From the NCBI RefSeq assembly GCF_013375935.1, contig NZ_CP056117.1, forward strand, positions 4,092,001 through 4,156,000: DNA of 64,000 bases, given 5' to 3'. The stretch is from Enterobacter cloacae. Lineage in GTDB: Bacteria > Pseudomonadota > Gammaproteobacteria > Enterobacterales > Enterobacteriaceae. The position numbers and the translations under genes were made by a program. This document shows positions 1-64,000 of the stretch, piece after piece (position 1 is the stretch's first letter; each line of letters opens with the position of its first letter). The notes under the pieces are model-generated. The model saw only the letters and a list, made by a program, of their open reading frames with translations. It was not told the DNA's origin and searched no databases.

Positions 1-1
1 C

Positions 2-325
2 GGCCTCCCTTCCAGCAGCGTCTATGCCGCGAGCAAGGCCGCCCTGCTGTCGCTGGCGCGTACGCTGTCGGCGGAACTGCTGCCGCGCGGGATCCGCGTG
101 AACGGCCTGAGCCCTGGCCCGGTGGAAACCCCGGCGTTTACGAAGACGGGCTTAAGTGAAGAGACGCTCAACGCAATGGTCGGGGAAATCATTAAACTGG
201 TTCCGCTGGGCAGAATGGGTACCACCACGGAGCTGGCGAAGGCGGCGCTCTATCTGGCGTCCGATGAGTCAAGCTACACCGTAGGCACCGAACTGCTGGT
301 GGACGGCGGAATGGGAAGTCTGTAG
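2..325 (+). CDS. Short-chain dehydrogenase/reductase, C-terminal part (cut by window edge)
   Basis: The reading frame is open from the window edge, so the N-terminal Rossmann glycine motif is missing. Translation of the visible 107 residues begins GLPSSSVYAASKAALLSLAR, which contains the SDR active-site Tyr and Lys (YxxxK, here YAASK), followed by the usual RVNGLSPGPVETP segment and a C-terminal DGGMGSL typical of classical SDRs. These enzymes use NAD(P)H to oxidise or reduce alcohol and keto groups in the cytoplasm. The substrate cannot be told from this fragment. It converges on the DedA-type gene with a 1-bp gap. Confidence 0.85.
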   Translation, partial: GLPSSSVYAASKAALLSLARTLSAELLPRGIRVNGLSPGPVETPAFTKTGLSEETLNAMVGEIIKLVPLGRMGTTTELAKAALYLASDESSYTVGTELLVDGGMGSL

Positions 326-326
326 G

Positions 327-830
327 TCAAAAGGCGCTGATGCCGGTCACCACGCCGACATACAGCGCCGCCCACACGCAGGCAGAAAGCAGGCTGACGG
401 TGTAAACCTTCACCGCGCTCATTCTCAGCATGCCCGCCGCCAGCGGTACGATATAGCGCAGCACCGCCAGAAAGCGCGACGTAAAGAGCACCAGCACGCC
501 GTTTTTCCGTAACCGGTGCTGCACGCGCAGAAATTTATCGGCATGCCTGGCGGTAAAGCGCGCGACCAAGGGCGTATGCCCCATCAGCTGGCCGATATGG
601 TAATTCAGCACCGATCCCGCGGTGGCCCCCATCACCACGGCAAGCCACGCCAGCCCGGGGGGCAGGCTCGACTGGCTAACGGCTATCCCCGCCAGCAGCA
701 TCACCGACGCGGGCGGCAGCACCGAGGAGATCAGCACCGTTGATTTACTCAACGCCATCACGACGAGCAGCGCGAACAGCTGCGCCGGATAGTGCGCAAA
801 ATGAATAAGCAGTGTGTCCAGCCATGCCAT
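327..830 (-). CDS. DedA-family inner membrane protein
   Basis: A 167-residue hydrophobic protein with several predicted membrane segments. The DedA/SNARE-associated core is visible: a glycine-rich segment GATAGSVLNYHIGQLMG in the middle and FTSRFLAVLRYIVPLAAGMLRM after it, the arginine-containing region conserved in DedA proteins. The family is linked to lipid carrier or phospholipid transport and membrane-potential maintenance; the exact substrate of this paralogue is unknown. The start at 830 (MAWLD) is chosen because AGGAGAG lies six bases upstream; a longer frame beginning at 851 has no such site. Confidence 0.8.
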   Translation of the reverse strand: MAWLDTLLIHFAHYPAQLFALLVVMALSKSTVLISSVLPPASVMLLAGIAVSQSSLPPGLAWLAVVMGATAGSVLNYHIGQLMGHTPLVARFTARHADKFLRVQHRLRKNGVLVLFTSRFLAVLRYIVPLAAGMLRMSAVKVYTVSLLSACVWAALYVGVVTGISAF

Positions 831-989
831 TTTACTCTCCTCGTCAACCATTTAATTCCCCATTAGAAATGAAAAAAGTTAAATAAAGCCTCAACGTCTT
901 TTGGATATTATTCATTTAAACGATTCTTAAACATTATTAAAATTCTTCAGCAGCCATTTTAAATATGCGTATTATTCGTCACGTTTTAC

Positions 990-1165
990 AACGATCTCGT
1001 TATGGCGAGGCTCCTGTACAAATACACGTTATCGCTCTGGTGGGTTCGAGAGAACCGGCACAGGGTAAAACAGGCACTGTCGAATCAAGGCTTTGTCAGT
1101 ATAACTTCCCTTACGGGATACGGTGTACAGTGCTGAACCCAGGACGTGGGGATCTCCTCTTCGAC
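990..1165 (+). promoter_or_regulatory. Probable M-box (ykoK-type) Mg2+ riboswitch
   Basis: The 367-bp gap before the MgtE-type gene contains CTCGTTATGGCGAGGCTCCT followed by GTACAAATACAC. This strongly resembles the conserved 5' core of M-box RNAs (GUUAGGUGAGGCUCCU...). Further elements GGGTAAAACAGGC and GTGCTGAA resemble the later conserved loops. The position directly upstream of a Mg2+ transporter fits. The M-box class binds Mg2+ and lowers expression when Mg2+ is plentiful. I see no clear terminator hairpin between it and the start codon, so control may be at translation or by another mechanism. Boundaries are approximate. The rest of the gap (852-989) is AT-rich and probably holds the promoter. 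Confidence 0.65.
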
Positions 1166-1218
1166 ATGCCCTGTCTTGCTCGCCCCTGAGAGATGTTATT
1201 ATTCAAAGGGAATGTATT

Positions 1219-2220
1219 ATGTCTTACGCTATTCACAACCAAAACCTGGCTTTTAACGACAGCGCAATTGCGCAATATATGAATACCGATTTTATTGTTA
1301 TCGATATTTCATTATGCGTGGCGTTAGCGCGCGAGCAGTTTTTCGAAAAATTAAAGGACGATGATATTCCGTCGCATATTTTTATCGAAGATAATGGCCG
1401 CCTCGCCGGTTTAATTGCCGTACGCAAATTATTGCAGGCCACGGATACCGTGCAGCCGGTTAAGGGGCTGATGATATCGGAGTTTATTCAGCTCAAACCG
1501 GAAGACGAACGGGCAGACGTCGCCGGGGTGCTGGCGCACGCGGGTGCGGATGTGGTGCCGGTGGTAACCCACGGCAAGCTGGTGGGCTGTCTTACGGAAC
1601 GCGAAATCGCCCATCTGCTGGAGGATGACGTCACAGAAGACGCTCAGCTTCAGGGGGCAACGCTGCCGCTGGAGAAGCCCTATCTGGAGACCAGCGCCTT
1701 CAGCCTGTGGAAGAAACGCTCCGTCTGGCTGCTGCTGCTGTTTGTCGCGGAAGCGTACACCAGCTCGGTGATCCAGCATTTTGAAGAGGCGCTGGAATCC
1801 GCCATCGCGCTGGCGTTCTTTATACCCTTGCTGATTGGCACCGGCGGGAACAGCGGCACCCAGATCACCTCCACGCTGGTGCGCGCCATGGCGCTGGGTG
1901 AAGTCCACCTGCGCGACGTTGGCCGCGTGCTGCGTAAAGAGATGAGCACCTCGCTGATGATTGCCGCCACGCTGGGCCTGGCGGGCTGCGTCCGCGCCTG
2001 GATGATGGGCATCGGGATGGAAATCACGCTGATCGTCAGCCTGACGCTGGTGTGTATTACGCTCTGGAGCGCGATTGTGTCGTCGGTGATCCCGATGGTG
2101 TTAAAACGCTGCAAGATCGACCCGGCGGTAGTCTCCGCGCCGTTTATTGCAACGCTGATCGACGGCACCGGGCTGATTATCTACTTTAAGATCGCGCAGT
2201 ATACGCTGGGGCTGGAGTAA
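1219..2220 (+). CDS. MgtE-type magnesium transporter, short form lacking the MgtE N domain
   Basis: A 333-residue protein. Residues about 15-150 form a CBS-domain pair (VVPVVTHGKLVGCLTEREI is a typical CBS strand-helix). Residues about 165-333 form the MgtE membrane domain, with the conserved pore motif PLLIGTGGNSGTQITSTLVRAMALGEV and APFIATLIDGTGLIIYFKIA. MgtE channels carry Mg2+ into the cytoplasm and the CBS part senses it. Classical MgtE is about 450 residues with an extra N-terminal superhelix, which is absent here. The start at 1219 follows AAAGGGAA; the upstream extension to 1123 overlaps the likely riboswitch. The 3' end overlaps the convergent hpxK frame by 35 bp. Confidence 0.85.
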   Translation: MSYAIHNQNLAFNDSAIAQYMNTDFIVIDISLCVALAREQFFEKLKDDDIPSHIFIEDNGRLAGLIAVRKLLQATDTVQPVKGLMISEFIQLKPEDERADVAGVLAHAGADVVPVVTHGKLVGCLTEREIAHLLEDDVTEDAQLQGATLPLEKPYLETSAFSLWKKRSVWLLLLFVAEAYTSSVIQHFEEALESAIALAFFIPLLIGTGGNSGTQITSTLVRAMALGEVHLRDVGRVLRKEMSTSLMIAATLGLAGCVRAWMMGIGMEITLIVSLTLVCITLWSAIVSSVIPMVLKRCKIDPAVVSAPFIATLIDGTGLIIYFKIAQYTLGLE

Positions 2221-3448
2221 CGCGGTTCGCCAGTTGCCCCACCGCCAGCGCAAACGCCTCGATTGCCAGCGCGACATCCTCAGCCATCACCGACTCTGCC
2301 GGATGGTGGCTGACGCCGCCCCTGCAGCGCACGAACAGCATGCCCACCGGCCAGCGCTCCGCCAGCGCTATCGCGTCATGCCCTGCGCCGCTGGGAAGGG
2401 ATAACGAGCGCCCCTGCACCGATTCGACGGCCCTCCCCAACGCGGTTTGTAGCCCCGCGTCGCACGGCGTGGCGGCGATGCGGTAAAACTCCTCGGCGCC
2501 GAAGTCCAGACCGCGACGTGCGGCTATCGCGCGCGCCTGCGCCAGCAGTTCAGTAAGCAGCGCGTCAAGCGGCGCATCCTGCGGACCGCGAATATCCAGC
2601 GAGAGTTCAACCTCACCGGGGATCACGTTCACCGCTCCCGGCAGGCAGCGCAGCGTCCCGACCGTTGCCACCAGATTGCCACCGTGGCTGTGGGTGGTTT
2701 TTTCAATCACCCCTGTCCACTCGGCGGCGGCGGCCAGCGCATCCTTACGGTGCGTCATCGGCACGGTGCCGGCGTGTCCGGCCTCGCCGGTAAAGCGGCA
2801 GTTCAGACGACGCGCGCCGTTAATGGCTTCCACCACCCCCAACGCCAGCCCCTACTGTTCAAGGCACGGGCCCTGTTCGATATGCAGCTCCAGGCAGGCG
2901 CTGAAATCCTCCCGATCGCGCGCGGCATGCGATACGCGGGCAGGATCCAGCCCCGCCTGCACCATCGCCTGCGCCACGCTGATCCCGCTGGCGTCGCGCG
3001 CTTCCAGCCAGCCCGGCGGCCAGGTGCCCGTCAGGCCGCGGCTGCCCAGCAGCGTGATGCCGAAGCGGGTGCCCTCTTCGTCGCAAAAACCCACGATCTC
3101 GATCGCCTGTGCCAGGCGGATCCCCTGCTGGTGCAGGCCGTCCACCACCTCAATGGCGGTAAGCACCCCAAGCATGCCGTCGTAGCGCCCGGCGTTGCGA
3201 ACCGTGTCCAGATGCGAGCCGAGCAGCACCGCCTGCGCCCCTTCCTGCCGGCCTTCATAGCGACCGCAGATATTGCCCACGCTGTCCTGCCAGACGGTCA
3301 TGCCCGCCTGGCTCATCCACTGCCCCACCAGCTGGTTGGCCTGCAGATGCTGCGCCGAAAGATACACCCTTGTGAGCGCATCCGGGGTTTCGCTGATGGC
3401 GGCCAGCGCGTCGGCGCGGGCCATCACCCGTTCTGCCGCCGGGCTCAT
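2186..3448 (-). pseudogene. hpxK: HpxK allantoate amidohydrolase, interrupted by an in-frame amber stop
   Basis: An M20-family zinc amidohydrolase expected to hydrolyse allantoate towards ureidoglycine. The frame starts at 3448 with ATGA overlapping the hpxJ stop. The metal motifs GSHLDTV (His79, Asp81) and CDEEGTRF (Glu124-Glu125) are present, and the part after the stop keeps GEAGHAGTVPM and SGAGHDA. At 2854-2852 a TAG codon (residue 199) interrupts LELHIEQGPCLEQ-*-GLALGVVEAING. Reading through, the frame continues without a shift to 2186, giving about 420 codons, the family's length. A single substitution in a CAG, GAG or TGG codon would explain it. Either the gene is inactivated or the base is a sequencing error. 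It is the last gene of the hpxFGHIJK operon. Confidence 0.9.
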
Positions 3449-4686
3449 TGCGGCGTCTCGCGGCGATAGTGGTCCCACGCGGCCTGCATGGCGGCACCCT
3501 GCGTGGTGGTGAACTTCAGGTAGTTCAGCACCGACTCCAGCGCGCTCAGGGTGGTCATCACGCAGTCCTTGCGCGCGTTATAGCCCATGGTGCCAATGCG
3601 CCACACCCTGCCGTGCAGCGGCCCGAAGGAGGTGCCGATTTCAATCCCGAAATCCTCCAGCATCAGCTTGCGCACCTGGTCGCCGTTAACCCCCTGCGGG
3701 ATAACCACGCCCAGCACGTTGTTCATCCTGTGCTTCAGGTCGCCGAAGGTTTCCAGCCCCATCGCCTGAATGCCCTTCAGCAGCGCGTCGCCGTGCAGCT
3801 TATGGCGCGCGATGCCGTTATCCAGCCCTTCCTGGAGGATCAGACGCGCGCATTCCCGGGCGCCGAACAGCGCGGTGGTAGCCTCCGTGTGGTGGTTCAG
3901 CCGCTCCGGCCCCCAGTAGTCCATCACCATACCGAGATCGAAGTAGTTGGAGTAGATCATCTCCTCGTCGCCGTCGCGGTGGGCGTCGGTACGAATGCCC
4001 TCCTCGACGCGCCTGCGCCGGCGGATCGCCTCCTCCATCCGCGGGCTCAGCGTGATCGGCGACGTGCCGGACGGACCGCCAAGGCATTTCTGCATGCCAG
4101 CGGAGACGGCATCCAGCCCCCAGGCGTCGGTCTCCAGCGCGTTCCCGCCGAGCGACGCGGTGGCATCGGTGTAAAGCAGCACGTCGTAGCGGCGGCAGAT
4201 ATCACCAAGCTCCGCGAGCGGCTGCAGCATGGTGGTGGAGGTGTCGCCCTGCACGGTCAGCAGCAGGCGCGGACGAATGCGTTTAATGGCATCCTCCACC
4301 TGGTCCGGGGTAAACACTTCCCCCCACGGCACCTCGATGGTATGCACCTCCGCCCGGCAGCGGCGGGCAATCTCGCACAGCAGATGACCGAAGCGGCCAA
4401 ACACCGGCACCAGCACCTTATCGCCCGGGCGAATGGCGGAAACCAGAATCGCTTCAATCCCCGCGCGGGAGGTGCCGTCCACCAGCATCGTCCAGCGGTT
4501 GTCGGTGCGGAACACGCCGCGATAGAGCGCCATCACCTCGTTCATGTAGTGGGTCATGGCCGGATCGTACTGGCCTATCAGCTGGCTCGACATGGCGCGC
4601 AGCACGCGCGGGTCGGCGTTGATCGGCCCCGGCCCCATCAGCAGGCGCTGCGGCGGGTTGATTTGCGGAAAACGTGCGATATCCAT
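3445..4686 (-). CDS. hpxJ: HpxJ (S)-ureidoglycine-glyoxylate aminotransferase
   Basis: A 413-residue fold-type I PLP aminotransferase of the alanine-glyoxylate/PucG group. Visible features are GPGPINADPRVL near the N terminus, the glycine motif DGTSRAGIEA (about residues 70-80), the PLP aspartate in LLYTDATASLGG (about 173) and the Schiff-base lysine in SAGMQKCLGGPSG (Lys200). The Klebsiella protein HpxJ transfers the amino group of ureidoglycine to a keto acid such as glyoxylate, giving oxalurate. It lies between the ABC transporter ATPase gene and hpxK, with an ATGA overlap into hpxK, so it is in the same operon and presumably shares its sigma-54 promoter before hpxF. Confidence 0.9.
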   Translation of the reverse strand: MDIARFPQINPPQRLLMGPGPINADPRVLRAMSSQLIGQYDPAMTHYMNEVMALYRGVFRTDNRWTMLVDGTSRAGIEAILVSAIRPGDKVLVPVFGRFGHLLCEIARRCRAEVHTIEVPWGEVFTPDQVEDAIKRIRPRLLLTVQGDTSTTMLQPLAELGDICRRYDVLLYTDATASLGGNALETDAWGLDAVSAGMQKCLGGPSGTSPITLSPRMEEAIRRRRRVEEGIRTDAHRDGDEEMIYSNYFDLGMVMDYWGPERLNHHTEATTALFGARECARLILQEGLDNGIARHKLHGDALLKGIQAMGLETFGDLKHRMNNVLGVVIPQGVNGDQVRKLMLEDFGIEIGTSFGPLHGRVWRIGTMGYNARKDCVMTTLSALESVLNYLKFTTTQGAAMQAAWDHYRRETPQ

Positions 4687-4699
4687 GGTTAAGTCCTTA

Positions 4700-5417
<718 letters not shown>

Positions 5418-5437
<20 letters not shown>

Positions 5438-6077
5438 TGAATTTCGTCTCCAGATAGCGGCTGTAGCGGGACAGCGGATAGCACAGAATAAAGTAGCCCA
5501 GCGCCACCAGCGCAAAGACCTTGAACGGCTGGTAGGTTACGTTGGTCAGCATGGTGCCGGCCTTGGTCAGCTCGATAAAGCCGATAATCGACGCCAGCGC
5601 GGTGCCCTTGATCACCTGCACGGCGAAACCCACGGTTGGCGCGATGGCGATGCGCAGCGCCTGCGGCGCCACCACGCGAAACAGCGTCTGGCCGAAGGTC
5701 AGCCCCAGACAGCGCGAGGCTTCCCACTGCCCCTTCGGCAGGGCGCGAATGCTGCCAAACCAGATATCGAGCAGAAACGCGCTGGTGTAGAACGTGAGGG
5801 CCAGCGAGGCGGCCGTCCACGGCGAGACGTCAATGCCGAACAGCGCCACGCCGAAGAAGGCCAGGAACAGCTGCATCAGCAGCGGCGTGCCCTGAAACAG
5901 CTCAATATAGCCGCGGATGATGCGCTTCACCGTGCTGCCGCCCGACAGGCGCAGCAGCAGGAGCGGCAGCGTCACCGCCGCGCCGCCGAAAAACGCCACC
6001 AGCGACAGCAGCACCGTCCAGCGTCCGGCCAGCAGCAGGTTGCGAATAATGTCCCAGTCGGTAAAGGTGGTCATCAT
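5418..6077 (-). CDS. hpxH: HpxH amino-acid-type ABC transporter permease
   Basis: A 219-residue inner-membrane permease of the HisM/GlnP family with about five membrane segments and the conserved EAA loop LPKGQWEASRCLGLTFGQTLFRVVAPQALRIAIAP. The start at 6077 overlaps the hpxG stop (ATGATGACC, TGA read in the hpxG frame), indicating translational coupling. It pairs with HpxG as a heterodimeric channel. The substrate is inferred from the cluster only. Confidence 0.85.
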
Positions 6078-6739
6078 GCCTGCACCCCCAGCCATTTGCG
6101 TCCCGCTGCCATCATCAGCTGGCGCAGGGTAATCGACAGCGCCAGGTAAATGCCGGTTGTCACCAGATAGACCTCAAAGCTCAAAAACGTTCTGGACTGG
6201 ATCAGGTTGGCGGCAAAGGTCAGCTCTTCATACGAGACCTGCGACACCACCGACGAGCCGAGCATCACGATAATGCACTGGCTCACCAGCGCCGGGTAAA
6301 TGCGCTGCAGCGCGGGCGGCAGCACCACGCGAATAAAGGTCTGCAGGCGGGTCAGCCCCAGCACGCGTCCGGCTTCCCACTGCCCTTTGGGCGTCACCTG
6401 AATGCCTGCGCGAATAATCTCGGTGCTGTACGCGCCAAGGTTTACTACCATTGCCAGCAGCGCCGCCTCCCCCGCCGTCATCTTCAGACCCAGATTCGGC
6501 AGGCCGAAGACGATGAAAAACAGCTGCACCACGAACGGCGTGTTGCGGATGATTTCCACGTACGCGCCCCAGATCCGGCTGTACCACGTCGGGCGTCCGC
6601 TGCGGATCGCCGCGCCAAAAATCCCTGTCGCCAGCCCGCCGATGGTCGCCATCACCGTCAACTGAATGGTGATCCACAGCCCCGCCAGCAGCTCCGGCCA
6701 GTAGGGCCAGAGCGCCGAAAAGTCGAGTTGCTCAGCCAT
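6074..6739 (-). CDS. hpxG: HpxG amino-acid-type ABC transporter permease
   Basis: A 221-residue permease of the same HisMQ family as its neighbour. The EAA loop reads TPKGQWEAGRVLGLTRLQTFIRVVLPPALQRIYPAL, and the RNTPFVVQLFFIVFGLP segment is typical of polar amino acid permeases. It begins four bases after the stop of the binding protein gene hpxF, which supports one transcript. It probably forms the channel together with HpxH for import of a nitrogen-rich purine intermediate. Confidence 0.85.
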   Translation of the reverse strand: MAEQLDFSALWPYWPELLAGLWITIQLTVMATIGGLATGIFGAAIRSGRPTWYSRIWGAYVEIIRNTPFVVQLFFIVFGLPNLGLKMTAGEAALLAMVVNLGAYSTEIIRAGIQVTPKGQWEAGRVLGLTRLQTFIRVVLPPALQRIYPALVSQCIIVMLGSSVVSQVSYEELTFAANLIQSRTFLSFEVYLVTTGIYLALSITLRQLMMAAGRKWLGVQA

Positions 6740-6743
6740 AGCC

Positions 6744-7526
6744 TTATACGCCGAAGCTTGCCGGCAGCGGGGCCTTCAGCCACTGTTCAGACAGGCCGTT
6801 CAGGGTGCCGTTTTTAATGCCCTGCTCAATCAGCGCATCTACTCTGGCTTTCAGCGCCGCTTCGTTCTTCTTCAGGCCAATAAAGCACGGCGAGTCTTTC
6901 AGCATAAAGCTCGGCACCGGGGCTTTAGCCGCGTTCTGGCGCGAAATGGCCGCTACCACGAGGTTGCCTGTCGCCACGTACTGCACCTGGCCGGAGAGGT
7001 AAGCGGAGAGCGTGGTGTTGTTGTCTTCGTAGCGCTTCACGCTGGCGTCCTTCGGCGCGAGGCTGGTGAGCACCATGTCCTCCACCGCCCCGCGCGTCAC
7101 GCCGATGCTTTTTCCGCTCAGCGCGGCGGCATCCTTCAGCTCGGCCCCTTGCGGGCCAAACACCCCGAGGAAGAACGGCGCGTAGGCGCGGCTGAAATCG
7201 ATCACCTTTTCGCGTTCCGGGTTTTTCCCGAGGCTGGAAATGACCAGATCCACCTTGTCGGTTTGCAGATACGGCACGCGGTTGGCGCTGGTTACCGGCA
7301 CGAGCTGAAGCCTGAGCTTCATCTCTCTGGCGAGATAGCGCGCCATGTCGATATCGTAGCCCTGCGGCTGAAGATCGGTCCCGACCGAGCCAAACGGCGG
7401 GAAGTCCTGCGGAACGGCAACGCGAAGCGTGCCGCGCTTCTCGATATCCTGAAGCTGGTCAGCCTTCGCGGGCAGTTGTGCGAAGAGGCATGCGGCCCCG
7501 GCCAGTGCAATTAACAGTTTTTTCAT
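6744..7526 (-). CDS. hpxF: HpxF periplasmic substrate-binding protein of the HpxFGHI transporter
   Basis: A 260-residue solute-binding protein of the amino acid (SBP_bac_3) family. Residues 1-22 (MKKLLIALAGAACLFAQLPAKA) are a Sec signal peptide with an AKA-type cleavage site. The mature part has GTLRVAVPQDFPPFGSVGTDLQPQGYDIDMARYLA and the second-lobe motif KVDLVISSLGKNPEREKVIDFSRAYAP, both typical of the family. The start at 7526 is used because only it gives the signal peptide at the N terminus; the frame upstream to 7583 overlaps the sigma-54 promoter. It is the first gene of the operon hpxFGHIJK. Confidence 0.85.
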   Translation of the reverse strand: MKKLLIALAGAACLFAQLPAKADQLQDIEKRGTLRVAVPQDFPPFGSVGTDLQPQGYDIDMARYLAREMKLRLQLVPVTSANRVPYLQTDKVDLVISSLGKNPEREKVIDFSRAYAPFFLGVFGPQGAELKDAAALSGKSIGVTRGAVEDMVLTSLAPKDASVKRYEDNNTTLSAYLSGQVQYVATGNLVVAAISRQNAAKAPVPSFMLKDSPCFIGLKKNEAALKARVDALIEQGIKNGTLNGLSEQWLKAPLPASFGV

Positions 7527-7578
7527 GGTGCTTCCCCGTAACGTTAGCGTGAAACAAAAGATTCTTTGAATATGATTT

Positions 7579-7594
7579 TGCAACTTATGTGCCA
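7579..7594 (-). promoter_or_regulatory. Sigma-54 promoter of hpxFGHIJK
   Basis: Read on the minus strand the sequence is TGGCAC-ATAAG-TTGCA: a perfect -24 element, five bases, and a perfect -12 element, with the required GG-N10-GC spacing. It lies 52 bp upstream of the hpxF start codon, leaving a short leader. Sigma-54 promoters need an activator; NtrC under nitrogen limitation is the natural candidate for a purine nitrogen operon. Confidence 0.85.
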
Positions 7595-7639
7595 GATAAG
7601 GCGAAGCGGGAAATTTTCTGTTAAAGCCTGATAAAACGC

Positions 7640-7676
7640 GGGCGGGGCGAAAATATTCTCCATTTTCGCCCCGCCC
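7640..7676 (-). terminator. Perfect 15-bp inverted repeat between hpxU and hpxF
   Basis: The arms GGGCGGGGCGAAAAT and ATTTTCGCCCCGCCC are exactly complementary around a 7-base loop. On the minus strand the hairpin is followed by GCG and then TTTTATC, so it can end hpxU transcription before the hpxF promoter. The outer position of the T tract is not ideal. A protein-binding role (an operator for HpxU, or DNA architecture for looping to the sigma-54 promoter) is also possible. Confidence 0.55.
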
Positions 7677-7679
7677 GGC

Positions 7680-7696
7680 TGCACCATTTCAATGCA
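7680..7696 (-). promoter_or_regulatory. Possible NtrC-binding site upstream of hpxF
   Basis: TGCACC-ATTTC-AATGCA matches the 17-bp NtrC consensus TGCACC-N5-GGTGCA except for two bases in the second half. It lies about 86-102 bp upstream of the -24 element of the hpxF sigma-54 promoter, a usual enhancer distance. Only one such site is visible, so the call is tentative. Confidence 0.45.
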
Positions 7697-7717
7697 AAGC
7701 ACCAGCCCGATGCCCCA

Positions 7718-8557
7718 TTATCGCTGTTCGAGTTCGTCCAGCTGCTGGTAGAGGGAGGCAATCTCGTGAATGCGCGGGCGGCCTTTATCGAGGATCTCGT
7801 GCAGGAAGGCGTTCGCCAGCAGGCTGATCAGGCTGTTGACCGACGAGTAGCTGTCGTAGGCGGATACGCTGTCCAGCGGGGCGCAGAGCTGCCAGCTCGC
7901 CAGCGGAAACAGGCTGTGGGCCTGCGGCTCGCACATCAGCAGCACCGGAATGCCGCTGCGCTGAAGCTGCTGCATCAGCGGGCGAATAATGCGCGGACGA
8001 CGGCGAAAGGCCATCATGACCACCAGATCGTCGGGCGTTAAATCCACCAGCTCCTCGCTCAGGCTCTGCCCCGGCTGCGGCAGCACCAGCACCTGGCCGC
8101 GCGCCTGCAGCAGCTGCTGGCGCAGGTGCAGCGCCGCGGGATAGGCGTTACGCATGCCGATAATGACAATCCGGCGCGCCCTGACCATGCAGGCCATGGC
8201 GTCGGCAAACTGCTGCGCGTCCAGGGCATTGACCCACTGGGTCAGGTTCGCCATCTCCTGCTTATAGTGACGGGCCAGCAGCGTGTTTCCCTGCACCGCA
8301 TCGCGGTTGTCGGCGAGAGGCATCCCGCTCTGGCGCAGGGTGCGCAGCTCGTCGCGCATCTCTTTATACTTCTCATAGCCCAGGCGCTTAAACAGCCGGC
8401 TCACCGTCGCTTTCGACACGCCGCTCAGCTGCGCCAGCTCGGCGCTGTTGTAGCTAATCAGGTCGTCAAAATGGTCAAAAATAAAATCCGCCACCCGCTG
8501 CTCCTGCGGCGATAGTGACGCATAGTGCGCTTTCAGTCGTTCATCAAGCTGTTCCAT
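7718..8557 (-). CDS. hpxU: HpxU, RpiR-family transcriptional regulator
   Basis: A 279-residue regulator. Residues about 1-80 are the RpiR helix-turn-helix domain (LSPQEQRVADFIFDHFDDLISYNSAELAQLSGVSKATVSRLFKRLGY). Residues about 120-260 form a SIS sugar-isomerase-like sensor domain (RIVIIGMRNAYPAALHLRQQL, DDLVVMMAFRRRPR). It is divergent from hpxWXYZ and upstream of hpxF in the same direction, as the Klebsiella regulator hpxU is. It probably senses a late pathway intermediate and controls one or both flanking operons; the ligand is unknown. Confidence 0.8.
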   Translation of the reverse strand: MEQLDERLKAHYASLSPQEQRVADFIFDHFDDLISYNSAELAQLSGVSKATVSRLFKRLGYEKYKEMRDELRTLRQSGMPLADNRDAVQGNTLLARHYKQEMANLTQWVNALDAQQFADAMACMVRARRIVIIGMRNAYPAALHLRQQLLQARGQVLVLPQPGQSLSEELVDLTPDDLVVMMAFRRRPRIIRPLMQQLQRSGIPVLLMCEPQAHSLFPLASWQLCAPLDSVSAYDSYSSVNSLISLLANAFLHEILDKGRPRIHEIASLYQQLDELEQR

Positions 8558-8650
8558 AACGCCTCTGTAACGTTTGTTTCATCCCACCTTTACTATTCAT
8601 TTAGCATGCCAGCTTCTGCGGCGAACGGCATGAAACTTTTTGTTCAGAAC

Positions 8651-8666
8651 TGGAACAACTTTTGCA
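8651..8666 (+). promoter_or_regulatory. Sigma-54 promoter of hpxWXYZ
   Basis: TGGAAC-AACTT-TTGCA has five of six -24 bases and a full -12 element with GG-N10-GC spacing. It ends 35 bp before the hpxW start codon. Its -24 element overlaps the right arm of the inverted repeat GTTCAGAACTGGAAC (8642-8656), which could be an operator for the divergently encoded HpxU. Confidence 0.75.
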
Positions 8667-8701
8667 GCAACCTGTAACCTACAGGGTTATGAGGACACTC
8701 T

Positions 8702-10285
8702 ATGCAAAGTAACGTCTCCACGCGCGGCATGGCCGTCGCGCCCCACCATCTTGCCAGCCAGAGCGCCCTGGGCGTGCTGCGCGAGGGCGGCAGCGCAATA
8801 GAGGCAATGGTGGCCGCCGCCGCGACCGTTGCCGTGGTGTATCCGCACATGAACGGGCTGGGCGGCGATGGCTTCTGGCTTATCGTTCCACCGCAGGGCG
8901 AACCGATCGCCGTTGACGCCAGCGGCGCGGCGGGGTCGCTGGCAACGCTTGCCGCCTACGACGGATTGCCACACATCCCCCACCGCGGCCCGCGGGCGGC
9001 GCTGACCGTCGCCGGCACGGTGAGCGGCTGGGACGAGGCGCTGAAGATCTCGCAGGAGATGACCGGCAGGGCGCTGCCGCTGGCCGGCCTGCTGGCCGAC
9101 GCCATTGACTACGCGCAGAACGGTACGCCGGTCACCGCGTCGCAGGCCCACGCCACGGCCAGTAAATACGACGAGCTTCACGACGTCCCCGGCTTCGCGG
9201 AGACCTGGCTGGTAAACGGCAAACCGCCGCAGGCCGGAAGCCGCTTCTGCCAACCCGCCCTGGCCTTAACCCTGAAGCGCCTGGTGGAGGACGGTCTCGA
9301 CAGCTTTTATCGCGGCCCGCTGGCGGACATTCTGGCGCGCGGGATGGCAACGCTCGGCATGCCCGTCACGCGGGACGATCTGGCCGCGCACGTGGCCCGG
9401 CGAACCGCGCCGCTGAAACTGCAGCACCGGCTGGGAGAGATATTTAATCTCGCCCCGCCGACGCAGGGGCTGGTCTCGCTGGCGATCCTCGGCATTACGG
9501 ACCGGTTAGCGATGGCCGATGCCGACGACGCGATGACCATTCACCGCATCGCGGAAGCGACCAAGCTGGCCTTCGGCCTGCGCGATGCGCACATCACCGA
9601 CCCGCGCGAGATGCAAACCGACGTTCAAAGCCTTCTGACTCCCGCCGCCCTCCAGGAGCTTGCCGACAGGGTTGACGACGCCCGCGCGGCGCCGTGGGGC
9701 AACGGGAAAGGCCCAGGGGATACCGTGTGGATGGGGGTGATGGACGAGAGCGGCCTTGCCGTGTCGTTTATTCAGAGCATTTATCACGAGTTCGGCAGCG
9801 GCGTGGTGCTGCCCGACACCGGCATCGTCTGGCAGAACCGGGGGGCGTCCTTCAGCCTCAACCCGGAACACCTGCTGGCGCTCGCGCCGGGCAAACAGCC
9901 CTTCCATACCCTTAACCCGGCAGCGGCGCGCCTTAGCGACGGACGCGTGATGGTTTACGGCTCGATGGGCGGCGACGGACAGCCGCAAACCCAGGCGACA
10001 ATTTTTACCCGCTATGCCGTACAGGGCGTGCCGCTGCAGGAGTCGGTAAACCGTCCTCGCTGGCTGCTGGGCCGCACCTGGGGGCAAACTTCCGACAGCC
10101 TGAAGCTTGAAGGGCGATTCACACCCGAGACGGTCACCCACCTGCAGGCGCTGGGGCATGAAGTGGAAATGTTCCCGGACTTTAGCGAAGCCATGGGCCA
10201 CGCCGGGGCGATTGTGCGCCACCCTGACGGCCTGTTCGAAGGCGCATTTGACCCGCGCAGCAACGGCACCGCCGCCGGATTCTGA
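8702..10285 (+). CDS. hpxW: HpxW oxamate amidohydrolase (gamma-glutamyltransferase family)
   Basis: A 527-residue Ntn hydrolase of the gamma-glutamyltranspeptidase fold with no signal peptide, so cytoplasmic. The precursor is expected to cleave itself before the catalytic threonine in GDTVWMGVMDESG (Thr341), giving large and small subunits. The N-terminal part has GMAVAPHHLASQSALGVLREGGSAIEAMVAAAA, typical of the family. Klebsiella HpxW hydrolyses oxamate to oxalate and ammonia, the last nitrogen-releasing step of uric acid breakdown. It leads the operon hpxWXYZ and starts after GAGG at an ATG at 8702. Confidence 0.88.
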   Translation: MQSNVSTRGMAVAPHHLASQSALGVLREGGSAIEAMVAAAATVAVVYPHMNGLGGDGFWLIVPPQGEPIAVDASGAAGSLATLAAYDGLPHIPHRGPRAALTVAGTVSGWDEALKISQEMTGRALPLAGLLADAIDYAQNGTPVTASQAHATASKYDELHDVPGFAETWLVNGKPPQAGSRFCQPALALTLKRLVEDGLDSFYRGPLADILARGMATLGMPVTRDDLAAHVARRTAPLKLQHRLGEIFNLAPPTQGLVSLAILGITDRLAMADADDAMTIHRIAEATKLAFGLRDAHITDPREMQTDVQSLLTPAALQELADRVDDARAAPWGNGKGPGDTVWMGVMDESGLAVSFIQSIYHEFGSGVVLPDTGIVWQNRGASFSLNPEHLLALAPGKQPFHTLNPAAARLSDGRVMVYGSMGGDGQPQTQATIFTRYAVQGVPLQESVNRPRWLLGRTWGQTSDSLKLEGRFTPETVTHLQALGHEVEMFPDFSEAMGHAGAIVRHPDGLFEGAFDPRSNGTAAGF

Positions 10286-10295
10286 GGAGAGAGCA

Positions 10296-10484
10296 ATGAC
10301 GACACCACAACCCGACTGGCAGGCGTATCTTGCCCAAATGGAGTCCGTGCTCGGCGTTGAGCTGGACGATGCCCGCCGCGCCGCGCTGCGGGAACAGTTC
10401 AGCCGCATTGCCGCCATGGCCGCCCCGCTGATGGCGCTGCCCCTCGATGACCGTCTGGAGATAGCAGGAGTGTATAAAGCATGA
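10296..10484 (+). CDS. hpxX: HpxX, small AtzG-like subunit
   Basis: A 62-residue protein starting MTTPQPDWQAYLAQMESVLGVELDDARR. It resembles the AtzG/DUF4089 family: a short helical protein with a conserved hydrophobic and acidic pattern that partners AtzE-type amidases much as GatC partners GatA. It starts 10 bp after hpxW behind GGAGAG and overlaps hpxY by an ATGA junction. By homology it should stabilise or complete the HpxY amidase. Confidence 0.75.
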   Translation: MTTPQPDWQAYLAQMESVLGVELDDARRAALREQFSRIAAMAAPLMALPLDDRLEIAGVYKA

Positions 10485-11878
10485 CGCTACACGAGATGAG
10501 CATCGATGAAGTTCAGCAGGCGCTGAGCGCGGGCAGCCTGAGCGCGCGCGAGATTGCCCGCCAGACGCTTGAGTCGGTTTCCCGACTTAACCCGCAGATC
10601 AACGCCTGGACCACCGTAACGGAAGCCCGCATGCTCGCGGAAGCCGACCGCATCGACGCCCTGCGTCGGGAAAAGCGCCCTCTGCCCCCGCTGGCCGGCG
10701 TGCCTTACGCGGTAAAAAACCTGTTTGACGTTGCCGGACACACCACCCTCGCAGGGGCTGAACTGTTCAGCCAGCGCCCCGCCGCCGCTGACGACTGCTT
10801 TGCGGTGCGCCAGCTGCGCGGCGCAGGGGCGTTATTGTCCGGCATGGTGAACATGGACGCTTATGCCTACGGCTTCACGACCGAAAACAGCCACTACGGC
10901 GCGACCCGCAACCCGCACGATCTGGCCCGCGTCGCCGGCGGATCCTCCGGCGGTTCAGCCGCCGCCGTGGCCGCCGGGCTGGTGCACTTTTCGCTCGGCA
11001 CCGATACCAACGGCTCGATTCGCGTTCCCGCCTCCCTGTGCGGCATCTATGGCCTGAAGCCTACCTTTGGCCGCCTGTCGCGCACCGGCAGCCATCCGTT
11101 TGTCGCGAGCCTGGATCATATCGGTCCCTTTGCCCGCCGCGTGTGCGACCTGGCGTCCGTGTATGACGCGCTGCAGGGGAGGGACAGCAGCGACGGTTTT
11201 CAGGCAGAGAGCTCGCGCGAGCAGACGCGCCCCCTGCTTGAGCGCGGCCTGGACGGCCTGCGCTGCGCGGTGCTCGGCGGCTACTTCACCACCTGGTGCG
11301 ACAATGATGCGCGCGACGCCGTGGCGCGGGTGGCGAAGGCGCTCGACGTGCAGGACGAGCTGCTGTTCCCGGAGGCCGAGCTTGCGCGCGCCGCGGCGTT
11401 TATCATCAGCGCCGCCGAAGGGGGAAACCAGTACCTCCCCGCCCTTCGCCGCGAGCCAGACCGCTTTGAGCCGCACTCCCGCGAAAGGCTGCTGGCAGGG
11501 GCGATGATCCCCTCCGCCTGGTATATTCAGGCCCAGCGCTTTCGCGCCCTGGCACGCCAGGCGTTTAAAACGCTGTTCGCCCGTGCCGACGTGCTGATTG
11601 CCCCGGCAACCCCGCGCAGCGCCACGTTCATTGGCGATCAGACCATGGAGATTAACGGCCAGCCGCTGCCGATCCGCGCCAGTATGGGCATGCTGACCCA
11701 GCCGATCTCGTTTTTGGGCTTACCCGTCACCACCGTACCGCTGCGTACCGCGCAGGGCGCGCCGATTGGCCTGCAGCTGATTGCCGCACCGTTTAACGAG
11801 CAGGCGTGCCTGCGCGTGGCGCGGGTGCTGGAAGAGAGCGGCATCACCGATGCCCGTGCGGCGGAGATAGCGGCATGA
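10481..11878 (+). CDS. hpxY: HpxY, AtzE-like amidase-signature hydrolase
   Basis: A 465-residue amidase-signature enzyme. The Ser-cisSer-Lys triad can be placed: Lys79 in GVPYAVKNLFD, cis-Ser155 in GGSSGGSAAA and the nucleophile Ser179 in GTDTNGSIRVPAS. It belongs to the AtzE group, which hydrolyses N-carbamoyl-type amides such as 1-carboxybiuret. Oxalurate, the product of HpxJ, has the same kind of carbamoyl amide, so hydrolysis of oxalurate to oxamate is the best assignment; this is inference. It is flanked by its likely partner HpxX and by HpxZ, all with overlapping stop and start codons. Confidence 0.82.
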   Translation: MTLHEMSIDEVQQALSAGSLSAREIARQTLESVSRLNPQINAWTTVTEARMLAEADRIDALRREKRPLPPLAGVPYAVKNLFDVAGHTTLAGAELFSQRPAAADDCFAVRQLRGAGALLSGMVNMDAYAYGFTTENSHYGATRNPHDLARVAGGSSGGSAAAVAAGLVHFSLGTDTNGSIRVPASLCGIYGLKPTFGRLSRTGSHPFVASLDHIGPFARRVCDLASVYDALQGRDSSDGFQAESSREQTRPLLERGLDGLRCAVLGGYFTTWCDNDARDAVARVAKALDVQDELLFPEAELARAAAFIISAAEGGNQYLPALRREPDRFEPHSRERLLAGAMIPSAWYIQAQRFRALARQAFKTLFARADVLIAPATPRSATFIGDQTMEINGQPLPIRASMGMLTQPISFLGLPVTTVPLRTAQGAPIGLQLIAAPFNEQACLRVARVLEESGITDARAAEIAA

Positions 11879-12261
11879 TCAATCACGAAGACGTCAACCT
11901 GCCGTGGGTGGTCGCAGAGGTGACGGCCGCGTTTTACCGCTATGAAGAGGCGCTGGTGAGCAACAGCATTGCCGTGCTGGACGAATTGTTCTGGCACGAC
12001 AAAAGCACGGTGCGTCTGGGGGCGGGTGAAAACCTGTACGGCATTGATGAGATCCGCGCCTTTCGCGCGGCGCGCTCCTCTGCCGGGCTGCAGCGAACGC
12101 TGCGTCACACCGTGATTACGACCTTCGGGGAAGATTATGCCGTATGCAGCACCGAGTTTACCCGCGAGGGAACGGAACGGATTGGCCGCCAGCAGCAGAC
12201 GTGGGTACGGTTTGCCTGCGGATGGCGGATCGTGGCGGCGCAGGTGAGTTTGATGGCATAG
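11875..12261 (+). CDS. hpxZ: HpxZ, AtzH-like SnoaL-fold protein
   Basis: A 128-residue protein of the AtzH/DUF3225 group with the small alpha+beta NTF2/SnoaL-like fold (start MINHEDVNLPWVVAEVTAAFYRYEEALVSNSIAVLDELFW). It starts at 11875 in an ATGA overlap with hpxY. AtzH-like proteins accompany AtzE/AtzG and may handle a labile amide intermediate; the catalytic role here is not established. Confidence 0.78.
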   Translation: MINHEDVNLPWVVAEVTAAFYRYEEALVSNSIAVLDELFWHDKSTVRLGAGENLYGIDEIRAFRAARSSAGLQRTLRHTVITTFGEDYAVCSTEFTREGTERIGRQQQTWVRFACGWRIVAAQVSLMA

Positions 12262-12267
12262 TCGCAG

Positions 12268-12295
12268 GCCGGGTAAGGCGCAGCCGCCACCCGGC
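12268..12295. repeat. REP-type palindromic repeat between hpxZ and hpxB
   Basis: GCCGGGT and ACCCGGC flank an imperfect GC-rich stem of the enterobacterial REP (repetitive extragenic palindrome) type, here with the arms around AAGGCGCAGCCGCC. It sits between two convergent genes, the usual place, and may block exonucleases or end transcription. Confidence 0.75.
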
Positions 12296-12309
12296 AAAAA
12301 ACGGCTCAA

Positions 12310-13242
12310 TTATTTCTGAAAGGGATGCACCTCCCGCCAGTGGTCGGCAATCTGCTGGCGGGTACAGATCCACACCCGATCGTGCTGCTGCACGTAGTCA
12401 AGAAACCGCTGCAGGGCGCGAAAACGTCCCGGCCGCCCCAGCAGGCGGCAGTGCATGCCGATGGACATCATCTTCGGCGCGCTTTCCCCCTCTTCGTACA
12501 GCACGTCAAAGCTGTCCTTCAGATAGGTATAAAACTGCTCGGCGGTATTAAACCCCTGCGCGGTGGCAAAGCGCATGTCGTTCGCATCCAGCGTGTAGGG
12601 CACAATCAGGTGCGGTTTACGGGTGCCGTCGGGACGCGCCACTTCCGTCCAGAAGGGGAGATCGTCGCCATAGTAGTCGCTGTCGTAGTCAAAGCCGCCG
12701 TGCTCCACCACCAGCTGACGCGTATTGGGGCTGTCGCGCCCGGTGTACCAGCCCGTGGGCGGCTTGCCGAACAGGTCGGTCAGGACGTGTACCGCTTTCT
12801 GCAGGTGCTCACGCTCCTGGTGGATATCCATGTGCTGATAGTGGATCCAGCGCCAGCCGTGGCTGACCACGTCGTAATCCGCCGCCCCGATCGCCTCAAC
12901 GATCTCCGGATGGCGCGCCAGCGCCATCGCCACGCCGAAGACCGTCAGCGGCAGGCCGCGCTTCTGAAATTCAGTGTGGATCCGCCAGAACCCGGCGCGG
13001 CTGCCGTATTCGTAGAGGGAGTCCATCGACATGTGCCTGTCCGGGTAGCTGGCCGCCCCGATAATGTCCGACAGAAACTGCTCTGACCCGGCATCGCCGT
13101 GCAGAACGTGGTTTTCCGCCCCTTCCTCATAGTTGAGCACAAACTGCACCGCGATCCGCGCCTGTTCCGGCCACCGCGCGTGCGGCGGCTTACCCGCATA
13201 GCCGCGCAGATCCCGCGGATAATCCTGTTCAAAAAGCCCCAT
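12310..13242 (-). CDS. hpxB: HpxB allantoinase (polysaccharide-deacetylase/PuuE fold)
   Basis: A 310-residue protein of the PuuE allantoinase family, unrelated to the amidohydrolase-type AllB. It starts MGLFEQDYPRDLRGYAGKPPHARWPEQARIAVQFVLNYEEGAENHVLHGD, typical of the family, and has VVSHGWRWIHYQH in the central NodB-like barrel. It opens the allantoin ring to allantoate. The start at 13242 is preceded by GGGGGTGG and lies 15 bp after the hpxA stop; the frame can extend to 13257 but without a better site. Third gene of hpxSAB. Confidence 0.88.
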   Translation of the reverse strand: MGLFEQDYPRDLRGYAGKPPHARWPEQARIAVQFVLNYEEGAENHVLHGDAGSEQFLSDIIGAASYPDRHMSMDSLYEYGSRAGFWRIHTEFQKRGLPLTVFGVAMALARHPEIVEAIGAADYDVVSHGWRWIHYQHMDIHQEREHLQKAVHVLTDLFGKPPTGWYTGRDSPNTRQLVVEHGGFDYDSDYYGDDLPFWTEVARPDGTRKPHLIVPYTLDANDMRFATAQGFNTAEQFYTYLKDSFDVLYEEGESAPKMMSIGMHCRLLGRPGRFRALQRFLDYVQQHDRVWICTRQQIADHWREVHPFQK

Positions 13243-13257
13243 TGCCACCCCCAACAC

Positions 13258-14001
13258 TTAAAATGGATCCAGCCCCTGAAAGGGCCCGCTTAACGCTTTT
13301 TTCTCCGGGAACGCCAGGTCCCCGTGCTTGCTGGTCGACAGCCCCAGCGCCACCAGCGATTCCACCATCTTCACCGCCGCGCTGACGCCGTCGATGACCG
13401 GCACGCGCAGCTCGCGCGTCAGCTCCCGGGCAAGCGTCGCCATGCCGCCGCAGCCCAGCACAATGGCGCCGCAGCCGTCCTCGTTCAGCGCCTGTATGCA
13501 GCGCGCGCGCACCTTCTCCTGCGCCAGCCCGCTGCCGTCTTCCAGGGCCAGCACCGGGAGGTCGATAGCGTGCAGCCCCGCGCAGCGATCGTAAAAGCCA
13601 TACTGGTGCAGAAGATGGCGGGCAATAATCAGCGTGCGCGGCAGCGTGGTGACAACCGAAAAGCGCGTCGCGACCAGCGTCGCCGCGTGCATGGCGGCTT
13701 CGGCAATCCCGATCACCGGCCCCTGCGCCAGCTCGCGCGCCGCCAGCAGGCCCGGATCGCCAAAGCAGGCGATGACGTGACCGTCCACGCCCTGCTCCCT
13801 GCCTCTTTTGATCTGCTCCAGTACGCCCACGGCGGCGATGGCCTCATCAAAATGGCCCTCAATAGACGGCACGCCCGCACTGGGGCAGACCGCGAGGATT
13901 TCCGTGCCCGGTCCCGCTACCGCACGCGCCGCCGCGCCGATGGTTTCGGTCATTGCGGGGCTGGTGTTGGGGTTAATCACCTGAATACGAACGGATGACA
14001 T
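13258..14001 (-). CDS. hpxA: HpxA allantoin racemase
   Basis: A 247-residue Asp/Glu/hydantoin racemase family protein. The two expected catalytic cysteines lie in VIACFGDPGLLAAREL and AIVLGCGGMATLAREL, and the start IQVINPNTSPAMTETI is the family signature. It interconverts R- and S-allantoin so that either enantiomer can be used. The A of its ATG is the last base of the hpxS stop (TAATG), indicating tight coupling. Confidence 0.88.
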   Translation of the reverse strand: MSSVRIQVINPNTSPAMTETIGAAARAVAGPGTEILAVCPSAGVPSIEGHFDEAIAAVGVLEQIKRGREQGVDGHVIACFGDPGLLAARELAQGPVIGIAEAAMHAATLVATRFSVVTTLPRTLIIARHLLHQYGFYDRCAGLHAIDLPVLALEDGSGLAQEKVRARCIQALNEDGCGAIVLGCGGMATLARELTRELRVPVIDGVSAAVKMVESLVALGLSTSKHGDLAFPEKKALSGPFQGLDPF

Positions 14002-14717
14002 TACGACTCCTTGTGGCCCGCAAACAGCCGGGCAAAATCGGGAAGGCACTCGCCTGCCCGCTCAAAGCAGAGGCTGGCGACGATATGTTCAAAATGGTGC
14101 ATTAAGGCATCGCTTAAGGGCTGCAGCGCTTTCTGACGCAGCAGCTCCACGAGCTGTTCATGATCGTTGCAGCGGCAGCCCTGACGCCACGGCGCGCCCC
14201 AGGCGGCAATCGCCAGCGAGGTGCGCTGGCTCAGGCGGGTCACCATGTCAGTCATGACCTGATTGCCGGAGATGGCCTGCAGCTGAATATGGAAGCTGGC
14301 GGAGTGGCGGATCGCCGCCGGGCCGTCATAGGCCTCGTGCGCCTGCTGCTCCTGGCGAATAACGCCCTCCAGCGCGGCCAGATGCGGCGCCCGGCAGCGC
14401 GCCAGCACGTCCGGCAGGTTAGCGACCTCAAGCAGCGCGCGGGTACGAAAGATCTGCCGCGCGTCTTCCACCGTCGGGCTGGCCACGTGTGCACCACGCC
14501 TGGGCGTCAGGGTGACCATTTGCACAGCGGCGAGTCGCTGCAGCACCTTGCGGATGCCCGTGCGGCTCACGCCAAAGACCTCCGCCAGCGCCTCTTCCGG
14601 CAATTTACTTCCCGGCAATAGCTGGTGTTCGACAATGGCCGTCATCAGCGCCTGAAAGATGTATTCATCTTTGTCCTGCAGTTCTGGCGCGGCCTGCAGG
14701 CCGTTCGCGTGGTTCAT
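14001..14717 (-). CDS. hpxS: HpxS, GntR/FadR-family regulator
   Basis: A 238-residue regulator. Residues about 20-90 form the winged helix (LLPGSKLPEEALAEVFGVSRTGIRKVLQRLAAVQMVTLTPRRGAHVASPT). The rest is an all-helical FCD effector domain with His residues expected to bind a metal (RHSASFHIQLQAISGNQVMTDMV). It is the first gene of hpxSAB and is divergent from hpxC, so it most likely controls both promoters in the gap 14718-14863, in response to allantoin or a related compound. Confidence 0.85.
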   Translation of the reverse strand: MNHANGLQAAPELQDKDEYIFQALMTAIVEHQLLPGSKLPEEALAEVFGVSRTGIRKVLQRLAAVQMVTLTPRRGAHVASPTVEDARQIFRTRALLEVANLPDVLARCRAPHLAALEGVIRQEQQAHEAYDGPAAIRHSASFHIQLQAISGNQVMTDMVTRLSQRTSLAIAAWGAPWRQGCRCNDHEQLVELLRQKALQPLSDALMHHFEHIVASLCFERAGECLPDFARLFAGHKES

Positions 14718-14755
14718 TACCTACTCCGGTTTTTTACTTTTTAACATCAATTCGT

Positions 14756-14781
14756 ATACATAAAATTAATGTATTGAATAC
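14756..14781. promoter_or_regulatory. Inverted repeats between hpxS and hpxC, candidate HpxS operator
   Basis: ATACAT (14756-14761) and ATGTAT (14769-14774) are perfect inverted arms seven bases apart, and overlapping them GTATT-G-AATAC (14771-14781) is a perfect palindrome. The AT-rich tract sits in the divergent promoter region of a GntR regulator, where its operator is expected. Assignment to HpxS is inferred from location. Confidence 0.5.
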
Positions 14782-14796
14782 AAGATTTATGATTTT

Positions 14797-14812
14797 TGGC
14801 CTGGATCCTGCA
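14797..14812 (+). promoter_or_regulatory. Weak sigma-54 promoter candidate of hpxC-guaD
   Basis: TTGGCCTGGATCCTGCA keeps GG-N10-GC spacing and most of the -12 element (CTGCA against TTGCA), but its -24 element has lost two bases. It lies about 50 bp before the hpxC start. It is offered because the neighbouring hpx operons carry clearer sigma-54 promoters. Confidence 0.4.
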
Positions 14813-14863
14813 ACGCCGTCTGCACAACCACTTAACGGGTTTTCATTAACAGGAGCAGGATCC

Positions 14864-16372
14864 ATGCCAAACAGTCAAAACGCGCAGCAGATTACGGCAG
14901 CTGATTCCGGTGCGGCATACAGCCCACGCCTTTGCAATGAGGATCTGGCACCGACGCGTGACCAGAACTGGAGCTGGTACAACATCTTTTCTTTCTGGAT
15001 GTCCGACGTTCACAGCATGGGGGGTTACGTCGTGGCCGCGAGCTTCTTTACGCTCGGGCTGGCAAGCTGGCAGGTGTTGCTCTGCCTGCTGGTGGGGATC
15101 TGCATTGTGCAGCTGTGCGCCAACCTGGTGGCAAAACCGAGCCAGATGGCGGGCGTGCCGTATGCGGTGATCTGCCGCCAGGCGTTTGGCGTATTCGGGG
15201 CGAACATTCCGGCGGTGATCCGCGGGCTTATCGCTTTTGCGTGGTACGGCATTCAGACTTACCTGGCCGCAAACGCGCTGATGCTGGTGGCGCTGAAATT
15301 CTGGCCCTCCCTCGCTGCGCTGACGGCAGACGCCTTCCTTGGGCTTACGCATCTTGGCTGGATCTGCTTTGCCATCATGTGGGTTTTGCAGGCATTGGTC
15401 TTCTGGCACGGTATGAACGCCATTAAGCGCTTCATTGATATCGCCGGTCCGGCGGTCTACGTGGTGATGCTGGCCCTGGCGGACTGGATTGTATACAAGA
15501 CCGGTTTTGACGGGATCTCCTTTACCCTCGCCAGCAAATCCCTGTCCGCGGGCGAGCAGGCCTGGCAGATGATCGCCGCGACCGCGCTGGTGGTCTCCTA
15601 CTTCTCCGGCCCGCTGCTCAACTTCGGTGATTTCTCCCGCTACGGGAAAAGCATGGGGGAGATCCGCCGCGGCAACCGCTGGGGCCTGCCGTTTAACTTC
15701 CTGCTGTTCTCCCTGGTCACCGTGGTGATTGTCTCCGGCACCCAGTCGCTGTTCGGGCGCATGATCACCGACCCGATTGAAACCGTCAGCCGCGTGGGGA
15801 ACGACCTGGCGGTGGCCATCGGCCTGCTGACGATGATTGTCGCCACCATCGGGATTAACATCGTGGCGAACTTCGTTTCGCCAGCGTTTGACTTTTCTAA
15901 CTGCTCGCCGCAGAAGATCAGCTTCCGCACCGGGGGCATGATCGCCGCCGTCGGCTCTATCCTGCTCACCCCGTGGAACCTGTTCAACTCTCCGGAGCTG
16001 ATCCACTACACGCTGGACGTGCTTGGCGCGTTTATCGGCCCGCTGTTCGGTATTCTGATCGCCGATTTCTATCTGATTAAGCGCGGCAGGGTGTCGGTAG
16101 ACGATCTGTTCGACGACACGCCAAAGGGCAAATACTGGTACCGTAACGGCTTTAATCCGAAAGCCATCGCTGCGCTGCTCCCCTCCGTGGGCGTGGGTCT
16201 GGTGATAAGCTTTATCCCGGCCCTGCACGAGGTGGCGAACTTTAGCTGGTTTATCGGCGTCTTTCTCGGCGGCGTGACCTATCGCTGGCTGGCCCGGAAG
16301 GATCGCGAGGGCGCGTCCGCCGCGCACTTCACCGCACGCGAGGCCGCGCGCGCTATCAGACAGGAGCCGTGA
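14864..16372 (+). CDS. hpxC: HpxC allantoin permease (NCS1 family)
   Basis: A 502-residue transporter with about twelve membrane segments. Family features are NQNWSWYNIFSFWMSDVHSMGGYV-like sequence near residue 30 (here DQNWSWYNIFSFWMSDVHSMGGY), PYAVICRQAFGVFGANIPAVIRGLIAFAWYGIQTY, and GPLLNFGDFSRYG, all matching NCS1 nucleobase/hydantoin symporters. Context makes allantoin the substrate. The start at 14864 (MPNSQNAQQI) follows AGGAGCAGG; an upstream ATG at 14774 has no such site and lies before the sigma-54 candidate. It overlaps guaD by TGATG. Confidence 0.85.
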   Translation: MPNSQNAQQITAADSGAAYSPRLCNEDLAPTRDQNWSWYNIFSFWMSDVHSMGGYVVAASFFTLGLASWQVLLCLLVGICIVQLCANLVAKPSQMAGVPYAVICRQAFGVFGANIPAVIRGLIAFAWYGIQTYLAANALMLVALKFWPSLAALTADAFLGLTHLGWICFAIMWVLQALVFWHGMNAIKRFIDIAGPAVYVVMLALADWIVYKTGFDGISFTLASKSLSAGEQAWQMIAATALVVSYFSGPLLNFGDFSRYGKSMGEIRRGNRWGLPFNFLLFSLVTVVIVSGTQSLFGRMITDPIETVSRVGNDLAVAIGLLTMIVATIGINIVANFVSPAFDFSNCSPQKISFRTGGMIAAVGSILLTPWNLFNSPELIHYTLDVLGAFIGPLFGILIADFYLIKRGRVSVDDLFDDTPKGKYWYRNGFNPKAIAALLPSVGVGLVISFIPALHEVANFSWFIGVFLGGVTYRWLARKDREGASAAHFTAREAARAIRQEP

Positions 16373-17688
16373 TGGATTACCAGACTGCGCTACGCGGTGC
16401 ATTTTTCGATATCCCTCAGGTCTGCGACAGCGCGGACCTGATTGCCGAGCACGCGCGCTACCGGGAGGACGGGCTGCTGTTTATCCAGCAGGGAAAAATC
16501 GTGGCGCTGCTGGACTGGCACGAGGGCGAGAAGCATCTTGATCCGCACAAGGGCTATACCGACCTGCGCGGCAGGCTGCTGCTGCCCGGATTTGTTGATA
16601 CCCACGTTCACTATCCGCAAACGGAGATGATCGGGGCATTCGGCGAACAGCTGCTGGAGTGGCTGACCACCTACACGTTTCCGGTGGAGAGCCAGTTTGC
16701 CGATGAGGCCTACGCAAAAGAGATTGCCGAATTTTTCATTAACCAGCTGGTGAGCAACGGGACCACCACCGCGCTGGTGTTCTGCACCCTGCACCCTGGC
16801 TCCGTCGACGCGCTGTTTACCGAGGCGCTGCGCCTGAACATGCGCCTCATCGCCGGAAAGGTGATGATGGACAGGCACGCGCCGGACTACCTGACCGAGA
16901 CCGCTGACGCGAGCTATCAGCAGACGCGGACGCTGATCCAGCGCTGGCAGAACCGCGGGCGGCTGGGGTATGCCATTACGCCGCGCTTTGCCCCCACCTC
17001 TTCTCCCGAACTGCTCACGGCGGTCAGGCTGCTCAGGGAAGAGTTTCCGGATACCTGGATGCAGACCCACCTGAGTGAAAACCCGCACGAAGTCGCCTGG
17101 GTGAGCGATCTCTGGCCCGAGCACGAGCGCTACCTGGACGTTTATCACCACTATGGCCTGACGGGCGAGCGCAGCGTGTTCGCGCACGGTATTCACCTGC
17201 ACCACAGCGAATGGCAGTGCCTGCACGACACCGGCTCTGCCGTCGCGTTCTGCCCCACCTCTAACCTGTTTCTTGGCAGCGGGCTGTTTCGCCTGCCCGC
17301 CTGCTGGCAGCATAAGGTGCGGATGGGCATCGGCACCGACGTCGGGGCGGGAACCACCTTCAGCATGCTGCGCACCCTGGGGGAGGCCTATAAGGTCGGG
17401 CAGCTACAGAGCTATCGCCTGCGCGCCTGCGAGGCGTTTTATCACGCCACGCTGGGCGGGGCCCACGCGCTGCGGCTGGACGAGAAGATTGGCAGCTTCA
17501 GCCCCGGCAAAGAGGCAGACTTCATCGTTATTGACCCGGCGGTGACGCCGCTACAGCGCCTGCGCCACCGCCGCTGCCGGGATATTTATGAGCAGCTTTT
17601 TGTGCTGATGACCCTCGGCGACGAGCGCAACATCAGCGAAACCTGGGTCAGCGGCGAACGGGTGTGGTCAGCTGCCCCGGTAGGTTGA
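16372..17688 (+). CDS. guaD: Guanine deaminase
   Basis: A 438-residue amidohydrolase-superfamily enzyme that turns guanine into xanthine and ammonia. The zinc motif is DTHVHYPQ (His78, His80), and the barrel continues with TPRFAPTSSPELL, WMQTHLSENPHEVAWV (metal His), VFAHGIHL and GTDVGAGTTFSML (metal Asp). It starts at 16372 right at the hpxC stop behind CAGGAG; a GTG at 16369 is possible. It feeds xanthine into the HpxDE/HpxO branch, so the two-gene operon couples allantoin import and purine salvage. Confidence 0.9.
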   Translation: MDYQTALRGAFFDIPQVCDSADLIAEHARYREDGLLFIQQGKIVALLDWHEGEKHLDPHKGYTDLRGRLLLPGFVDTHVHYPQTEMIGAFGEQLLEWLTTYTFPVESQFADEAYAKEIAEFFINQLVSNGTTTALVFCTLHPGSVDALFTEALRLNMRLIAGKVMMDRHAPDYLTETADASYQQTRTLIQRWQNRGRLGYAITPRFAPTSSPELLTAVRLLREEFPDTWMQTHLSENPHEVAWVSDLWPEHERYLDVYHHYGLTGERSVFAHGIHLHHSEWQCLHDTGSAVAFCPTSNLFLGSGLFRLPACWQHKVRMGIGTDVGAGTTFSMLRTLGEAYKVGQLQSYRLRACEAFYHATLGGAHALRLDEKIGSFSPGKEADFIVIDPAVTPLQRLRHRRCRDIYEQLFVLMTLGDERNISETWVSGERVWSAAPVG

Positions 17689-17991
17689 CCATCCGCCGGG
17701 CGCAATCACGAACGGCAGATGGAAGTGCTCGTCTGCTGCCTCCCCCGTCACAAAATCAATTTGCGCGCAGGGATAGAGCGTGCTGCGGCCGGTGCCGGTA
17801 AACCATTCACCGATGTCGGCCACCAGTCGGTAACGGCCAGCAGGCAGATCGGCAACAAATGCGGCAATGCGTCCCTGGGCGTTAGTGACCGCGGTCGCCA
17901 GCCGCTCCCCTTCCCGTTCAAGATGCACCGCTACGCCCTCTGCGGGCTTGCCTGTTGAAATATCGAGTATATGCGTGCTGAGCGTGCTCAT
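17668..17991 (-). CDS. hpxT: HpxT 5-hydroxyisourate hydrolase (transthyretin-related)
   Basis: A 107-residue transthyretin-like hydrolase. It starts MSTLSTHILDISTGKPAEGVAVHLE with the catalytic His7 in THILD, and ends in YRGS, the family C-terminal tetrapeptide that forms the active site at the dimer interface. No signal peptide. It hydrolyses hydroxyisourate, the product of HpxO, to OHCU. The start overlaps the hpxQ stop by ATGA. Its 3' end overlaps the convergent guaD frame by 21 bp. Confidence 0.92.
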   Translation of the reverse strand: MSTLSTHILDISTGKPAEGVAVHLEREGERLATAVTNAQGRIAAFVADLPAGRYRLVADIGEWFTGTGRSTLYPCAQIDFVTGEAADEHFHLPFVIAPGGWSTYRGS

Positions 17992-18479
17992 TCGCCAATC
18001 GCTCCTTCCAGTCGTAGTAAGGTAATTTCCCGCAGCTGTTCGAGCGCAATCTCCAGTTCCTGCGCCTCGCTGTTTTCAAGCCGCGCGCGCAGGGCTTCTA
18101 CTATTTCCCCGCTGGTTCGCCCTTTCGCACGGATCAGAAAGACGCGTCCGAAGCGGGCTTCGTAGCGGGCATTTCCGTCCCGCAGGGCGTCGGCATGATG
18201 CTGCTCAACCGCCCCCTGCTCCTGGCGCGACAGCGCGGCCTCCGGCCCCGTTCCCGATGGGGTTTCGCCGATGCGCGGGTGCGCGCTCAGGGCCTGAGCC
18301 AGGGCCGCTTCATCCCACTTTTGCGCCAGCGCCTGCGCCGCGCTGAACAACGCTTGCTGGCTGGAATAGGGCCGTCCGCGAACCAGCGCGTCGGCCCAGG
18401 CAGGCAACGCCACGCACGCAGAGATCCGCGCCAGCGCCTCTTCGTAAGGCAAATGATTAAAGTCCTGTAGTGCGATCAT
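17988..18479 (-). CDS. hpxQ: HpxQ OHCU decarboxylase
   Basis: A 163-residue OHCU decarboxylase of the UraD family (MIALQDFNHLPYEEALARISACVALPAWADALVRGRPY). The catalytic His is expected in LSAHPRIGE, and Glu and Arg in SRQEQGAVEQHHADALRDGNARYEARFGRVFLIRAKGR. It gives S-allantoin. The start at 18479 is preceded by GGAG eight bases upstream, better supported than the frame-extending ATG at 18512. First gene of hpxQT. Confidence 0.9.
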   Translation of the reverse strand: MIALQDFNHLPYEEALARISACVALPAWADALVRGRPYSSQQALFSAAQALAQKWDEAALAQALSAHPRIGETPSGTGPEAALSRQEQGAVEQHHADALRDGNARYEARFGRVFLIRAKGRTSGEIVEALRARLENSEAQELEIALEQLREITLLRLEGAIGE

Positions 18480-18511
18480 GTTGGCTCCGTTGAAATCCTC
18501 GTCTACAGCCA

Positions 18512-18528
18512 TTGCACAAATTACGCCA
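18512..18528 (-). promoter_or_regulatory. Sigma-54 promoter candidate of hpxQT
   Basis: On the minus strand TGGCGT-AATTT-GTGCA keeps GG-N10-GC spacing, with the -24 core TGGC and a -12 element one base from TTGCA. It is about 35 bp before the hpxQ start. It would share the NtrC-like site at 18614-18630 with hpxO. Confidence 0.5.
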
Positions 18529-18613
18529 CTCTTGCCGACGGCGTGAAACAGTCGATTCCGCCATCCTCAGCAGGAAACTATTGATTCATCCTAAGGCAAA
18601 CCTCGCCCCAAAA

Positions 18614-18630
18614 CGCACCTTAGCAGTGCA
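18614..18630. promoter_or_regulatory. NtrC-like site between hpxQ and hpxO
   Basis: CGCACC-TTAGC-AGTGCA differs from the NtrC consensus TGCACC-N5-GGTGCA at two bases and keeps its exact 6-5-6 layout. It lies 40 bp upstream of the hpxO -24 element and about 85 bp from the hpxQ one, in the 240-bp divergent gap, so one site could serve both promoters. Confidence 0.65.
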
Positions 18631-18670
18631 AACCCGCGCCCCACAACGCGCTTTTCGCCACGCTGCAGCC

Positions 18671-18686
18671 TGGTACGCAAATTGCT
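18671..18686 (+). promoter_or_regulatory. Sigma-54 promoter of hpxO-hpxD-hpxE
   Basis: TGGTAC-GCAAA-TTGCT has five of six -24 bases and a full -12 element with GG-N10-GC spacing, 33 bp before the hpxO start codon. Together with the nearby NtrC-like site it indicates nitrogen control of urate formation and oxidation. Confidence 0.8.
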
Positions 18687-18719
18687 CACTCCTCTTACAC
18701 CCTGCGAAAGGAGAGAAGC

Positions 18720-19874
18720 ATGAAAGCGATTGTGATTGGGGCGGGCATCGGTGGGTTAAGCGCGGCCGTCGCGTTAAAAAACGCCGGAATAGACTGTACC
18801 GTCTTTGAAGCCGTAAAGGAGATCCGCCCCGTGGGAGCGGCCATCTCCATCTGGCCCAACGGCGTGAAATGTATGCAGCACCTGGGTATGGGCGACATCA
18901 TCGAGACGTACGGCGGGCCGATGCGCTTTATGGCCTATAAAGATTATCGTCGCGGCGACACGCTGACCCGGTTTAGCCTTGCACCGCTCGTCGAGCGCAC
19001 CGGCGGGCGCCCCTGCCCCGTTTCGCGCGCGGAGCTTCAGCGCGAAATGCTGGACTTCTGGGGACGCGACAGGGTGCAGTTCGGCAGGCGCGTCGAAGGC
19101 GTATGTGAAGATAAGGCTGGCGTGAGCGTCACCTTTACCGATGGCACCACGGCAACAGGCGATTTTCTGATTGCCGCCGACGGCAGCCACTCTGCGGTTC
19201 GTCCGTACGTGCTGGGATACGCCCCGGAGCGCCGCTACGCCGGGTACGTGAACTGGAACGGGCTGGTGAAGATTGATGAAGCCATTGCCCCGGCGCACCA
19301 GTGGACCACGTATGTCGGGGAAGGCAAACGCGTTTCGCTGATGCCCGTTTCCGGCGGGCGTTTCTACTTCTTTTTTGACGTGCCGCTTCCGGCAGGGCTG
19401 GCGGAAGATCGCACGTCCCTGCGCGGCGATCTCGCTCGCTACTTCCGGGGATGGGCACCGCCGGTGCAGAGGCTTATCGCCGCGCTCGACCCCGAAACCA
19501 CCAACCGTATTGAGATCCACGACATTGAGCCGTTCGACAGCCTGGTGCGCGGCAGGGTTGCCCTTTTGGGTGATGCCGGACACAGCACCACGCCGGATAT
19601 CGGCCAGGGGGGATGCGCCGCGATGGAGGATGCCGTGGTGCTGGGGGAGTGCCTGCGTGAAAACCGCCGCATCGAGCTTGCCCTGCGGCAGTACGAAGCG
19701 CTGCGCTGCGACAGGGTTCGCGATCTGGTGCTGAAGGCCCGCAAACGCTGCGACGTCACCCACGGGAAAGATATGGCGCTGACCGAGGCCTGGTATCGGG
19801 AGCTCAAAGAGGAGACCGGGGAGCGCATCATTAACGGTCTGTGCGACACCATTCAGGGCGGGCCATTAGGCTGA
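18720..19874 (+). CDS. hpxO: HpxO FAD-dependent urate hydroxylase
   Basis: A 384-residue flavoprotein monooxygenase. The FAD dinucleotide motif is IGAGIGGLSAAVALKNAG (from residue 6), the DG motif is FLIAADGSHSAVR (about 149-161), and the second FAD motif is GRVALLGDAGHSTTPDIGQGG (about 278-300). Arg204 and Tyr216, the positions reported as important for urate binding in Klebsiella HpxO, are present. It converts urate to 5-hydroxyisourate with NADH and O2 and replaces a cofactor-free uricase. The start follows AGGAGAG. In Klebsiella hpxO is separated from hpxDE by the regulator hpxR; here the three genes run in one direction with no hpxR. Confidence 0.92.
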   Translation: MKAIVIGAGIGGLSAAVALKNAGIDCTVFEAVKEIRPVGAAISIWPNGVKCMQHLGMGDIIETYGGPMRFMAYKDYRRGDTLTRFSLAPLVERTGGRPCPVSRAELQREMLDFWGRDRVQFGRRVEGVCEDKAGVSVTFTDGTTATGDFLIAADGSHSAVRPYVLGYAPERRYAGYVNWNGLVKIDEAIAPAHQWTTYVGEGKRVSLMPVSGGRFYFFFDVPLPAGLAEDRTSLRGDLARYFRGWAPPVQRLIAALDPETTNRIEIHDIEPFDSLVRGRVALLGDAGHSTTPDIGQGGCAAMEDAVVLGECLRENRRIELALRQYEALRCDRVRDLVLKARKRCDVTHGKDMALTEAWYRELKEETGERIINGLCDTIQGGPLG

Positions 19875-19891
19875 GCGTAAGAGGAGAAACC

Positions 19892-20926
19892 ATGAGAAAA
19901 GAACCTGCACCGCCCGCACGCTGCACCTTTGAGCCCGGAGACTGGCTGCGCCTCGCGAAATGCTGGCATCCGGTTGCCCGCGCGTGCGACATCGGCCCGG
20001 CACCGGTAAAAGCCACGCTGCTGGATGAGCAGCTGGTGATTTATCGTATTAACGATCGCGTCGTGGTGGCCCGGGACGTATGTCCACATCGCGGCGTACC
20101 GCTGACGCTGGGCTTTCACGATGAGTACGGCATTATCTGTCCCTACCATGGCTTACGCTTTGGAGAAGAGGGTCGCTGCAACCGCATCCCTTCCAGCCCC
20201 AACCAGCCGGTTCCGGCGAAGCTGAACCTCCTTAACTATGCGGTGGAGGAGCGCTTCGGCCTGATCTGGACCTGCCTGGACTTTGATCCGGACAATCCTG
20301 TTCCGCTTCCCACCCTGCCGCACTGGGATGATGAGGGCTTTCAGCAGATCAACTGCCCGGCGTTTGAGGTGAATGGTTTCGCAGGCCGTCAGGTCGAGGG
20401 CTTCCTGGACGTCGCCCACTTCGCGTGGATCCACACCGACACCTTTGCCGATCCCGCTAATCAGCAGGTCCCTGCCTATCAGCCGCAGGAGACGTCCTTC
20501 GGCTTTGTTGCCGATTACTGGAGTTCCGTCAGCAATTATCCCGCCGGTTCACCTGTCCAGGCGCCGGAGGGTTTCCAGTGGCTGCGCCATTTTGAACTGC
20601 ACCTGCCGTTTACCGCCACGCTGACCATCCATTTTCCCGGCGATGCAAGGCTGGCGATCATGAACGCCGCCTCGCCGGTATCATCGCGCGTGACGCGGAT
20701 GTTTGCGCCGATTGCGCGCAACTTTGACCTGCATATTCCTGTAGAAGAGGTGCATGCCTTTAACCTGCGCATTTTCGAGGAGGATCGTCTGATGGTTGAA
20801 ACCCAGCGTCCGGAAAGCCTGCCGCTGGATCTGACCCTTGAAGCCCATATTCCGGCGGATAAAAGCTCAATTGCCTACCGTCGTGGGCTAAAAAAGATGG
20901 GCTTTGGCGAGTTTTTCCTGGCATGA
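19892..20926 (+). CDS. hpxD: HpxD Rieske oxygenase component for purine oxidation
   Basis: A 344-residue Rieske non-heme iron oxygenase. The [2Fe-2S] ligands are Cys64-x-His66 and Cys83-x2-His86 in CPHRGVPL...CPYHG. The mononuclear iron site is expected in EGFLDVAHFAWIHTDTF. With the reductase HpxE it forms the two-component system that in Klebsiella takes the place of xanthine dehydrogenase in making urate from oxidised purines. The start at 19892 follows AGGAGAAAC, 17 bp after hpxO. Its stop overlaps the hpxE ATG. It is intact although its reductase partner is frameshifted. Confidence 0.88.
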   Translation: MRKEPAPPARCTFEPGDWLRLAKCWHPVARACDIGPAPVKATLLDEQLVIYRINDRVVVARDVCPHRGVPLTLGFHDEYGIICPYHGLRFGEEGRCNRIPSSPNQPVPAKLNLLNYAVEERFGLIWTCLDFDPDNPVPLPTLPHWDDEGFQQINCPAFEVNGFAGRQVEGFLDVAHFAWIHTDTFADPANQQVPAYQPQETSFGFVADYWSSVSNYPAGSPVQAPEGFQWLRHFELHLPFTATLTIHFPGDARLAIMNAASPVSSRVTRMFAPIARNFDLHIPVEEVHAFNLRIFEEDRLMVETQRPESLPLDLTLEAHIPADKSSIAYRRGLKKMGFGEFFLA

Positions 20927-21872
20927 CGGAGGCGGATATGTTGAACGTTATCGTTGACGGGCTGTGGCGCGAGGGGAATAAAAGCCTCGCCGTCAGGCTG
21001 GTGGCTGAAAACGGCGAAGCGCTGCCAGCGTGGCAGCCCGGCGCGCACGTTGATGTGCATCTGCCCTGCGGCGTGGTTCGCCAGTACTCCCTGACCGGAG
21101 CATGTGAAAACGCGAGCTATCTTATCTGCGTGGGCCGGGAAACCGCCTCGCGCGGCGGGTCGCGCTATGTACACGAGACGCTGCGCCCGGGGCAGACGTT
21201 AGCGATCTCCGCCCCGCGCAATCTGTTTCCGCTTACTCAGGCAGAGCGGGTTGTGCTGCTGGCAGCGGGGATAGGCATTACGCCGCTGTATGCGATGGCC
21301 CTGCATCTTAACGCTGCCGGAACGCCGTTTACGCTGCACTATTACGTCAGGAACCGGGAAAGCGCGGCGTTTGCGCGCGAACTTTCGCGGTTGGGTGAGT
21401 GCACTATTCATACCGTCAGCCCTCGCTCCGCGCTGGCCGGTCATCTGCCGCTGCCCGCGCCGGGGTTACACGCCTGGGTTGCGGACCGTCAGGCTTTATG
21501 GCGAAAGTGCGCGAGGTCGCGCGGTCGAAAGGCTGGCCTGACGAGGCGGTGCACAGCGAGGCGTTTCAGCCCCCGGCACCGCTTATAAGCGGTGAGGCGG
21601 GCGAGATCTTCACGGTCAAACTGGCCTCCACCGGCGAGCGCTGGCCGGTGCCCGCGGACAAGACCATCGCCCAGGTGCTGCAGGCGAACGGCGTAGACGT
21701 ACCGCTGTCATGCGAAATGGGGATCTGCGGAGCGTGCCTGACGCCGGTGATCGACGGGGTGGTAGACCACCGGGATACCGTGCAGTCAGAGGCGGAAAAA
21801 AGCGCGCCTGGCCAGCAGGTGGCTCTCTGCTGTTCGCGAAGCCATTCAGGGGAGCTGGTGATTGCGCTGTAA
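20923..21872 (+). pseudogene. hpxE: HpxE reductase component, frameshifted
   Basis: A phthalate-dioxygenase-reductase-type protein of about 316 residues when repaired. The N-terminal flavin domain includes RQYSLTGACENASYLICVGRE and the NAD domain includes LLAAGIGITPLYAM. Near 21477-21481 the frame slips: HAWV continues as ADRQALW, while the +1 frame gives CGPSGFMAKVREVARSKGW, the expected NAD-binding end. Adding one base (GGTTTGCGG for GGTTGCGG) restores the frame. The C-terminal plant-type [2Fe-2S] domain with CEMGICGACLTP and a later LCCSRS is intact in the second frame to 21872. A true deletion would remove the ferredoxin domain and cut electron supply to HpxD. A start at 20938 (after GGAGG) is also possible. 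Confidence 0.88.
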
Positions 21873-21875
21873 AAC

Positions 21876-21911
21876 GAAAAAACCCTGCGATATTGCTATC
21901 GCAGGGTTTTC
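21876..21911 (-). terminator. Terminator of tRNA-Ser copy 1
   Basis: Ten-base arms CCCTGCGATA and TATCGCAGGG surround GCAA; on the minus strand a TTTTTT run follows. The plus strand also ends in TTTT, so it may stop hpxODE transcripts as well. The same hairpin follows copy 2. Confidence 0.85.
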
Positions 21912-21916
21912 GAATT

Positions 21917-22004
21917 TGGCGGAAGCGTAGAGATTCGAACTCTAGAACCCTTTCGGGTCGCCGGTTTTCAAGACCGGTGCCTTCAACCGCTCGGCCACGC
22001 TTCC
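21917..22004 (-). tRNA. serT: tRNA-Ser(UGA), copy 1
   Basis: The minus strand reads GGAAGCGTGGCCGAGCGGTT at the 5' end and a full 88-nt serine tRNA with the long variable arm (GACCCGAAAGGGTTC), T loop TTCGAATC and encoded CCA. The anticodon loop is CTTGAAA, anticodon UGA, so it decodes UCA and related serine codons. A promoter with -35 TTTACA and -10 TATAGT lies upstream (22017-22045). An identical gene body is found 3843 bp to the right. Confidence 0.96.
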
Positions 22005-22016
22005 AAAGTGAGGCGC

Positions 22017-22045
22017 ACTATAAACATCTCTGAGCATGATGTAAA
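22017..22045 (-). promoter_or_regulatory. Sigma-70 promoter of tRNA-Ser copy 1
   Basis: On the minus strand -35 TTTACA (22045-22040) and -10 TATAGT (22022-22017) are 17 bases apart, followed by GCGCC at the start region, typical of a stable-RNA promoter. Confidence 0.8.
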
Positions 22046-22122
22046 GCGTGAAATGGCATAAAGTTGCCCCTCCTTCGTCATTTTCTTGCCCCTCGCATAC
22101 TTTTTCATCGCACTCTGGCTAA

Positions 22123-22146
22123 AATGTAAACATTTATTTTTACATT
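22123..22146. promoter_or_regulatory. Inverted repeat upstream of the LuxR-type gene
   Basis: AATGTAAA and TTTACATT are perfect 8-bp arms eight bases apart in the AT-rich gap 22046-22257. It could be an operator, possibly for the product of the gene it precedes. I found nothing else identifiable in this gap. Confidence 0.45.
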
Positions 22147-22257
22147 AATTACGCTTATCAGATTCACTATTTGTCATTTAGACTCTTTTTCATACGACAT
22201 ACATTAACGGTACATCGTACGACAAGAGGTTTCCCTTTATATTATGCATTCTCGATT

Positions 22258-22785
22258 ATGAGTATTTTATTTATCAGCGATAACTATTATCTGTGTAGCG
22301 GGGTTTTAAGCGCTCAGACAACCGTCCATTTCATTCGCGACGACGAGGATATTCACGACCTTATCGGAGTCGATCCTGAACTGAATTTTATCATTGCGAT
22401 AGAACAAGATAACCTACGTAACGGGGTCATCAGGCAGGTCAAAAAAATTAAGAATAGTTATATCGTCCTGATGCATGAGATAGAAATGAACAGGGCCGTG
22501 AAAATAGATAATATTATCTATTCGTCAATGCATTTTAATATTCGCCCTTTTCAGCAGCTGATGCGTTTTTACAGAGCGCTCAGAATAAACGCATTTACGC
22601 GGCGAGAATATGACGTGCTGAAGCTTTTCCATCTGGAAAATCATGAAATTGCCAAAAGGCTTAAACTCTCCCAAAAAACAACCAGCACCTACCGCGTGAA
22701 GATCCTGGAAAAATTAAACATGCGCTCAAGAAACATTCTGGCGATGTCCCGCATGAAATCGGCGATTGTCGATCAGAAACTGTGA
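22258..22785 (+). CDS. Orphan LuxR-type transcriptional regulator
   Basis: A 175-residue protein with a C-terminal LuxR/FixJ helix-turn-helix at about residues 112-165 (FTRREYDVLKLFHLENHEIAKRLKLSQKTTSTYRVKILEKLNMRSRN). The N-terminal part (MSILFISDNYYLCSGVL...) looks like a degenerate receiver or BglJ/FimZ-like module without a clear phospho-acceptor Asp, so phosphorylation is doubtful. The gene is visibly AT-rich against GC-rich neighbours, which suggests horizontal transfer and H-NS silencing. The frame can start at 22171, but 22258 gives a folded N terminus. It lies upstream of the metallophore ABC operon in the same direction; a regulatory link is a guess. Confidence 0.75.
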   Translation: MSILFISDNYYLCSGVLSAQTTVHFIRDDEDIHDLIGVDPELNFIIAIEQDNLRNGVIRQVKKIKNSYIVLMHEIEMNRAVKIDNIIYSSMHFNIRPFQQLMRFYRALRINAFTRREYDVLKLFHLENHEIAKRLKLSQKTTSTYRVKILEKLNMRSRNILAMSRMKSAIVDQKL

Positions 22786-22876
22786 ACCTTTCTCTGCCTC
22801 TGGATGCCACAGGCTCACGCACGTCAGCCTGAGTAAAGTTGCGCAGGGTGTTGCGCTCAATCACAACGCATGTATT

Positions 22877-22893
22877 ATGTTATAACATAACAT
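22877..22893. promoter_or_regulatory. Zur-like zinc operator before the FecBCD-type operon
   Basis: ATGTTAT-AAC-ATAACAT has perfect 7-bp inverted arms with a 3-base centre, the layout of the gamma-proteobacterial Zur box (ATGTTAT-ANT-ATAACAT), and is followed by TTT as in the consensus. A possible promoter (TTGCGC at 22851, 16 bases, TATTAT at 22873) would start transcription inside the box, so bound Zur-Zn would repress it. The box ends 16 bp before the start codon. It does not resemble the Fur consensus. Confidence 0.75.
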
Positions 22894-22909
22894 TTTGGGA
22901 TTGGGTTTT

Positions 22910-23914
22910 ATGTTATCAAAAACAGGGTTATTTCTTTCTGCATTACTCACCGTGACGCCTGCCGCTTTTGCCGCAACCGCCTACCCGCTGACGATTGAAA
23001 ATTGCGGGGTAAAGCAGACCTTTACGCAGGCGCCGCAGCGCGTCGTTACCGTGGGCCAGCATGAAACGGAACTGCTGCTCGCGCTGGGGCTGGAAAAATC
23101 CGTCGCCGCAACGTCGGTCTGGTTTGGTCAGCTTCCGGACTCGCTGGCCGATGCCGGAAAAAAAATCCCCCGGCTTGCCGACAATTCGCCCTCCTTCGAA
23201 GCCGTCGTGGGGCAAAAACCGGAGCTCGTTCTCGCCCAGTACCACTGGCACATTGGCCCGCAGGGCGAGGTGGGAACACGCGAGCAGTTTGCGTCGCTGG
23301 GAATTAAGACGTGGATCTCCCCCGCCGACTGCACGGACAAAACGGTGACGGAAACCACAAACGCCGACGGAGCGCGGAGCGCGCCGTTTTCACTGGCGGA
23401 AATAACGCGCGAAGTCACGGAACTGGCCGCCATCTTTGACGTTTCCGCGCGGGGCGAGCAGCTCAACCGCGCGCTGACGGCGCGTATTGAGAAAGCGCAG
23501 GCGCGCGTTTCGGCCAGGCCGCTCAAGGTCGTATTCTGGTTTTCAAGCAGCCGCCTGAACGGCGATCCCTGGGTGGCGGGGAGCTACGGCGCGCCCGGCT
23601 GGATAAGCCGCACGCTGGGGTTAAAGAACGTGATTGACTCCCGCGACGAATGGCCCGCCGTCACCTGGGAACATATTGCCCAAATGCAGCCTGACGTTAT
23701 CGTCATCGCGCAGATGTCGCGCAGGCTCTACCCCGCCGATGACGTTGCGGTAAAGGAGGCCTTTTTACGACGCGATCCGGTAACCCGGAACATTCCCGCA
23801 GTCAGGAATAACCAGATTATCGTGGTGCCCGCCATGTCGTTAAACCCGTCGCTGCGTAACGTCGATGCGGTTGAGCTTATCAGCGACCGGCTTGCTTCAT
23901 TCCGGGGCGAATAA
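22910..23914 (+). CDS. Periplasmic metallophore-binding protein (FecB/BtuF-type), Zur-controlled
   Basis: A 334-residue cluster A-II-type solute-binding protein. The signal peptide is at residues 1-22 (MLSKTGLFLSALLTVTPAAFAA). The mature protein shows APQRVVTVGQHETELLLALGLEKSVAAT, the strand-turn typical of siderophore and cobalamin binders, and TWEHIAQMQPDVIVIAQ in the second lobe. His-rich QYHWHIGPQG and two cysteines (NCGVK, PADCTDK) could contact metal or form a disulfide. It should deliver a chelated metal or tetrapyrrole to the following permease. The Zur-like box points to a zinc complex instead of an iron siderophore; the ligand is unknown. It overlaps the permease gene by TAATG. Confidence 0.8.
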   Translation: MLSKTGLFLSALLTVTPAAFAATAYPLTIENCGVKQTFTQAPQRVVTVGQHETELLLALGLEKSVAATSVWFGQLPDSLADAGKKIPRLADNSPSFEAVVGQKPELVLAQYHWHIGPQGEVGTREQFASLGIKTWISPADCTDKTVTETTNADGARSAPFSLAEITREVTELAAIFDVSARGEQLNRALTARIEKAQARVSARPLKVVFWFSSSRLNGDPWVAGSYGAPGWISRTLGLKNVIDSRDEWPAVTWEHIAQMQPDVIVIAQMSRRLYPADDVAVKEAFLRRDPVTRNIPAVRNNQIIVVPAMSLNPSLRNVDAVELISDRLASFRGE

Positions 23915-24945
23915 TGCGCCATTTCTCCTCTTCCCGCCGCCAGCAGGTGGCGCTTGCGGCAGGCGCCGTGGCGCTGCCGCTGATGCTGGTCTTTGCCGCG
24001 AGTATCGGCGATATGCCGGTATCGTATGCCGTTACCGGAAAAGCGATTCTGAACGGGCTGGGGCTGACGTCATATCACCTGCCCCAGCCGGAGGAAGGCA
24101 TCGTCTGGCAGTACCGCATGAGCCGGGCGCTGATGGCCGCCTGCAGCGGCGGCGGTCTGGCGCTGTGCGGGCTGGTGCTCCAGTCGATACTGCGTAACCC
24201 CCTGGCTGAACCCTATCTGCTGGGCATTTCCGCAGGCGCCTCGCTGGGGGCCGTCTGCGTGATGCTTCTCGGCATCGGCGGGAGCGTCATTGGCGTGAGC
24301 AGCGGCGCGTTTGTCGGCGCCTGTGCCGCTTTTGCGCTCATCATGCTGATTACCAACGGCATGAGCGAAAGCCCGTCGCGCATTTTGCTGGCAGGCATCG
24401 CGGGCACGCAGCTCTTCAACGCGATGACCGCGTACGTCGTCAGCACCTCCGCCAACGCCGAGCAGTCGCGCAGCGTTATGTTCTGGTTAATGGGCAGCCT
24501 GAGCGGCGTCCGCTGGCCTGACGCGCTGCTGGCGCTGGCCGTGACGGTGACGGGCCTGCTGGTGGTCTGCCTCTTTGCGCGGGCGCTGGACACCTTCACC
24601 TTCGGAGATGAGGTCTCCACCACCCTCGGGATCCCGGTGGCCGCCGTGCGTATTGCCCTGTTGCTGACCTGCGCGTTCGTCACTGCAACCCTGGTAAGCG
24701 CCATAGGCGCAGTGGGGTTTGTGGGGCTGGTCATTCCCCACGTGACGCGCATGCTAAGCGGCCCGGGCCATCGTCGCGCTATTCCGCTGACGTTTCTTAT
24801 CGGCGCGCACTTTATGATCCTGGCCGATATCGTGTCACGCACGCTGATCGTGCACCAGGTTCTGCCCATCGGGGTGGTGACTGCGCTGGTGGGCGCGCCT
24901 GTCTTTGTGGCGCTGCTTTATCAAAACCGGAAGGAGCATTTATGA
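23914..24945 (+). CDS. FecCD/BtuC-family ABC permease
   Basis: A 343-residue FecCD-family permease with about ten membrane segments. Signatures are RMSRALMAACSGGGLALCGLVLQSILRNPLAEPYLLGISAGASLGAV (the RNPLAEP motif), LLAGIAGTQLFNAMTAYV, and the coupling-loop region AIGAVGFVGLVIPHVTRMLSGPGHRRAIPLTFLIGA. It would form the channel homodimer for the binding protein encoded upstream. Start and stop overlap both neighbours (TAATG upstream, ATGA downstream), so the three genes form one operon. Confidence 0.88.
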   Translation: MRHFSSSRRQQVALAAGAVALPLMLVFAASIGDMPVSYAVTGKAILNGLGLTSYHLPQPEEGIVWQYRMSRALMAACSGGGLALCGLVLQSILRNPLAEPYLLGISAGASLGAVCVMLLGIGGSVIGVSSGAFVGACAAFALIMLITNGMSESPSRILLAGIAGTQLFNAMTAYVVSTSANAEQSRSVMFWLMGSLSGVRWPDALLALAVTVTGLLVVCLFARALDTFTFGDEVSTTLGIPVAAVRIALLLTCAFVTATLVSAIGAVGFVGLVIPHVTRMLSGPGHRRAIPLTFLIGAHFMILADIVSRTLIVHQVLPIGVVTALVGAPVFVALLYQNRKEHL

Positions 24946-25710
24946 ATATTTCCGTCTCCGGGTTAAGCGTAACCCGACAAGCACTGACGGTGCTTGAGAA
25001 TATCAACCTCGACCTGCCGTCCGGACAGATTGTCGGCCTGCTAGGGCCAAACGGCTCGGGCAAATCAACGCTGCTACGCTGTCTTGCCGGGCTGTTTCCG
25101 CACCTCGGTGAACGCGTTGCGCTTAACGGCACGTCGCTTAGCGTAATGCCGTTAAAAACGCGCGCGCGGCACCTGGCATTCGTCCCGCAACATGCCGACG
25201 TCGAGGGAGAACTGACCGTAGAGGATATCGTACGGCTGGGGCGAACGCCTTACCGGAAGGCGTTTCAAAGAAGCACGCGCGATGATGATGCGGCGGTTGA
25301 AGAGGCGATAAGCCTGATGCAGCTAGGCGGATTACGCCAGCGGCGCTGGCAGCATTTGTCCGGCGGGGAACGTCAGCGAAGCCAGATTGCGCGTGCGCTG
25401 GCGCAGCGGCCCCGGGTATTGCTGCTCGATGAGCCGACAAACCACCTGGACATTCAGCACCAGCTGGAGCTGATGCGGCTTATTTCGCACCTGCCGCTCA
25501 CGGTGGTGGTGGCCCTGCACGATCTTAATCTGGCGGCCAACTACTGCCAGCGGCTGATCCTTCTGAAGGCCGGGCGCGTATCGGCCACCGGCGCGCCCCC
25601 CGGAGGTGCTCACCGCGGAGAACATCGAGAAAACCTGGTGCGTCAAGGCGAACGTCTACAGGGCAGACGCCGGGATCACGATCGGCTACAGCATGGGAGG
25701 GATGGCGTAG
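24942..25710 (+). pseudogene. FecE/BtuD-type ABC ATPase, frameshifted near its 3' end
   Basis: Walker A GPNGSGKST, Q-loop VPQHADVEGELT, signature LSGGERQRSQIARAL, Walker B VLLLDEP and switch His VVVALHDLN are all intact. At a C6 tract (25596-25601, residue about 219) the frame shifts. Removing one C gives PPEVLTAENIEKTWCVKANV and ends at 25710 with 255 residues, the usual FecE length. As written, the frame runs on across the second tRNA-Ser to 25850. The whole catalytic core precedes the shift, so partial activity or slippage is possible, as is a homopolymer sequencing error. Confidence 0.82.
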
Positions 25711-25718
25711 AACAGAAG

Positions 25719-25754
25719 CAAAAAACCCTGCGATATTGCTATCGCAGGGTTTTC
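25719..25754 (-). terminator. Terminator of tRNA-Ser copy 2
   Basis: Same hairpin as at copy 1 (CCCTGCGATA, GCAA, TATCGCAGGG) with a T run on the minus strand. It would also act on the ABC operon in the plus direction. Confidence 0.85.
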
Positions 25755-25759
25755 GAATT

Positions 25760-25847
25760 TGGCGGAAGCGTAGAGATTCGAACTCTAGAACCCTTTCGGG
25801 TCGCCGGTTTTCAAGACCGGTGCCTTCAACCGCTCGGCCACGCTTCC
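25760..25847 (-). tRNA. serT: tRNA-Ser(UGA), copy 2
   Basis: The 88-nt gene is identical to copy 1, with anticodon UGA, long variable arm and encoded CCA. Its promoter has the same -35 TTTACA (25888-25883) and -10 TATAGT (25865-25860) with 17-base spacing, but the spacer differs from copy 1, so the duplication is not recent or the promoters have different origins. In E. coli there is one serT near yccA. Confidence 0.96.
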
Positions 25848-25859
25848 TAAGTGAGGCGA

Positions 25860-25888
25860 ACTATAAACACCTCACCGCGCGCTGTAAA
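25860..25888 (-). promoter_or_regulatory. Sigma-70 promoter of tRNA-Ser copy 2
   Basis: -35 TTTACA and -10 TATAGT on the minus strand with a 17-base, GC-rich spacer. The hexamers are identical to copy 1 while the spacer is mostly different, showing selection on both promoters. Confidence 0.8.
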
Positions 25889-25991
25889 GAGCACGCGCAT
25901 TCGTTCGCTTTAAAAATAGCCAAATTGCGTTTAATCGGTTGAATAGACGACATATTGGCGATTTTGCCAGCATAAAATCCACCACCGAGGT

Positions 25992-27620
25992 TTAGTGCTT
26001 TTTGATGTACATATCTTTCGTGTAGTAATACCCGAGCTTGTCCGGGGTGAATCCCCCTACCCACGGCTTCACAAGGTGCGTGCGAACGTAGTGATAGACG
26101 GGGATCGCCGGCACGTCACGCCCCAGCAGATCCTCTGCCTGCTGATAAAACTTTCCGCGCTCTTGCGGCGTTTTTGATTTCGCCGCATTCGCCAGCGCCT
26201 GGTCGTACTCAGGATTGCTGTACTGCGTGGTGTTTTGGCTATCCCCGGTACGGAAGTTATTCAGGAAAGTGGAGGCGTCATCGTAATCGGCAATCCAGGC
26301 GTAGCGCACCGCGTCAAAATTATGGGTGTGCATGGTATCAAGCATGGTTTTCCACTCCTGATTTTGCAGCTTCGCCTCCACGCCGAGGTTCTTTTTCCAC
26401 ATCGAGCTGGCGGCAATGGCGATACGCTGGTGTGTTTCAGAGGTGTTATACAGCAGATTAAAACTCAGTGGATGGCTGGCGCTATATCCGGCCTCTTCGA
26501 GCAGTTTTTTCGCCTCGGCAATACGTTTGTCCCGCGGCCAGCTGGCGTAGTCCGGGTTCTGTAACTTAACGCCACCAATGTCCGGCTGACTGATAAGCCA
26601 CGCCGGGCGCTGCCCCTGCCCCATCACTTTATCTGCAATGATGTCTTTATCGAGCGCCATATTGAGCGCCTTTCGCACGCGCGCATCGTTGAACGGCGCG
26701 CGGCTGGTGTTGAATTCATAATAGTAGGTGGCAAGCTGCGGGGAGACGTCCAGCTGGCTGCCCAGCGTTTTCTTAAGCCGGGCGAACTGGTTTACTGGCA
26801 CCGTGTAGACAATATCGATTTCTCCCGCTTTATAGCGGTTCACATCAGCCGCCTCGGAGGAAACAGGCAGATATGTCACCCTGTTGATCACGGTATGAGC
26901 ATTATCCCAGTAGCGCGGGTTACGCTCCGCCACAATGCGTTCGTTAACCACCCACGTCGACAGCTTATAGGCACCGCTGCTGACGATGTGTTCCGGTTTG
27001 GTCCATTTATCGTCGAAACGACCTACCAGGACCTTATCTATCGGCACCAGAGACGGGTGTGCCAGCATCGCCAGGAAGGCGGCATTCGGCTGCGTGAGCG
27101 TGACTTCCAGCGTGCTGTCATTGATGGCTTTTACCCCCAGCAACGCGGGCGCTTTTTTGCCTTCGGCAATATCGGCGCCGTTAACGATACGCATGCTGCC
27201 GGGATAGCTGGCATACGGTGAGGCGGTTTTCGGGTCCACCAGCCGCTGCCAGCTCCAGACGATATCTTCCGCGGTGATGGCGCTTCCATCGCTCCAGGTA
27301 ATGCCCGGGCGAAGATGGAAGGTCCAGACGGTGTTATCTTTATTTTCCCATTTCTCCGCCAGGCGCGGCTGGATTTCCCCTGCCGGGGAGACGCTGACCA
27401 GCCCGTCGAATAAATCGCTGATAATATTGAATTCGACATCGCTTTCGACTTTATGCGGGTCGAGGGAAGCGGGTTCACTTCCGTTATTCCTGACCAGCTC
27501 CTGCTTCTCTGCCAGCTGGGTTCCTGCCGGTACGCTAGCGGCCCAGGCGGCCGTGCTGGCGCTCAGGATCCCCGCGGTTATCAGTGAGAGTGCAGCGTGT
27601 GTGCGCGTTTGTGGTTTCAT
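25992..27620 (-). CDS. OppA/MppA-like periplasmic oligopeptide-binding protein
   Basis: A 542-residue SBP_bac_5 family protein. The signal peptide is MKPQTRTHAALSLITAGILSASTAAWA. The mature part has EPASLDPHKVESDVEFNIISDLFDGLV, WTFHLRPGITWSDGSAITAEDIVWSWQRLVDP (family signature) and YYYEFNTSRAPFNDARVRKALNMALDKDII, all close to OppA and MppA. It binds peptides in the periplasm. No permease or ATPase genes are adjacent, so it probably works with an Opp-type transporter elsewhere. The start at 27620 follows AAGGCGAAGGAA and is the only one giving the signal peptide at the N terminus. Confidence 0.85.
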   Translation of the reverse strand: MKPQTRTHAALSLITAGILSASTAAWAASVPAGTQLAEKQELVRNNGSEPASLDPHKVESDVEFNIISDLFDGLVSVSPAGEIQPRLAEKWENKDNTVWTFHLRPGITWSDGSAITAEDIVWSWQRLVDPKTASPYASYPGSMRIVNGADIAEGKKAPALLGVKAINDSTLEVTLTQPNAAFLAMLAHPSLVPIDKVLVGRFDDKWTKPEHIVSSGAYKLSTWVVNERIVAERNPRYWDNAHTVINRVTYLPVSSEAADVNRYKAGEIDIVYTVPVNQFARLKKTLGSQLDVSPQLATYYYEFNTSRAPFNDARVRKALNMALDKDIIADKVMGQGQRPAWLISQPDIGGVKLQNPDYASWPRDKRIAEAKKLLEEAGYSASHPLSFNLLYNTSETHQRIAIAASSMWKKNLGVEAKLQNQEWKTMLDTMHTHNFDAVRYAWIADYDDASTFLNNFRTGDSQNTTQYSNPEYDQALANAAKSKTPQERGKFYQQAEDLLGRDVPAIPVYHYVRTHLVKPWVGGFTPDKLGYYYTKDMYIKKH

Positions 27621-27890
27621 TTCCTTCGCCTTATTGTCTGTTTTTATGACGATCCGGAAATAACTCTTAGCGGCCTTAGTGAAATAACGCAATATTTTTC
27701 AGTAACCTATAAGAGGTTGATCTGAATACGCCAGGCAAACCGTGCTTCCTTCTGAAGAAATGGGCTTTATCAGAAGAAAAAACCGGCACAAACCCTAAGG
27801 GGCTGAGTAAAGATGGGTAAAACCACTTTGAGACTGCCGCGCCGTTTCCTATTCTTTCCGTTAATTACATCTGTCATAAGAGAGTGACTC

Positions 27891-28550
27891 ATGGATCGTA
27901 TAATTACTTCCTCACGCGACCGCACATCGCTACTCAGCACCCACAAGGTGCTGCGCAATACCTATTTTATGCTCAGCCTGACGCTGGCGTTTTCGGCCAT
28001 TACCGCCACGGCCAGCACCGTGCTGATGCTGCCGTCTCCGGGCCTGATCCTGACGCTGGTGGGTATGTATGGTCTGATGTTCCTGACCTACAAAACCGCC
28101 GACAAACCGGTGGGTATTCTGTCCGCGTTCGCCTTTACGGGCTTCCTGGGGTACATCCTGGGGCCAATCCTGAACGCGTATCTGTCTGCCGGCATGGGTG
28201 ATGTGATCGGTATGGCGCTGGGCGGTACCGCGCTGGTGTTCTTCTGCTGCTCGGCCTACGTGCTGACCACCCGTAAGGACATGTCCTTCCTCGGCGGCAT
28301 GCTGATGGCGGGTATCGTGATTGTGCTGGTGGGTATGCTGGCAAACATCTTCCTGCAATTGCCTGCTCTGCACCTGGCAATCAGCGCGGTGTTTATCCTG
28401 ATTTCATCTGGCGCCATCCTGTATGAAACCAGCAACATCATTCACGGCGGTGAGACGAACTACATCCGCGCGACCGTGAGCCTGTACGTGTCGCTGTACA
28501 ACATTTTCGTCAGCCTGCTGAGCATCCTGGGCTTCGCCAGCCGCGATTAA
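27891..28550 (+). CDS. yccA: YccA, Bax-inhibitor-1-family membrane protein, FtsH modulator
   Basis: A 219-residue inner-membrane protein with seven membrane segments. The N terminus [42 protein letters not shown] is the YccA sequence; this cytoplasmic tail is the part FtsH degrades. The final acidic DGA/aspartate region typical of BI-1 proteins is near the end (FASRD). YccA is a substrate and inhibitor of the FtsH protease and protects SecY. A terminator (28565-28600) follows. Confidence 0.93.
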
Positions 28551-28564
28551 CTCACCGTGCTGTG

Positions 28565-28600
28565 AAAAAAGCCCCGCTTATGCGGGGCTTTGTTTTTTTG
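28565..28600 (+). terminator. Terminator after yccA
   Basis: GCCCCGC-TTAT-GCGGGGC stem followed by TTTGTTTTTTT. Confidence 0.9.
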
Positions 28601-28638
28601 GTAAACTGCTGCGGTATTTGACTAACGCGTGAATGATT

Positions 28639-28968
28639 ATGTTGAGTTTTGAAGGCAAAAAGATCGAAACCGATAACGATGGTTATCTGAAAGAGAGCAG
28701 CCAGTGGAGCGAAGCGCTGGCGGAGAAAATTGCGGAAAACGAAGGGATTACTCTCTCCCCGGAACACTGGGAAGTGGTGCGCTTTGTGCGCGAGTTTTAC
28801 CTTGAATTCAACACCTCTCCGGCCATCCGCATGCTGGTCAAAGCCATGGCGAACAAATTTGGCGAGGAGAAAGGCAACAGCCGCTATCTGTATCGCCTGT
28901 TCCCGAAAGGCCCGGCAAAACAGGCGACCAAAATTGCCGGCCTGCCAAAACCGGTAAAATGCATTTAA
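28639..28968 (+). CDS. tusE: TusE sulfurtransferase for tRNA 2-thiouridine
   Basis: A 109-residue DsrC-family protein very close to E. coli TusE ([32 protein letters not shown]). The penultimate Cys in the C-terminal PKPVKCI accepts sulfur from TusBCD and hands it to MnmA for U34 thiolation. The start at 28639 ([10 protein letters not shown]) matches the E. coli start; an ATG at 28633 is two codons earlier. It overlaps the end of the convergent acyP by 4 bp. Confidence 0.93.
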
Positions 28969-29246
28969 TAGCGAATACTGAAGTCAGCGTATTCCCGGCC
29001 GGGTTGATGCGGTTCCGTTAAGACCTTATCAACCCGCGCGCTTCGCGGCCCGCCCGCTTTCAGCCACGCCACAAGCTTCTCTACCCTATCCGCCTCACCG
29101 CAGGCGACAACTTCCACGCTGCCGTCATCCATGTTACGGGCATACCCCGTAAGCCCGAGCTGAAGGGCTTCACGCTGGGTGCTGTAGCGGAACCCAACGC
29201 CCTGCACGAGGCCGTGGACCCAGGCTATGGTGCAAACATTTGACAT
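28965..29246 (-). CDS. acyP: Acylphosphatase
   Basis: A 93-residue acylphosphatase. The phosphate-binding motif is [13 protein letters not shown] with the catalytic Arg, and the catalytic Asn is in [13 protein letters not shown]. It hydrolyses the carboxyl-phosphate bond of acyl phosphates. The start at 29246 (MSNVCTIAW) matches E. coli YccX and follows GGAGAAGG. It is divergent from rlmI. Confidence 0.93.
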
Positions 29247-29338
29247 CATCCTTCTCCTTATCCGACTGGCGCGTTGCATTTCCTCACTGAAGTCGGGAAA
29301 ATGGCGGCCATTTTCTTGAATCGACAGAATAGCAAATT

Positions 29339-30529
29339 ATGAGCGTACGTTTAGTGTTAGCCAAAGGGCGCGAGAAGTCATTACTGCGCCGTCATCCCTG
29401 GGTCTTTTCCGGCGCGGTTGCCCGAATGGAAGGTAAAGCCAGCCTCGGTGAAACCATCGATATCGTTGACCATCAGGGGAAGTGGTTAGCGCGCGGCGCA
29501 TACTCGCCTGCATCCCAGATCCGCGCCCGCGTCTGGACGTTCGATAAAGACGAAACCATCGACATCGACTTCTTTGTCCGCCGCCTGCAGCAGGCGCAGC
29601 AGTGGCGTGAGTGGCTGGCAAAACGTGACGGGCTGGACAGCTACCGTCTGATCGCCGGTGAGTCCGACGGCCTGCCGGGGGTCACCATTGACCGCTTCGG
29701 CAACTTCCTGGTGCTGCAACTGTTAAGCGCCGGGGCGGAGTATCAGCGTGCCGCGCTGATTAGCGCGCTGCAAACGCTGTACCCGGACTGTGCTATTTAC
29801 GACCGCAGCGACGTGGCGGTGCGTAAAAAAGAGGGCATGGAGCTGACGCAAGGCCCGGTAACCGGTGAACTACCGCCTGCCCTGCTGCCTATCGAAGAAC
29901 ACGGCATGAAGCTGCTGGTGGATATCCAGGGCGGTCATAAGACCGGCTATTACCTCGATCAGCGCGATAGCCGTCTGGCAACCCGCCAGTATGTTGCCGA
30001 TAAGCGCGTGCTGAACTGCTTCTCCTATACCGGCGGCTTCGCGGTCTCTGCACTGATGGGCGGCTGTGCCCAGGTTGTCAGCGTCGACACCTCGCAGGAA
30101 GCGCTGGATGTGGCGAAACAGAACGTCGAGCTGAACGGGCTGGACCTGAGCAAAGCGGAATTTGTTCGCGACGACGTATTCAAACTGCTGCGTAAATACC
30201 GCGACCAGGGCGAAAAATTTGACGTCATCGTGATGGACCCGCCGAAGTTCGTGGAGAATAAAAGTCAGCTGATGGGCGCCTGCCGTGGCTATAAAGACAT
30301 CAACATGCTGGCGATCCAGCTGCTGAACCCGGGCGGCGTGCTGCTGACGTTCTCCTGCTCTGGCCTGATGACCACCGATTTATTCCAAAAAATCATCGCC
30401 GATGCCGCTATAGATGCTGGTCGTGATGTACAATTTATAGAGCAGTTCCGTCAGGCCGCCGATCACCCGGTGATCGCTACCTACCCGGAAGGGCTGTATC
30501 TGAAAGGGTTTGCCTGTCGCGTCATGTAA
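29339..30529 (+). CDS. rlmI: RlmI 23S rRNA m5C1962 methyltransferase
   Basis: A 396-residue SAM-dependent methyltransferase. The N-terminal PUA domain begins [25 protein letters not shown]. The Rossmann domain has [27 protein letters not shown], the acidic motif [11 protein letters not shown] and the catalytic cysteine in [10 protein letters not shown]. It methylates C1962 of 23S rRNA. Length and order match E. coli. Confidence 0.93.
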
Positions 30530-30557
30530 CTTGAAATGAGAAATATTGCCCGCACAT
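30530..30557 (+). promoter_or_regulatory. Sigma-32-like heat shock promoter of hspQ
   Basis: CTTGAAA directly after the rlmI stop, followed 12 bases later by CCCGCACA, resembles the sigma-32 consensus CTTGAAA-N(11-16)-CCCCAT. E. coli hspQ is a heat shock gene. The -10 part is imperfect. Confidence 0.5.
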
Positions 30558-30559
30558 AG

Positions 30560-30907
<348 letters not shown>

Positions 30908-30910
30908 AGG

Positions 30911-30940
30911 TGTAAAAAAGCCCGTAACCGGGCTTTTTTT
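30911..30940. terminator. Bidirectional terminator between hspQ and yccU
   Basis: AAAAAAGCCCG-TAAC-CGGGCTTTTTTT serves both convergent genes. Confidence 0.9.
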
Positions 30941-31352
30941 ATTTCGCGAGACCGAGACGGGGAATGTCGATCGCCGGACAGCGATCCATAACTACCTTCA
31001 GCCCGGCATCACGGGCTAATACTGCTGCCTGCTCGTTGATTACCCCCAGCTGCATCCACAGCGTTTTCGCCCCAATCGCAATCGCCTCCTGCGCTACGCC
31101 CCACGCGGCCTCCGAGTTGCGGAAAACGTCCACCATATCCACTTTCTCCGGCACTTCCGCGAGCGTCGCGTAGCCCTGCTGTCCCAGCAGCGTTTTACCC
31201 GCCACCTTCGGCGAGACAGGGATCACGTGATAGCCCTGATCCAGAAGGTATTTCATTACACGATAGCTTGGGCGATCGGGTTTGTCGCTCGCCCCGACCA
31301 GCGCGATAGTCCGCGTGGACGTCAGTATCTCGACAATGTCGTTCTCTTTCAT
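30939..31352 (-). CDS. yccU: YccU CoA-binding-domain protein
   Basis: A 137-residue single Rossmann domain of the CoA-binding (succinyl-CoA synthetase alpha-like) family: [34 protein letters not shown] and [14 protein letters not shown]. Length and sequence agree with E. coli YccU; the function is not known. The start at 31352 ([10 protein letters not shown]) matches E. coli and follows AGGAAGAG. Confidence 0.9.
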
Positions 31353-31523
31353 ACTCTTCCTCCTGGTTTTTTTCAAAGTGTACGCCAAAGCGGGCATCTC
31401 AACCACGCGCCCCATGCAGAAGCATGAGGGCAAAAGGGCAGAATATGTCTATATGTTAGTAAACGTGATAATCGAAAAAGTTTGATACATTCTTGCAGAG
31501 GATGTTTTCTACGGGAGCCCGCT

Positions 31524-32186
31524 ATGAAAACCGGCATTGCCTGGACCGCGATCGCGTTAATCATGCCGGTTTGCGTTTTCGCGACCAGCCTGAGACTTTC
31601 AGCCGATATTGACCTGCTGGTTCTGGACGGGAAAAAAGTTTCCAGCTCGCTCCTGCGCGGCGCGGACAGTATCGAGCTGGATAACGGGCCGCATCAGGTG
31701 GTATTGCGGGTGGAAAAGACAATCCGCCTCGCCGACGGTGAACAGCAGGTGTACATTTCGCCTCCGCTGGTTGTCAGCTTTAATACCCGGCGCATCAGCC
31801 AGGTTAATTTTCGTCTTCCTCGCCTTGAGACAAAAAAAGAGTCTCTGGCATTCGATGCCTCGCCGCGCGTTGAGCTGGTGGATGGGAACGCAGTGCCGAT
31901 CCCGGTGCAGTTGGATATTCTCGCGCTGACAAAAAGGCCAAAGGGAACAGACTATGAAGCGGATACAGGGATCTACAACAGAGCCAGCAGGCGCGCCTCC
32001 CTGCCCCAGTTTGCCGCGGTGATGGCGGATGACAGCGCCCTGCTTTCGGGCGTTTCAGAGCTGGATGAGCTTCCCCCTCAGTCGCAGACGCTTACCGAGC
32101 AGCGGCTCAGGTTCTGGTTCCAGAATGCCGATCCGGACACGCGCGCCCGTTTTCTGAAATGGGCGAAACGACAGCCGTCGTCATGA
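31524..32186 (+). CDS. csgI: CsgI (YccT) periplasmic curli assembly inhibitor, DUF2057
   Basis: A 220-residue exported protein. The signal peptide is [20 protein letters not shown]. The mature part ([47 protein letters not shown]) is the DUF2057 signature. The E. coli homologue inhibits curli polymerisation in the periplasm. The start at 31524 follows GGGAG. Its end overlaps the upstream reading-frame extension of mgsA but not its true start. Confidence 0.88.
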
Positions 32187-32266
32187 GCCACATTTTTTTG
32201 TCCTTTCTCTTGCAGCATCAGTCAGTTCCCGTCATCGTGTGGCGAGGTAACCTCACGGATATGATT

Positions 32267-32725
32267 ATGGAACTGACAACACGCACACTGCCGTCGCGCA
32301 AGCACATTGCTCTGGTTGCGCACGATCACTGTAAACAAATGCTGCTCAATTGGGTTCGTCGCCATCAGCCTCTGTTACAGAATCATGCCCTTTCGGCTAC
32401 GGGGACAACCGGCAACCTGATCCACCGCGAAACCGGTCTGGAAGTGAACGCCATGCTGAGCGGCCCGATGGGGGGCGATCAGCAGGTGGGCGCACAGATT
32501 TCGGAAGGAAAGATTGACGTGCTGATCTTCTTCTGGGACCCGCTGAACGCGGTTCCGCACGATCCGGACGTTAAGGCGCTGCTGCGTCTGGCGACGGTGT
32601 GGAACATTCCGGTAGCCACCAATCTTTCAACGGCAGATTTCATCATTGAGTCGCCGCAGTTTAACGCGCCGGTGGAGATCCTGATCCCGGACTATCCGCG
32701 TTATCTCGCCGAGAGGCTCAAGTAG
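32267..32725 (+). CDS. mgsA: Methylglyoxal synthase
   Basis: A 152-residue enzyme that converts dihydroxyacetone phosphate to methylglyoxal. Family motifs are [33 protein letters not shown] and [26 protein letters not shown], which contain the phosphate-binding residues, the catalytic Asp and the active-site His. The start at 32267 (MELTTRTLP) matches E. coli; the longer frame from 32159 is not used. Confidence 0.94.
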
Positions 32726-32733
32726 CCTTATTT

Positions 32734-32759
32734 GCCCGGTAGCGCTGCGCGTGCCGGGC
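32734..32759. repeat. REP-type palindrome between mgsA and helD
   Basis: GCCCGG and CCGGGC flank TAGCGCTGCGCGTG, the layout of an enterobacterial REP unit, between convergent genes. Confidence 0.8.
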
Positions 32760-32780
32760 CAAAAAGTTCTGCGCGGCTCG

Positions 32781-34835
32781 TTACGGCTTTCTCGCCACCG
32801 GCACGTCAATGCTTTTCAGCACGTCGACAAACGCGGACGGCTCCTCTTTATCGAACAGCAGCCACACGCGATGGCGCGCGCGGGTTATCGCCACGTACAG
32901 CAGACGCCGCTCCTCTGCGTCCGGAAAATCCTCTGGCACAGGCAGCAGCGCCTGCTCCATGACCGACTCGCGAGCCGGTGCCGGGAAACCATCGCTCCCA
33001 CCCTTAAGCCCGACAACGATCGCATAGTCGGCCTGCTGCCCTTTGCTGGCGTGAATGGTCATAAAATCGAGCTGAAGCTTTGGCCAGCGGGTCGCCGCCT
33101 TATCCAGCGCCGTCGGCCTGAGATGGTGGTAACGCGCCAGCACCAGAATGCGTTCGTCGGGCTTCGCATAGCCGCTCAGCTTATCCAGCAGCGCCTCCAG
33201 GCAATCGTCCGCCAGCAGCGTGACGGCTTTCTTATCCCCCGGCGTCAGGCTGTTGAGCGGTTTCGTCAGCTGGTGCGGATTCTGCTGAATAAACCGGTTG
33301 GCAATTTCGCCGATGCGCGAGTTAAAGCGGTAGGTGGTGTCGAGATCGCTGCGATCGCCCTCGCCAAAATAGTGGTGGAATGCCGTCGTGAGGGAAAGCT
33401 GTGCCCCGCTAAAGCGGTAGATTGCCTGCCAGTCATCCCCCACGGCAAATAGCGACGTGTGTTTATTCTGCGCCCGCAGCGCCGACAGCAGCGCCGCGCG
33501 CTGCGGTGAGATATCCTGAAACTCATCCACCAGAATGTGTTTCCACGGGCTGACGAAGCGTCCTTTCTCCAGTATGACGATGGCCTGATGGATCAGCCCT
33601 GAAAAATCGACCGCGTTTTCGTCTTTCAGCGCGCTTTTCCAGGCTTTCAGCATCGGAGCCATCAGCTTGACCCGCTTAGAAAACAGGGCGCGGATTGGCT
33701 CCGGCGCGCTTTCAATCATTTCGGCCTGAGAGCCGCCGTGCATACGCATCAGGCTTACCCAGCGGTCGAGCCGTGAGCCCAGACGGCGCGCCAGCTTTTC
33801 ATCCTGCCAGAAGCTGCCCTCCGGCACCTCCCAGCTCAGCTCCTCTTCAAGCCACTGACGCCAGCCTTTCGCCTGCGCCTTCTTCTCACTGCACTGCTGG
33901 CGCCAGGTTTTTATAAACAGCGCCTGACGGGCCTGCGCGTCGTTCTCCAGCTTGCTGACTACGGGCACCTTTTTACTGCCCTGCTGAATGATATGCAGGG
34001 CGAGGGAGTGGAAGGTGCGCGCCGAGATATCCTGAGTATGCAAACGCGCCTGGATGCGTTCATCCATCTCCTGCGCGGCCTGGCGGCCAAAGGCAAGCAG
34101 CAAAATCTGGTCGGCAACCGCCTCGCCCGTCGTCAGAAGCCAGCCTGCACGCGCCACCAGCACCGACGTTTTGCCGCTCCCGGCACCTGCCAGCACCTGC
34201 AGCGACTGCTCGCCGTTTACCACCGCACGCGCCTGGGCGGGGTTGAGGGGCGATGTCTCGACCGTACTGAAGAACCCGGCATAGCGCGCGAGCATTGCAT
34301 CGGTCCAGGCCTGATTGTGCGCCAGACGGCTTTTCTCGATATCGCTCAGCCAGGCCTGACACTTACGCCAGGCGTCGCGGCAGTTATCAAACTCTTCAAG
34401 CCGGGCCACGGGTAAGGGTAATGCCGTCAGCGCCTCGGCGATCTTTTGCTGAAGCCCGGCGGTTTGCTGACGTGTCAGCCACTTCTGCTGGGTATGGCTC
34501 TGGTCTATATCGTCCAGCACCTGTTGCAGTACCTGCGCGGCAATCACGCTCATCTCCTGGCTCCACTGCTGCCAGCGCGTGTTCAGATGGTGGTGGAAGC
34601 GTTGGGTTTCAGCCCACTCCGTCCCGTGCAGCCGTACCACCTTTTCAGCAGGCAGAACGAACTCCAGCTCGCCCCACACCAGCCCACGCTTGCAGTGAAT
34701 AGCCAGAAGCTGATTAAACGGAATAAGGTATTCGTGGCGTTCACCGGAGACTTTGACGCCCGCATTGAGAAGGACAACCTTGTCGTACGGGTGCTGCGCC
34801 AGGCGTTTGCCCATTGAAGTTGCTTTCAGTTCCAT
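32781..34835 (-). CDS. helD: DNA helicase IV
   Basis: A 684-residue UvrD/Rep-family 3'-5' helicase. Walker A is LAGAGSGKTSVLVARAG (about residue 215), Walker B is HILVDEFQDISPQRAALL, motif III is FAVGDDWQAIYRFSGAQ, and late motifs are DFMTIHASKGQQADYAIVVG and RLLYVAITRARHRVWLLFD. The N-terminal 200 residues are the HelD-specific extension. Length equals E. coli HelD. Confidence 0.94.
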   Translation of the reverse strand: MELKATSMGKRLAQHPYDKVVLLNAGVKVSGERHEYLIPFNQLLAIHCKRGLVWGELEFVLPAEKVVRLHGTEWAETQRFHHHLNTRWQQWSQEMSVIAAQVLQQVLDDIDQSHTQQKWLTRQQTAGLQQKIAEALTALPLPVARLEEFDNCRDAWRKCQAWLSDIEKSRLAHNQAWTDAMLARYAGFFSTVETSPLNPAQARAVVNGEQSLQVLAGAGSGKTSVLVARAGWLLTTGEAVADQILLLAFGRQAAQEMDERIQARLHTQDISARTFHSLALHIIQQGSKKVPVVSKLENDAQARQALFIKTWRQQCSEKKAQAKGWRQWLEEELSWEVPEGSFWQDEKLARRLGSRLDRWVSLMRMHGGSQAEMIESAPEPIRALFSKRVKLMAPMLKAWKSALKDENAVDFSGLIHQAIVILEKGRFVSPWKHILVDEFQDISPQRAALLSALRAQNKHTSLFAVGDDWQAIYRFSGAQLSLTTAFHHYFGEGDRSDLDTTYRFNSRIGEIANRFIQQNPHQLTKPLNSLTPGDKKAVTLLADDCLEALLDKLSGYAKPDERILVLARYHHLRPTALDKAATRWPKLQLDFMTIHASKGQQADYAIVVGLKGGSDGFPAPARESVMEQALLPVPEDFPDAEERRLLYVAITRARHRVWLLFDKEEPSAFVDVLKSIDVPVARKP

Positions 34836-34957
34836 ATCCTGCCGGATCCACGAGGTAATAATTTGTCAGACAGTTTAACCGCCAGTTTTAAGGTGCTCCA
34901 GCCCAAAAAAACGTTACAATCAGCGGGCGTTAATCATATCGAAGGAAATGAGGGTTT

Positions 34958-35404
34958 ATGCGTACCGTTCTGAATGTGTTGAATTTTGTCCTTGGCGGTT
35001 TTGCCACCACCCTTTCCTGGCTTTTTGCCACCCTGGTGAGCATCGTGCTCATCTTCACCCTGCCGCTGACGCGCTCCTGCTGGGAAATCACTAAGCTGTC
35101 CCTCGTTCCGTATGGCAATGAAGCCGTACACGTGGATGAGCTGGAGCCGGAACGAAAAAGTGCCCTGATGAACACCGGCGGCACGCTGCTGAATATTCTG
35201 TGGCTGATCTTCTTCGGCTGGTGGCTGTGTCTGATGCATATCTTCGCCGGTATTGCCCAGTGCATTACGATTATCGGCATTCCGGTTGGCATCGCTAATT
35301 TTAAAATTGCCACCATCGCCCTGTGGCCGGTAGGGCGCCGGGTTGTTCCGGTAGAAGTGGCGCAAGCCGCGCGTGAAGCCAATGCCCGTCGTCGTTTTCA
35401 GTAA
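34958..35404 (+). CDS. yccF: YccF inner membrane protein
   Basis: A 148-residue membrane protein with two YccF domains (NFVLGGFATTLSWLFATLVSIVLIFTLPLTRSCWEI and LIFFGWWLCLMHIFAGIAQCITIIGIPVGIANFKIA). The function is unknown. It lies 19 bp before yccS in the same direction and is probably co-transcribed. Confidence 0.9.
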   Translation: MRTVLNVLNFVLGGFATTLSWLFATLVSIVLIFTLPLTRSCWEITKLSLVPYGNEAVHVDELEPERKSALMNTGGTLLNILWLIFFGWWLCLMHIFAGIAQCITIIGIPVGIANFKIATIALWPVGRRVVPVEVAQAAREANARRRFQ

Positions 35405-35423
35405 ATAAGGACAGGCCGCTCTC

Positions 35424-37586
35424 ATGCTAAGCCCCCTGCTTCGTCGCTATACGTGGAACAGTAACTGGCTCTATAACGTCAGGATCTTTATCGCCCTCTG
35501 CGGCACCGTGGCTCTGCCGTGGTGGCTGAACGATGTGAAGCTCACCATCCCTCTCACGCTTGGGGTGGTGGCCGGCGCGCTTGCCGATCTCGATGACCGT
35601 CTGGCCGGACGCTTGCGTAACCTGGTTATCACGCTGGTCTGCTTCTTTATTGCTTCCGCGTCCGTGGAGCTGCTTTTTCCCTGGCCCTGGCTGTTCGCCC
35701 TCGGGCTGACGGTATCCACCAGCGGATTCATTTTGCTCGGCGGCCTCGGGCAACGCTATGCCACCATTGCGTTCGGCGCCCTGCTGATTGCCATTTACAC
35801 CATGCTGGGCGTCTCCCTTTACGATCAGTGGTATCAGCAGCCTGTACTGCTGCTGTTGGGCGCAATCTGGTATAACCTGCTCACCTTAACCGGGCATCTT
35901 ATTTTTCCGGTTCGCGCCCTGCAGGACAACCTTGCCCGCAGTTACGAACAGCTGGCCCACTATCTGGAGCTGAAATCCCGGCTGTTCGATCCGGATATCG
36001 AAGAGGACAGCCAGGCGCCGCTGTACGATCTGGCGCTGGCAAATGGGCAACTGGTCGCCACGCTAAACCAGACGAAAGCCTCTCTGCTCACCCGCCTGCG
36101 CGGCGATCGCGGTCAGCGCGGCACCCGACGCACCCTGCACTATTACTTTGCCGCCCAGGATATTCACGAGCGTGCCAGCTCCTCGCATGTGCAGTACGCG
36201 GCTCTGCGCGAAAAGTTTCGCTACAGCGACGTGATGTTCCGCTTCCAGCGCCTGCTGTCGATGCAGTCACAGGCCTGCCAGCAGCTTGCCCGATCGATAC
36301 TGCTGCGTACGCCCTATCAGCATGACCCACGCTTTGAGCGCGCGTTCAGTCATCTGGATGCGGCGCTCGATCGCGTGCAGGCCAGCGGCACGTCGCCGGA
36401 ACAGTTCAAAGCCCTGGGCTTTTTGCTCAACAACCTGCGGGCCATTGATGCGCAGCTGGCCACCATTGAGTCTGAGCAGGCCCTGGCGCTGCCGGGCAAT
36501 GACGCGGAAAACCAGCTTGCCGACGACAGCCTGAACGGCTTCAGCGATATGTGGCTGCGCCTCAGCCGCCACTTTACGCCCGAATCGGCGCTCTTTCGCC
36601 ACGCGGTGAGGATGTCGCTGGTGCTGTGCGTGGGCTATGCCTTTATTCAGATTACGGGGCTGCACCACGGGTACTGGATCCTGCTGACCAGCCTGTTCGT
36701 CTGCCAGCCGAACTACAACGCGACCCGCCATCGCCTCGCGCTGCGTATTGTCGGGACATTAGTCGGGGTCGCCATCGGGCTGCCGGTCCTCTATTTTGTG
36801 CCATCAGTAGAAGGGCAGCTGATCCTGATTGTTATCACCGGCGTCCTGTTCTTTGCCTTCCGTAACGTGCAGTACGCCCACGCCACCATGTTCATTACGC
36901 TGCTGGTTCTGCTCTGCTTCAATCTGCTGGGCGAAGGGTTTGAAGTTGCCCTCCCCCGCGTGATCGACACCCTGATTGGCTGCGCCATCGCCTGGGCGGC
37001 GGTGAGCTTTATCTGGCCTGACTAGCGTTTTCGTAACTTACCGCGCGTGTCCGACAGAGCCATGAACGCCAACTGCCGCTACCTGGATGCCATCCTTGAG
37101 CAGTACCATCAGGGCCGCGATAACCGTCTGGCCTATCGCATTGCCCGCCGCGACGCGCACAACACCGATGCCGAACTGGCTTCCGTCGTCTCGAATATGT
37201 CCACAGAGCCACGCGCCACGGCAGAGATGCGGGAAACGGCCTTCCGTCTGCTGTGCCTGAACCATACCTTCACCAGCTATATCTCCACGCTCGGCGCACA
37301 CCGCGAGAGGCTGACGAACCCGGGTATCCTGGCGCTGCTGGACGACGCCGTCTGCTACGTTGATGACGCACTTCATCATCAGCCCGCGGATGAGCCACGG
37401 GTACACCAGGCGCTGGAGGAACTGTCGCAGCGTATCGTCCATCTTGACCCAGGGACCGACAACAAAGCGCCGCTGGTCCTACAGCAAATTGGCCTGCTTA
37501 TCGCTTTGCTGCCGGAAATTTGTCGACTGCGTCAGCAGATCGCTACCTGGCGGAACGATGCCCCTGCGACTCGGGCAGCGCATTAA
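35424..37586 (+). pseudogene. yccS: YccS (YhfK-family) membrane protein, interrupted by an amber stop
   Basis: The total frame of 720 residues equals E. coli YccS (about 720), but TAG at 37023-37025 interrupts it at codon 534, straight after the last membrane segment (AIAWAAVSFIWPD-*-RFRNLPRVSDRAMNANCRYLD). E. coli has Trp here, so TGG to TAG is the simplest change. The part before the stop (533 residues) has the two FUSC-type membrane bundles and the large cytoplasmic loop; the lost part is the C-terminal cytoplasmic helical domain. The rest of the frame is unbroken. Possible results are a truncated membrane protein, a pseudogene, or a base error. The 3' end overlaps the convergent sxy gene by 44 bp. 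Confidence 0.88.
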
Positions 37587-38169
37587 ACCACTCTGTAAGC
37601 TCCCGGCGAATCTCCGCCGGGAGTGCCGCCTCATGCAATCCCTCTATAGCACCTTCAAGCGCAAACAATACCCGGATACTCAGCCCCTTATTTTTAGAGC
37701 GCATTTTCAGCCAGCTTGTCTTAGACCCCAGCTGCCGTAGCGTCTCTTCATTAGTAATGCCCGCCTCCATAAGCAGGACCTCAATCTGAAAGGTCAGGTT
37801 CGGCAGATCCTTCAGCCGGTTACGCTGATGGCGCTGGTAGCGCTCTCTCCTGGCGGCATCCAGCGCAAAAGAGGAGAGCTGAAGCAGTTTTTCCCTGTCT
37901 TGCCACAGGCCTTCATCCACGCGGTAGTAATTAAGCAGAACCGGACGTCCGCGTTTCATTAACGTCAGAAAAGAAGAGGCGTTTTTTACACAGTACTTTG
38001 CACTCTCCTCACAGGCGCGAAGGTAGAGTTCGCCGTCAGACACCATGGCAAATACCGCTTCATCCACGGCCAGGGTATAACCGCCAAACAGGGCACGATG
38101 ACGAATTTCACCCAGCGGAGAGAGGTATTCCTGGGATTGATAAATCCGTTCATAAGATATCTTTTTCAT
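37543..38169 (-). CDS. sxy: Sxy (TfoX) competence and CRP-S regulator
   Basis: A 208-residue protein: the N-terminal TfoX domain (SYERIYQSQEYLSPLGEIRHRALFGGYTLAVDEAVFAMVSDGELYLRA) and the C-terminal TfoX domain (LKDLPNLTFQIEVLLMEAGITNEETLRQLGSKTSWLKMRSKNKGLSIRVLFALEGAIEG). It works with CRP at CRP-S promoters of competence genes. The start at 38169 (MKKISYERI) matches E. coli; the frame extends to 38190. Confidence 0.93.
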   Translation of the reverse strand: MKKISYERIYQSQEYLSPLGEIRHRALFGGYTLAVDEAVFAMVSDGELYLRACEESAKYCVKNASSFLTLMKRGRPVLLNYYRVDEGLWQDREKLLQLSSFALDAARRERYQRHQRNRLKDLPNLTFQIEVLLMEAGITNEETLRQLGSKTSWLKMRSKNKGLSIRVLFALEGAIEGLHEAALPAEIRRELTEWFNALPESQGHRSAR

Positions 38170-38346
38170 GATAATTCCATTAAAAATCAAACATTAACCA
38201 CGACATTTCTTACTAACGGATCCGTTAGCAGGAAAATAGGCAACTTATTGTCGTTGGGCAAGATGATTTTTTCAGGTTCACCGGGAATGGATGAAATTTG
38301 CGAGTTGCTTTCCGAAAATGAGGTTGATCTTTATGCATACAGGGGT

Positions 38347-38366
38347 TACTGTATATCCATACAGTA
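38347..38366 (+). promoter_or_regulatory. LexA (SOS) box of sulA
   Basis: TACTGTATATCCATACAGTA fits the LexA consensus CTG-N10-CAG with near-perfect symmetry and differs by one base from the E. coli sulA box. It is about 20 bp before the sulA start. Confidence 0.96.
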
Positions 38367-38386
38367 ACCACAGGGCTGGAATGAAC

Positions 38387-38896
38387 ATGTACACTTCAGG
38401 CTATGCAAATCACTCAACACCTTCCTCTTCTGCCGCCGGCACTACTGCGCAGAATTCTAGCGGACGTGTATCGACAGGGCTTATCAGTGAAGTGGTTTAC
38501 CGTGAAGACCAGCCGCTGTTAACACAACTTTTACTTTTGCCGCTGTTACAGCAGCTCGGCCAACAGTCTCGCTGGCAGCTCTGGCTGACGCCTCAGCAAA
38601 AACTGAGCCGCGAGTGGGTGCAGTCCGCTGGCCTGCCGCTGGCGAAGGTGATGCAGATTAATCAGCTTTCCCCGTGTGATACGGTCGAGTCGATGGTTCG
38701 GGCATTACGTACCGGGAACTACAGCGTCGTGATTGGCTGGCTTCCTGAGGAACTGACGGAAGAGGAACATTTGCGTCTGACTGAAGCAGCAGAAGAAGGT
38801 AACGCAATGGGCTTTATTATGCGGCCGGTTCGTGCAGATTCTTATCGCAGAGGACAACTTTCTGGGCTAAAAATTCACTCAAATTTGTACCATTGA
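38387..38896 (+). CDS. sulA: SulA SOS cell division inhibitor
   Basis: A 169-residue inhibitor of FtsZ polymerisation. The core [53 protein letters not shown] and the C-terminal [11 protein letters not shown], which is the Lon degradation signal, match E. coli. The N-terminal 30 residues differ, as usual between genera. The start at 38387 (MYTSGYANH) matches E. coli; an ATG at 38381 is two codons earlier. Confidence 0.94.
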
Positions 38897-39083
38897 GTCA
38901 TTTTAAGAGTTTTCCTGGAATTTTTTTCGACCTCATGATGCAAAAAAAGTTCAACGCGCCAAAACTGCGGCAAGGCTTGTCTGACGCGGTTCTCGTTAAT
39001 TTTACTGCACAAAATTCGTTCAAAAAATGTTAAATATTGGGTATACGGACCTTTTTTTTTCATATGCCTGACGGACTTCACAC

Positions 39084-39252
39084 TTGTAAGTTTTCAGCTA
39101 CGTTGTAGACTTTACATCGCCAGGGGTGCTCGGCCTAAGCCGAAGATATCGGTAGGTTTATATTTGACCACGCCCCCCGGTGAAGGATTTAACCGTGATT
39201 TCTCTGACGGAGATATTCATGGCAAATTTTGGATGATAACGAGGCGCAAAAA
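39084..39252 (+). promoter_or_regulatory. ompA promoter and long 5' leader
   Basis: TTGTAA (39084) and TAGACT (39106), 16 bases apart, precede a start near 39119, as in E. coli. TGACGGACTTCACA just upstream resembles the CRP site of the E. coli promoter. The roughly 134-nt leader contains the 5' stem GCTCGGCCTAAGCCGAAG, known in E. coli to stabilise the mRNA, and the GATAACGAGGCGC region, where MicA and other sRNAs pair in E. coli. The rest of the 356-bp gap (38897-39083) holds a T-rich tract and no gene that I can see. Confidence 0.8.
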
Positions 39253-40305
39253 ATGAAAAAGACAGCTATCGCGATTGCAGTGGCACTGGCTGGCTTCGCT
39301 ACCGTAGCGCAGGCCGCTCCGAAAGATAATACCTGGTATGCAGGTGGTAAACTGGGCTGGTCTCAGTTCCATGACACTGGTTGGTACAACAGCGACCTGA
39401 ACAACGATGGCCCTACTCACGAGAGCCAGCTGGGTGCAGGTGCGTTCGGTGGCTATCAGGTTAACCCGTATGTTGGCTTTGAAATGGGTTACGACTGGTT
39501 AGGTCGTATGCCTTACAAAGGCGACAACGTAAATGGCGCTTTCAAAGCTCAAGGCGTACAGCTGACCGCTAAACTGGGTTACCCAGTAACTGACGATCTG
39601 GACGTGTACACCCGTCTGGGCGGCATGGTATGGCGTGCAGACTCCAGCAACAGCATCGCTGGTGACGACCACGACACTGGTGTTTCTCCAGTATTCGCTG
39701 GCGGCGTTGAGTGGGCAATGACCCGTGACATCGCTACCCGTCTGGAATACCAGTGGGTTAACAACATCGGTGACGGTGCTACCGTTGGCGTTCGTCCAGA
39801 CAACGGCATGCTGAGCGTTGGTGTTTCTTACCGTTTCGGTCAGCAGGAAGATGCGCCAGTCGTAGCTCCAGCTCCGGCTCCAGCTCCAGAAGTACAGACC
39901 AAGCACTTCACTCTGAAGTCTGACGTTCTGTTCAACTTCAACAAAGCGTCCCTGAAACCAGAAGGTCAGCAGGCGCTGGATCAGCTGTACACCCAGCTGA
40001 GCAACCTGGATCCTAAAGACGGTTCTGTAGTGGTTCTGGGCTTCACCGACCGTATCGGTTCTGACGCTTACAACCAGGGTCTGTCTGAGAAACGTGCACA
40101 GTCTGTAGTTGATTACCTGGTATCTAAAGGTATCCCAGCTAACAAGATCTCCCCACGTGGTATGGGCGAATCTAACCCAGTTACCGGTTCTACCTGTGAC
40201 AACGTGAAACCACGCGCTGCACTGATCGACTGCCTGGCACCAGATCGTCGCGTAGAGATCGAAGTTAAAGGTATCAAAGACGTTGTAACTCAGCCTGCGG
40301 CATAA
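39253..40305 (+). CDS. ompA: Outer membrane protein A
   Basis: A 350-residue protein. The signal peptide is [21 protein letters not shown]. Residues about 22-195 form the eight-stranded barrel with variable surface loops ([19 protein letters not shown] and GDDHDTG). A Pro-Ala hinge ([13 protein letters not shown]) follows, then the peptidoglycan-binding OmpA C-terminal domain with [22 protein letters not shown] and the diaminopimelate-binding Asp and Arg in [23 protein letters not shown]. Loop sequences are of the Enterobacter type. Codon use is highly biased, as expected for a very abundant protein. Confidence 0.97.
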
Positions 40306-40317
40306 GTTATCGTCTTA

Positions 40318-40348
40318 TAAAAAAACCCCGCTATGCGGGGTTTTTTAT
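40318..40348 (+). terminator. ompA terminator
   Basis: AACCCCGC-TAT-GCGGGGTTTTTTATT. Confidence 0.93.
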
Positions 40349-40370
40349 TATCTGAACAAACGTAAAAACG

Positions 40371-40823
40371 TCATTTTTTACCCAGCAGTGCCTGCAAATC
40401 GTTCTTCAGCGTCGACATCTGGCTGGCATATTTTTCTTTGTGTTCGGCATCTTCAATCAGCTGCACCACCGTTTCAGACAAAGTTTTCCCGCGACGTTGC
40501 GCAAGCCCGGCCAGACGCTGCCAGACCATAAACTCCAGGTCGATGGATTTTTTACGGGTGTGCTGATGTTCAGCATTGAAGTGCCGCTTACGTCGCGCAC
40601 GGATAGTTTGCTTCATCCGGTTCAACAGGGCCGGATTAATGTGTTTCTCAATCCAGCCGTTGACCTGTACCGGTTCGTTTTCGAGGGTCAGCAACATATC
40701 CACAGCTTCTTGTGCCGCGCTGGCTTCGATGTAGCAGGTGATCAGCTCCCCTTCACGGTGCTTTTTGACCAGGTACTTCCATTTCCAGCCGCTTTCGAGG
40801 TTTTCCAGTTGTTGATATTTCAT
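40371..40823 (-). CDS. matP: MatP, Ter macrodomain organiser
   Basis: A 150-residue DNA-binding protein ([45 protein letters not shown]). The ribbon-helix-helix part [42 protein letters not shown] and the C-terminal coiled coil are visible. MatP binds matS sites and condenses the terminus region, also contacting ZapB. No matS site was recognised by eye nearby. Confidence 0.93.
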
Positions 40824-41009
40824 TGCGATCTCAGTGTTACCGTGTAACTCTGTTCAGAATATCAGTTTTTTGGCAATCTGCTGAAAAGAAATCATATCCT
40901 GTGAAACACGACAGGCTATCTGCATGACGAAATCCCGAATCCTGATTGGGCAGAGTGCACCGCTTACGGTATACTCCACGGTTTTACATCTGACTAAAAA
41001 ACATCAACT

Positions 41010-42770
41010 TTGACCATTACGAAACTTGCATGGCGTGACCTGGTTCCGGATACCGAGAGCTATCAGGAGCTGTTTGCACAGCCAGACCTCACAAAAGAAC
41101 ACGAATACATACTTAGCGAGACACAACCGCGTTTGCATTACGCGCTGGAGCAGATGACGTCCCCCTGGGCGACATCTCCTTTCATGCTGCTCAAAGCCCC
41201 GGAAGAAGCCGAGTATCTGACGCTTCTCGGTGATGCCATGCGCCAGTTGCAGCCGAAAACGAACGCCGTTTTTGGCGGTCGCTATCATGTTGCCGGACGC
41301 GACGTCACGTTCGAACCGTCAACGCAGGCCGACGGGCTTTTCGCCGCAAAAGGCGAGGTGATTACCGCCAGCTGGGTGGAAGCCGAGCAGCTGTTTGGCT
41401 GCCTTCGTCAGTTTAATGGTGAAGTGTCGCTGCAGCCGGGGCTGGTACACCGCGCGAACGGCGGCGTGCTGCTGATTTCCCTTCGCACCCTACTTGCACA
41501 GCCTCTGCTGTGGATGCGCCTGAAAATGGTAGTAACGCAGCAGCGTTTTGACTGGATTGGCTACGACGATTCGCGTCCGCTGCCTGTATCCGTCCCGTCG
41601 ATGCCGCTCTCGCTGACCGTTGTGCTGACGGGTGACCGCGAATCTCTGGCTGATTTCCAGGAAATGGAGCCAGAACTCGCGGAACAGGCCGTATACAGTG
41701 AATACGAAGACAATATCCAGATTGCCGATGCCGATGACATGGCGCAGTGGTGCAGCTGGGTTATGGACGTGGCAGAACGTTTTGCCCTGCCCTCACCGGC
41801 CGACGACGCGTGGCCCGGCTTAATCCGCGAGGCCGTGCGCTATACCGGCGATCGGGAAACCCTGCCGCTCTGCCCGCTCTGGATTGGCAAACAGCTGCGT
41901 GAAGTAGGCGTCATCAGCGGCAGCGGCGCGTTTAGCGGCGAGCAGTTTACCCAGATGCTGGCCCAGCGCGAATGGCGTGAAGGCTATCTTGCTGACCGTA
42001 TGCAGGATGAAATTCTGCTGGAGCAAATTCTGGTGGAAACCGAAGGCGAACGTATCGGGCAGATCAACGCCTTGTCCGTTATCGAGTTCCCGGGGCACCC
42101 GCGCGCCTTTGGCGAGCCTTCCCGCATCAGCTGTGTTGTGCACGTTGGTGACGGCGAATTTACCGATATCGAACGCAAGGCCGAGCTGGGCGGAAACATT
42201 CATGCCAAAGGCATGATGATTATGCAGGCCTTCCTTATGTCTGAACTCCAGCTTGAGCAACAGATCCCCTTCTCTGCCTCTCTGACCTTCGAGCAGTCCT
42301 ACAGTGAAGTCGACGGCGATAGCGCCTCCATGGCCGAGCTGTGCGCGCTGATCAGTGCCCTGGCAGAAGTGCCAATCAATCAGAACATCGCGATCACCGG
42401 CTCCGTGGATCAGTTTGGTCGTGCCCAGCCGGTCGGCGGACTGAATGAAAAAATTGAGGGTTTCTTTGCCATCTGCGAGCAGCGCGGTTTAAACGGCAAA
42501 CAGGGCGTTATTATTCCAGCCCCTAACGCCCGTCATTTGAGCCTGAGCCAGGCGATTCTGGACGCGGTAGAGCAGGAACAATTCTTCATCTGGGCCATCG
42601 AAGGCGTTGATGATGCACTACCCTTACTGACAAACCTGGTCTGGGATGGCGAAGGACAGACCACCCTGATGCAGACCATTCAGGAACGTATTGCTCAGGC
42701 GACACAGCAGGATGCTCGTCATCGTTATCCGTGGCCGTTACGCTGGTTAAGTTGGTTTAGTGCAAACTGA
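41010..42770 (+). CDS. ycbZ: Lon-type protease YcbZ (LonB-like)
   Basis: A 586-residue protein close to E. coli YcbZ, starting with TTG ([22 protein letters not shown]). The C-terminal third is a Lon S16 protease domain with the catalytic Ser in [16 protein letters not shown] and Lys in [18 protein letters not shown]. The middle part is a degenerate AAA module ([17 protein letters not shown] retains a Walker-B-like strand). The substrate is unknown. It is divergent from matP and followed by fabA. Confidence 0.9.
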
Positions 42771-42838
42771 TCGGACTTGTTCAGCGTACACGTGTTAGCT
42801 ATCCTGCGTCCTTCACTAAAATAAGGCTTACTGAGAAC

Positions 42839-43357
42839 ATGGTAGATAAACGCGAATCCTATACTAAAGAAGACCTTCTTGCCTCTGGTCGCGGTGAACT
42901 GTTTGGCGCGAATGGCCCGCAGTTACCGGCCCCAAATATGCTGATGATGGACCGTGTCGTGAAAATGACCGAAACCGGCGGCAACTTTGATAAGGGTTAC
43001 GTAGAAGCAGAACTCGATATCAACCCGGACCTGTGGTTCTTCGGTTGCCACTTTATTGGCGATCCGGTAATGCCTGGCTGCCTCGGCCTCGATGCAATGT
43101 GGCAGCTGGTTGGCTTCTATCTGGGCTGGCTTGGCGGTGAAGGCAAAGGCCGCGCGCTGGGCGTTGGTGAAGTGAAATTCACCGGTCAGGTTCTCCCGAC
43201 CGCGAAGAAAGTCACCTACCGCATCCATTTCAAACGCATCGTTAACCGTCGTCTGATTATGGGCCTGGCGGATGGCGAAGTGCTGGTTGATGGTCGTCTG
43301 ATCTATACCGCGAACGATCTGAAAGTGGGTCTGTTCCAGGATACCTCTGCTTTCTGA
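42839..43357 (+). CDS. fabA: FabA 3-hydroxydecanoyl-ACP dehydratase/isomerase
   Basis: A 172-residue hot-dog-fold enzyme that introduces the double bond of unsaturated fatty acids. The catalytic His is in [14 protein letters not shown] (His71) and the catalytic Asp in [15 protein letters not shown] (Asp85). Length and sequence are those of E. coli FabA. Confidence 0.96.
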
Positions 43358-43385
43358 TAGCGGCTTTTAGCCTCCTCCAGAAAGG

Positions 43386-43418
43386 CGAAACCTCCGCATT
43401 GCGGAGGTTTCTTTTTAA
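43386..43418. terminator. Bidirectional terminator between fabA and rmf
   Basis: AAACCTCCGC-ATT-GCGGAGGTTTCTTTTT serves fabA on the plus strand and, more weakly, rmf on the minus strand. Confidence 0.88.
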
Positions 43419-43428
43419 AGAGACGGTA

Positions 43429-43596
43429 TCAGGCAAGTACTGCCCTGTCTCCGATGGCTTCTCGCCAGCCCCCTAACCATTGAGACCTTTGATTTAAGGC
43501 CTGGTAGGGACACATTTCTTTTGAACGTCCGGCGATGCCAGCCTGATAACCACGTTGATGAGCCCTTTCCAGGCGATCTCGTTTCTGTCTCTTCAT
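43429..43596 (-). CDS. rmf: RMF ribosome modulation factor
   Basis: A 55-residue basic protein. Minus-strand translation begins MKRQKRDRLERAHQRGYQAG and continues IAGRSKEMCPYQALNQRSQW to end LGGWREAIGDRAVLA, almost identical to E. coli RMF. It joins 70S ribosomes into inactive 100S dimers in stationary phase. The gap on its upstream side (43597-43793) should contain its stress-induced promoter; I found no other gene in it. Confidence 0.95.
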   Translation of the reverse strand: MKRQKRDRLERAHQRGYQAGIAGRSKEMCPYQALNQRSQWLGGWREAIGDRAVLA

Positions 43597-43793
43597 GCCT
43601 CGTTTCCCTCATTCTTTTGTCTGGTGGAAAGAAAACAGTGGTTGCAATATGTGCAAGCACAGTTAACGAATACCCCGAATCAGCCTCAGCGTCAACGTTC
43701 AAAATTCATACGGGTGTCATATTTGTGAGCTATGCGGAAGATCGTTTGTACAAAAAATGTGATGCGGCACAAGTAACAGCCTGAAGCCAAAAC

Positions 43794-43832
43794 GAAAAAA
43801 AGCCGCAATCAGCGACAAGCTGAGAGCGGCTT
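43794..43832 (-). terminator. Terminator of the pqiABC operon
   Basis: On the minus strand AAGCCGC and GCGGCTT enclose an inner CAGC/GCTG stem and are followed by TTTTTTT. Confidence 0.85.
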
Positions 43833-43849
43833 ACGACTATGAATTTTAC

Positions 43850-44416
43850 TTATGGCAGCCGGGAAATCTCTCTGGCAATGGCGGCCGACTCCTGCGCCCA
43901 TCCCTGTGCGAGCACTTTCACCATCTCGTCATATCCATCTTTTTGCTGCTTCAGCTCAAGATGGAAAGGACGCTTGATCAGCTGTCCCTGATGGTTCAGC
44001 AGCCACTCCCCGCTGATGACAACGGCACCGTCATAGCGGCCGTGGAAGCCCGTTACGTTAACATTCAGCGTGTCCTGATCGCTTCCCAAAGGCTGTGAGG
44101 CCACGACCCAGCCGGGGAGCTGACCGCTCAGATTTGCCACCAGCGTATTGCGTAACTGCTGATCCAGCGGGCTGGCCCACAGGTTATTGCTGGCGATCAC
44201 GTACTGCACGTCGCTGGTCTGGTAAACCACCCCGTTGCCTGCCAGATAATCCGGTACCGCAACCTGCTCGACCCACAGCAGCCGGCTGCCCTGCGAGGCG
44301 ATGCTTTGAGCGCCCGGCTGCGCGCCCATGGGCAGCTGATAGTAGCTTTTGTTATCACTTCCCGAGCTACAGGCCGTTAATACCAGCGCGCCCACGATAG
44401 TTAGCCATTTTTTCAT
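43850..44416 (-). CDS. pqiC: PqiC outer-membrane lipoprotein
   Basis: A 188-residue DUF330 lipoprotein. The signal is MKKWLTIVGALVLTAC with the lipobox LTAC (Cys16). It is anchored in the outer membrane and works with PqiB, an MCE protein that spans the periplasm, in lipid traffic between membranes. Its start overlaps the pqiB stop (ATGA). Confidence 0.92.
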   Translation of the reverse strand: MKKWLTIVGALVLTACSSGSDNKSYYQLPMGAQPGAQSIASQGSRLLWVEQVAVPDYLAGNGVVYQTSDVQYVIASNNLWASPLDQQLRNTLVANLSGQLPGWVVASQPLGSDQDTLNVNVTGFHGRYDGAVVISGEWLLNHQGQLIKRPFHLELKQQKDGYDEMVKVLAQGWAQESAAIAREISRLP

Positions 44417-46053
44417 TGTTTCGCCCTCTTAGGCTCAGGATCCTTTTTATCTTTCGCTTCAAACACCAGCGCGTTGCTCTTCTCGTTGAGCGTTTTCAAC
44501 ACTGGCTGGAGCTCGCGTAAGACCTGGTCAAGACGCTGCATGTCCGCCACCATTTTGTTGTAGGCCGCTGAACCAGGCTGGAAGCCCTGCATACTGCGGT
44601 TCAGTTCGCGCAACGTTTTCTGCATATCCTGCGGCAGCTGCTGCATGGACTGGTTGGCGGTGAGCTTGTTGATATTATCCAGCGTGGTTTGCAGACGTCG
44701 CATCGTCGCCTGGCTCTGTTGCAGCGATCCCGTTGCAGCCTCAAGCATTGGATTCAGCGGCAGATTGTTAATCTTATCCAGCGTTTCCATCAGGCGCTGC
44801 TGGATCTGCGCCAGGCCACTGCTCACCGTAGGGATAATTTTATAACCGCCAAATTCGCGGATCCCCGTCATTGGTGGCGCTTTTGGATAGAAGTCCATAT
44901 CGACATACAGCGCCCCCGTCACCAGGTTACCGGTTTTCAGCGAGCCGCGCAGACCGCGGTTCATCAGGTCGGTGATGTGCTCGCCGATATCCTGATCCTG
45001 ACCAATCTGGTTAATCAAACGCTCAGGCTCAATGCGGATCAGCACCGGAATACGGTAATCATCATCAAGCATCTGCTTAAGACCCGGAACAAAGTAAGGC
45101 ACCTGTCCCACTGTCCCCAGACGGATACCGCGGAACTCGACCGGCGCTCCCGGCTGCAGGCCACGCACCGAATCCTTAAAGAACATCAGATAGTCGATGT
45201 GATCGGTATAGAGCGCATCCTGAATGCTTTTCTGATCGTCAAACAGCCTGAAGGCGGTTTTCTCCGCCACCGGCTGTCCGAGATCCAAACCTTCCGGTAC
45301 GTCAAAGCTGACGCCCCCGCCAAACAGGGTGGTGAGTGACCCCATCTCTACGCGCATCCCCGCCGAAGTCAGATCGACCGCGATCCCGCTGTCTTTCCAG
45401 AAGCGCACGTTGCTGGTCACCAGGCGGTCGTTCGGCGCATTGATGAAAAGCTGATAGCTGATGGTCCGCTTTTGCGGATCGAACGTACTGGTCTCAACCG
45501 AACCGACGCGGTAGCCGCGGAACAGCACAGGATCGCCCGGCGAAAGCTGGCCCGCTTTTTTACTGTCCAGAATGACGCGGATCCCCTTAGCGTCCGGCGG
45601 CGCAAGCGGCGGAGAGTCCAGCAGCTCATAGCTCGCGGGCTGGATACCCTTGTTGCCAGGCTGAAGCTCAATGTAAGCCCCTGACAGGAGCGTTCCTAAC
45701 CCGCTGATCCCTTCACGGCCGACCTGAGGTTTAACCACCCAAAAGACGGAATCTTCATGCAGCAGTTTTTCCATGCCGGCATTCAGGCGAGCCTTAATTT
45801 CTACATGGGTTAAGTCATCCGTCAGGGTCGCACTTTCGACCACGCCCACATCCACGCTGCGGCTTTTGATGGTGGTTTTACCGCCCTCAATGCCTTCTGC
45901 ATTGGTGGTGATTAGCGTGACTTCCGGGCCCTGATGGCTGTAATGATAAAACAGGATCCATGCGCCGATCAGCGCGGTCACGATGGGGAATATCCACACC
46001 GGCGACCAGTTTCTGACCTTCTGCACTTTAGCCTCTCCACTCTTATTTTCCAT
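44413..46053 (-). CDS. pqiB: PqiB MCE-domain lipid transport protein
   Basis: A 546-residue protein with one N-terminal membrane anchor (VWIFPIVTALIGAWILFYHY) followed by three MCE domains (each with a PV-FRGYRVGSV- or EFRGIRLGTV-like strand) and a long C-terminal coiled-coil region (residues about 420-520) that builds the periplasmic needle. It moves lipids between inner and outer membranes. The start at 46053 (MENKSGEAKVQKV) corresponds to E. coli; the frame extends to 46089 into pqiA. Confidence 0.93.
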   Translation of the reverse strand: MENKSGEAKVQKVRNWSPVWIFPIVTALIGAWILFYHYSHQGPEVTLITTNAEGIEGGKTTIKSRSVDVGVVESATLTDDLTHVEIKARLNAGMEKLLHEDSVFWVVKPQVGREGISGLGTLLSGAYIELQPGNKGIQPASYELLDSPPLAPPDAKGIRVILDSKKAGQLSPGDPVLFRGYRVGSVETSTFDPQKRTISYQLFINAPNDRLVTSNVRFWKDSGIAVDLTSAGMRVEMGSLTTLFGGGVSFDVPEGLDLGQPVAEKTAFRLFDDQKSIQDALYTDHIDYLMFFKDSVRGLQPGAPVEFRGIRLGTVGQVPYFVPGLKQMLDDDYRIPVLIRIEPERLINQIGQDQDIGEHITDLMNRGLRGSLKTGNLVTGALYVDMDFYPKAPPMTGIREFGGYKIIPTVSSGLAQIQQRLMETLDKINNLPLNPMLEAATGSLQQSQATMRRLQTTLDNINKLTANQSMQQLPQDMQKTLRELNRSMQGFQPGSAAYNKMVADMQRLDQVLRELQPVLKTLNEKSNALVFEAKDKKDPEPKRAKQ

Positions 46054-46057
46054 GCTC

Positions 46058-47311
46058 TTACTCTTCCTCATGGCTTGTCTCGGGCTCACGATCCCACGAT
46101 AAACGAGGGTCGAAGGTCATGGCCGCAAACATGGTCATAATGACGACCAACGCAAACATCAGCGCTCCCATCGCGGGATAAATACTCATCAGCCCGCCCA
46201 TGCGCACCAGCGCAGAGAGAACCGCTATCACAAACACGTCAATCATCGACCAGCGGCCAACAAATTCCACAACCTCATAAATCAGGTGCATACGTTCACT
46301 GTCGCGCTTTCCGTGCCCTTTCGCATCCCAGCAAAGCCAGGCAATCGCAATCATCTTTAAGGTCGGCACCATAATGCTGGCGATGAAAATCACCCCCGCA
46401 ACCGGGTACGACCCTTCCCCCCACAGCAAAATAACCCCGGCCAGGATGGTCGAAGGCATTTTGTCGCCGAGCAGGTCGGTGATCATGATCGGCAGGATAT
46501 TGGCGGGCAGATAAAGCATGATGGAGGTCACCAGCAGCGCCATCGTCCATTGCAGGCTATTTTTACGCCGCACGTACCCCTTTGTTTCACAGCGCGGACA
46601 CACCTCGACCTCTGCGGGCAGGATGGCGGTGCAGCAGGAGCAGGAGCGAAGCCCCTGACGAATGCCCGGCACGCCCACCTTAACCGTCTGCGACAGCGTC
46701 GGCGCCGGGGCGATATCGTCCCAGGCCCAGCGTCGGTCTACGCACTGAAAGGCGCGCAGCTGCAGCACGCAGTACAGGCACCAGGGAATAAAGCTGCTGC
46801 CAATTCCCACGTCGCCGTAGGCCATCAGCTTCACGAAGCTGACCAGTACCCCCGCCAGAAAGATCTCCGCCATCCCCCAGCTTTTCAGCTGGAACAAAAC
46901 GCGCGCGAGTTTGATTTTGAGGGAGAGCGGCATCCTGACGCGGTTAACCAGCAGCAGGATGACGACCAGGCAAAAGGCCGGAACTATCTGCACGAACAGC
47001 AGGAAGAAGGTGCCGAGGCTGGCGTAGTCCTCCGAGAACATGACGTTCGGGATTTCCAGTAAATCTACCTGGCTGGTCATCCCCCCCACCTTCATGTAGA
47101 TGAAAGGGAAGAGATTGGAGAGCAGCAGCATGAATAACGCTGCCAGCGCATAAGCGGTAGGACGCTGCCTGGGCGCGTCCCACTCGGTTGTCAGCGTCGC
47201 CCCACAGCGTGGGCAGGCAGCCTTGTGTCCGTGACCAAGCTCTGGCAACGCCACAAGCATATCGCACTGCGAGCATAGAATATGCCGATCGGCATGGTGC
47301 TGGTCACACAT
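46058..47311 (-). CDS. pqiA: PqiA inner membrane subunit
   Basis: A 417-residue protein with two PqiA repeats, each with a zinc-ribbon (CSQCDMLVALP...CPRCGATL and CSCCTAILPAEVEVCPRC) followed by four membrane segments. It is the inner membrane partner of PqiB. The operon rlmKL-uup-pqiA-pqiB-pqiC has gaps of 12, 13 and 4 bp and one overlap. In E. coli pqi is induced by oxidative stress through SoxS. Confidence 0.92.
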   Translation of the reverse strand: MCDQHHADRHILCSQCDMLVALPELGHGHKAACPRCGATLTTEWDAPRQRPTAYALAALFMLLLSNLFPFIYMKVGGMTSQVDLLEIPNVMFSEDYASLGTFFLLFVQIVPAFCLVVILLLVNRVRMPLSLKIKLARVLFQLKSWGMAEIFLAGVLVSFVKLMAYGDVGIGSSFIPWCLYCVLQLRAFQCVDRRWAWDDIAPAPTLSQTVKVGVPGIRQGLRSCSCCTAILPAEVEVCPRCETKGYVRRKNSLQWTMALLVTSIMLYLPANILPIMITDLLGDKMPSTILAGVILLWGEGSYPVAGVIFIASIMVPTLKMIAIAWLCWDAKGHGKRDSERMHLIYEVVEFVGRWSMIDVFVIAVLSALVRMGGLMSIYPAMGALMFALVVIMTMFAAMTFDPRLSWDREPETSHEEE

Positions 47312-47324
47312 AGTTTATCCCTGT

Positions 47325-49232
47325 TTATGCGCCGTTTTTCAGAGACTCAAGATACTCCCAGCGCTCAAACGCTTCCTCCAGCGCCTGCTCGGCCTGGGAG
47401 AGCTCAGCCAGTACTTTCTGAGTATAGTCGTGAGGCTGCGTAAAGAATGACGCATCAGCAACCTGAATCTGCAGCGCTTCCAGCGCGGCTTCCAGCTCTT
47501 CCAGACGCTGCGGCAGGCCTTCCAGTTCGCGCTGCAGGTTATAGCTCATTTTAGCCGGTGATTTTTTGGCCGTTTCAGCTTTTGCAACAACGGGTTCCGC
47601 TACGCTTTTGGTCCTGGCCTGTTTTTGCGCCATGGACTGGGATTGCTGCCCGCGCGCGTCGTGATAGCCGCCAACATACTGACCAATCCGGCCTTCGCCT
47701 TCGAAGATCCAGCACTCGGTCACGGTGTTATCCACGAACTGACGGTCGTGGCTAACCAGCATCACCGTGCCCTGATAGCCATCAATCAGTTCTTCAAGCA
47801 GCTCCAGCGTTTCGACATCCAGGTCGTTCGTCGGTTCATCGAGGATCAGTAAATTGCTTGGTTTCAGGAACAGACGCGCCAGCAGAAGACGGTTACGCTC
47901 CCCGCCGGACAGCGCGCGCACCGGGGTCATGGCGCGTTTTGGATGGAACAGGAAGTCCTGAAGGTAGCCCAGCACGTGGCGCGGCTTGCCGTTAACCATC
48001 ACCTCCTGCTTACCTTCGGCAAGGTTATCCATCACCGTGCGGTCTGGATCCAGCTCGGCGCGGTGCTGGTCGAAGTACGCCACTTCCAGCTTGGTGCCGC
48101 AGTGAATACGGCCGCTGTCGGCCTGAAGCTGGCCCAGCATCAGCTTCAGCAGCGTGGTTTTACCGCAGCCATTCGGGCCGATAAGCGCAATTTTGTCGCC
48201 GCGCTGTACCCGCGCGGAGAAATCGTTCACCAGCACTTTACCGTCGACCGAATAGTTAACGTTTTCCATTTCGAAGACAATCTTGCCGGAGCGGGACGCC
48301 TCTTCAACCTGCATTTTGGCGCTGCCCATCACCTCACGGCGTTCGCTGCGTTCGCGACGCATCGCCTTCAGGGCGCGAACGCGGCCTTCGTTACGGGTAC
48401 GACGCGCTTTAATGCCCTGACGGATCCACACCTCTTCCTGCGCCAGCTTGCGGTCGAACTCAGCATTTTGCAGCTCTTCCACGCGCAGGTTCTCTTCTTT
48501 CTCCAGCAGGTAGGTATCGTAATCGCCCGGATAGGTCACCAGCTTGCCGCGGTCGAGATCGACGATGCGTGTCGCCATATTGCGAATAAACGAACGGTCG
48601 TGCGAGATAAAGATAATGGTGCCGTTAAAGGTTTTCAGGAAACCTTCCAGCCAGTCAATCGCTTCGATATCCAGGTGGTTCGTCGGTTCGTCCAGCAGCA
48701 GCACCTTAGGCCCGCTCACCAGCGCACGGCCCAGCGCCGCTTTACGCAGCCAGCCGCCGGACAGCGCCGACAGCTCCATATCCGCTTCGAGGCCAAGCTG
48801 CGCCAGCACTTCGTTAATGCGGTTTTCCAGCTGCCACAGGCCGTGGTGATCGAGCATCTCCTGCACCTTAGCCAGCTCGTTGAGATTCTTGTCGCTCGGG
48901 TCAGTCATCACCAGATGCGAAATCTCGTGGTAGCGCTTCAGGTATTCCGCCTGCTCAGAAATACCTTCCGCCACGAAATCATAAACGCTGCCGGTGACGT
49001 TACGCGGCGGATCCTGTTGCAGACGAGAGACGATCAGATCCTGTTCGTAAACAATGCGGCCATCGTCCAGCCCCTGCTCGCGGTTAAGGATTTTCATCAG
49101 CGTCGATTTGCCCGCGCCGTTACGGCCAACCAGGCAGACGCGCTCGTTATCTTCGATATGCAGCTCTGCATTATCGAGAAGCGGCAAGTCGCTGAAGGAG
49201 AGCCACGCGCCGTGCATACTAATTAAAGACAT
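47325..49232 (-). CDS. uup: Uup ABC-F ATPase
   Basis: A 635-residue ABC-F protein with two nucleotide-binding domains: Walker A GRNGAGKST and GPNGCGKTT, signatures LSGGWLRKAALGRAL and LSGGERNRLLLARL, and Walker B VLLLDEPTNHLD and LLILDEPTNDLD. A charged linker lies between them and a C-terminal coiled coil (about 565-635) binds DNA in E. coli Uup. It acts in ribosome-related functions and suppresses precise transposon excision. Confidence 0.94.
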   Translation of the reverse strand: MSLISMHGAWLSFSDLPLLDNAELHIEDNERVCLVGRNGAGKSTLMKILNREQGLDDGRIVYEQDLIVSRLQQDPPRNVTGSVYDFVAEGISEQAEYLKRYHEISHLVMTDPSDKNLNELAKVQEMLDHHGLWQLENRINEVLAQLGLEADMELSALSGGWLRKAALGRALVSGPKVLLLDEPTNHLDIEAIDWLEGFLKTFNGTIIFISHDRSFIRNMATRIVDLDRGKLVTYPGDYDTYLLEKEENLRVEELQNAEFDRKLAQEEVWIRQGIKARRTRNEGRVRALKAMRRERSERREVMGSAKMQVEEASRSGKIVFEMENVNYSVDGKVLVNDFSARVQRGDKIALIGPNGCGKTTLLKLMLGQLQADSGRIHCGTKLEVAYFDQHRAELDPDRTVMDNLAEGKQEVMVNGKPRHVLGYLQDFLFHPKRAMTPVRALSGGERNRLLLARLFLKPSNLLILDEPTNDLDVETLELLEELIDGYQGTVMLVSHDRQFVDNTVTECWIFEGEGRIGQYVGGYHDARGQQSQSMAQKQARTKSVAEPVVAKAETAKKSPAKMSYNLQRELEGLPQRLEELEAALEALQIQVADASFFTQPHDYTQKVLAELSQAEQALEEAFERWEYLESLKNGA

Positions 49233-49244
49233 TTATTTTTCCTT

Positions 49245-51353
49245 TCAGACCGCGGAGATAAGCCAGCAGTTGTGGATTTGACGGTTACGGGCAAAGTCCT
49301 GAGACAGCGTTTTTTGGCTGATTTCTTGTGCTTTCAGTCCCAGTTCGGCCAGGCCGTCGTGATCCATGCGGAATCCGCGCTTGTTGTTCGAGAACATAAT
49401 GGTGCCGCCCTTACGCAGCAGGCGCTTCAGGTCGGTCATCAGGCGCAGGTGATCGCGTTGAACATCAAAGCTATCCTCCATGCGCTTGGAGTTAGAGAAC
49501 GTCGGTGGATCGATAAAGATCAGATCGAACTGTTCATCCGTATCGCGCAGCCAGCCCAGCACGTCGGCCTGCAACAGACGATGCTGACGCCCGGTTAAGC
49601 CGTTGAGACGCAGGTTGCGCTCCGCCCACTCCAGATAGGTGCGGGACATATCCACCGTGGTGGTACTGCGCGCGCCGCCAAGCCCTGCATGCACGCTGGC
49701 GCTGCCGGTGTATGAGAAGAGGTTAAGGAAATCTTTGCCTTTGCTCATCTGGCCCAGCATGCGGCGGGCGATACGGTGATCGAGGAACAGGCCGGTATCA
49801 AGATAGTCGGTCAGGTTAACCCACAGGCGAGCATTATATTCGCCCACTTCGATGAAGTCGCCCTTCTCGCCCATTTTCTGATACTGATTTTTACCTTTCT
49901 GACGTTCACGGGTTTTCAGCACCAGCCTGTTTGGCGAAATGCCGAGCACGGCGATGGTCGCCGCAATGACGTCCAGCATACGCTGACGCGCTTTTTGCGC
50001 ATCAATGGTTTTCGGCGGGGCATACTCCTGAACGACCACCCAGTCCGCATAGCGGTCAACCGCCACGTTGTATTCCGGCAGGTCAGCGTCGTACAGGCGA
50101 TAGCATTCGATCCCTTCCTGCTTCGCCCACTTCTCAAATTTCTTCAGGTTTTTGCGCAGACGGTTGGCGTAATCTTCCGCTACGCCGGAGGGCTTGCTGT
50201 CCGCCGCCGTCTCGGCCAGATGGTAGTTTTTCTGCACGCAGTCCAGCGGGCCGTTTTTCGCCTTGTACTGGCGATCCGCACGCAGCTGCAGGCAGCTCAG
50301 CAGCTCCGGCGAGGCGCTAAACAGGGAGAGATTCCAGCCGCCGAAATGCGCTTTCATGTTGCGGCCCAGCAGGCTGTGCAGCGCAATCAGCGCCGGCTCG
50401 CTGCCCAGACGTTCGCCGTAAGGCGGGTTGCTGATCACCGTACCGTACGGGCCCTTAGGCAGCGGGTTGGTCAGGTTCGCAACGTCCTTGACGTCAAATT
50501 GAATCAGCTCGCCAATCCCGGCGCGGCGGGCGTTGCTGCGGGCGCGTTCAATGACGCGGGCATCGCTGTCCGAACCATAAAAGCGAGACGTGTACTCCGC
50601 CAGCCCCTTGCGCGCGCGGGTCTGCGCGTCGTCCTTCACCTCTTTCCAGAGGGCTTCATCGTGCTGTGCCCAGCCTTTAAAGCCCCACTGTCCACGGTGC
50701 AGGCCTGGCGCACGGTCGGTAGCCAGCATCGCGGCTTCAATCAGCAGCGTGCCGGAACCGCACATCGGATCGAGCAGCGGCGTACCCGGCTGCCAGCCGG
50801 AGCGCATGACGATGGCCGCAGCCAGCGTTTCTTTTATGGGCGCCATCCCGGTGCGGTCGCGATAGCCGCGCAGATGCAGGCCCGCGCCGCTCAGATCCAG
50901 GGATATGCTGGCGGTGTCGCCGTTCAGCCAGACGTTGATACGCAGATCCGGGTTTTCGCGGTCAACGTTCGGGCGTTCCTTATTTCGACGCGTGAAGCAG
51001 TCGACAATGGCGTCTTTGACGCGCAGAGCACCGTACTGGCTGTTGCGGATCTCATCGTTGACGCCGTTGAAATGCACCGCAAAGGTGGCGTCCGGGGTGA
51101 AGATCTCTGTCCAGTCGATCATCTGTACGCCGGTGTAGAGATCAAGATCGCTGTAGACCTTGCACTCTTTCATCGGCAGCATGATGCGCGACGCCAGACG
51201 GCTCCACATCAGGCTCTGGTAAATAAGCCGCGTGTCGCCCTCAAAATGGACACCACCCTGAACCACCCGGCACTCTCTCGCGCCCAGGCCTTCCAGTTCA
51301 GTTTTTAACAGCTCTTCCAGCCCACGGGCCGTACTGGCAAACAGAGAATTCAT
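49245..51353 (-). CDS. rlmL: RlmKL bifunctional 23S rRNA methyltransferase
   Basis: A 702-residue two-enzyme fusion. The N half has a THUMP domain (about 45-155) and the RlmL domain with [19 protein letters not shown] and [12 protein letters not shown], which methylates G2445. The C half (from about 400) is RlmK, with [29 protein letters not shown] and [20 protein letters not shown], which makes m7G2069. Length equals E. coli. First gene of the uup-pqi transcript. Confidence 0.94.
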
Positions 51354-51451
51354 ATCGTCACTTTTACTCTTAGAAAATTGTCGCGCATTATAGCTAATAT
51401 GGCGTGTATGTCATAAAGTTGAAGGCTTATTTTCTTTTGCGGGAGTGTGCA

Positions 51452-52561
51452 GTGGCGACGTTATCCAGGCTTTTTATTCATCCGGTGAAATCCATGCGCG
51501 GTATCGGCGTTACGCACGCGCTGGCCGATATAAGCGGATTTGCCTTCGATCGCATATTTATGGTCACCGAGCCTGACGGTACGTTCATTACGGCACGCCA
51601 GTTCCCGCAGATGGTTCGCTTTACCCCTTCCCCGCTTCATGACGGTTTGCACCTGACCGCGCCGGACGGATCGAGCGCGGTGGTTCGCTTTACCGATTTT
51701 GCGCCGGTGGATGCGCCAACGGAAGTGTGGGGGAATCATTTTACCGCGCGTATCGCCCCGGACGCTATAAACCAGTGGCTGAGCGGCTTTTTCTCCCGTA
51801 ACGTTCAGCTGCGCTGGGTTGGGCCAGCCCTGACCCGTCGCGTTAAGCGCCACAACGCGGTCCCCCTCTCCTTCGCGGACGGTTTTCCGTTCCTGCTGAC
51901 CAACGAGGCCTCGCTTCGCGACCTACAAAACCGCTGTAAAGCCAGCGTGCAGATGGAGCAGTTTCGCCCGAATCTGGTGGTGACCGGAGCGGATGCCTGG
52001 GATGAAGATACCTGGAAAACGATCCGCATCGGCAGCGTGATTTTTGACGTGGTGAAACCGTGCAGCCGCTGTATTTTCACCACCGTCAGCCCGGAAAAAG
52101 GCCAGAAGCATCCTTCCGGCGAACCGCTGAAAACGTTGCAGTCATTCCGTACCGCGCAGGACAGCGGCGACGTCGATTTCGGTCAGAACCTGATCCCCCG
52201 CTCAAGCGGCGCGATCCGCGTGGGCGACGAGGTCGAAATCCTCACCCGCGGCCCGGCACGCGTGTATGGCGCAGGTCAGGAAGAAGAGATGGTCGACGCC
52301 GTGACCAACGTCGCTTCCGCGGTGGATATTCACTGGGAAGGCAAGGTTATCCGGGGTAACAATCAGCAGGTACTACTGGAGCAGCTGGAGCAGGCGGGTA
52401 TTCGCGTACCGTATTCCTGTCGGGCGGGAATTTGTGGATGCTGCCGCATCAGGCTGGTAGACGGTGAGGTGAGTGCTCTGAAGAAATCCGCGATTGGCAA
52501 TGACGGCACGATCCTGTGCTGTAGCTGCGTACCGAAAACGTCCGTACAGCTGGAAGCTTAA
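51452..52561 (+). CDS. ycbX: YcbX molybdenum-cofactor MOSC protein with ferredoxin domain
   Basis: A 369-residue protein. The N-terminal MOSC beta-barrel and MOSC domain include [12 protein letters not shown], the conserved [13 protein letters not shown] and the cofactor cysteine in [17 protein letters not shown]. The C-terminal plant-type [2Fe-2S] domain has [11 protein letters not shown] and LCCSCVP. In E. coli YcbX reduces N-hydroxylated bases such as HAP with CysJ. The start is GTG at 51452 ([14 protein letters not shown]), matching E. coli. It overlaps zapC by 4 bp. Confidence 0.9.
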
Positions 52562-53100
52562 ACCGCCTGTTCGAGGCTGAAGGAATCTACGCGCAGCTGT
52601 GGCTTCAGCCTGTCGTTCATTACCTTGATGGCATCACCTAACTGCATCACTCGCCCGGCAATGGTCACGCCGGGCTGTGCCAGCAAACAGAGCGCGGCGT
52701 TTTCGCCGGGTTCAACCACCAGCAAACTCACCTCTTCTTCGGTATCGCTCAGGCTCACGCTGGCCGCATCGCCCGTGGCCGGGGTCCAGCTCATGCCGTG
52801 CGCGAGGAAATGCCAGCTTTTCGGCATTTGGGGTTTCAGAAAGCGGATTGCCACCAGCGCGTTTAATACCAGTTCGGCGCGCTGTTCTTTGGAGAGATCG
52901 AGATCGCGGCATTTTTCTTCAAAAGAGAAATAGAGCGCGGCATCGTCAACGCAAAAGCCTGAGGGGGCAAACGCGTCTGGCGTGAGCATCCGGCGCGCAA
53001 AACGAGAGCGAAACAACATGCCATTGGCTAAGTCGAGCATCATTCGGTCATGCTCTTCGCAATAATACCAGCGCCAGTTATCGTCAGGTTTAATTCGCAT
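52558..53100 (-). CDS. zapC: ZapC cell division protein
   Basis: A 180-residue FtsZ-bundling protein ([44 protein letters not shown]) as in E. coli ZapC. It localises to the Z ring. Convergent with ycbX, downstream of the pyrD terminator. Confidence 0.92.
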
Positions 53101-53212
53101 GTTTCTCTCCCGTCCCCAAACGTCCTGTACTAAAAATGTCCTGTTTGCCGCTTCGTTTATAACACTAGTAATAAAAGACTATAATGTCTAAATAAGCAAC
53201 AATGACGGAATA

Positions 53213-53248
53213 TAAAACAACCAGGGCTGGAAATAAAGCCCTGGTTGT
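53213..53248 (-). terminator. pyrD terminator
   Basis: ACAACCAGGGCT and AGCCCTGGTTGT are exact 12-bp arms; on the minus strand TTTTAT follows. Confidence 0.87.
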
Positions 53249-53265
53249 CTGATTAAGAGAAAAGA

Positions 53266-54276
53266 TTAGATATGGGTGACAATTTCTTTAATCAACGGCG
53301 GCCCTTTAAAAATAAAGCCGGAATAAATTTGCACCAGCGATGCGCCCGCCGCCATCTTCTCACGCGCAGCGATGACGGAATCAATGCCGCCCACCCCAAT
53401 AATCGGCAGCTGGCCTTTTAATTCCGCAGAAAGTGCGCGAATAATTTCGGTGCTTTTTAATTGTACCGGACGGCCGCTTAAACCACCCGCTTCGTCACAG
53501 TTTTTCATTCCCTGAACGAGGGATCGATCGAGCGTCGTATTGGTCGCAATAACACCATCAATATTATGGCGAACTAAACTGTCGGCAACCTGGATCAATT
53601 CTTCAGGAGAAAGATCCGGGGCGATCTTAACCGCGACCGGAACATATTTATGGTGGCTCGCCTGCAGCTCCGTTTGTTTATTTTTAATGGCGCTGAGAAG
53701 ATCGTCGAGCGCTTCGCCATATTGTAATGAACGCAGCCCTGGGGTGTTTGGTGATGAAATATTCACCGCGATATAACCGGCATAGGCGTAGACTTTTTCC
53801 ATACAAATCAGATAGTCATCTTTACCCTGCTCGACTGGGGTGTCTTTATTTTTACCGATATTAATACCCAGCACGCCATCAAAATGGGCTTTTTTTACGT
53901 TCTCTACCAGATGATCGACACCGAGGTTATTAAAGCCCATGCGGTTGATCAGCCCTTCGGCTTCGACCAGGCGGAACAGGCGCGGCTTGTCGTTACCCGG
54001 CTGCGGGCGCGGCGTCACCGTCCCGATTTCGATCGAGCCAAAGCCCATCGCACCGAGTGCATCAATGCATTCGCCATTTTTATCCAGGCCGGCCGCGAGG
54101 CCCAGCGGATTCTTGAAGGTCAGGCCCATGCACTGCACAGGTTTTTCCGGCACGTTCTGGCGCACCAGCGCCGCTAAAGGCGTTCCGGTAATGCGGCGTA
54201 ACTGCTGAAACGTCAATTCATGAGCGCGCTCTGGATCGAGCTGGAAAAGGGCTTTACGAACGAAGGGGTAGTACAT
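53266..54276 (-). CDS. pyrD: Dihydroorotate dehydrogenase (quinone), class 2
   Basis: A 336-residue membrane-associated FMN enzyme of pyrimidine synthesis. The N-terminal helix [21 protein letters not shown] binds the membrane and quinone. [14 protein letters not shown] and the catalytic Ser in [11 protein letters not shown] mark class 2. IGVGGIDS and YSGFIFKGP bind FMN phosphate. The start at 54276 agrees with E. coli. Confidence 0.96.
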
Positions 54277-54372
54277 GAACTCTCCTGGATTCCCGGTGTG
54301 CAAACCGGGAGGGGATTATGTGCGATCCGGCACGGAAAGGGAATTGACCTGTGGCAAAAAAAGCCGAGTAAA

Positions 54373-54388
54373 ACGCAATCGTTTCCTT
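54373..54388 (-). promoter_or_regulatory. PurR-like operator upstream of pyrD
   Basis: ACGCAATCGTTTCCTT closely resembles the PurR consensus ACGCAAACGTTTNCGT (core CGCAA-CGTTT retained). E. coli pyrD is repressed by PurR at a site in the same place, about 100 bp upstream. Confidence 0.65.
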
Positions 54389-54524
54389 CGGGAAGGCTTC
54401 TTATGCATTTTTTGGCATTTCACCTGAGGATAAATCATTTAGTGGAATAACGGCGCAATGTCACACTCCTGAAAATTGTTATGAATGTTAGATAAAAGCA
54501 AACAATTAGTTATAAGGAGCAACC

Positions 54525-55100
54525 ATGCGCGTCATTACTCTGGCCGGAAGCCCGCGCTTCCCCTCTCGCTCCAGCACCCTGCTGGAATACGCCCGCGATA
54601 AGCTTAATGCTCTGGATGTGGAGGTATGCCACTGGAATCTGCACAATTTCGACCCTGAGGATCTGCTCTACGCCCGCTTTGACAGCCCGGCGCTGAAAAC
54701 CCTGACAGAACAGCTTAAAGGCGCGGATGGACTGATCGTCGCGACGCCCATTTATAAAGCCTCTTTTTCGGGTGCGCTGAAAACCCTGCTCGACCTGCTG
54801 CCCGAACGCGCGCTGGACGGCAAGGTCGTCCTGCCGCTGGCCACCGGCGGTACCGTGGCCCATTTGCTGGCGGTGGATTACGCCCTCAAGCCCGTACTGA
54901 ACGCGCTGAAGGCGCAGGAGATCCTGCACGGCGTCTTCGCAGACGACTCACAGGTTATTGACTACCAGCACAAGCCACACTTCACCCCGAACCTGCAAAC
55001 CCGCCTCGACAGCGCGCTTGATACCTTCTGGCACGCCCTGAACCGCCGGGAACGCCATGCAGAGGCACGTCGTCAACCACAAGGAGTAGCGCATGTTTAA
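54525..55100 (+). CDS. ssuE: SsuE NADPH-dependent FMN reductase
   Basis: A 191-residue flavodoxin-fold reductase (MRVITLAGSPRFPSRSSTLLEYA with GSPR phosphate loop; VATPIYKASFSGALKTLLDLLP). It supplies FMNH2 to SsuD. First gene of ssuEADCB, for sulfur acquisition from alkanesulfonates; in E. coli the operon is activated by Cbl under sulfate limitation. The AT-rich upstream region 54440-54520 should hold that site. The gene lies next to pyrD without the elf fimbrial genes that separate them in E. coli. Confidence 0.93.
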   Translation: MRVITLAGSPRFPSRSSTLLEYARDKLNALDVEVCHWNLHNFDPEDLLYARFDSPALKTLTEQLKGADGLIVATPIYKASFSGALKTLLDLLPERALDGKVVLPLATGGTVAHLLAVDYALKPVLNALKAQEILHGVFADDSQVIDYQHKPHFTPNLQTRLDSALDTFWHALNRRERHAEARRQPQGVAHV

Positions 55101-56055
55101 AATCCTTACCCGTATCGGGCTGGCGGGCCTGCTGGCAGTCGCGTCGCTGGCACACGCGGCGGAGGCCGCACCGGAGAGCCTGCGCATTGGCTATCAGAAA
55201 GGCAGCGTCAGCATGGTGCTGGCGAAAAGCCACGCGCTTTTGGAAAAACGCTTCCCGGACACCACATTCTCCTGGGTCGAATTCCCTGCCGGCCCCCAAA
55301 TGCTGGAGGCGCTGAACGTCGGGAGTATTGATTTAGGCAGCACCGGCGACATTCCGCCGATCTTTGCGCAGGCAGCCGGGGCGGATCTGGTTTACGTTGG
55401 CGTTGAACCCGCGAAGCCCAAGGCAGAGGTGATCCTGGTGCCGGAAAATAGCGGGATTAAACGCGTCGCCGATCTGAAAGGGCATAAGGTTGCTTTCCAG
55501 AAAGGCTCCAGCTCGCACAACCTGCTGCTGCGCGCGTTGCAGGAGGCTGGCCTGTCGTTCACCGATATCCAGCCCGTTTACCTGACGCCTGCCGATGCGC
55601 GCGCGGCGTTCCAGCAAAAGAACGTTGATGCCTGGGCTATCTGGGATCCGTACTACTCTGCCGCCCTGCTGCAGGGCGGCGTGCGGGTGCTGAAAGACGG
55701 CACGTCCCTGAAACAGACGGGTTCGTTCTACCTGGCAGCGCGTCCGTACGCCGAAAAGAACGGCGCTTTTATTCAGGAGGTGCTCGATACCTTCACGCAG
55801 GCCGATGCGCTGACCCAGACCCAGCGTCAGCAGAGCGTAACGCTGCTCGCAAAAACCATGGGCTTGCCTGAGCCGGTGATTGCCACCTACCTTGACCACC
55901 GTCCACCAACCACCATCGCCCCGGTTGACGCGCGCGTTGCCGCCCTCCAGCAGCAAACGGCAGATCTTTTTTATCAAAACCGCCTGGTTCCAAAGCAGGT
56001 AAATATTCGCGAACGCATCTGGCAACCCGCAGGCACTGAAGGAAAAAAATCATGA
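55093..56055 (+). CDS. ssuA: SsuA sulfonate-binding protein
   Basis: A 320-residue periplasmic protein with signal peptide [52 protein letters not shown] and [22 protein letters not shown] are typical of the sulfonate/nitrate NMT1 family. It overlaps ssuE by 8 bp. Confidence 0.93.
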
Positions 56056-57197
56056 GTCTGAATCTTTTCTGGTTTTTACCCACCCACGGTGATGGACGCT
56101 ATCTTGGCACAGAAGAAGGTGCTCGCCCGGTCGACCACGGCTACCTTCAGCAGATAGCACAGGCGGCAGACCGCATCGGTTTTACCGGGGTGCTGATCCC
56201 GACGGGCCGCTCGTGCGAGGATGCCTGGCTGGTTGCCGCCTCAATGATCCCCGTCACCCAGCGTCTGAAATTCCTGGTGGCGCTGCGCCCGAGCGTGGTA
56301 TCGCCAACCGTCGCGGCGCGTCAGGCGGCAACGCTGGACAGGCTATCCAACGGGCGCGCGCTGTTCAATCTGGTCACCGGCAGCGATCCGCAGGAGCTGG
56401 CGGGAGACGGCGTGTTCCTCGATCACACCGAACGTTATGAAGCCTCCGCCGAGTTCACACGCGTCTGGCGGCGGCTGCTGGAGGGTGAAACCGTCACCTT
56501 CGAAGGAAAACATATCCACGTTCGGGATGCGAAACTCTACTTCCCGCCGGTTCAGCAGCCGCGCCCTCCCCTCTATTTCGGTGGTTCATCGGACGTGGCG
56601 CAGGATCTGGCCGCTGAGCAGGTCGATCTCTATCTGACCTGGGGCGAGCCGCCTGCGCTGGTGAAGGAAAAAATCGCCCAGGTACGCGCTAAAGCGGCTG
56701 AACATGGCCGCAAGGTGCGCTTCGGTATTCGCCTGCACGTGATTGTGCGCGAAACCAGCGAAGAGGCCTGGCAGGCCGCCGACCGGTTAATTTCCCATCT
56801 GGACGACGACACCATCGCCAGGGCACAGGCGGCGTTTGCCAGTACCGACTCCGTGGGTCAGCACCGGATGGCGTCGCTGCACAACGGCAGGCGAGAAAAT
56901 CTGGAAATCAGCCCGAACCTGTGGGCCGGCGTAGGTCTGGTGCGCGGCGGCGCCGGTACGGCGCTGGTAGGTGACGGCCCAACCGTAGCGGCACGCATCA
57001 ATGAATACGCGGAGCTGGGCATCGACAGCGTTATCCTCTCCGGCTATCCGCATCTGGAAGAAGCATACAGGGTGGGCGAACTGCTGTTCCCGCATCTGGA
57101 TGTCGCTGTTCCGGACATTCCGCAGCCGCGGCAGCTTCAGCTGCAGGGCGAAGCGGTGGCGAACGCGTTTATTCCGGGAAAAGTCGCGCAAAGCTAA
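56052..57197 (+). CDS. ssuD: SsuD FMNH2-dependent alkanesulfonate monooxygenase
   Basis: A 381-residue TIM-barrel luciferase-like monooxygenase ([23 protein letters not shown]). The residues of the E. coli active site are in GRSCEDAW (Cys54), [17 protein letters not shown] and HDTERYEAS-like [11 protein letters not shown]. It splits C1-C10 alkanesulfonates to aldehyde and sulfite. It overlaps ssuA by ATGA. Confidence 0.95.
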
Positions 57198-57206
57198 GGA
57201 GCCTCT

Positions 57207-57998
57207 ATGTCCGCAAATGCACAAAAATGGCTGCTGCGCGCCGCGCCGTGGTTCTTGCCCGTCGGCATTATCCTCGTGTGGCAGCTGGCATCTTCAACCG
57301 GCTGGCTGTCGAGCCGCATCCTGCCCTCTCCGGAGGGCGTTGTCGAAGCATTCTGGTCGCTAAGCGCCAGCGGCGAGCTGTGGCAGCATCTGGCTATCAG
57401 CTCCTGGCGTGCGGCAATCGGTTTTTCGATTGGCGGCAGCATCGGCCTGACGCTTGGGCTGATCAGCGGTCTCTCCCGCTGGGGAGAGCGGCTGCTGGAC
57501 ACCTCCGTGCAGATGCTGCGCAACGTGCCGCACCTGGCGCTGATCCCGCTGGTCATCCTGTGGTTTGGCATAGATGAGAGCGCAAAAATCTTTCTCGTGG
57601 CGCTGGGGACGCTGTTCCCGATCTATATCAATACCTGGCATGGGATCCGCAATATCGATCGCGGCCTGGTGGAGATGGCCCGCAGCTATGGCCTGTCGGG
57701 TTTTGCCCTGTTTACGCATGTCATTCTGCCGGGCGCCCTTCCCTCCATCATGGTCGGCGTGCGTTTTGCGCTCGGCCTGATGTGGCTGACCCTGATCGTG
57801 GCGGAAACCATTTCGGCTAATTCCGGCATTGGCTATCTGGCGATGAACGCCCGGGAGTTTCTGCAAACGGACGTGGTGGTGGTTGCCATTATCCTTTATG
57901 CCCTGCTCGGCAAGCTCGCAGACGTCAGCGCCCAGTGGCTGGAGCGTACCTGGCTGCGCTGGAACCCGGCCTATACCGCTCAGGAGGCGAAAGCATGA
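57207..57998 (+). CDS. ssuC: SsuC sulfonate ABC permease
   Basis: A 263-residue permease with six membrane segments and the EAA loop [37 protein letters not shown]. Follows ssuD by 9 bp. Confidence 0.93.
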
Positions 57999-58765
57999 AT
58001 ACTGCACGACTGAATCAGGGGACGCCGTTGCTGTTAAGCGGCGTAACCAAACGCTACGGCGAAAAAACCATTCTGAACGCGCTGGATCTGCATATTCCCG
58101 CCGGACAGTTTGTGGCCGTTGTCGGCCGCAGCGGCGGCGGAAAAAGCACCCTGCTGCGTCTTTTAGCCGGGCTGGAAGCCCCCAACGGGGGTGACATTCT
58201 GGCGGGCACCACGCCGCTGGCCAACATTCAGGACGATACGCGCATGATGTTTCAGGACGCGCGCCTGCTGCCGTGGAAAACGGTGATGGATAACGTCGGG
58301 CTTGGTCTGAAAGGCAGCTGGCGGGAGGAGGCCCGGCAGGCACTCGCCGCGGTCGGGCTGGAGGATCGCGCGGGTGAATGGCCTGCGGCGCTGTCGGGCG
58401 GTCAGAAGCAGCGCGTGGCCCTGGCGCGGGCGTTAATTCACCGTCCCGGCCTGCTGCTGCTTGATGAACCGCTCGGTGCGCTCGATGCCCTGACGCGAAT
58501 CGAGATGCAGGATCTGATTGCGTCTCTCTGGCAGACGCACGGTTTTACGGTGCTGCTGGTGACGCACGACGTCAGTGAAGCCGTGGCGATGGCCGACCGG
58601 GTGCTGTTAATAGAAGAGGGAAAAATTGGTCTGGATCTGACGGTGGACATTCCACGCCCTCGCCGCGTGGGCGCGGCAAGACTGGCGGAGCTGGAGGCGG
58701 AAGTGCTGGACAGGGTAATGAAGCGTGGGGTGAATGAGCGCGCGTTGATTAAAGCTAATGCCTGA
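57995..58765 (+). CDS. ssuB: SsuB sulfonate ABC ATPase
   Basis: A 256-residue ATPase. Walker [10 protein letters not shown], signature [15 protein letters not shown], Walker [13 protein letters not shown] and [16 protein letters not shown] are present. The start at 57995 overlaps the ssuC stop (ATGA). Confidence 0.94.
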
Positions 58766-58779
58766 TGCCCTCACCCCGG

Positions 58780-58800
58780 CCCTCTCCCACAGGGAGAGGG
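58780..58800. repeat. Intergenic 9-bp inverted repeat after ssuB
   Basis: CCCTCTCCC-ACA-GGGAGAGGG is a perfect palindrome between the convergent ssuB and pepN. The surrounding CCCTCACCCCGGCCCTCTCCC pattern recurs in enterobacterial intergenic regions and may act as a terminator or REP-like element. Confidence 0.6.
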
Positions 58801-58816
58801 AGGGTTAAGCTTTCTA

Positions 58817-61429
58817 TCAGGCCAGCGCCTTCGCAATCTTTTCGTACAGATCGCCAGACAGGTTTTCCAGCCCTTTCAGCTGCTCAAGCGCGGCTCGCAT
58901 TTTCGCCTGACGCTGCGCGTCGTAGCGCTTCAGGCGGATCAGCGGCTCAATCAGGCGAGACGCCACCTGCGGGTTACGGCTGTTCAGCTCGGTGAGCATT
59001 TCCACCATGAACTGATAGCCGCTGCCGTCTTCGGCATGGAACGCGGCCGGGTTGCTGCTGGCAAACGCGCCAATCAGCGAGCGTACGCGGTTCGGGTTGC
59101 TCATGGTGAACGAACGGTGCCTGAGCAGGCTGCGGACCTTGCTCAGCGCATCGGCCGCCGGGCTGGTGGCCTGCAGGATGAACCATTTGTCCATCACCAG
59201 ACCATCCTCGTGCCACCTGTCGTCGTACTCCTGCATCAGCGCGTCACGGCACGGCAGCTCGGCGGCAACGCTCGCCGCCAGCGCGGCCAGCGCATCCGTC
59301 ATGTTATCCGCTTCGTGGTACTGCTTGCTTACCAGCACGTTTGCCAGCTCAGCCTCACCAAACGCAAGGTAGCGCAGGCAGGTATTGCGCAGGGAACGCT
59401 TGCCAATGTCCGCATGCTCCACGCGATAGGCGTCCAGCCTGTTGGCGTTATAGATGGCGAGGAATTCATCCGCCAGTTCGGTCGCCAGCGTGCGGGTCAG
59501 CGCTTCACGCACGGCCACAATCGCAATCGGGTCAATGATGTCGAACAGCTCCGCGATTTCGGTCGCGGACGGCAGCGTCAGAATTTCAGCCGCCAGCGCC
59601 GGGTCAATCTTCTCATCCAGCAGAATGGCGCGGAAGGCATCAGCCACATGCACCGGCAGCGTCAGCGGCTGGCCCTGCTGGTAACGGTTGACGTTCAGCT
59701 TGATGTACGTCGCCAGCAGGCTTTGCGCCGCGTCCCAGCGAGAGAAATCATTGCGCGCGTGACGCATCAGGAACGTCAGCTGCTGATCGCTCCACTTGTA
59801 CTCCAGCTTAACCGGCGCGGAGAACTCACACAGCAGCGCAGGAACCGGCTGGAAGTAGACGTTATCGAAGATAAAGGTCTGCTCCGCCTGGGTTACGTTC
59901 AGCACGTTATGTACCGGATGCCCGCCCTTCTGCAACGGGATCGCGTTGCCTTCGTTGTCGTACAGTTCAATGCTGAACGGAATGTGCAGCGGATGTTTTT
60001 CCTCCTGCTCGGCCGTTGGCGGCGTGCGCTGGCTGATGGTCAGCGTGTACTGCTCGGTTTCCGGATTGTAATCGTCTTTCACGGTGACAATCGGCGTTCC
60101 GGCCTGGCTGTACCAGCGGCGGAAATGAGAGAGATCGACGTTGGACGCGTCTTCCATTGCCTGCACGAAGTCGTCGCAGGTGGCCGCGCTGCCGTCGTGG
60201 CGCTCGAAGTAGAGCTGCATCCCTTTCTGGAAGTTCGCTTCCCCCAGCAGGGTGTGGATCATACGGATAATTTCAGCGCCTTTCTCATACACCGTCAGGG
60301 TGTAGAAGTTGTTCATCTCAATCACTTTATCCGGGCGGATCGGGTGCGCCATTGGGCTGGCGTCTTCCGCAAACTGCAGGCCGCGCATGGTGCGCACGTT
60401 GTTGATGCGGTTCACCGCCCGCGAGCCGAGATCGGAGCTGAACTCCTGATCGCGGAAGACGGTCAGGCCCTCTTTCAGGCTCAGCTGGAACCAGTCGCGG
60501 CAGGTGACGCGGTTCCCGGTCCAGTTGTGGAAATATTCGTGACCGATGACGCGCTCGATATCGAGATAGCCTTTATCGGTGGCGGTATCGGTACGCGCCA
60601 GCACGTATTTGGAGTTAAAGACGTTAAGGCCCTTATTCTCCATCGCGCCCATATTGAAGAAGTCGACGGCGACAATCATATAAATGTCGAGGTCGTATTC
60701 GAGGCCAAAGCGCTCTTCGTCCCACTTCATGGAGTTGATGAGGGAAGTCATCGCCCACGGCGCGCGGTCAAGGTTTCCACGGTCGACGAAGAGCTCCAGC
60801 GCCACTTCACGGCCAGAGCGGGTTTTGAAGGTGTCGCGCAGAACGTCGAAATCCCCTGCCACCAGCGCAAACAGGTAGCACGGTTTCGGGAACGGATCCT
60901 GCCACTGCACCCAGTGACGGCCATTCTCCAGCTCGCCTTCGCCAATACGATTACCGTTGGAGAGCAGGAACGGGTACAGCGCTTTATCGGCAATAATTTT
61001 CGTGGTAAAGCGCGCCAGCACGTCCGGGCGATCCAGATACCAGGTAATGTGGCGGAAACCTTCTGCTTCACACTGGGTACACAGGGCTACGCCTGACTGG
61101 TAAAGCCCTTCCAGCGCGGTATTGGCGGCAGGGCTGATTTCATTCACGATGCGCAGCGTAAAGCGTTCCGGCAGGTTGTCGATGACCAGCTGGTTGCCTT
61201 CTTCTTTATAGTCTGACCAGGCTTCATCATTAATATGCAGGGAGACCAGCGTCAGGTCTTCACCATCCAGACGCAGCGGCACGGCCGTCGCGCTCTGGCG
61301 CGTCACCTGGCTTTCCGCCGTCACAACGGTTTTTGTAGCATCCAGGTCAAACGTCAGATCGATATCGCTAATCAGGTAATCCGGCGCACGGTAGTCGTGG
61401 CGGTATTTGGCTTGTGGCTGTTGTGTCAT
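58817..61429 (-). CDS. pepN: PepN aminopeptidase N
   Basis: An 870-residue M1 zinc aminopeptidase, the length of E. coli PepN. The substrate motif GAMEN (in FNMGAMENKGLNVF), the zinc site HEYFHNWTGNRVTCRDWFQLSLKEGLT (HExxH-x18-E) and the catalytic Tyr region (YEKGAEIIRMIHTLLG) are intact. It cleaves N-terminal residues from peptides in the cytoplasm. Divergent from pncB. Confidence 0.96.
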   Translation of the reverse strand: MTQQPQAKYRHDYRAPDYLISDIDLTFDLDATKTVVTAESQVTRQSATAVPLRLDGEDLTLVSLHINDEAWSDYKEEGNQLVIDNLPERFTLRIVNEISPAANTALEGLYQSGVALCTQCEAEGFRHITWYLDRPDVLARFTTKIIADKALYPFLLSNGNRIGEGELENGRHWVQWQDPFPKPCYLFALVAGDFDVLRDTFKTRSGREVALELFVDRGNLDRAPWAMTSLINSMKWDEERFGLEYDLDIYMIVAVDFFNMGAMENKGLNVFNSKYVLARTDTATDKGYLDIERVIGHEYFHNWTGNRVTCRDWFQLSLKEGLTVFRDQEFSSDLGSRAVNRINNVRTMRGLQFAEDASPMAHPIRPDKVIEMNNFYTLTVYEKGAEIIRMIHTLLGEANFQKGMQLYFERHDGSAATCDDFVQAMEDASNVDLSHFRRWYSQAGTPIVTVKDDYNPETEQYTLTISQRTPPTAEQEEKHPLHIPFSIELYDNEGNAIPLQKGGHPVHNVLNVTQAEQTFIFDNVYFQPVPALLCEFSAPVKLEYKWSDQQLTFLMRHARNDFSRWDAAQSLLATYIKLNVNRYQQGQPLTLPVHVADAFRAILLDEKIDPALAAEILTLPSATEIAELFDIIDPIAIVAVREALTRTLATELADEFLAIYNANRLDAYRVEHADIGKRSLRNTCLRYLAFGEAELANVLVSKQYHEADNMTDALAALAASVAAELPCRDALMQEYDDRWHEDGLVMDKWFILQATSPAADALSKVRSLLRHRSFTMSNPNRVRSLIGAFASSNPAAFHAEDGSGYQFMVEMLTELNSRNPQVASRLIEPLIRLKRYDAQRQAKMRAALEQLKGLENLSGDLYEKIAKALA

Positions 61430-61601
61430 AGAAAACCTTATGCATCGTTTGTCGAGTAACGATTCAATATATTCCTGTTGTGTAAAACGCGCTATGCAGA
61501 ATGTTCATCTTTTCAGGCACAACGACCTTTATTGCTACATTTTTATAACACGGGGCACGAAATGCACTCGACCATAAAGTGTGCTTATGTTGTGATCGGG
61601 G

Positions 61602-61654
61602 TTCAATAAATCATTAAACAAGGTATACTCCGGAGTTGTTTATTGTACTAAACG
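61602..61654 (+). promoter_or_regulatory. pncB promoter with NadR box
   Basis: A promoter with TTCAAT (61602) and TATACT (61624), 16 bases apart, is followed by TGTTTA-TTGTAC-TAAACG (61637-61654), one base from the NadR consensus TGTTTA-N6-TAAACA. NadR bound there would repress nicotinate salvage when NAD is high, as in E. coli and Salmonella. The remaining gap 61430-61601 should hold the pepN promoter on the minus strand. Confidence 0.75.
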
Positions 61655-61683
61655 CTCCCGTGAGAGGATGCTACAGCGCACCT

Positions 61684-62886
61684 ATGACTCAATTCGCTTC
61701 TCCGGTTCTGCATACGTTGCTGGATACCGACGCGTACAAGCTGCATATGCAGCAAGCCGTGTTTCACCACTATCATGATGTTCATGTTGCGGCGGAATTT
61801 CGCTGCCGGGGTGACGACTTGCTGGGTATCTACGCAGACGCCATTCGTGAACAGGTCGATGCCATGCAGCATCTGGCGCTGCAGGATGACGAATATCAAT
61901 GGCTTTCTGGCCTGCCGTTCTTCAAAGCGGACTATCTGAACTGGCTGCGCGACTTCCGCTATAACCCGGAACAGGTCACCGTCTCGAATGATAACGGCAA
62001 GCTGGACATCCGCCTGACCGGCCCGTGGCGCGAAGTGATCATGTGGGAAGTGCCGCTCCTGGCCGTAATCAGCGAGCTGGCCCACCGCTATCGTTCCCCG
62101 GAAACCGGCGTTACCCAGGCCGTTGCCGCGCTGGAAAATAAACTCGTTGAGTTTAACCAGCTGACTGAAGGGCTGGATATGTCCCGCTTCCGGCTGATGG
62201 ACTTTGGCACGCGCCGCCGCTTCTCACGCGACGTTCAGGAAGCCATCGTCAGACGCCTTCAGCAGGAGCCGTGGTTTGTTGGCACCAGCAACTACGATCT
62301 GGCGCGTCGCCTGGATTTAACCCCGATGGGCACCCAGGCGCACGAATGGTTCCAGGCACACCAGCAAATTAGCCCTGACCTCGCTAACAGCCAGCGCGCG
62401 GCCCTCGCCGCGTGGCTTGACGAATACCCGGATCGGCTCGGCATTGCCCTCACCGACTGTATTACCATGGACGCGTTCCTGCGCGACTTTGGTCCTGAAT
62501 TTGCTGAACGCTATCAGGGCTTACGCCATGACTCCGGGGATCCGGTAGAATGGGGTGAGAAAGCCATTGCCCATTACGAAAAATTGGGTATCGACCCGAT
62601 GAGTAAGGTGCTGGTCTTCTCCGATAATCTCGATCTCGCGAAAGCCGTTGACCTTTATCGCCACTTCTCCTCTCGGGTGAATCTTAGCTTCGGGATCGGT
62701 ACGCGCCTGACCTGCGATATCCCTCAGGTGAAACCGCTGAACATTGTCATAAAACTGGTGGAATGTAACGGCAAGCCGGTGGCGAAGCTCTCCGACAGCC
62801 CGGGCAAAACCATCTGCCATGACAAAGCGTTCGTTCGCGCATTACGTAAAGCCTTCGATCTGCCCCTGGTGAAAAAAGCCAGCTGA
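61684..62886 (+). CDS. pncB: Nicotinate phosphoribosyltransferase
   Basis: A 400-residue enzyme ([30 protein letters not shown]) that makes nicotinate mononucleotide from nicotinate and [22 protein letters not shown] and [11 protein letters not shown] surround the active site; the phosphate-binding [16 protein letters not shown] and [10 protein letters not shown] are present. The start at 61684 matches E. coli; the frame extends upstream across the NadR box and is not used. Confidence 0.96.
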
Positions 62887-62893
62887 CCGCTTC

Positions 62894-62925
62894 GGGGAGC
62901 CTTCATGGCTCCCCTTCTCTTATTT
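62894..62925 (+). terminator. pncB terminator
   Basis: GGGGAGCC-TTCAT-GGCTCCCC followed by TTCTCTTATTTATTT. Confidence 0.85.
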
Positions 62926-63053
62926 ATTTCTTATTTCTTCTCTTAAGACAGCGAAATTTACTTGTCTGATAGCGGATGGCAGGTAACATAGATATCCCCC
63001 CTATAAGGGCGGACAAGTGTTTATTTTTTCCGACTATTAACAGAGAGAATATT

Positions 63054-64000
63054 ATGAGCGTTGTGCCTGTAGCCGACGTACTCCAGGGCCGTGTCGCCGT
63101 TGACCAGGAGGTCACCGTGCGCGGATGGGTGCGTACTCGTCGAGATTCTAAAGCTGGCATCTCCTTCCTCGCCGTCTATGACGGTTCCTGCTTTGATCCT
63201 GTACAGGCCGTCATTAATAATTCTCTGCCCAATTACAATGACGACGTTCTGCACCTGACAACAGGCTGTTCCGTGATCGTTACCGGCGTTGTGGTGGCTT
63301 CTCCGGGCCAGGGACAGAGCTTCGAAATTCAGGCGACAGCTGTGGAAGTAACCGGCTGGGTTGAAGATCCGGATACCTACCCGATGGCTGCAAAGCGCCA
63401 CAGCATCGAATATCTGCGTGAAGTCGCGCACCTGCGTCCGCGCACCAACCTGATTGGTGCGGTCGCCCGCGTGCGTCACACCCTGGCGCAGGCGCTGCAT
63501 CGCTTCTTTAACGAGCAGGGTTACTTCTGGGTTTCTACCCCGCTGATTACCGCATCCGACACCGAAGGTGCAGGTGAAATGTTCCGCGTTTCAACGCTGG
63601 ATATGGAAAACCTGCCGCGTACGCCGGAAGGTAAAGTCGACTACGACAAAGACTTCTTTGGTAAAGAAGCCTTCCTGACGGTATCCGGTCAGCTGAACGG
63701 TGAAACCTATGCCTGTGCGCTGTCCAGGATCTATACCTTCGGCCCAACCTTCCGTGCGGAAAACTCCAACACCAGCCGTCACCTGGCGGAATTCTGGATG
63801 CTGGAGCCGGAAGTGGCCTTTGCCGACCTGAACGACGTTGCGGGCCTGGCGGAAGCGATGCTGAAATACGTGTTCAAAGCCGTTCTTGAAGAGCGCGCAG
63901 ACGACATGAAATTCTTCGCTGAGCGTGTGGATAACGATGCTATCGCCCGTCTTGAGCGCTTTGTCTCCGCGGACTTCGCGCAGGTAGATTACACCGATGC
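63054..64000 (+). CDS. asnS: Asparaginyl-tRNA synthetase, 5' part (runs off the window)
   Basis: 315 codons are visible from the ATG at 63054 after AGAGAGAA. The N-terminal OB-fold anticodon-binding domain is [20 protein letters not shown] to about residue 110. Class II motif 2 is [36 protein letters not shown]-like (here [20 protein letters not shown]). E. coli AsnS has 466 residues, so about a third is missing. The gap 62926-63053 should hold its promoter. Confidence 0.96.

Follow-up and report, generated by a model that had tools for sequence, protein, structure and literature searches.

Why should an ABC importer of the iron-siderophore type be preceded by a zinc-type operator, and which metal would it carry? 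We addressed this question for a three-gene operon of Enterobacter cloacae within a stretch of 64,000 nucleotides (NZ_CP056117.1, positions 4,092,001 to 4,156,000; hereafter the window, from whose first letter all coordinates are counted). A preliminary description of this DNA had proposed a FecBCD-type operon headed by a 7-3-7 palindrome. Both were confirmed: the palindrome is found at its exact site, and Pfam gathering scores are reached by the binding protein (SBP; PF01497, 120.7 bits) and the permease (PF01032, 272.9 bits). The features are as follows:

21917 to 22004, minus strand: copy of tRNA-Ser(UGA), left bound of an insert
22171 to 22785, plus strand: gene for a LuxR-type regulator, inside the same tRNA-bounded insert as the operon
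22877 to 22893, plus strand: Zur-box operator ATGTTATAACATAACAT, a 7-3-7 palindrome, 0 mismatches, 16 bases 5' of the SBP start codon
22910 to 23914, plus strand: periplasmic binding protein (SBP), CbtJ-like, Peripla_BP_2 (PF01497), 334 aa, signal peptide recognised by eye
23914 to 24945, plus strand: FecCD-type permease (PF01032), 343 aa, 52% identical to its pSymB homologue
24942 to 25710, plus strand: ABC ATPase (PF00005), frame broken near 25598, open reading frame as read continuing to 25850
25760 to 25847, minus strand: copy of tRNA-Ser(UGA), right bound of the insert

Position 25710, first taken as the end of the operon, turned out to be the stop codon of the other ATPase frame. The frame breaks after about residue 219, which leaves the last 30 or so residues out of frame; an uninterrupted ATPase frame was found in 18/18 relatives examined (the query being counted among the 18). 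This frame-broken copy counts against the explanation that we favour below. No near match to this segment was seen in E. coli genomes.

We then considered the operator itself. With up to three mismatches the palindrome has three matches in the window, versus 0.03 expected, and all are located at the operator (both strands, one shifted by 5). The core GTTATANYRTAAC is present at four places in the whole 4.9 Mb genome, and its reversed control at none; one of the four, flanked by cysS- and ppiB-like genes, is not a known Zur target. The 17-mer Zur consensus ATGTTATANYRTAACAT has two exact places in the genome, before the SBP operon and before zinT, but at three mismatches it becomes unspecific (23+24 matches versus 13+18 for the reversed control). 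Sites of the same type precede zinT, znuA/znuC and an L31-type gene in this genome (all genes named by eye). A possible -10 element, TATTAT (22874 to 22879), read by eye and absent from the promoter-scan list, overlaps the left half of the operator.

A Zur box is also kept before the orthologues, a comparison that the preliminary description had called for. Twenty-one loci have SBPs clustering with that of E. cloacae (the operon's group), and in 20 of them a Zur box lies within 700 bases of the operon; in the remaining one, L072, the box precedes a COG0523 (cobW-domain) gene that heads the same operon. The background rate is nine Zur sites in 1,107,446 bases, or 0.006 per 760-base window, and none of eight Eit-like paralogues has a box; counts across loci are not adjusted for shared descent. 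Three loci were treated unevenly: L012 (Leclercia adecarboxylata) has a Zur box, but its SBP is not in one frame and lies outside the trees, while the second copies L084b and L124b were counted for residues and left out of the Zur-box group counts. L010 and L070 are one and the same contig. Among the 23 "other" rows of the Zur count, L148 and L162 score 20.4, and both stand outside the riboswitch counts given below. At L073, folE2, a COG0523 gene and more genes lie 6 kb upstream of the operon with a Zur box in front of them; COG0523 genes are also near the operon at L072, L150, L164 and L124, and a ZnuA-family gene at L124.

A Zur matrix built without the E. cloacae operon site still supports the operator as a Zur box, and the best Fur-like match is 12/19 in the window, with a maximum of 14 in the operon's group. 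Because of this conservation, the independent matrix and the low Fur matches, control of the operon by Zur rather than by Fur, as originally read from the palindrome, is strongly supported by the sequences compared.

What kind of importer is it? Judged by sequence, its closest experimentally studied relative among those compared is CbtJKL of Sinorhizobium meliloti, which was first thought to import B12 and later reported to carry Co(II), under an AdoCbl riboswitch (PMC7689651; the original work, Cheng et al. 2011, is cited via PMC7689651 and PMC12239276). The two operons share the gene order SBP, one permease, ATPase, and all three proteins are homologous, with identities to the pSymB cbt locus of 43% over 315 residues (SBP), 52% over 326 (permease) and 44% over 216 (ATPase). 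At the pSymB locus we found a cobalamin riboswitch (119.6 bits) and, upstream of it, a Zur-like box of 18.7 bits, the best in 40 kb (next, 5.3). The systems also differ: the group of the E. cloacae operon has no such riboswitch, and CbtJ is nearer in the tree to EitA than to this group.

A branch with 100/100 support sets the 21 group rows apart in the tree, adjoined by a set of 13 rows in which a riboswitch and a Zur-like box are common. The Eit-like rows, of which the one from this genome reaches the NCBIfam EitA cut-off and bears the name of a siderophore protein, branch on the side of CbtJ. A grouping of the operon's SBP with CbtJ thus does not exclude the other named families: Eit-like rows fall inside it, PA2913-like rows outside. 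The NCBIfam EitA profile also scores CbtJ higher (336.8 bits) than the E. cloacae SBP (249.7 bits). For these two reasons a cobalt cargo cannot simply be transferred from CbtJ. The position of the EitA rows also takes weight from our main reading and gives it to an iron-siderophore importer whose palindrome would be fortuitous or repurposed. Such an importer would agree with the Pfam families (FecCD/Peripla_BP_2), with EitA as the top NCBIfam profile of the SBP and with the nesting of true EitA rows in the wider SBP tree; EitABC(D) has the same fold and the same gene types. However, the Eit cut-offs are not reached (EitA 249.7 of 640 bits, EitC 240.6 of 485), the true EitA of this genome (L087, 700.3 bits) belongs to a distant clade without the box (absent in 8/8 Eit-like rows), the Zur box is conserved and Fur-like matches are low. 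We consider this explanation very improbable, the least probable of those weighed here.

A cobalamin riboswitch lies directly upstream in 21/26 homologous loci searched outside the operon's group (the Rfam counts leave out L007, L008, L081-L087, L118-L120, L125, L148, L154-L160, L162 and L164-L167). Eight of the 21 come from one genus (g549) and three from another (g635), and the riboswitches of L108 and L145 reach just 33 bits, the cut-off being 31.5, while L013 falls below it. Twelve of the 21 also carry a Zur box and nine score below 15 for Zur. In the operon's group the riboswitch was found in 0/17 loci (window positions 18000 to 30000 plus 16 group loci). A B12-synthesis marker was present in 3/13 genomes of the group versus 20/20 chosen other genomes, these having been picked from riboswitch loci (18) plus two sister loci. 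The five outside loci without a riboswitch, the nine riboswitch loci with a low Zur score and the three group genomes with the marker all count against our best explanation.

One might propose from these riboswitches, from the cob genes beside relatives and from the distant similarity of the SBP to BtuF that the operon imports a corrinoid, B12 being brought in under zinc shortage so that the cell relies on MetH and less on the zinc enzyme MetE. We regard this as quite unlikely: CbtJKL, once taken for a B12 importer, is reported as a Co(II) carrier (PMC7689651), and a separate Btu-like set (named by eye) is found near the L115 operon. The NCBIfam BtuF cut-off is also far from reached by the operon's SBP (37.6 of 234 bits).

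The binding protein itself distinguishes the group. His51, Glu52, Pro307 and Met309 occur together in 21/21 group rows and in 0/46 other family rows (67 aligned), and CbtJ has S/S/D/Q at these positions. From the order of predicted strands and helices, and from what is known of this fold, residues 51, 52, 307 and 309 would lie in the binding cleft. The AlphaFold model of the SBP has a mean pLDDT of 74.3, with residues 70-110 below 50, and structure searches, with 4mlz as the best match, returned binders of haem and of siderophores besides uncharacterised ones, with which only the fold is shared. Of the residues highlighted at the outset, all present, His is kept in only 11/67 family members at position 112 of the YHWH motif (residues 111-114) and in 45/67 at 114, and the two cysteines, C32 and C141, are invariant in 77/77 aligned proteins, whether or not a Zur box accompanies them.

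Taken with the operator, these data suggest that the E. cloacae operon is probably a CbtJKL-like importer for a divalent transition metal, repressed by Zn-bound Zur at the palindrome over the promoter; we infer from sequence the repression, the cargo and the use made of it. When zinc is plentiful, Zn-bound Zur would sit on the palindrome and repress the operon, and when zinc is short it would leave the operator. The SBP would then capture the metal in the periplasm, either unbound or carried by a small chelator, for transfer into the cytoplasm by the ATPase and the permease, which would be a homodimer since it has a single gene. As the main cargo of the operon's group, zinc appears somewhat more likely than cobalt, since an importer taking both metals would explain the double control of the relatives by Zur and a B12 riboswitch, and since the group has the Zur box alone together with His51/Glu52. 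We tentatively suggest, as a possible history short of a probable one, that a cobalt importer belonging to the B12 regulon became a dedicated zinc importer: the branch would have lost the riboswitch and, in most cases, B12 synthesis with it, gained the cleft His and Glu (and Pro and Met) and travelled as a mobile unit of three genes that reached Pantoea and Acinetobacter plasmids as well. The changes in residues and riboswitch may have been one event; the far outgroup does not fix the root of the group, so that gain versus loss is itself inferential.

Alternatively, the operon could import Co(II), free or chelated, which would then stand in for zinc in enzymes; such a role has been proposed for Pseudomonas aeruginosa PA2911-PA2914. 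Besides the Co(II) reported for CbtJKL (PMC7689651), this agrees with data supporting pyochelin-cobalt import by Zur-regulated PA2911-2914 (PMC11481552) and with S. fredii znuA mutants, which on plates regrew partly with 2 μM CoCl2 and largely with 20 μM (PMC7029138). But the same source describes slower growth of the wild type at 20 μM cobalt and no repair of nodulation by added cobalt, and the four residues unique to the group among 67 family rows, the missing riboswitch and the lack of the B12 marker in 10/13 group genomes searched fit poorly with such zinc sparing, which we hold possible but rather doubtful.

PA2911-PA2914 resembles our operon as a Zur-regulated siderophore-type ABC importer with a cobalt or zinc chelate as proposed cargo, as far as the available accounts go, but has a TonB receptor in its operon where that of E. 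cloacae has none. Orthology with PA2913 found no support in the PA2911-like locus L160, whose SBP is 29-32% identical and branches apart with full support.

The cargo first envisaged was a zincophore or zinc-tetrapyrrole, imported together with a TonB receptor. Chelated zinc (or cobalamin) was suggested for PA2911-2914 by the authors of PMC4542158, and among solved folds whose ligands are known, the best matches bind siderophores and haem. On the other hand, none of the CbtJ-like operons read contains a TonB receptor, one receptor-like open reading frame lying 6.4 kb from the SBP at L158; of the 13 TonB-receptor genes found in the E. cloacae genome, none has a listed Zur-like site within 2.5 kb; and metallophore synthesis genes were not seen by eye beside the operons. 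With the CbtJKL homology and the riboswitches of the relatives, this leaves that cargo unsupported and, in our view, unlikely, although zinc in some form is possible.

Among zinc ABC importers of Enterobacteriaceae, ZnuABC has a Zur box too, but ZnuABC and ZniCBA are described as using cluster A-I binding proteins, a different family from the operon's SBP. In Paracoccus denitrificans several predicted iron/cobalamin-type ABC importers rise 1.5- to 4-fold on zinc depletion; likened here by description only, they are presented without a Zur motif (PMC5387054), unlike the E. cloacae operon. In the accessible portions of the open-licence literature we recognised no report of a Zur-controlled CbtJKL-like system or of an enterobacterial system of this kind. 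Our reading suggests that bacteria recruited a cobalt-type pump into the zinc-shortage response; if true, two metal economies usually treated apart, zinc and cobalt/B12, become linked, and Enterobacter would have a further metal route beside ZnuABC, expected to be important wherever zinc is kept from the cell. On this reading, CbtJKL-like transporters are predicted to have a part in zinc starvation in addition to B12 synthesis, S. meliloti cbtJKL is predicted to be controlled by Zur (double control would place it in the Zur regulon), and few residues would decide between cobalt and zinc.

Finally, a homologue of the LuxR-type regulator is present at loci L005 and L007 and absent beside the other operons listed; on this sequence comparison we take the regulator to be a neighbour within the insert and not a core part of the importer system.

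A palindrome of the Zur type had been described in front of the first gene, encoding the binding protein (SBP), of a three-gene SBP-permease-ATPase operon. The features concerned in the window are the following:

22877-22893, Zur-like palindrome ATGTTATAACATAACAT, 16 bases ahead of the SBP gene's ATG
21917-25847, insert bounded by tRNA-Ser(UGA) copies

We observed that the palindrome is real: with up to three mismatches allowed, the window contains three matches, all at one place, where 0.03 are expected, and the 13-base core is present at four places in the whole genome (4,896,591 bases) with none for the reversed control. It is no chance site, and palindrome and operon are both confirmed. 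Without mismatch, the 17-mer consensus is found at two genome places, the window operon and the region upstream of zinT. Another core place, upstream of a gene for an L31-type ribosomal protein, is identical to that of the window in its 13 letters, and the site of znuA/znuC has one mismatch to the 17-mer. The usual enterobacterial targets of Zur are zinT, znu and the L31 paralogue. The remaining core place lies between cysS- and ppiB-like genes and is not known as a Zur target (genes at these sites were named by eye). With three mismatches the 17-mer becomes unspecific, with 47 genome matches versus 31 for the reversed control. A Zur-like site at G000:C1:1947448-1947464 (locus L018), flanked by a glycosidase gene and a regulator gene, differs from the 17-mer at two positions and is probably due to chance.

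The relatives were scanned from 700 bases upstream to 60 downstream of the SBP start with a position matrix built from zinT, znu and L31 sites only. For 20 of the 21 proteins forming the group of the window's SBP, this span contains a site scoring between 20.1 and 24.7 bits; for the 21st (L072), a 25.7-bit site precedes a cobW-domain COG0523 gene heading the same operon. The background outside the scanned spans is nine sites of at least 15 bits in 1,107,446 bases, or 0.006 per scan window. The same scan gave a box for none of the eight Eit-like and 2 of the 23 other CbtJ-like proteins. The box is thus kept in the window's group, and the predicted Zur control of the operon is well supported. 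A further set of CbtJ-like operons (L081-L084, L086, L155, L157, L158, L165, L167) is followed by a gene for a pseudoazurin-like copper protein and, in several cases, then by cytochrome bc1 (petABC-like) genes, mostly judged by eye; in front of their SBP genes we saw no Zur box.

The best NCBIfam profile for the window's SBP is EitA, far below its cut-off of 640: the protein scores 249.7 bits and CbtJ 336.8, versus 700.3 for the Eit-like protein of the same genome, which is a true EitA. Homologues of all three proteins (43%, 52% and 44% identity for SBP, permease and ATPase) were found in identical order on a stretch of Sinorhizobium meliloti pSymB (NC_003078.1, 45000-85000), and a cobalamin riboswitch scoring 119.6 bits immediately precedes them. 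According to PMC7689651, with which PMC12239276 agrees, cbtJKL is located on pSymB, is BtuF-like, is reported to import Co(II) and is controlled by an adenosylcobalamin riboswitch. The pSymB locus (L163) fits cbtJKL, a match which rests on these described features since the genes are unnamed in that part of the record. Its best Zur-matrix site in 40 kb (18.7 bits, the next 5.3), at about 21120 (pSymB about 66120), lies just upstream of the riboswitch; Zur control is therefore predicted for this cobalt importer too.

In a tree with two PA2913-like proteins as a far outgroup, the base of the window's group is without resolution; in a tree without them, a branch supported at 100/100 separates its 21 proteins from the rest. 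Their neighbour is a set of 13 from genus g549 and Halotalea (100/98 for both together). The eight Eit-like proteins branch with CbtJ's side, away from the window's group, and therefore cobalt is not simply transferable from CbtJ to that group, a result that counts against the CbtJKL-like reading. CbtJ and the window's group are thus homologous members of a broader family which also includes a siderophore-named binder.

An alignment of 77 SBPs showed that His51, Glu52, Pro307 and Met309 are present in 21/21 proteins of the window's group and in 0/46 others of the family. In a predicted model they lie at a strand end and helix start in each lobe (strand 45-47 and helix 50-58; strand 303-307 and helix 308-311), positions which we take to open to the cleft in this fold. 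Being fixed in one group, the four may represent a single event. Of the SBP features in the preliminary description, the YHWH motif is not conserved, and the two cysteines are invariant throughout the alignment. The gene limits were borne out except for the ATPase, whose frame is lost near 25598 where all 18 relatives examined, the query among them, read through. At 20923-21872, a reductase/ferredoxin-like gene by hpx-like genes also seems, by eye, to be split over two frames; frame errors in the assembly, or real decay, may thus go beyond one case.

With Rfam, a cobalamin riboswitch was detected just upstream of the SBP gene, on the same strand, at 21 of 26 homologous loci outside the window's group, all above the gathering score except that of Halotalea (L013, 28.8 versus 31.5 bits). 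It lies on the divergent strand at L116 and is absent from L109, L111, L150 and L152. Twelve of the 21 loci have a Zur site of at least 15 bits and 16 one of at least 11 bits, so that relatives of the operon appear to carry two switches. The box stands between riboswitch and gene at L110, L113 and L114, and upstream of the riboswitch at L115, as at L163. The pattern is clearest in the sister set, in which all eight riboswitch loci of g549 have a CbiC/CobH match about 3 kb from the SBP gene. Within the window's group, Rfam gave no cobalamin riboswitch at the 17 loci searched (the window and 16 others). The CbiC/CobH marker was found in 20/20 chosen genomes outside the group versus 3/13 inside, and neither it nor CbiD was found in the window's own genome.

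Three loci have surroundings that are zinc neighbourhoods. On an Acinetobacter plasmid (L164), the stretch separating the operon from a divergent cobW-domain gene contains two Zur boxes. In an enterobacterial genome (L073), a second box of 22.0 bits heads a gene run at 2518-6652, some 6 kb ahead of the operon, that encodes FolE2 (286.6 bits, cut-off 215), a hexapeptide-repeat protein resembling gamma-carbonic anhydrase, a COG0523 GTPase and a dihydroorotase-like amidohydrolase; PMC4542158 and PMC10393844 list FolE2, a carbonic anhydrase and PyrC2 as Zur-controlled zinc-independent paralogues of Pseudomonas aeruginosa. At L124, one cluster comprises two CbtJ-like SBP genes together with one gene each of the ZnuA family and COG0523.

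The simplest account of the double control would be a transporter which accepts cobalt as well as zinc and is induced by a shortage of either B12 or zinc. The window's group, in which the B12 marker is mostly missing, has the zinc switch only and putative cleft residues of its own. Instead of chelated zinc as sole cargo, as first suggested, a CbtJKL-type metal should be considered, with zinc, or cobalt replacing zinc, as candidates. That cobalt might be imported and used instead of zinc has a precedent: pyochelin-cobalt import under Zur was proposed for PA2911-PA2914 of P. aeruginosa (PMC11481552), although that system, judged from the PA2911-like locus L160, forms a separate branch and has a TonB receptor. 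In S. fredii znuA mutants, according to PMC7029138, cobalt partly to largely restored growth on plates but did not restore nodulation. At L160 (an f186 genome), the TonB receptor gene of the operon at about 4250-6871 is preceded by a strong Zur box (21.0 bits).

In the window and four other Enterobacter loci (L005-L008), the operon is flanked by two tRNA-Ser(UGA) copies. We compared 13 kb at this site in six genomes of the genus: two have a single copy (G306, G706), the operon lying about 5.5 kb from it in G306, and the other four (G144, G239, G366, G746) carry a pair of copies, spaced by 0.1 to 8 kb, with no operon between. With the window, L005-L008 and L174-L179 taken together, this is a variable insertion site in the genus, whose doubled copies enclose differing cargo. 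The operon also occurs at other places, some of them on Pantoea, Erwinia and Acinetobacter plasmids, and the box accompanies it at both plasmid loci of the group examined (L164, L166); it would move as a unit.
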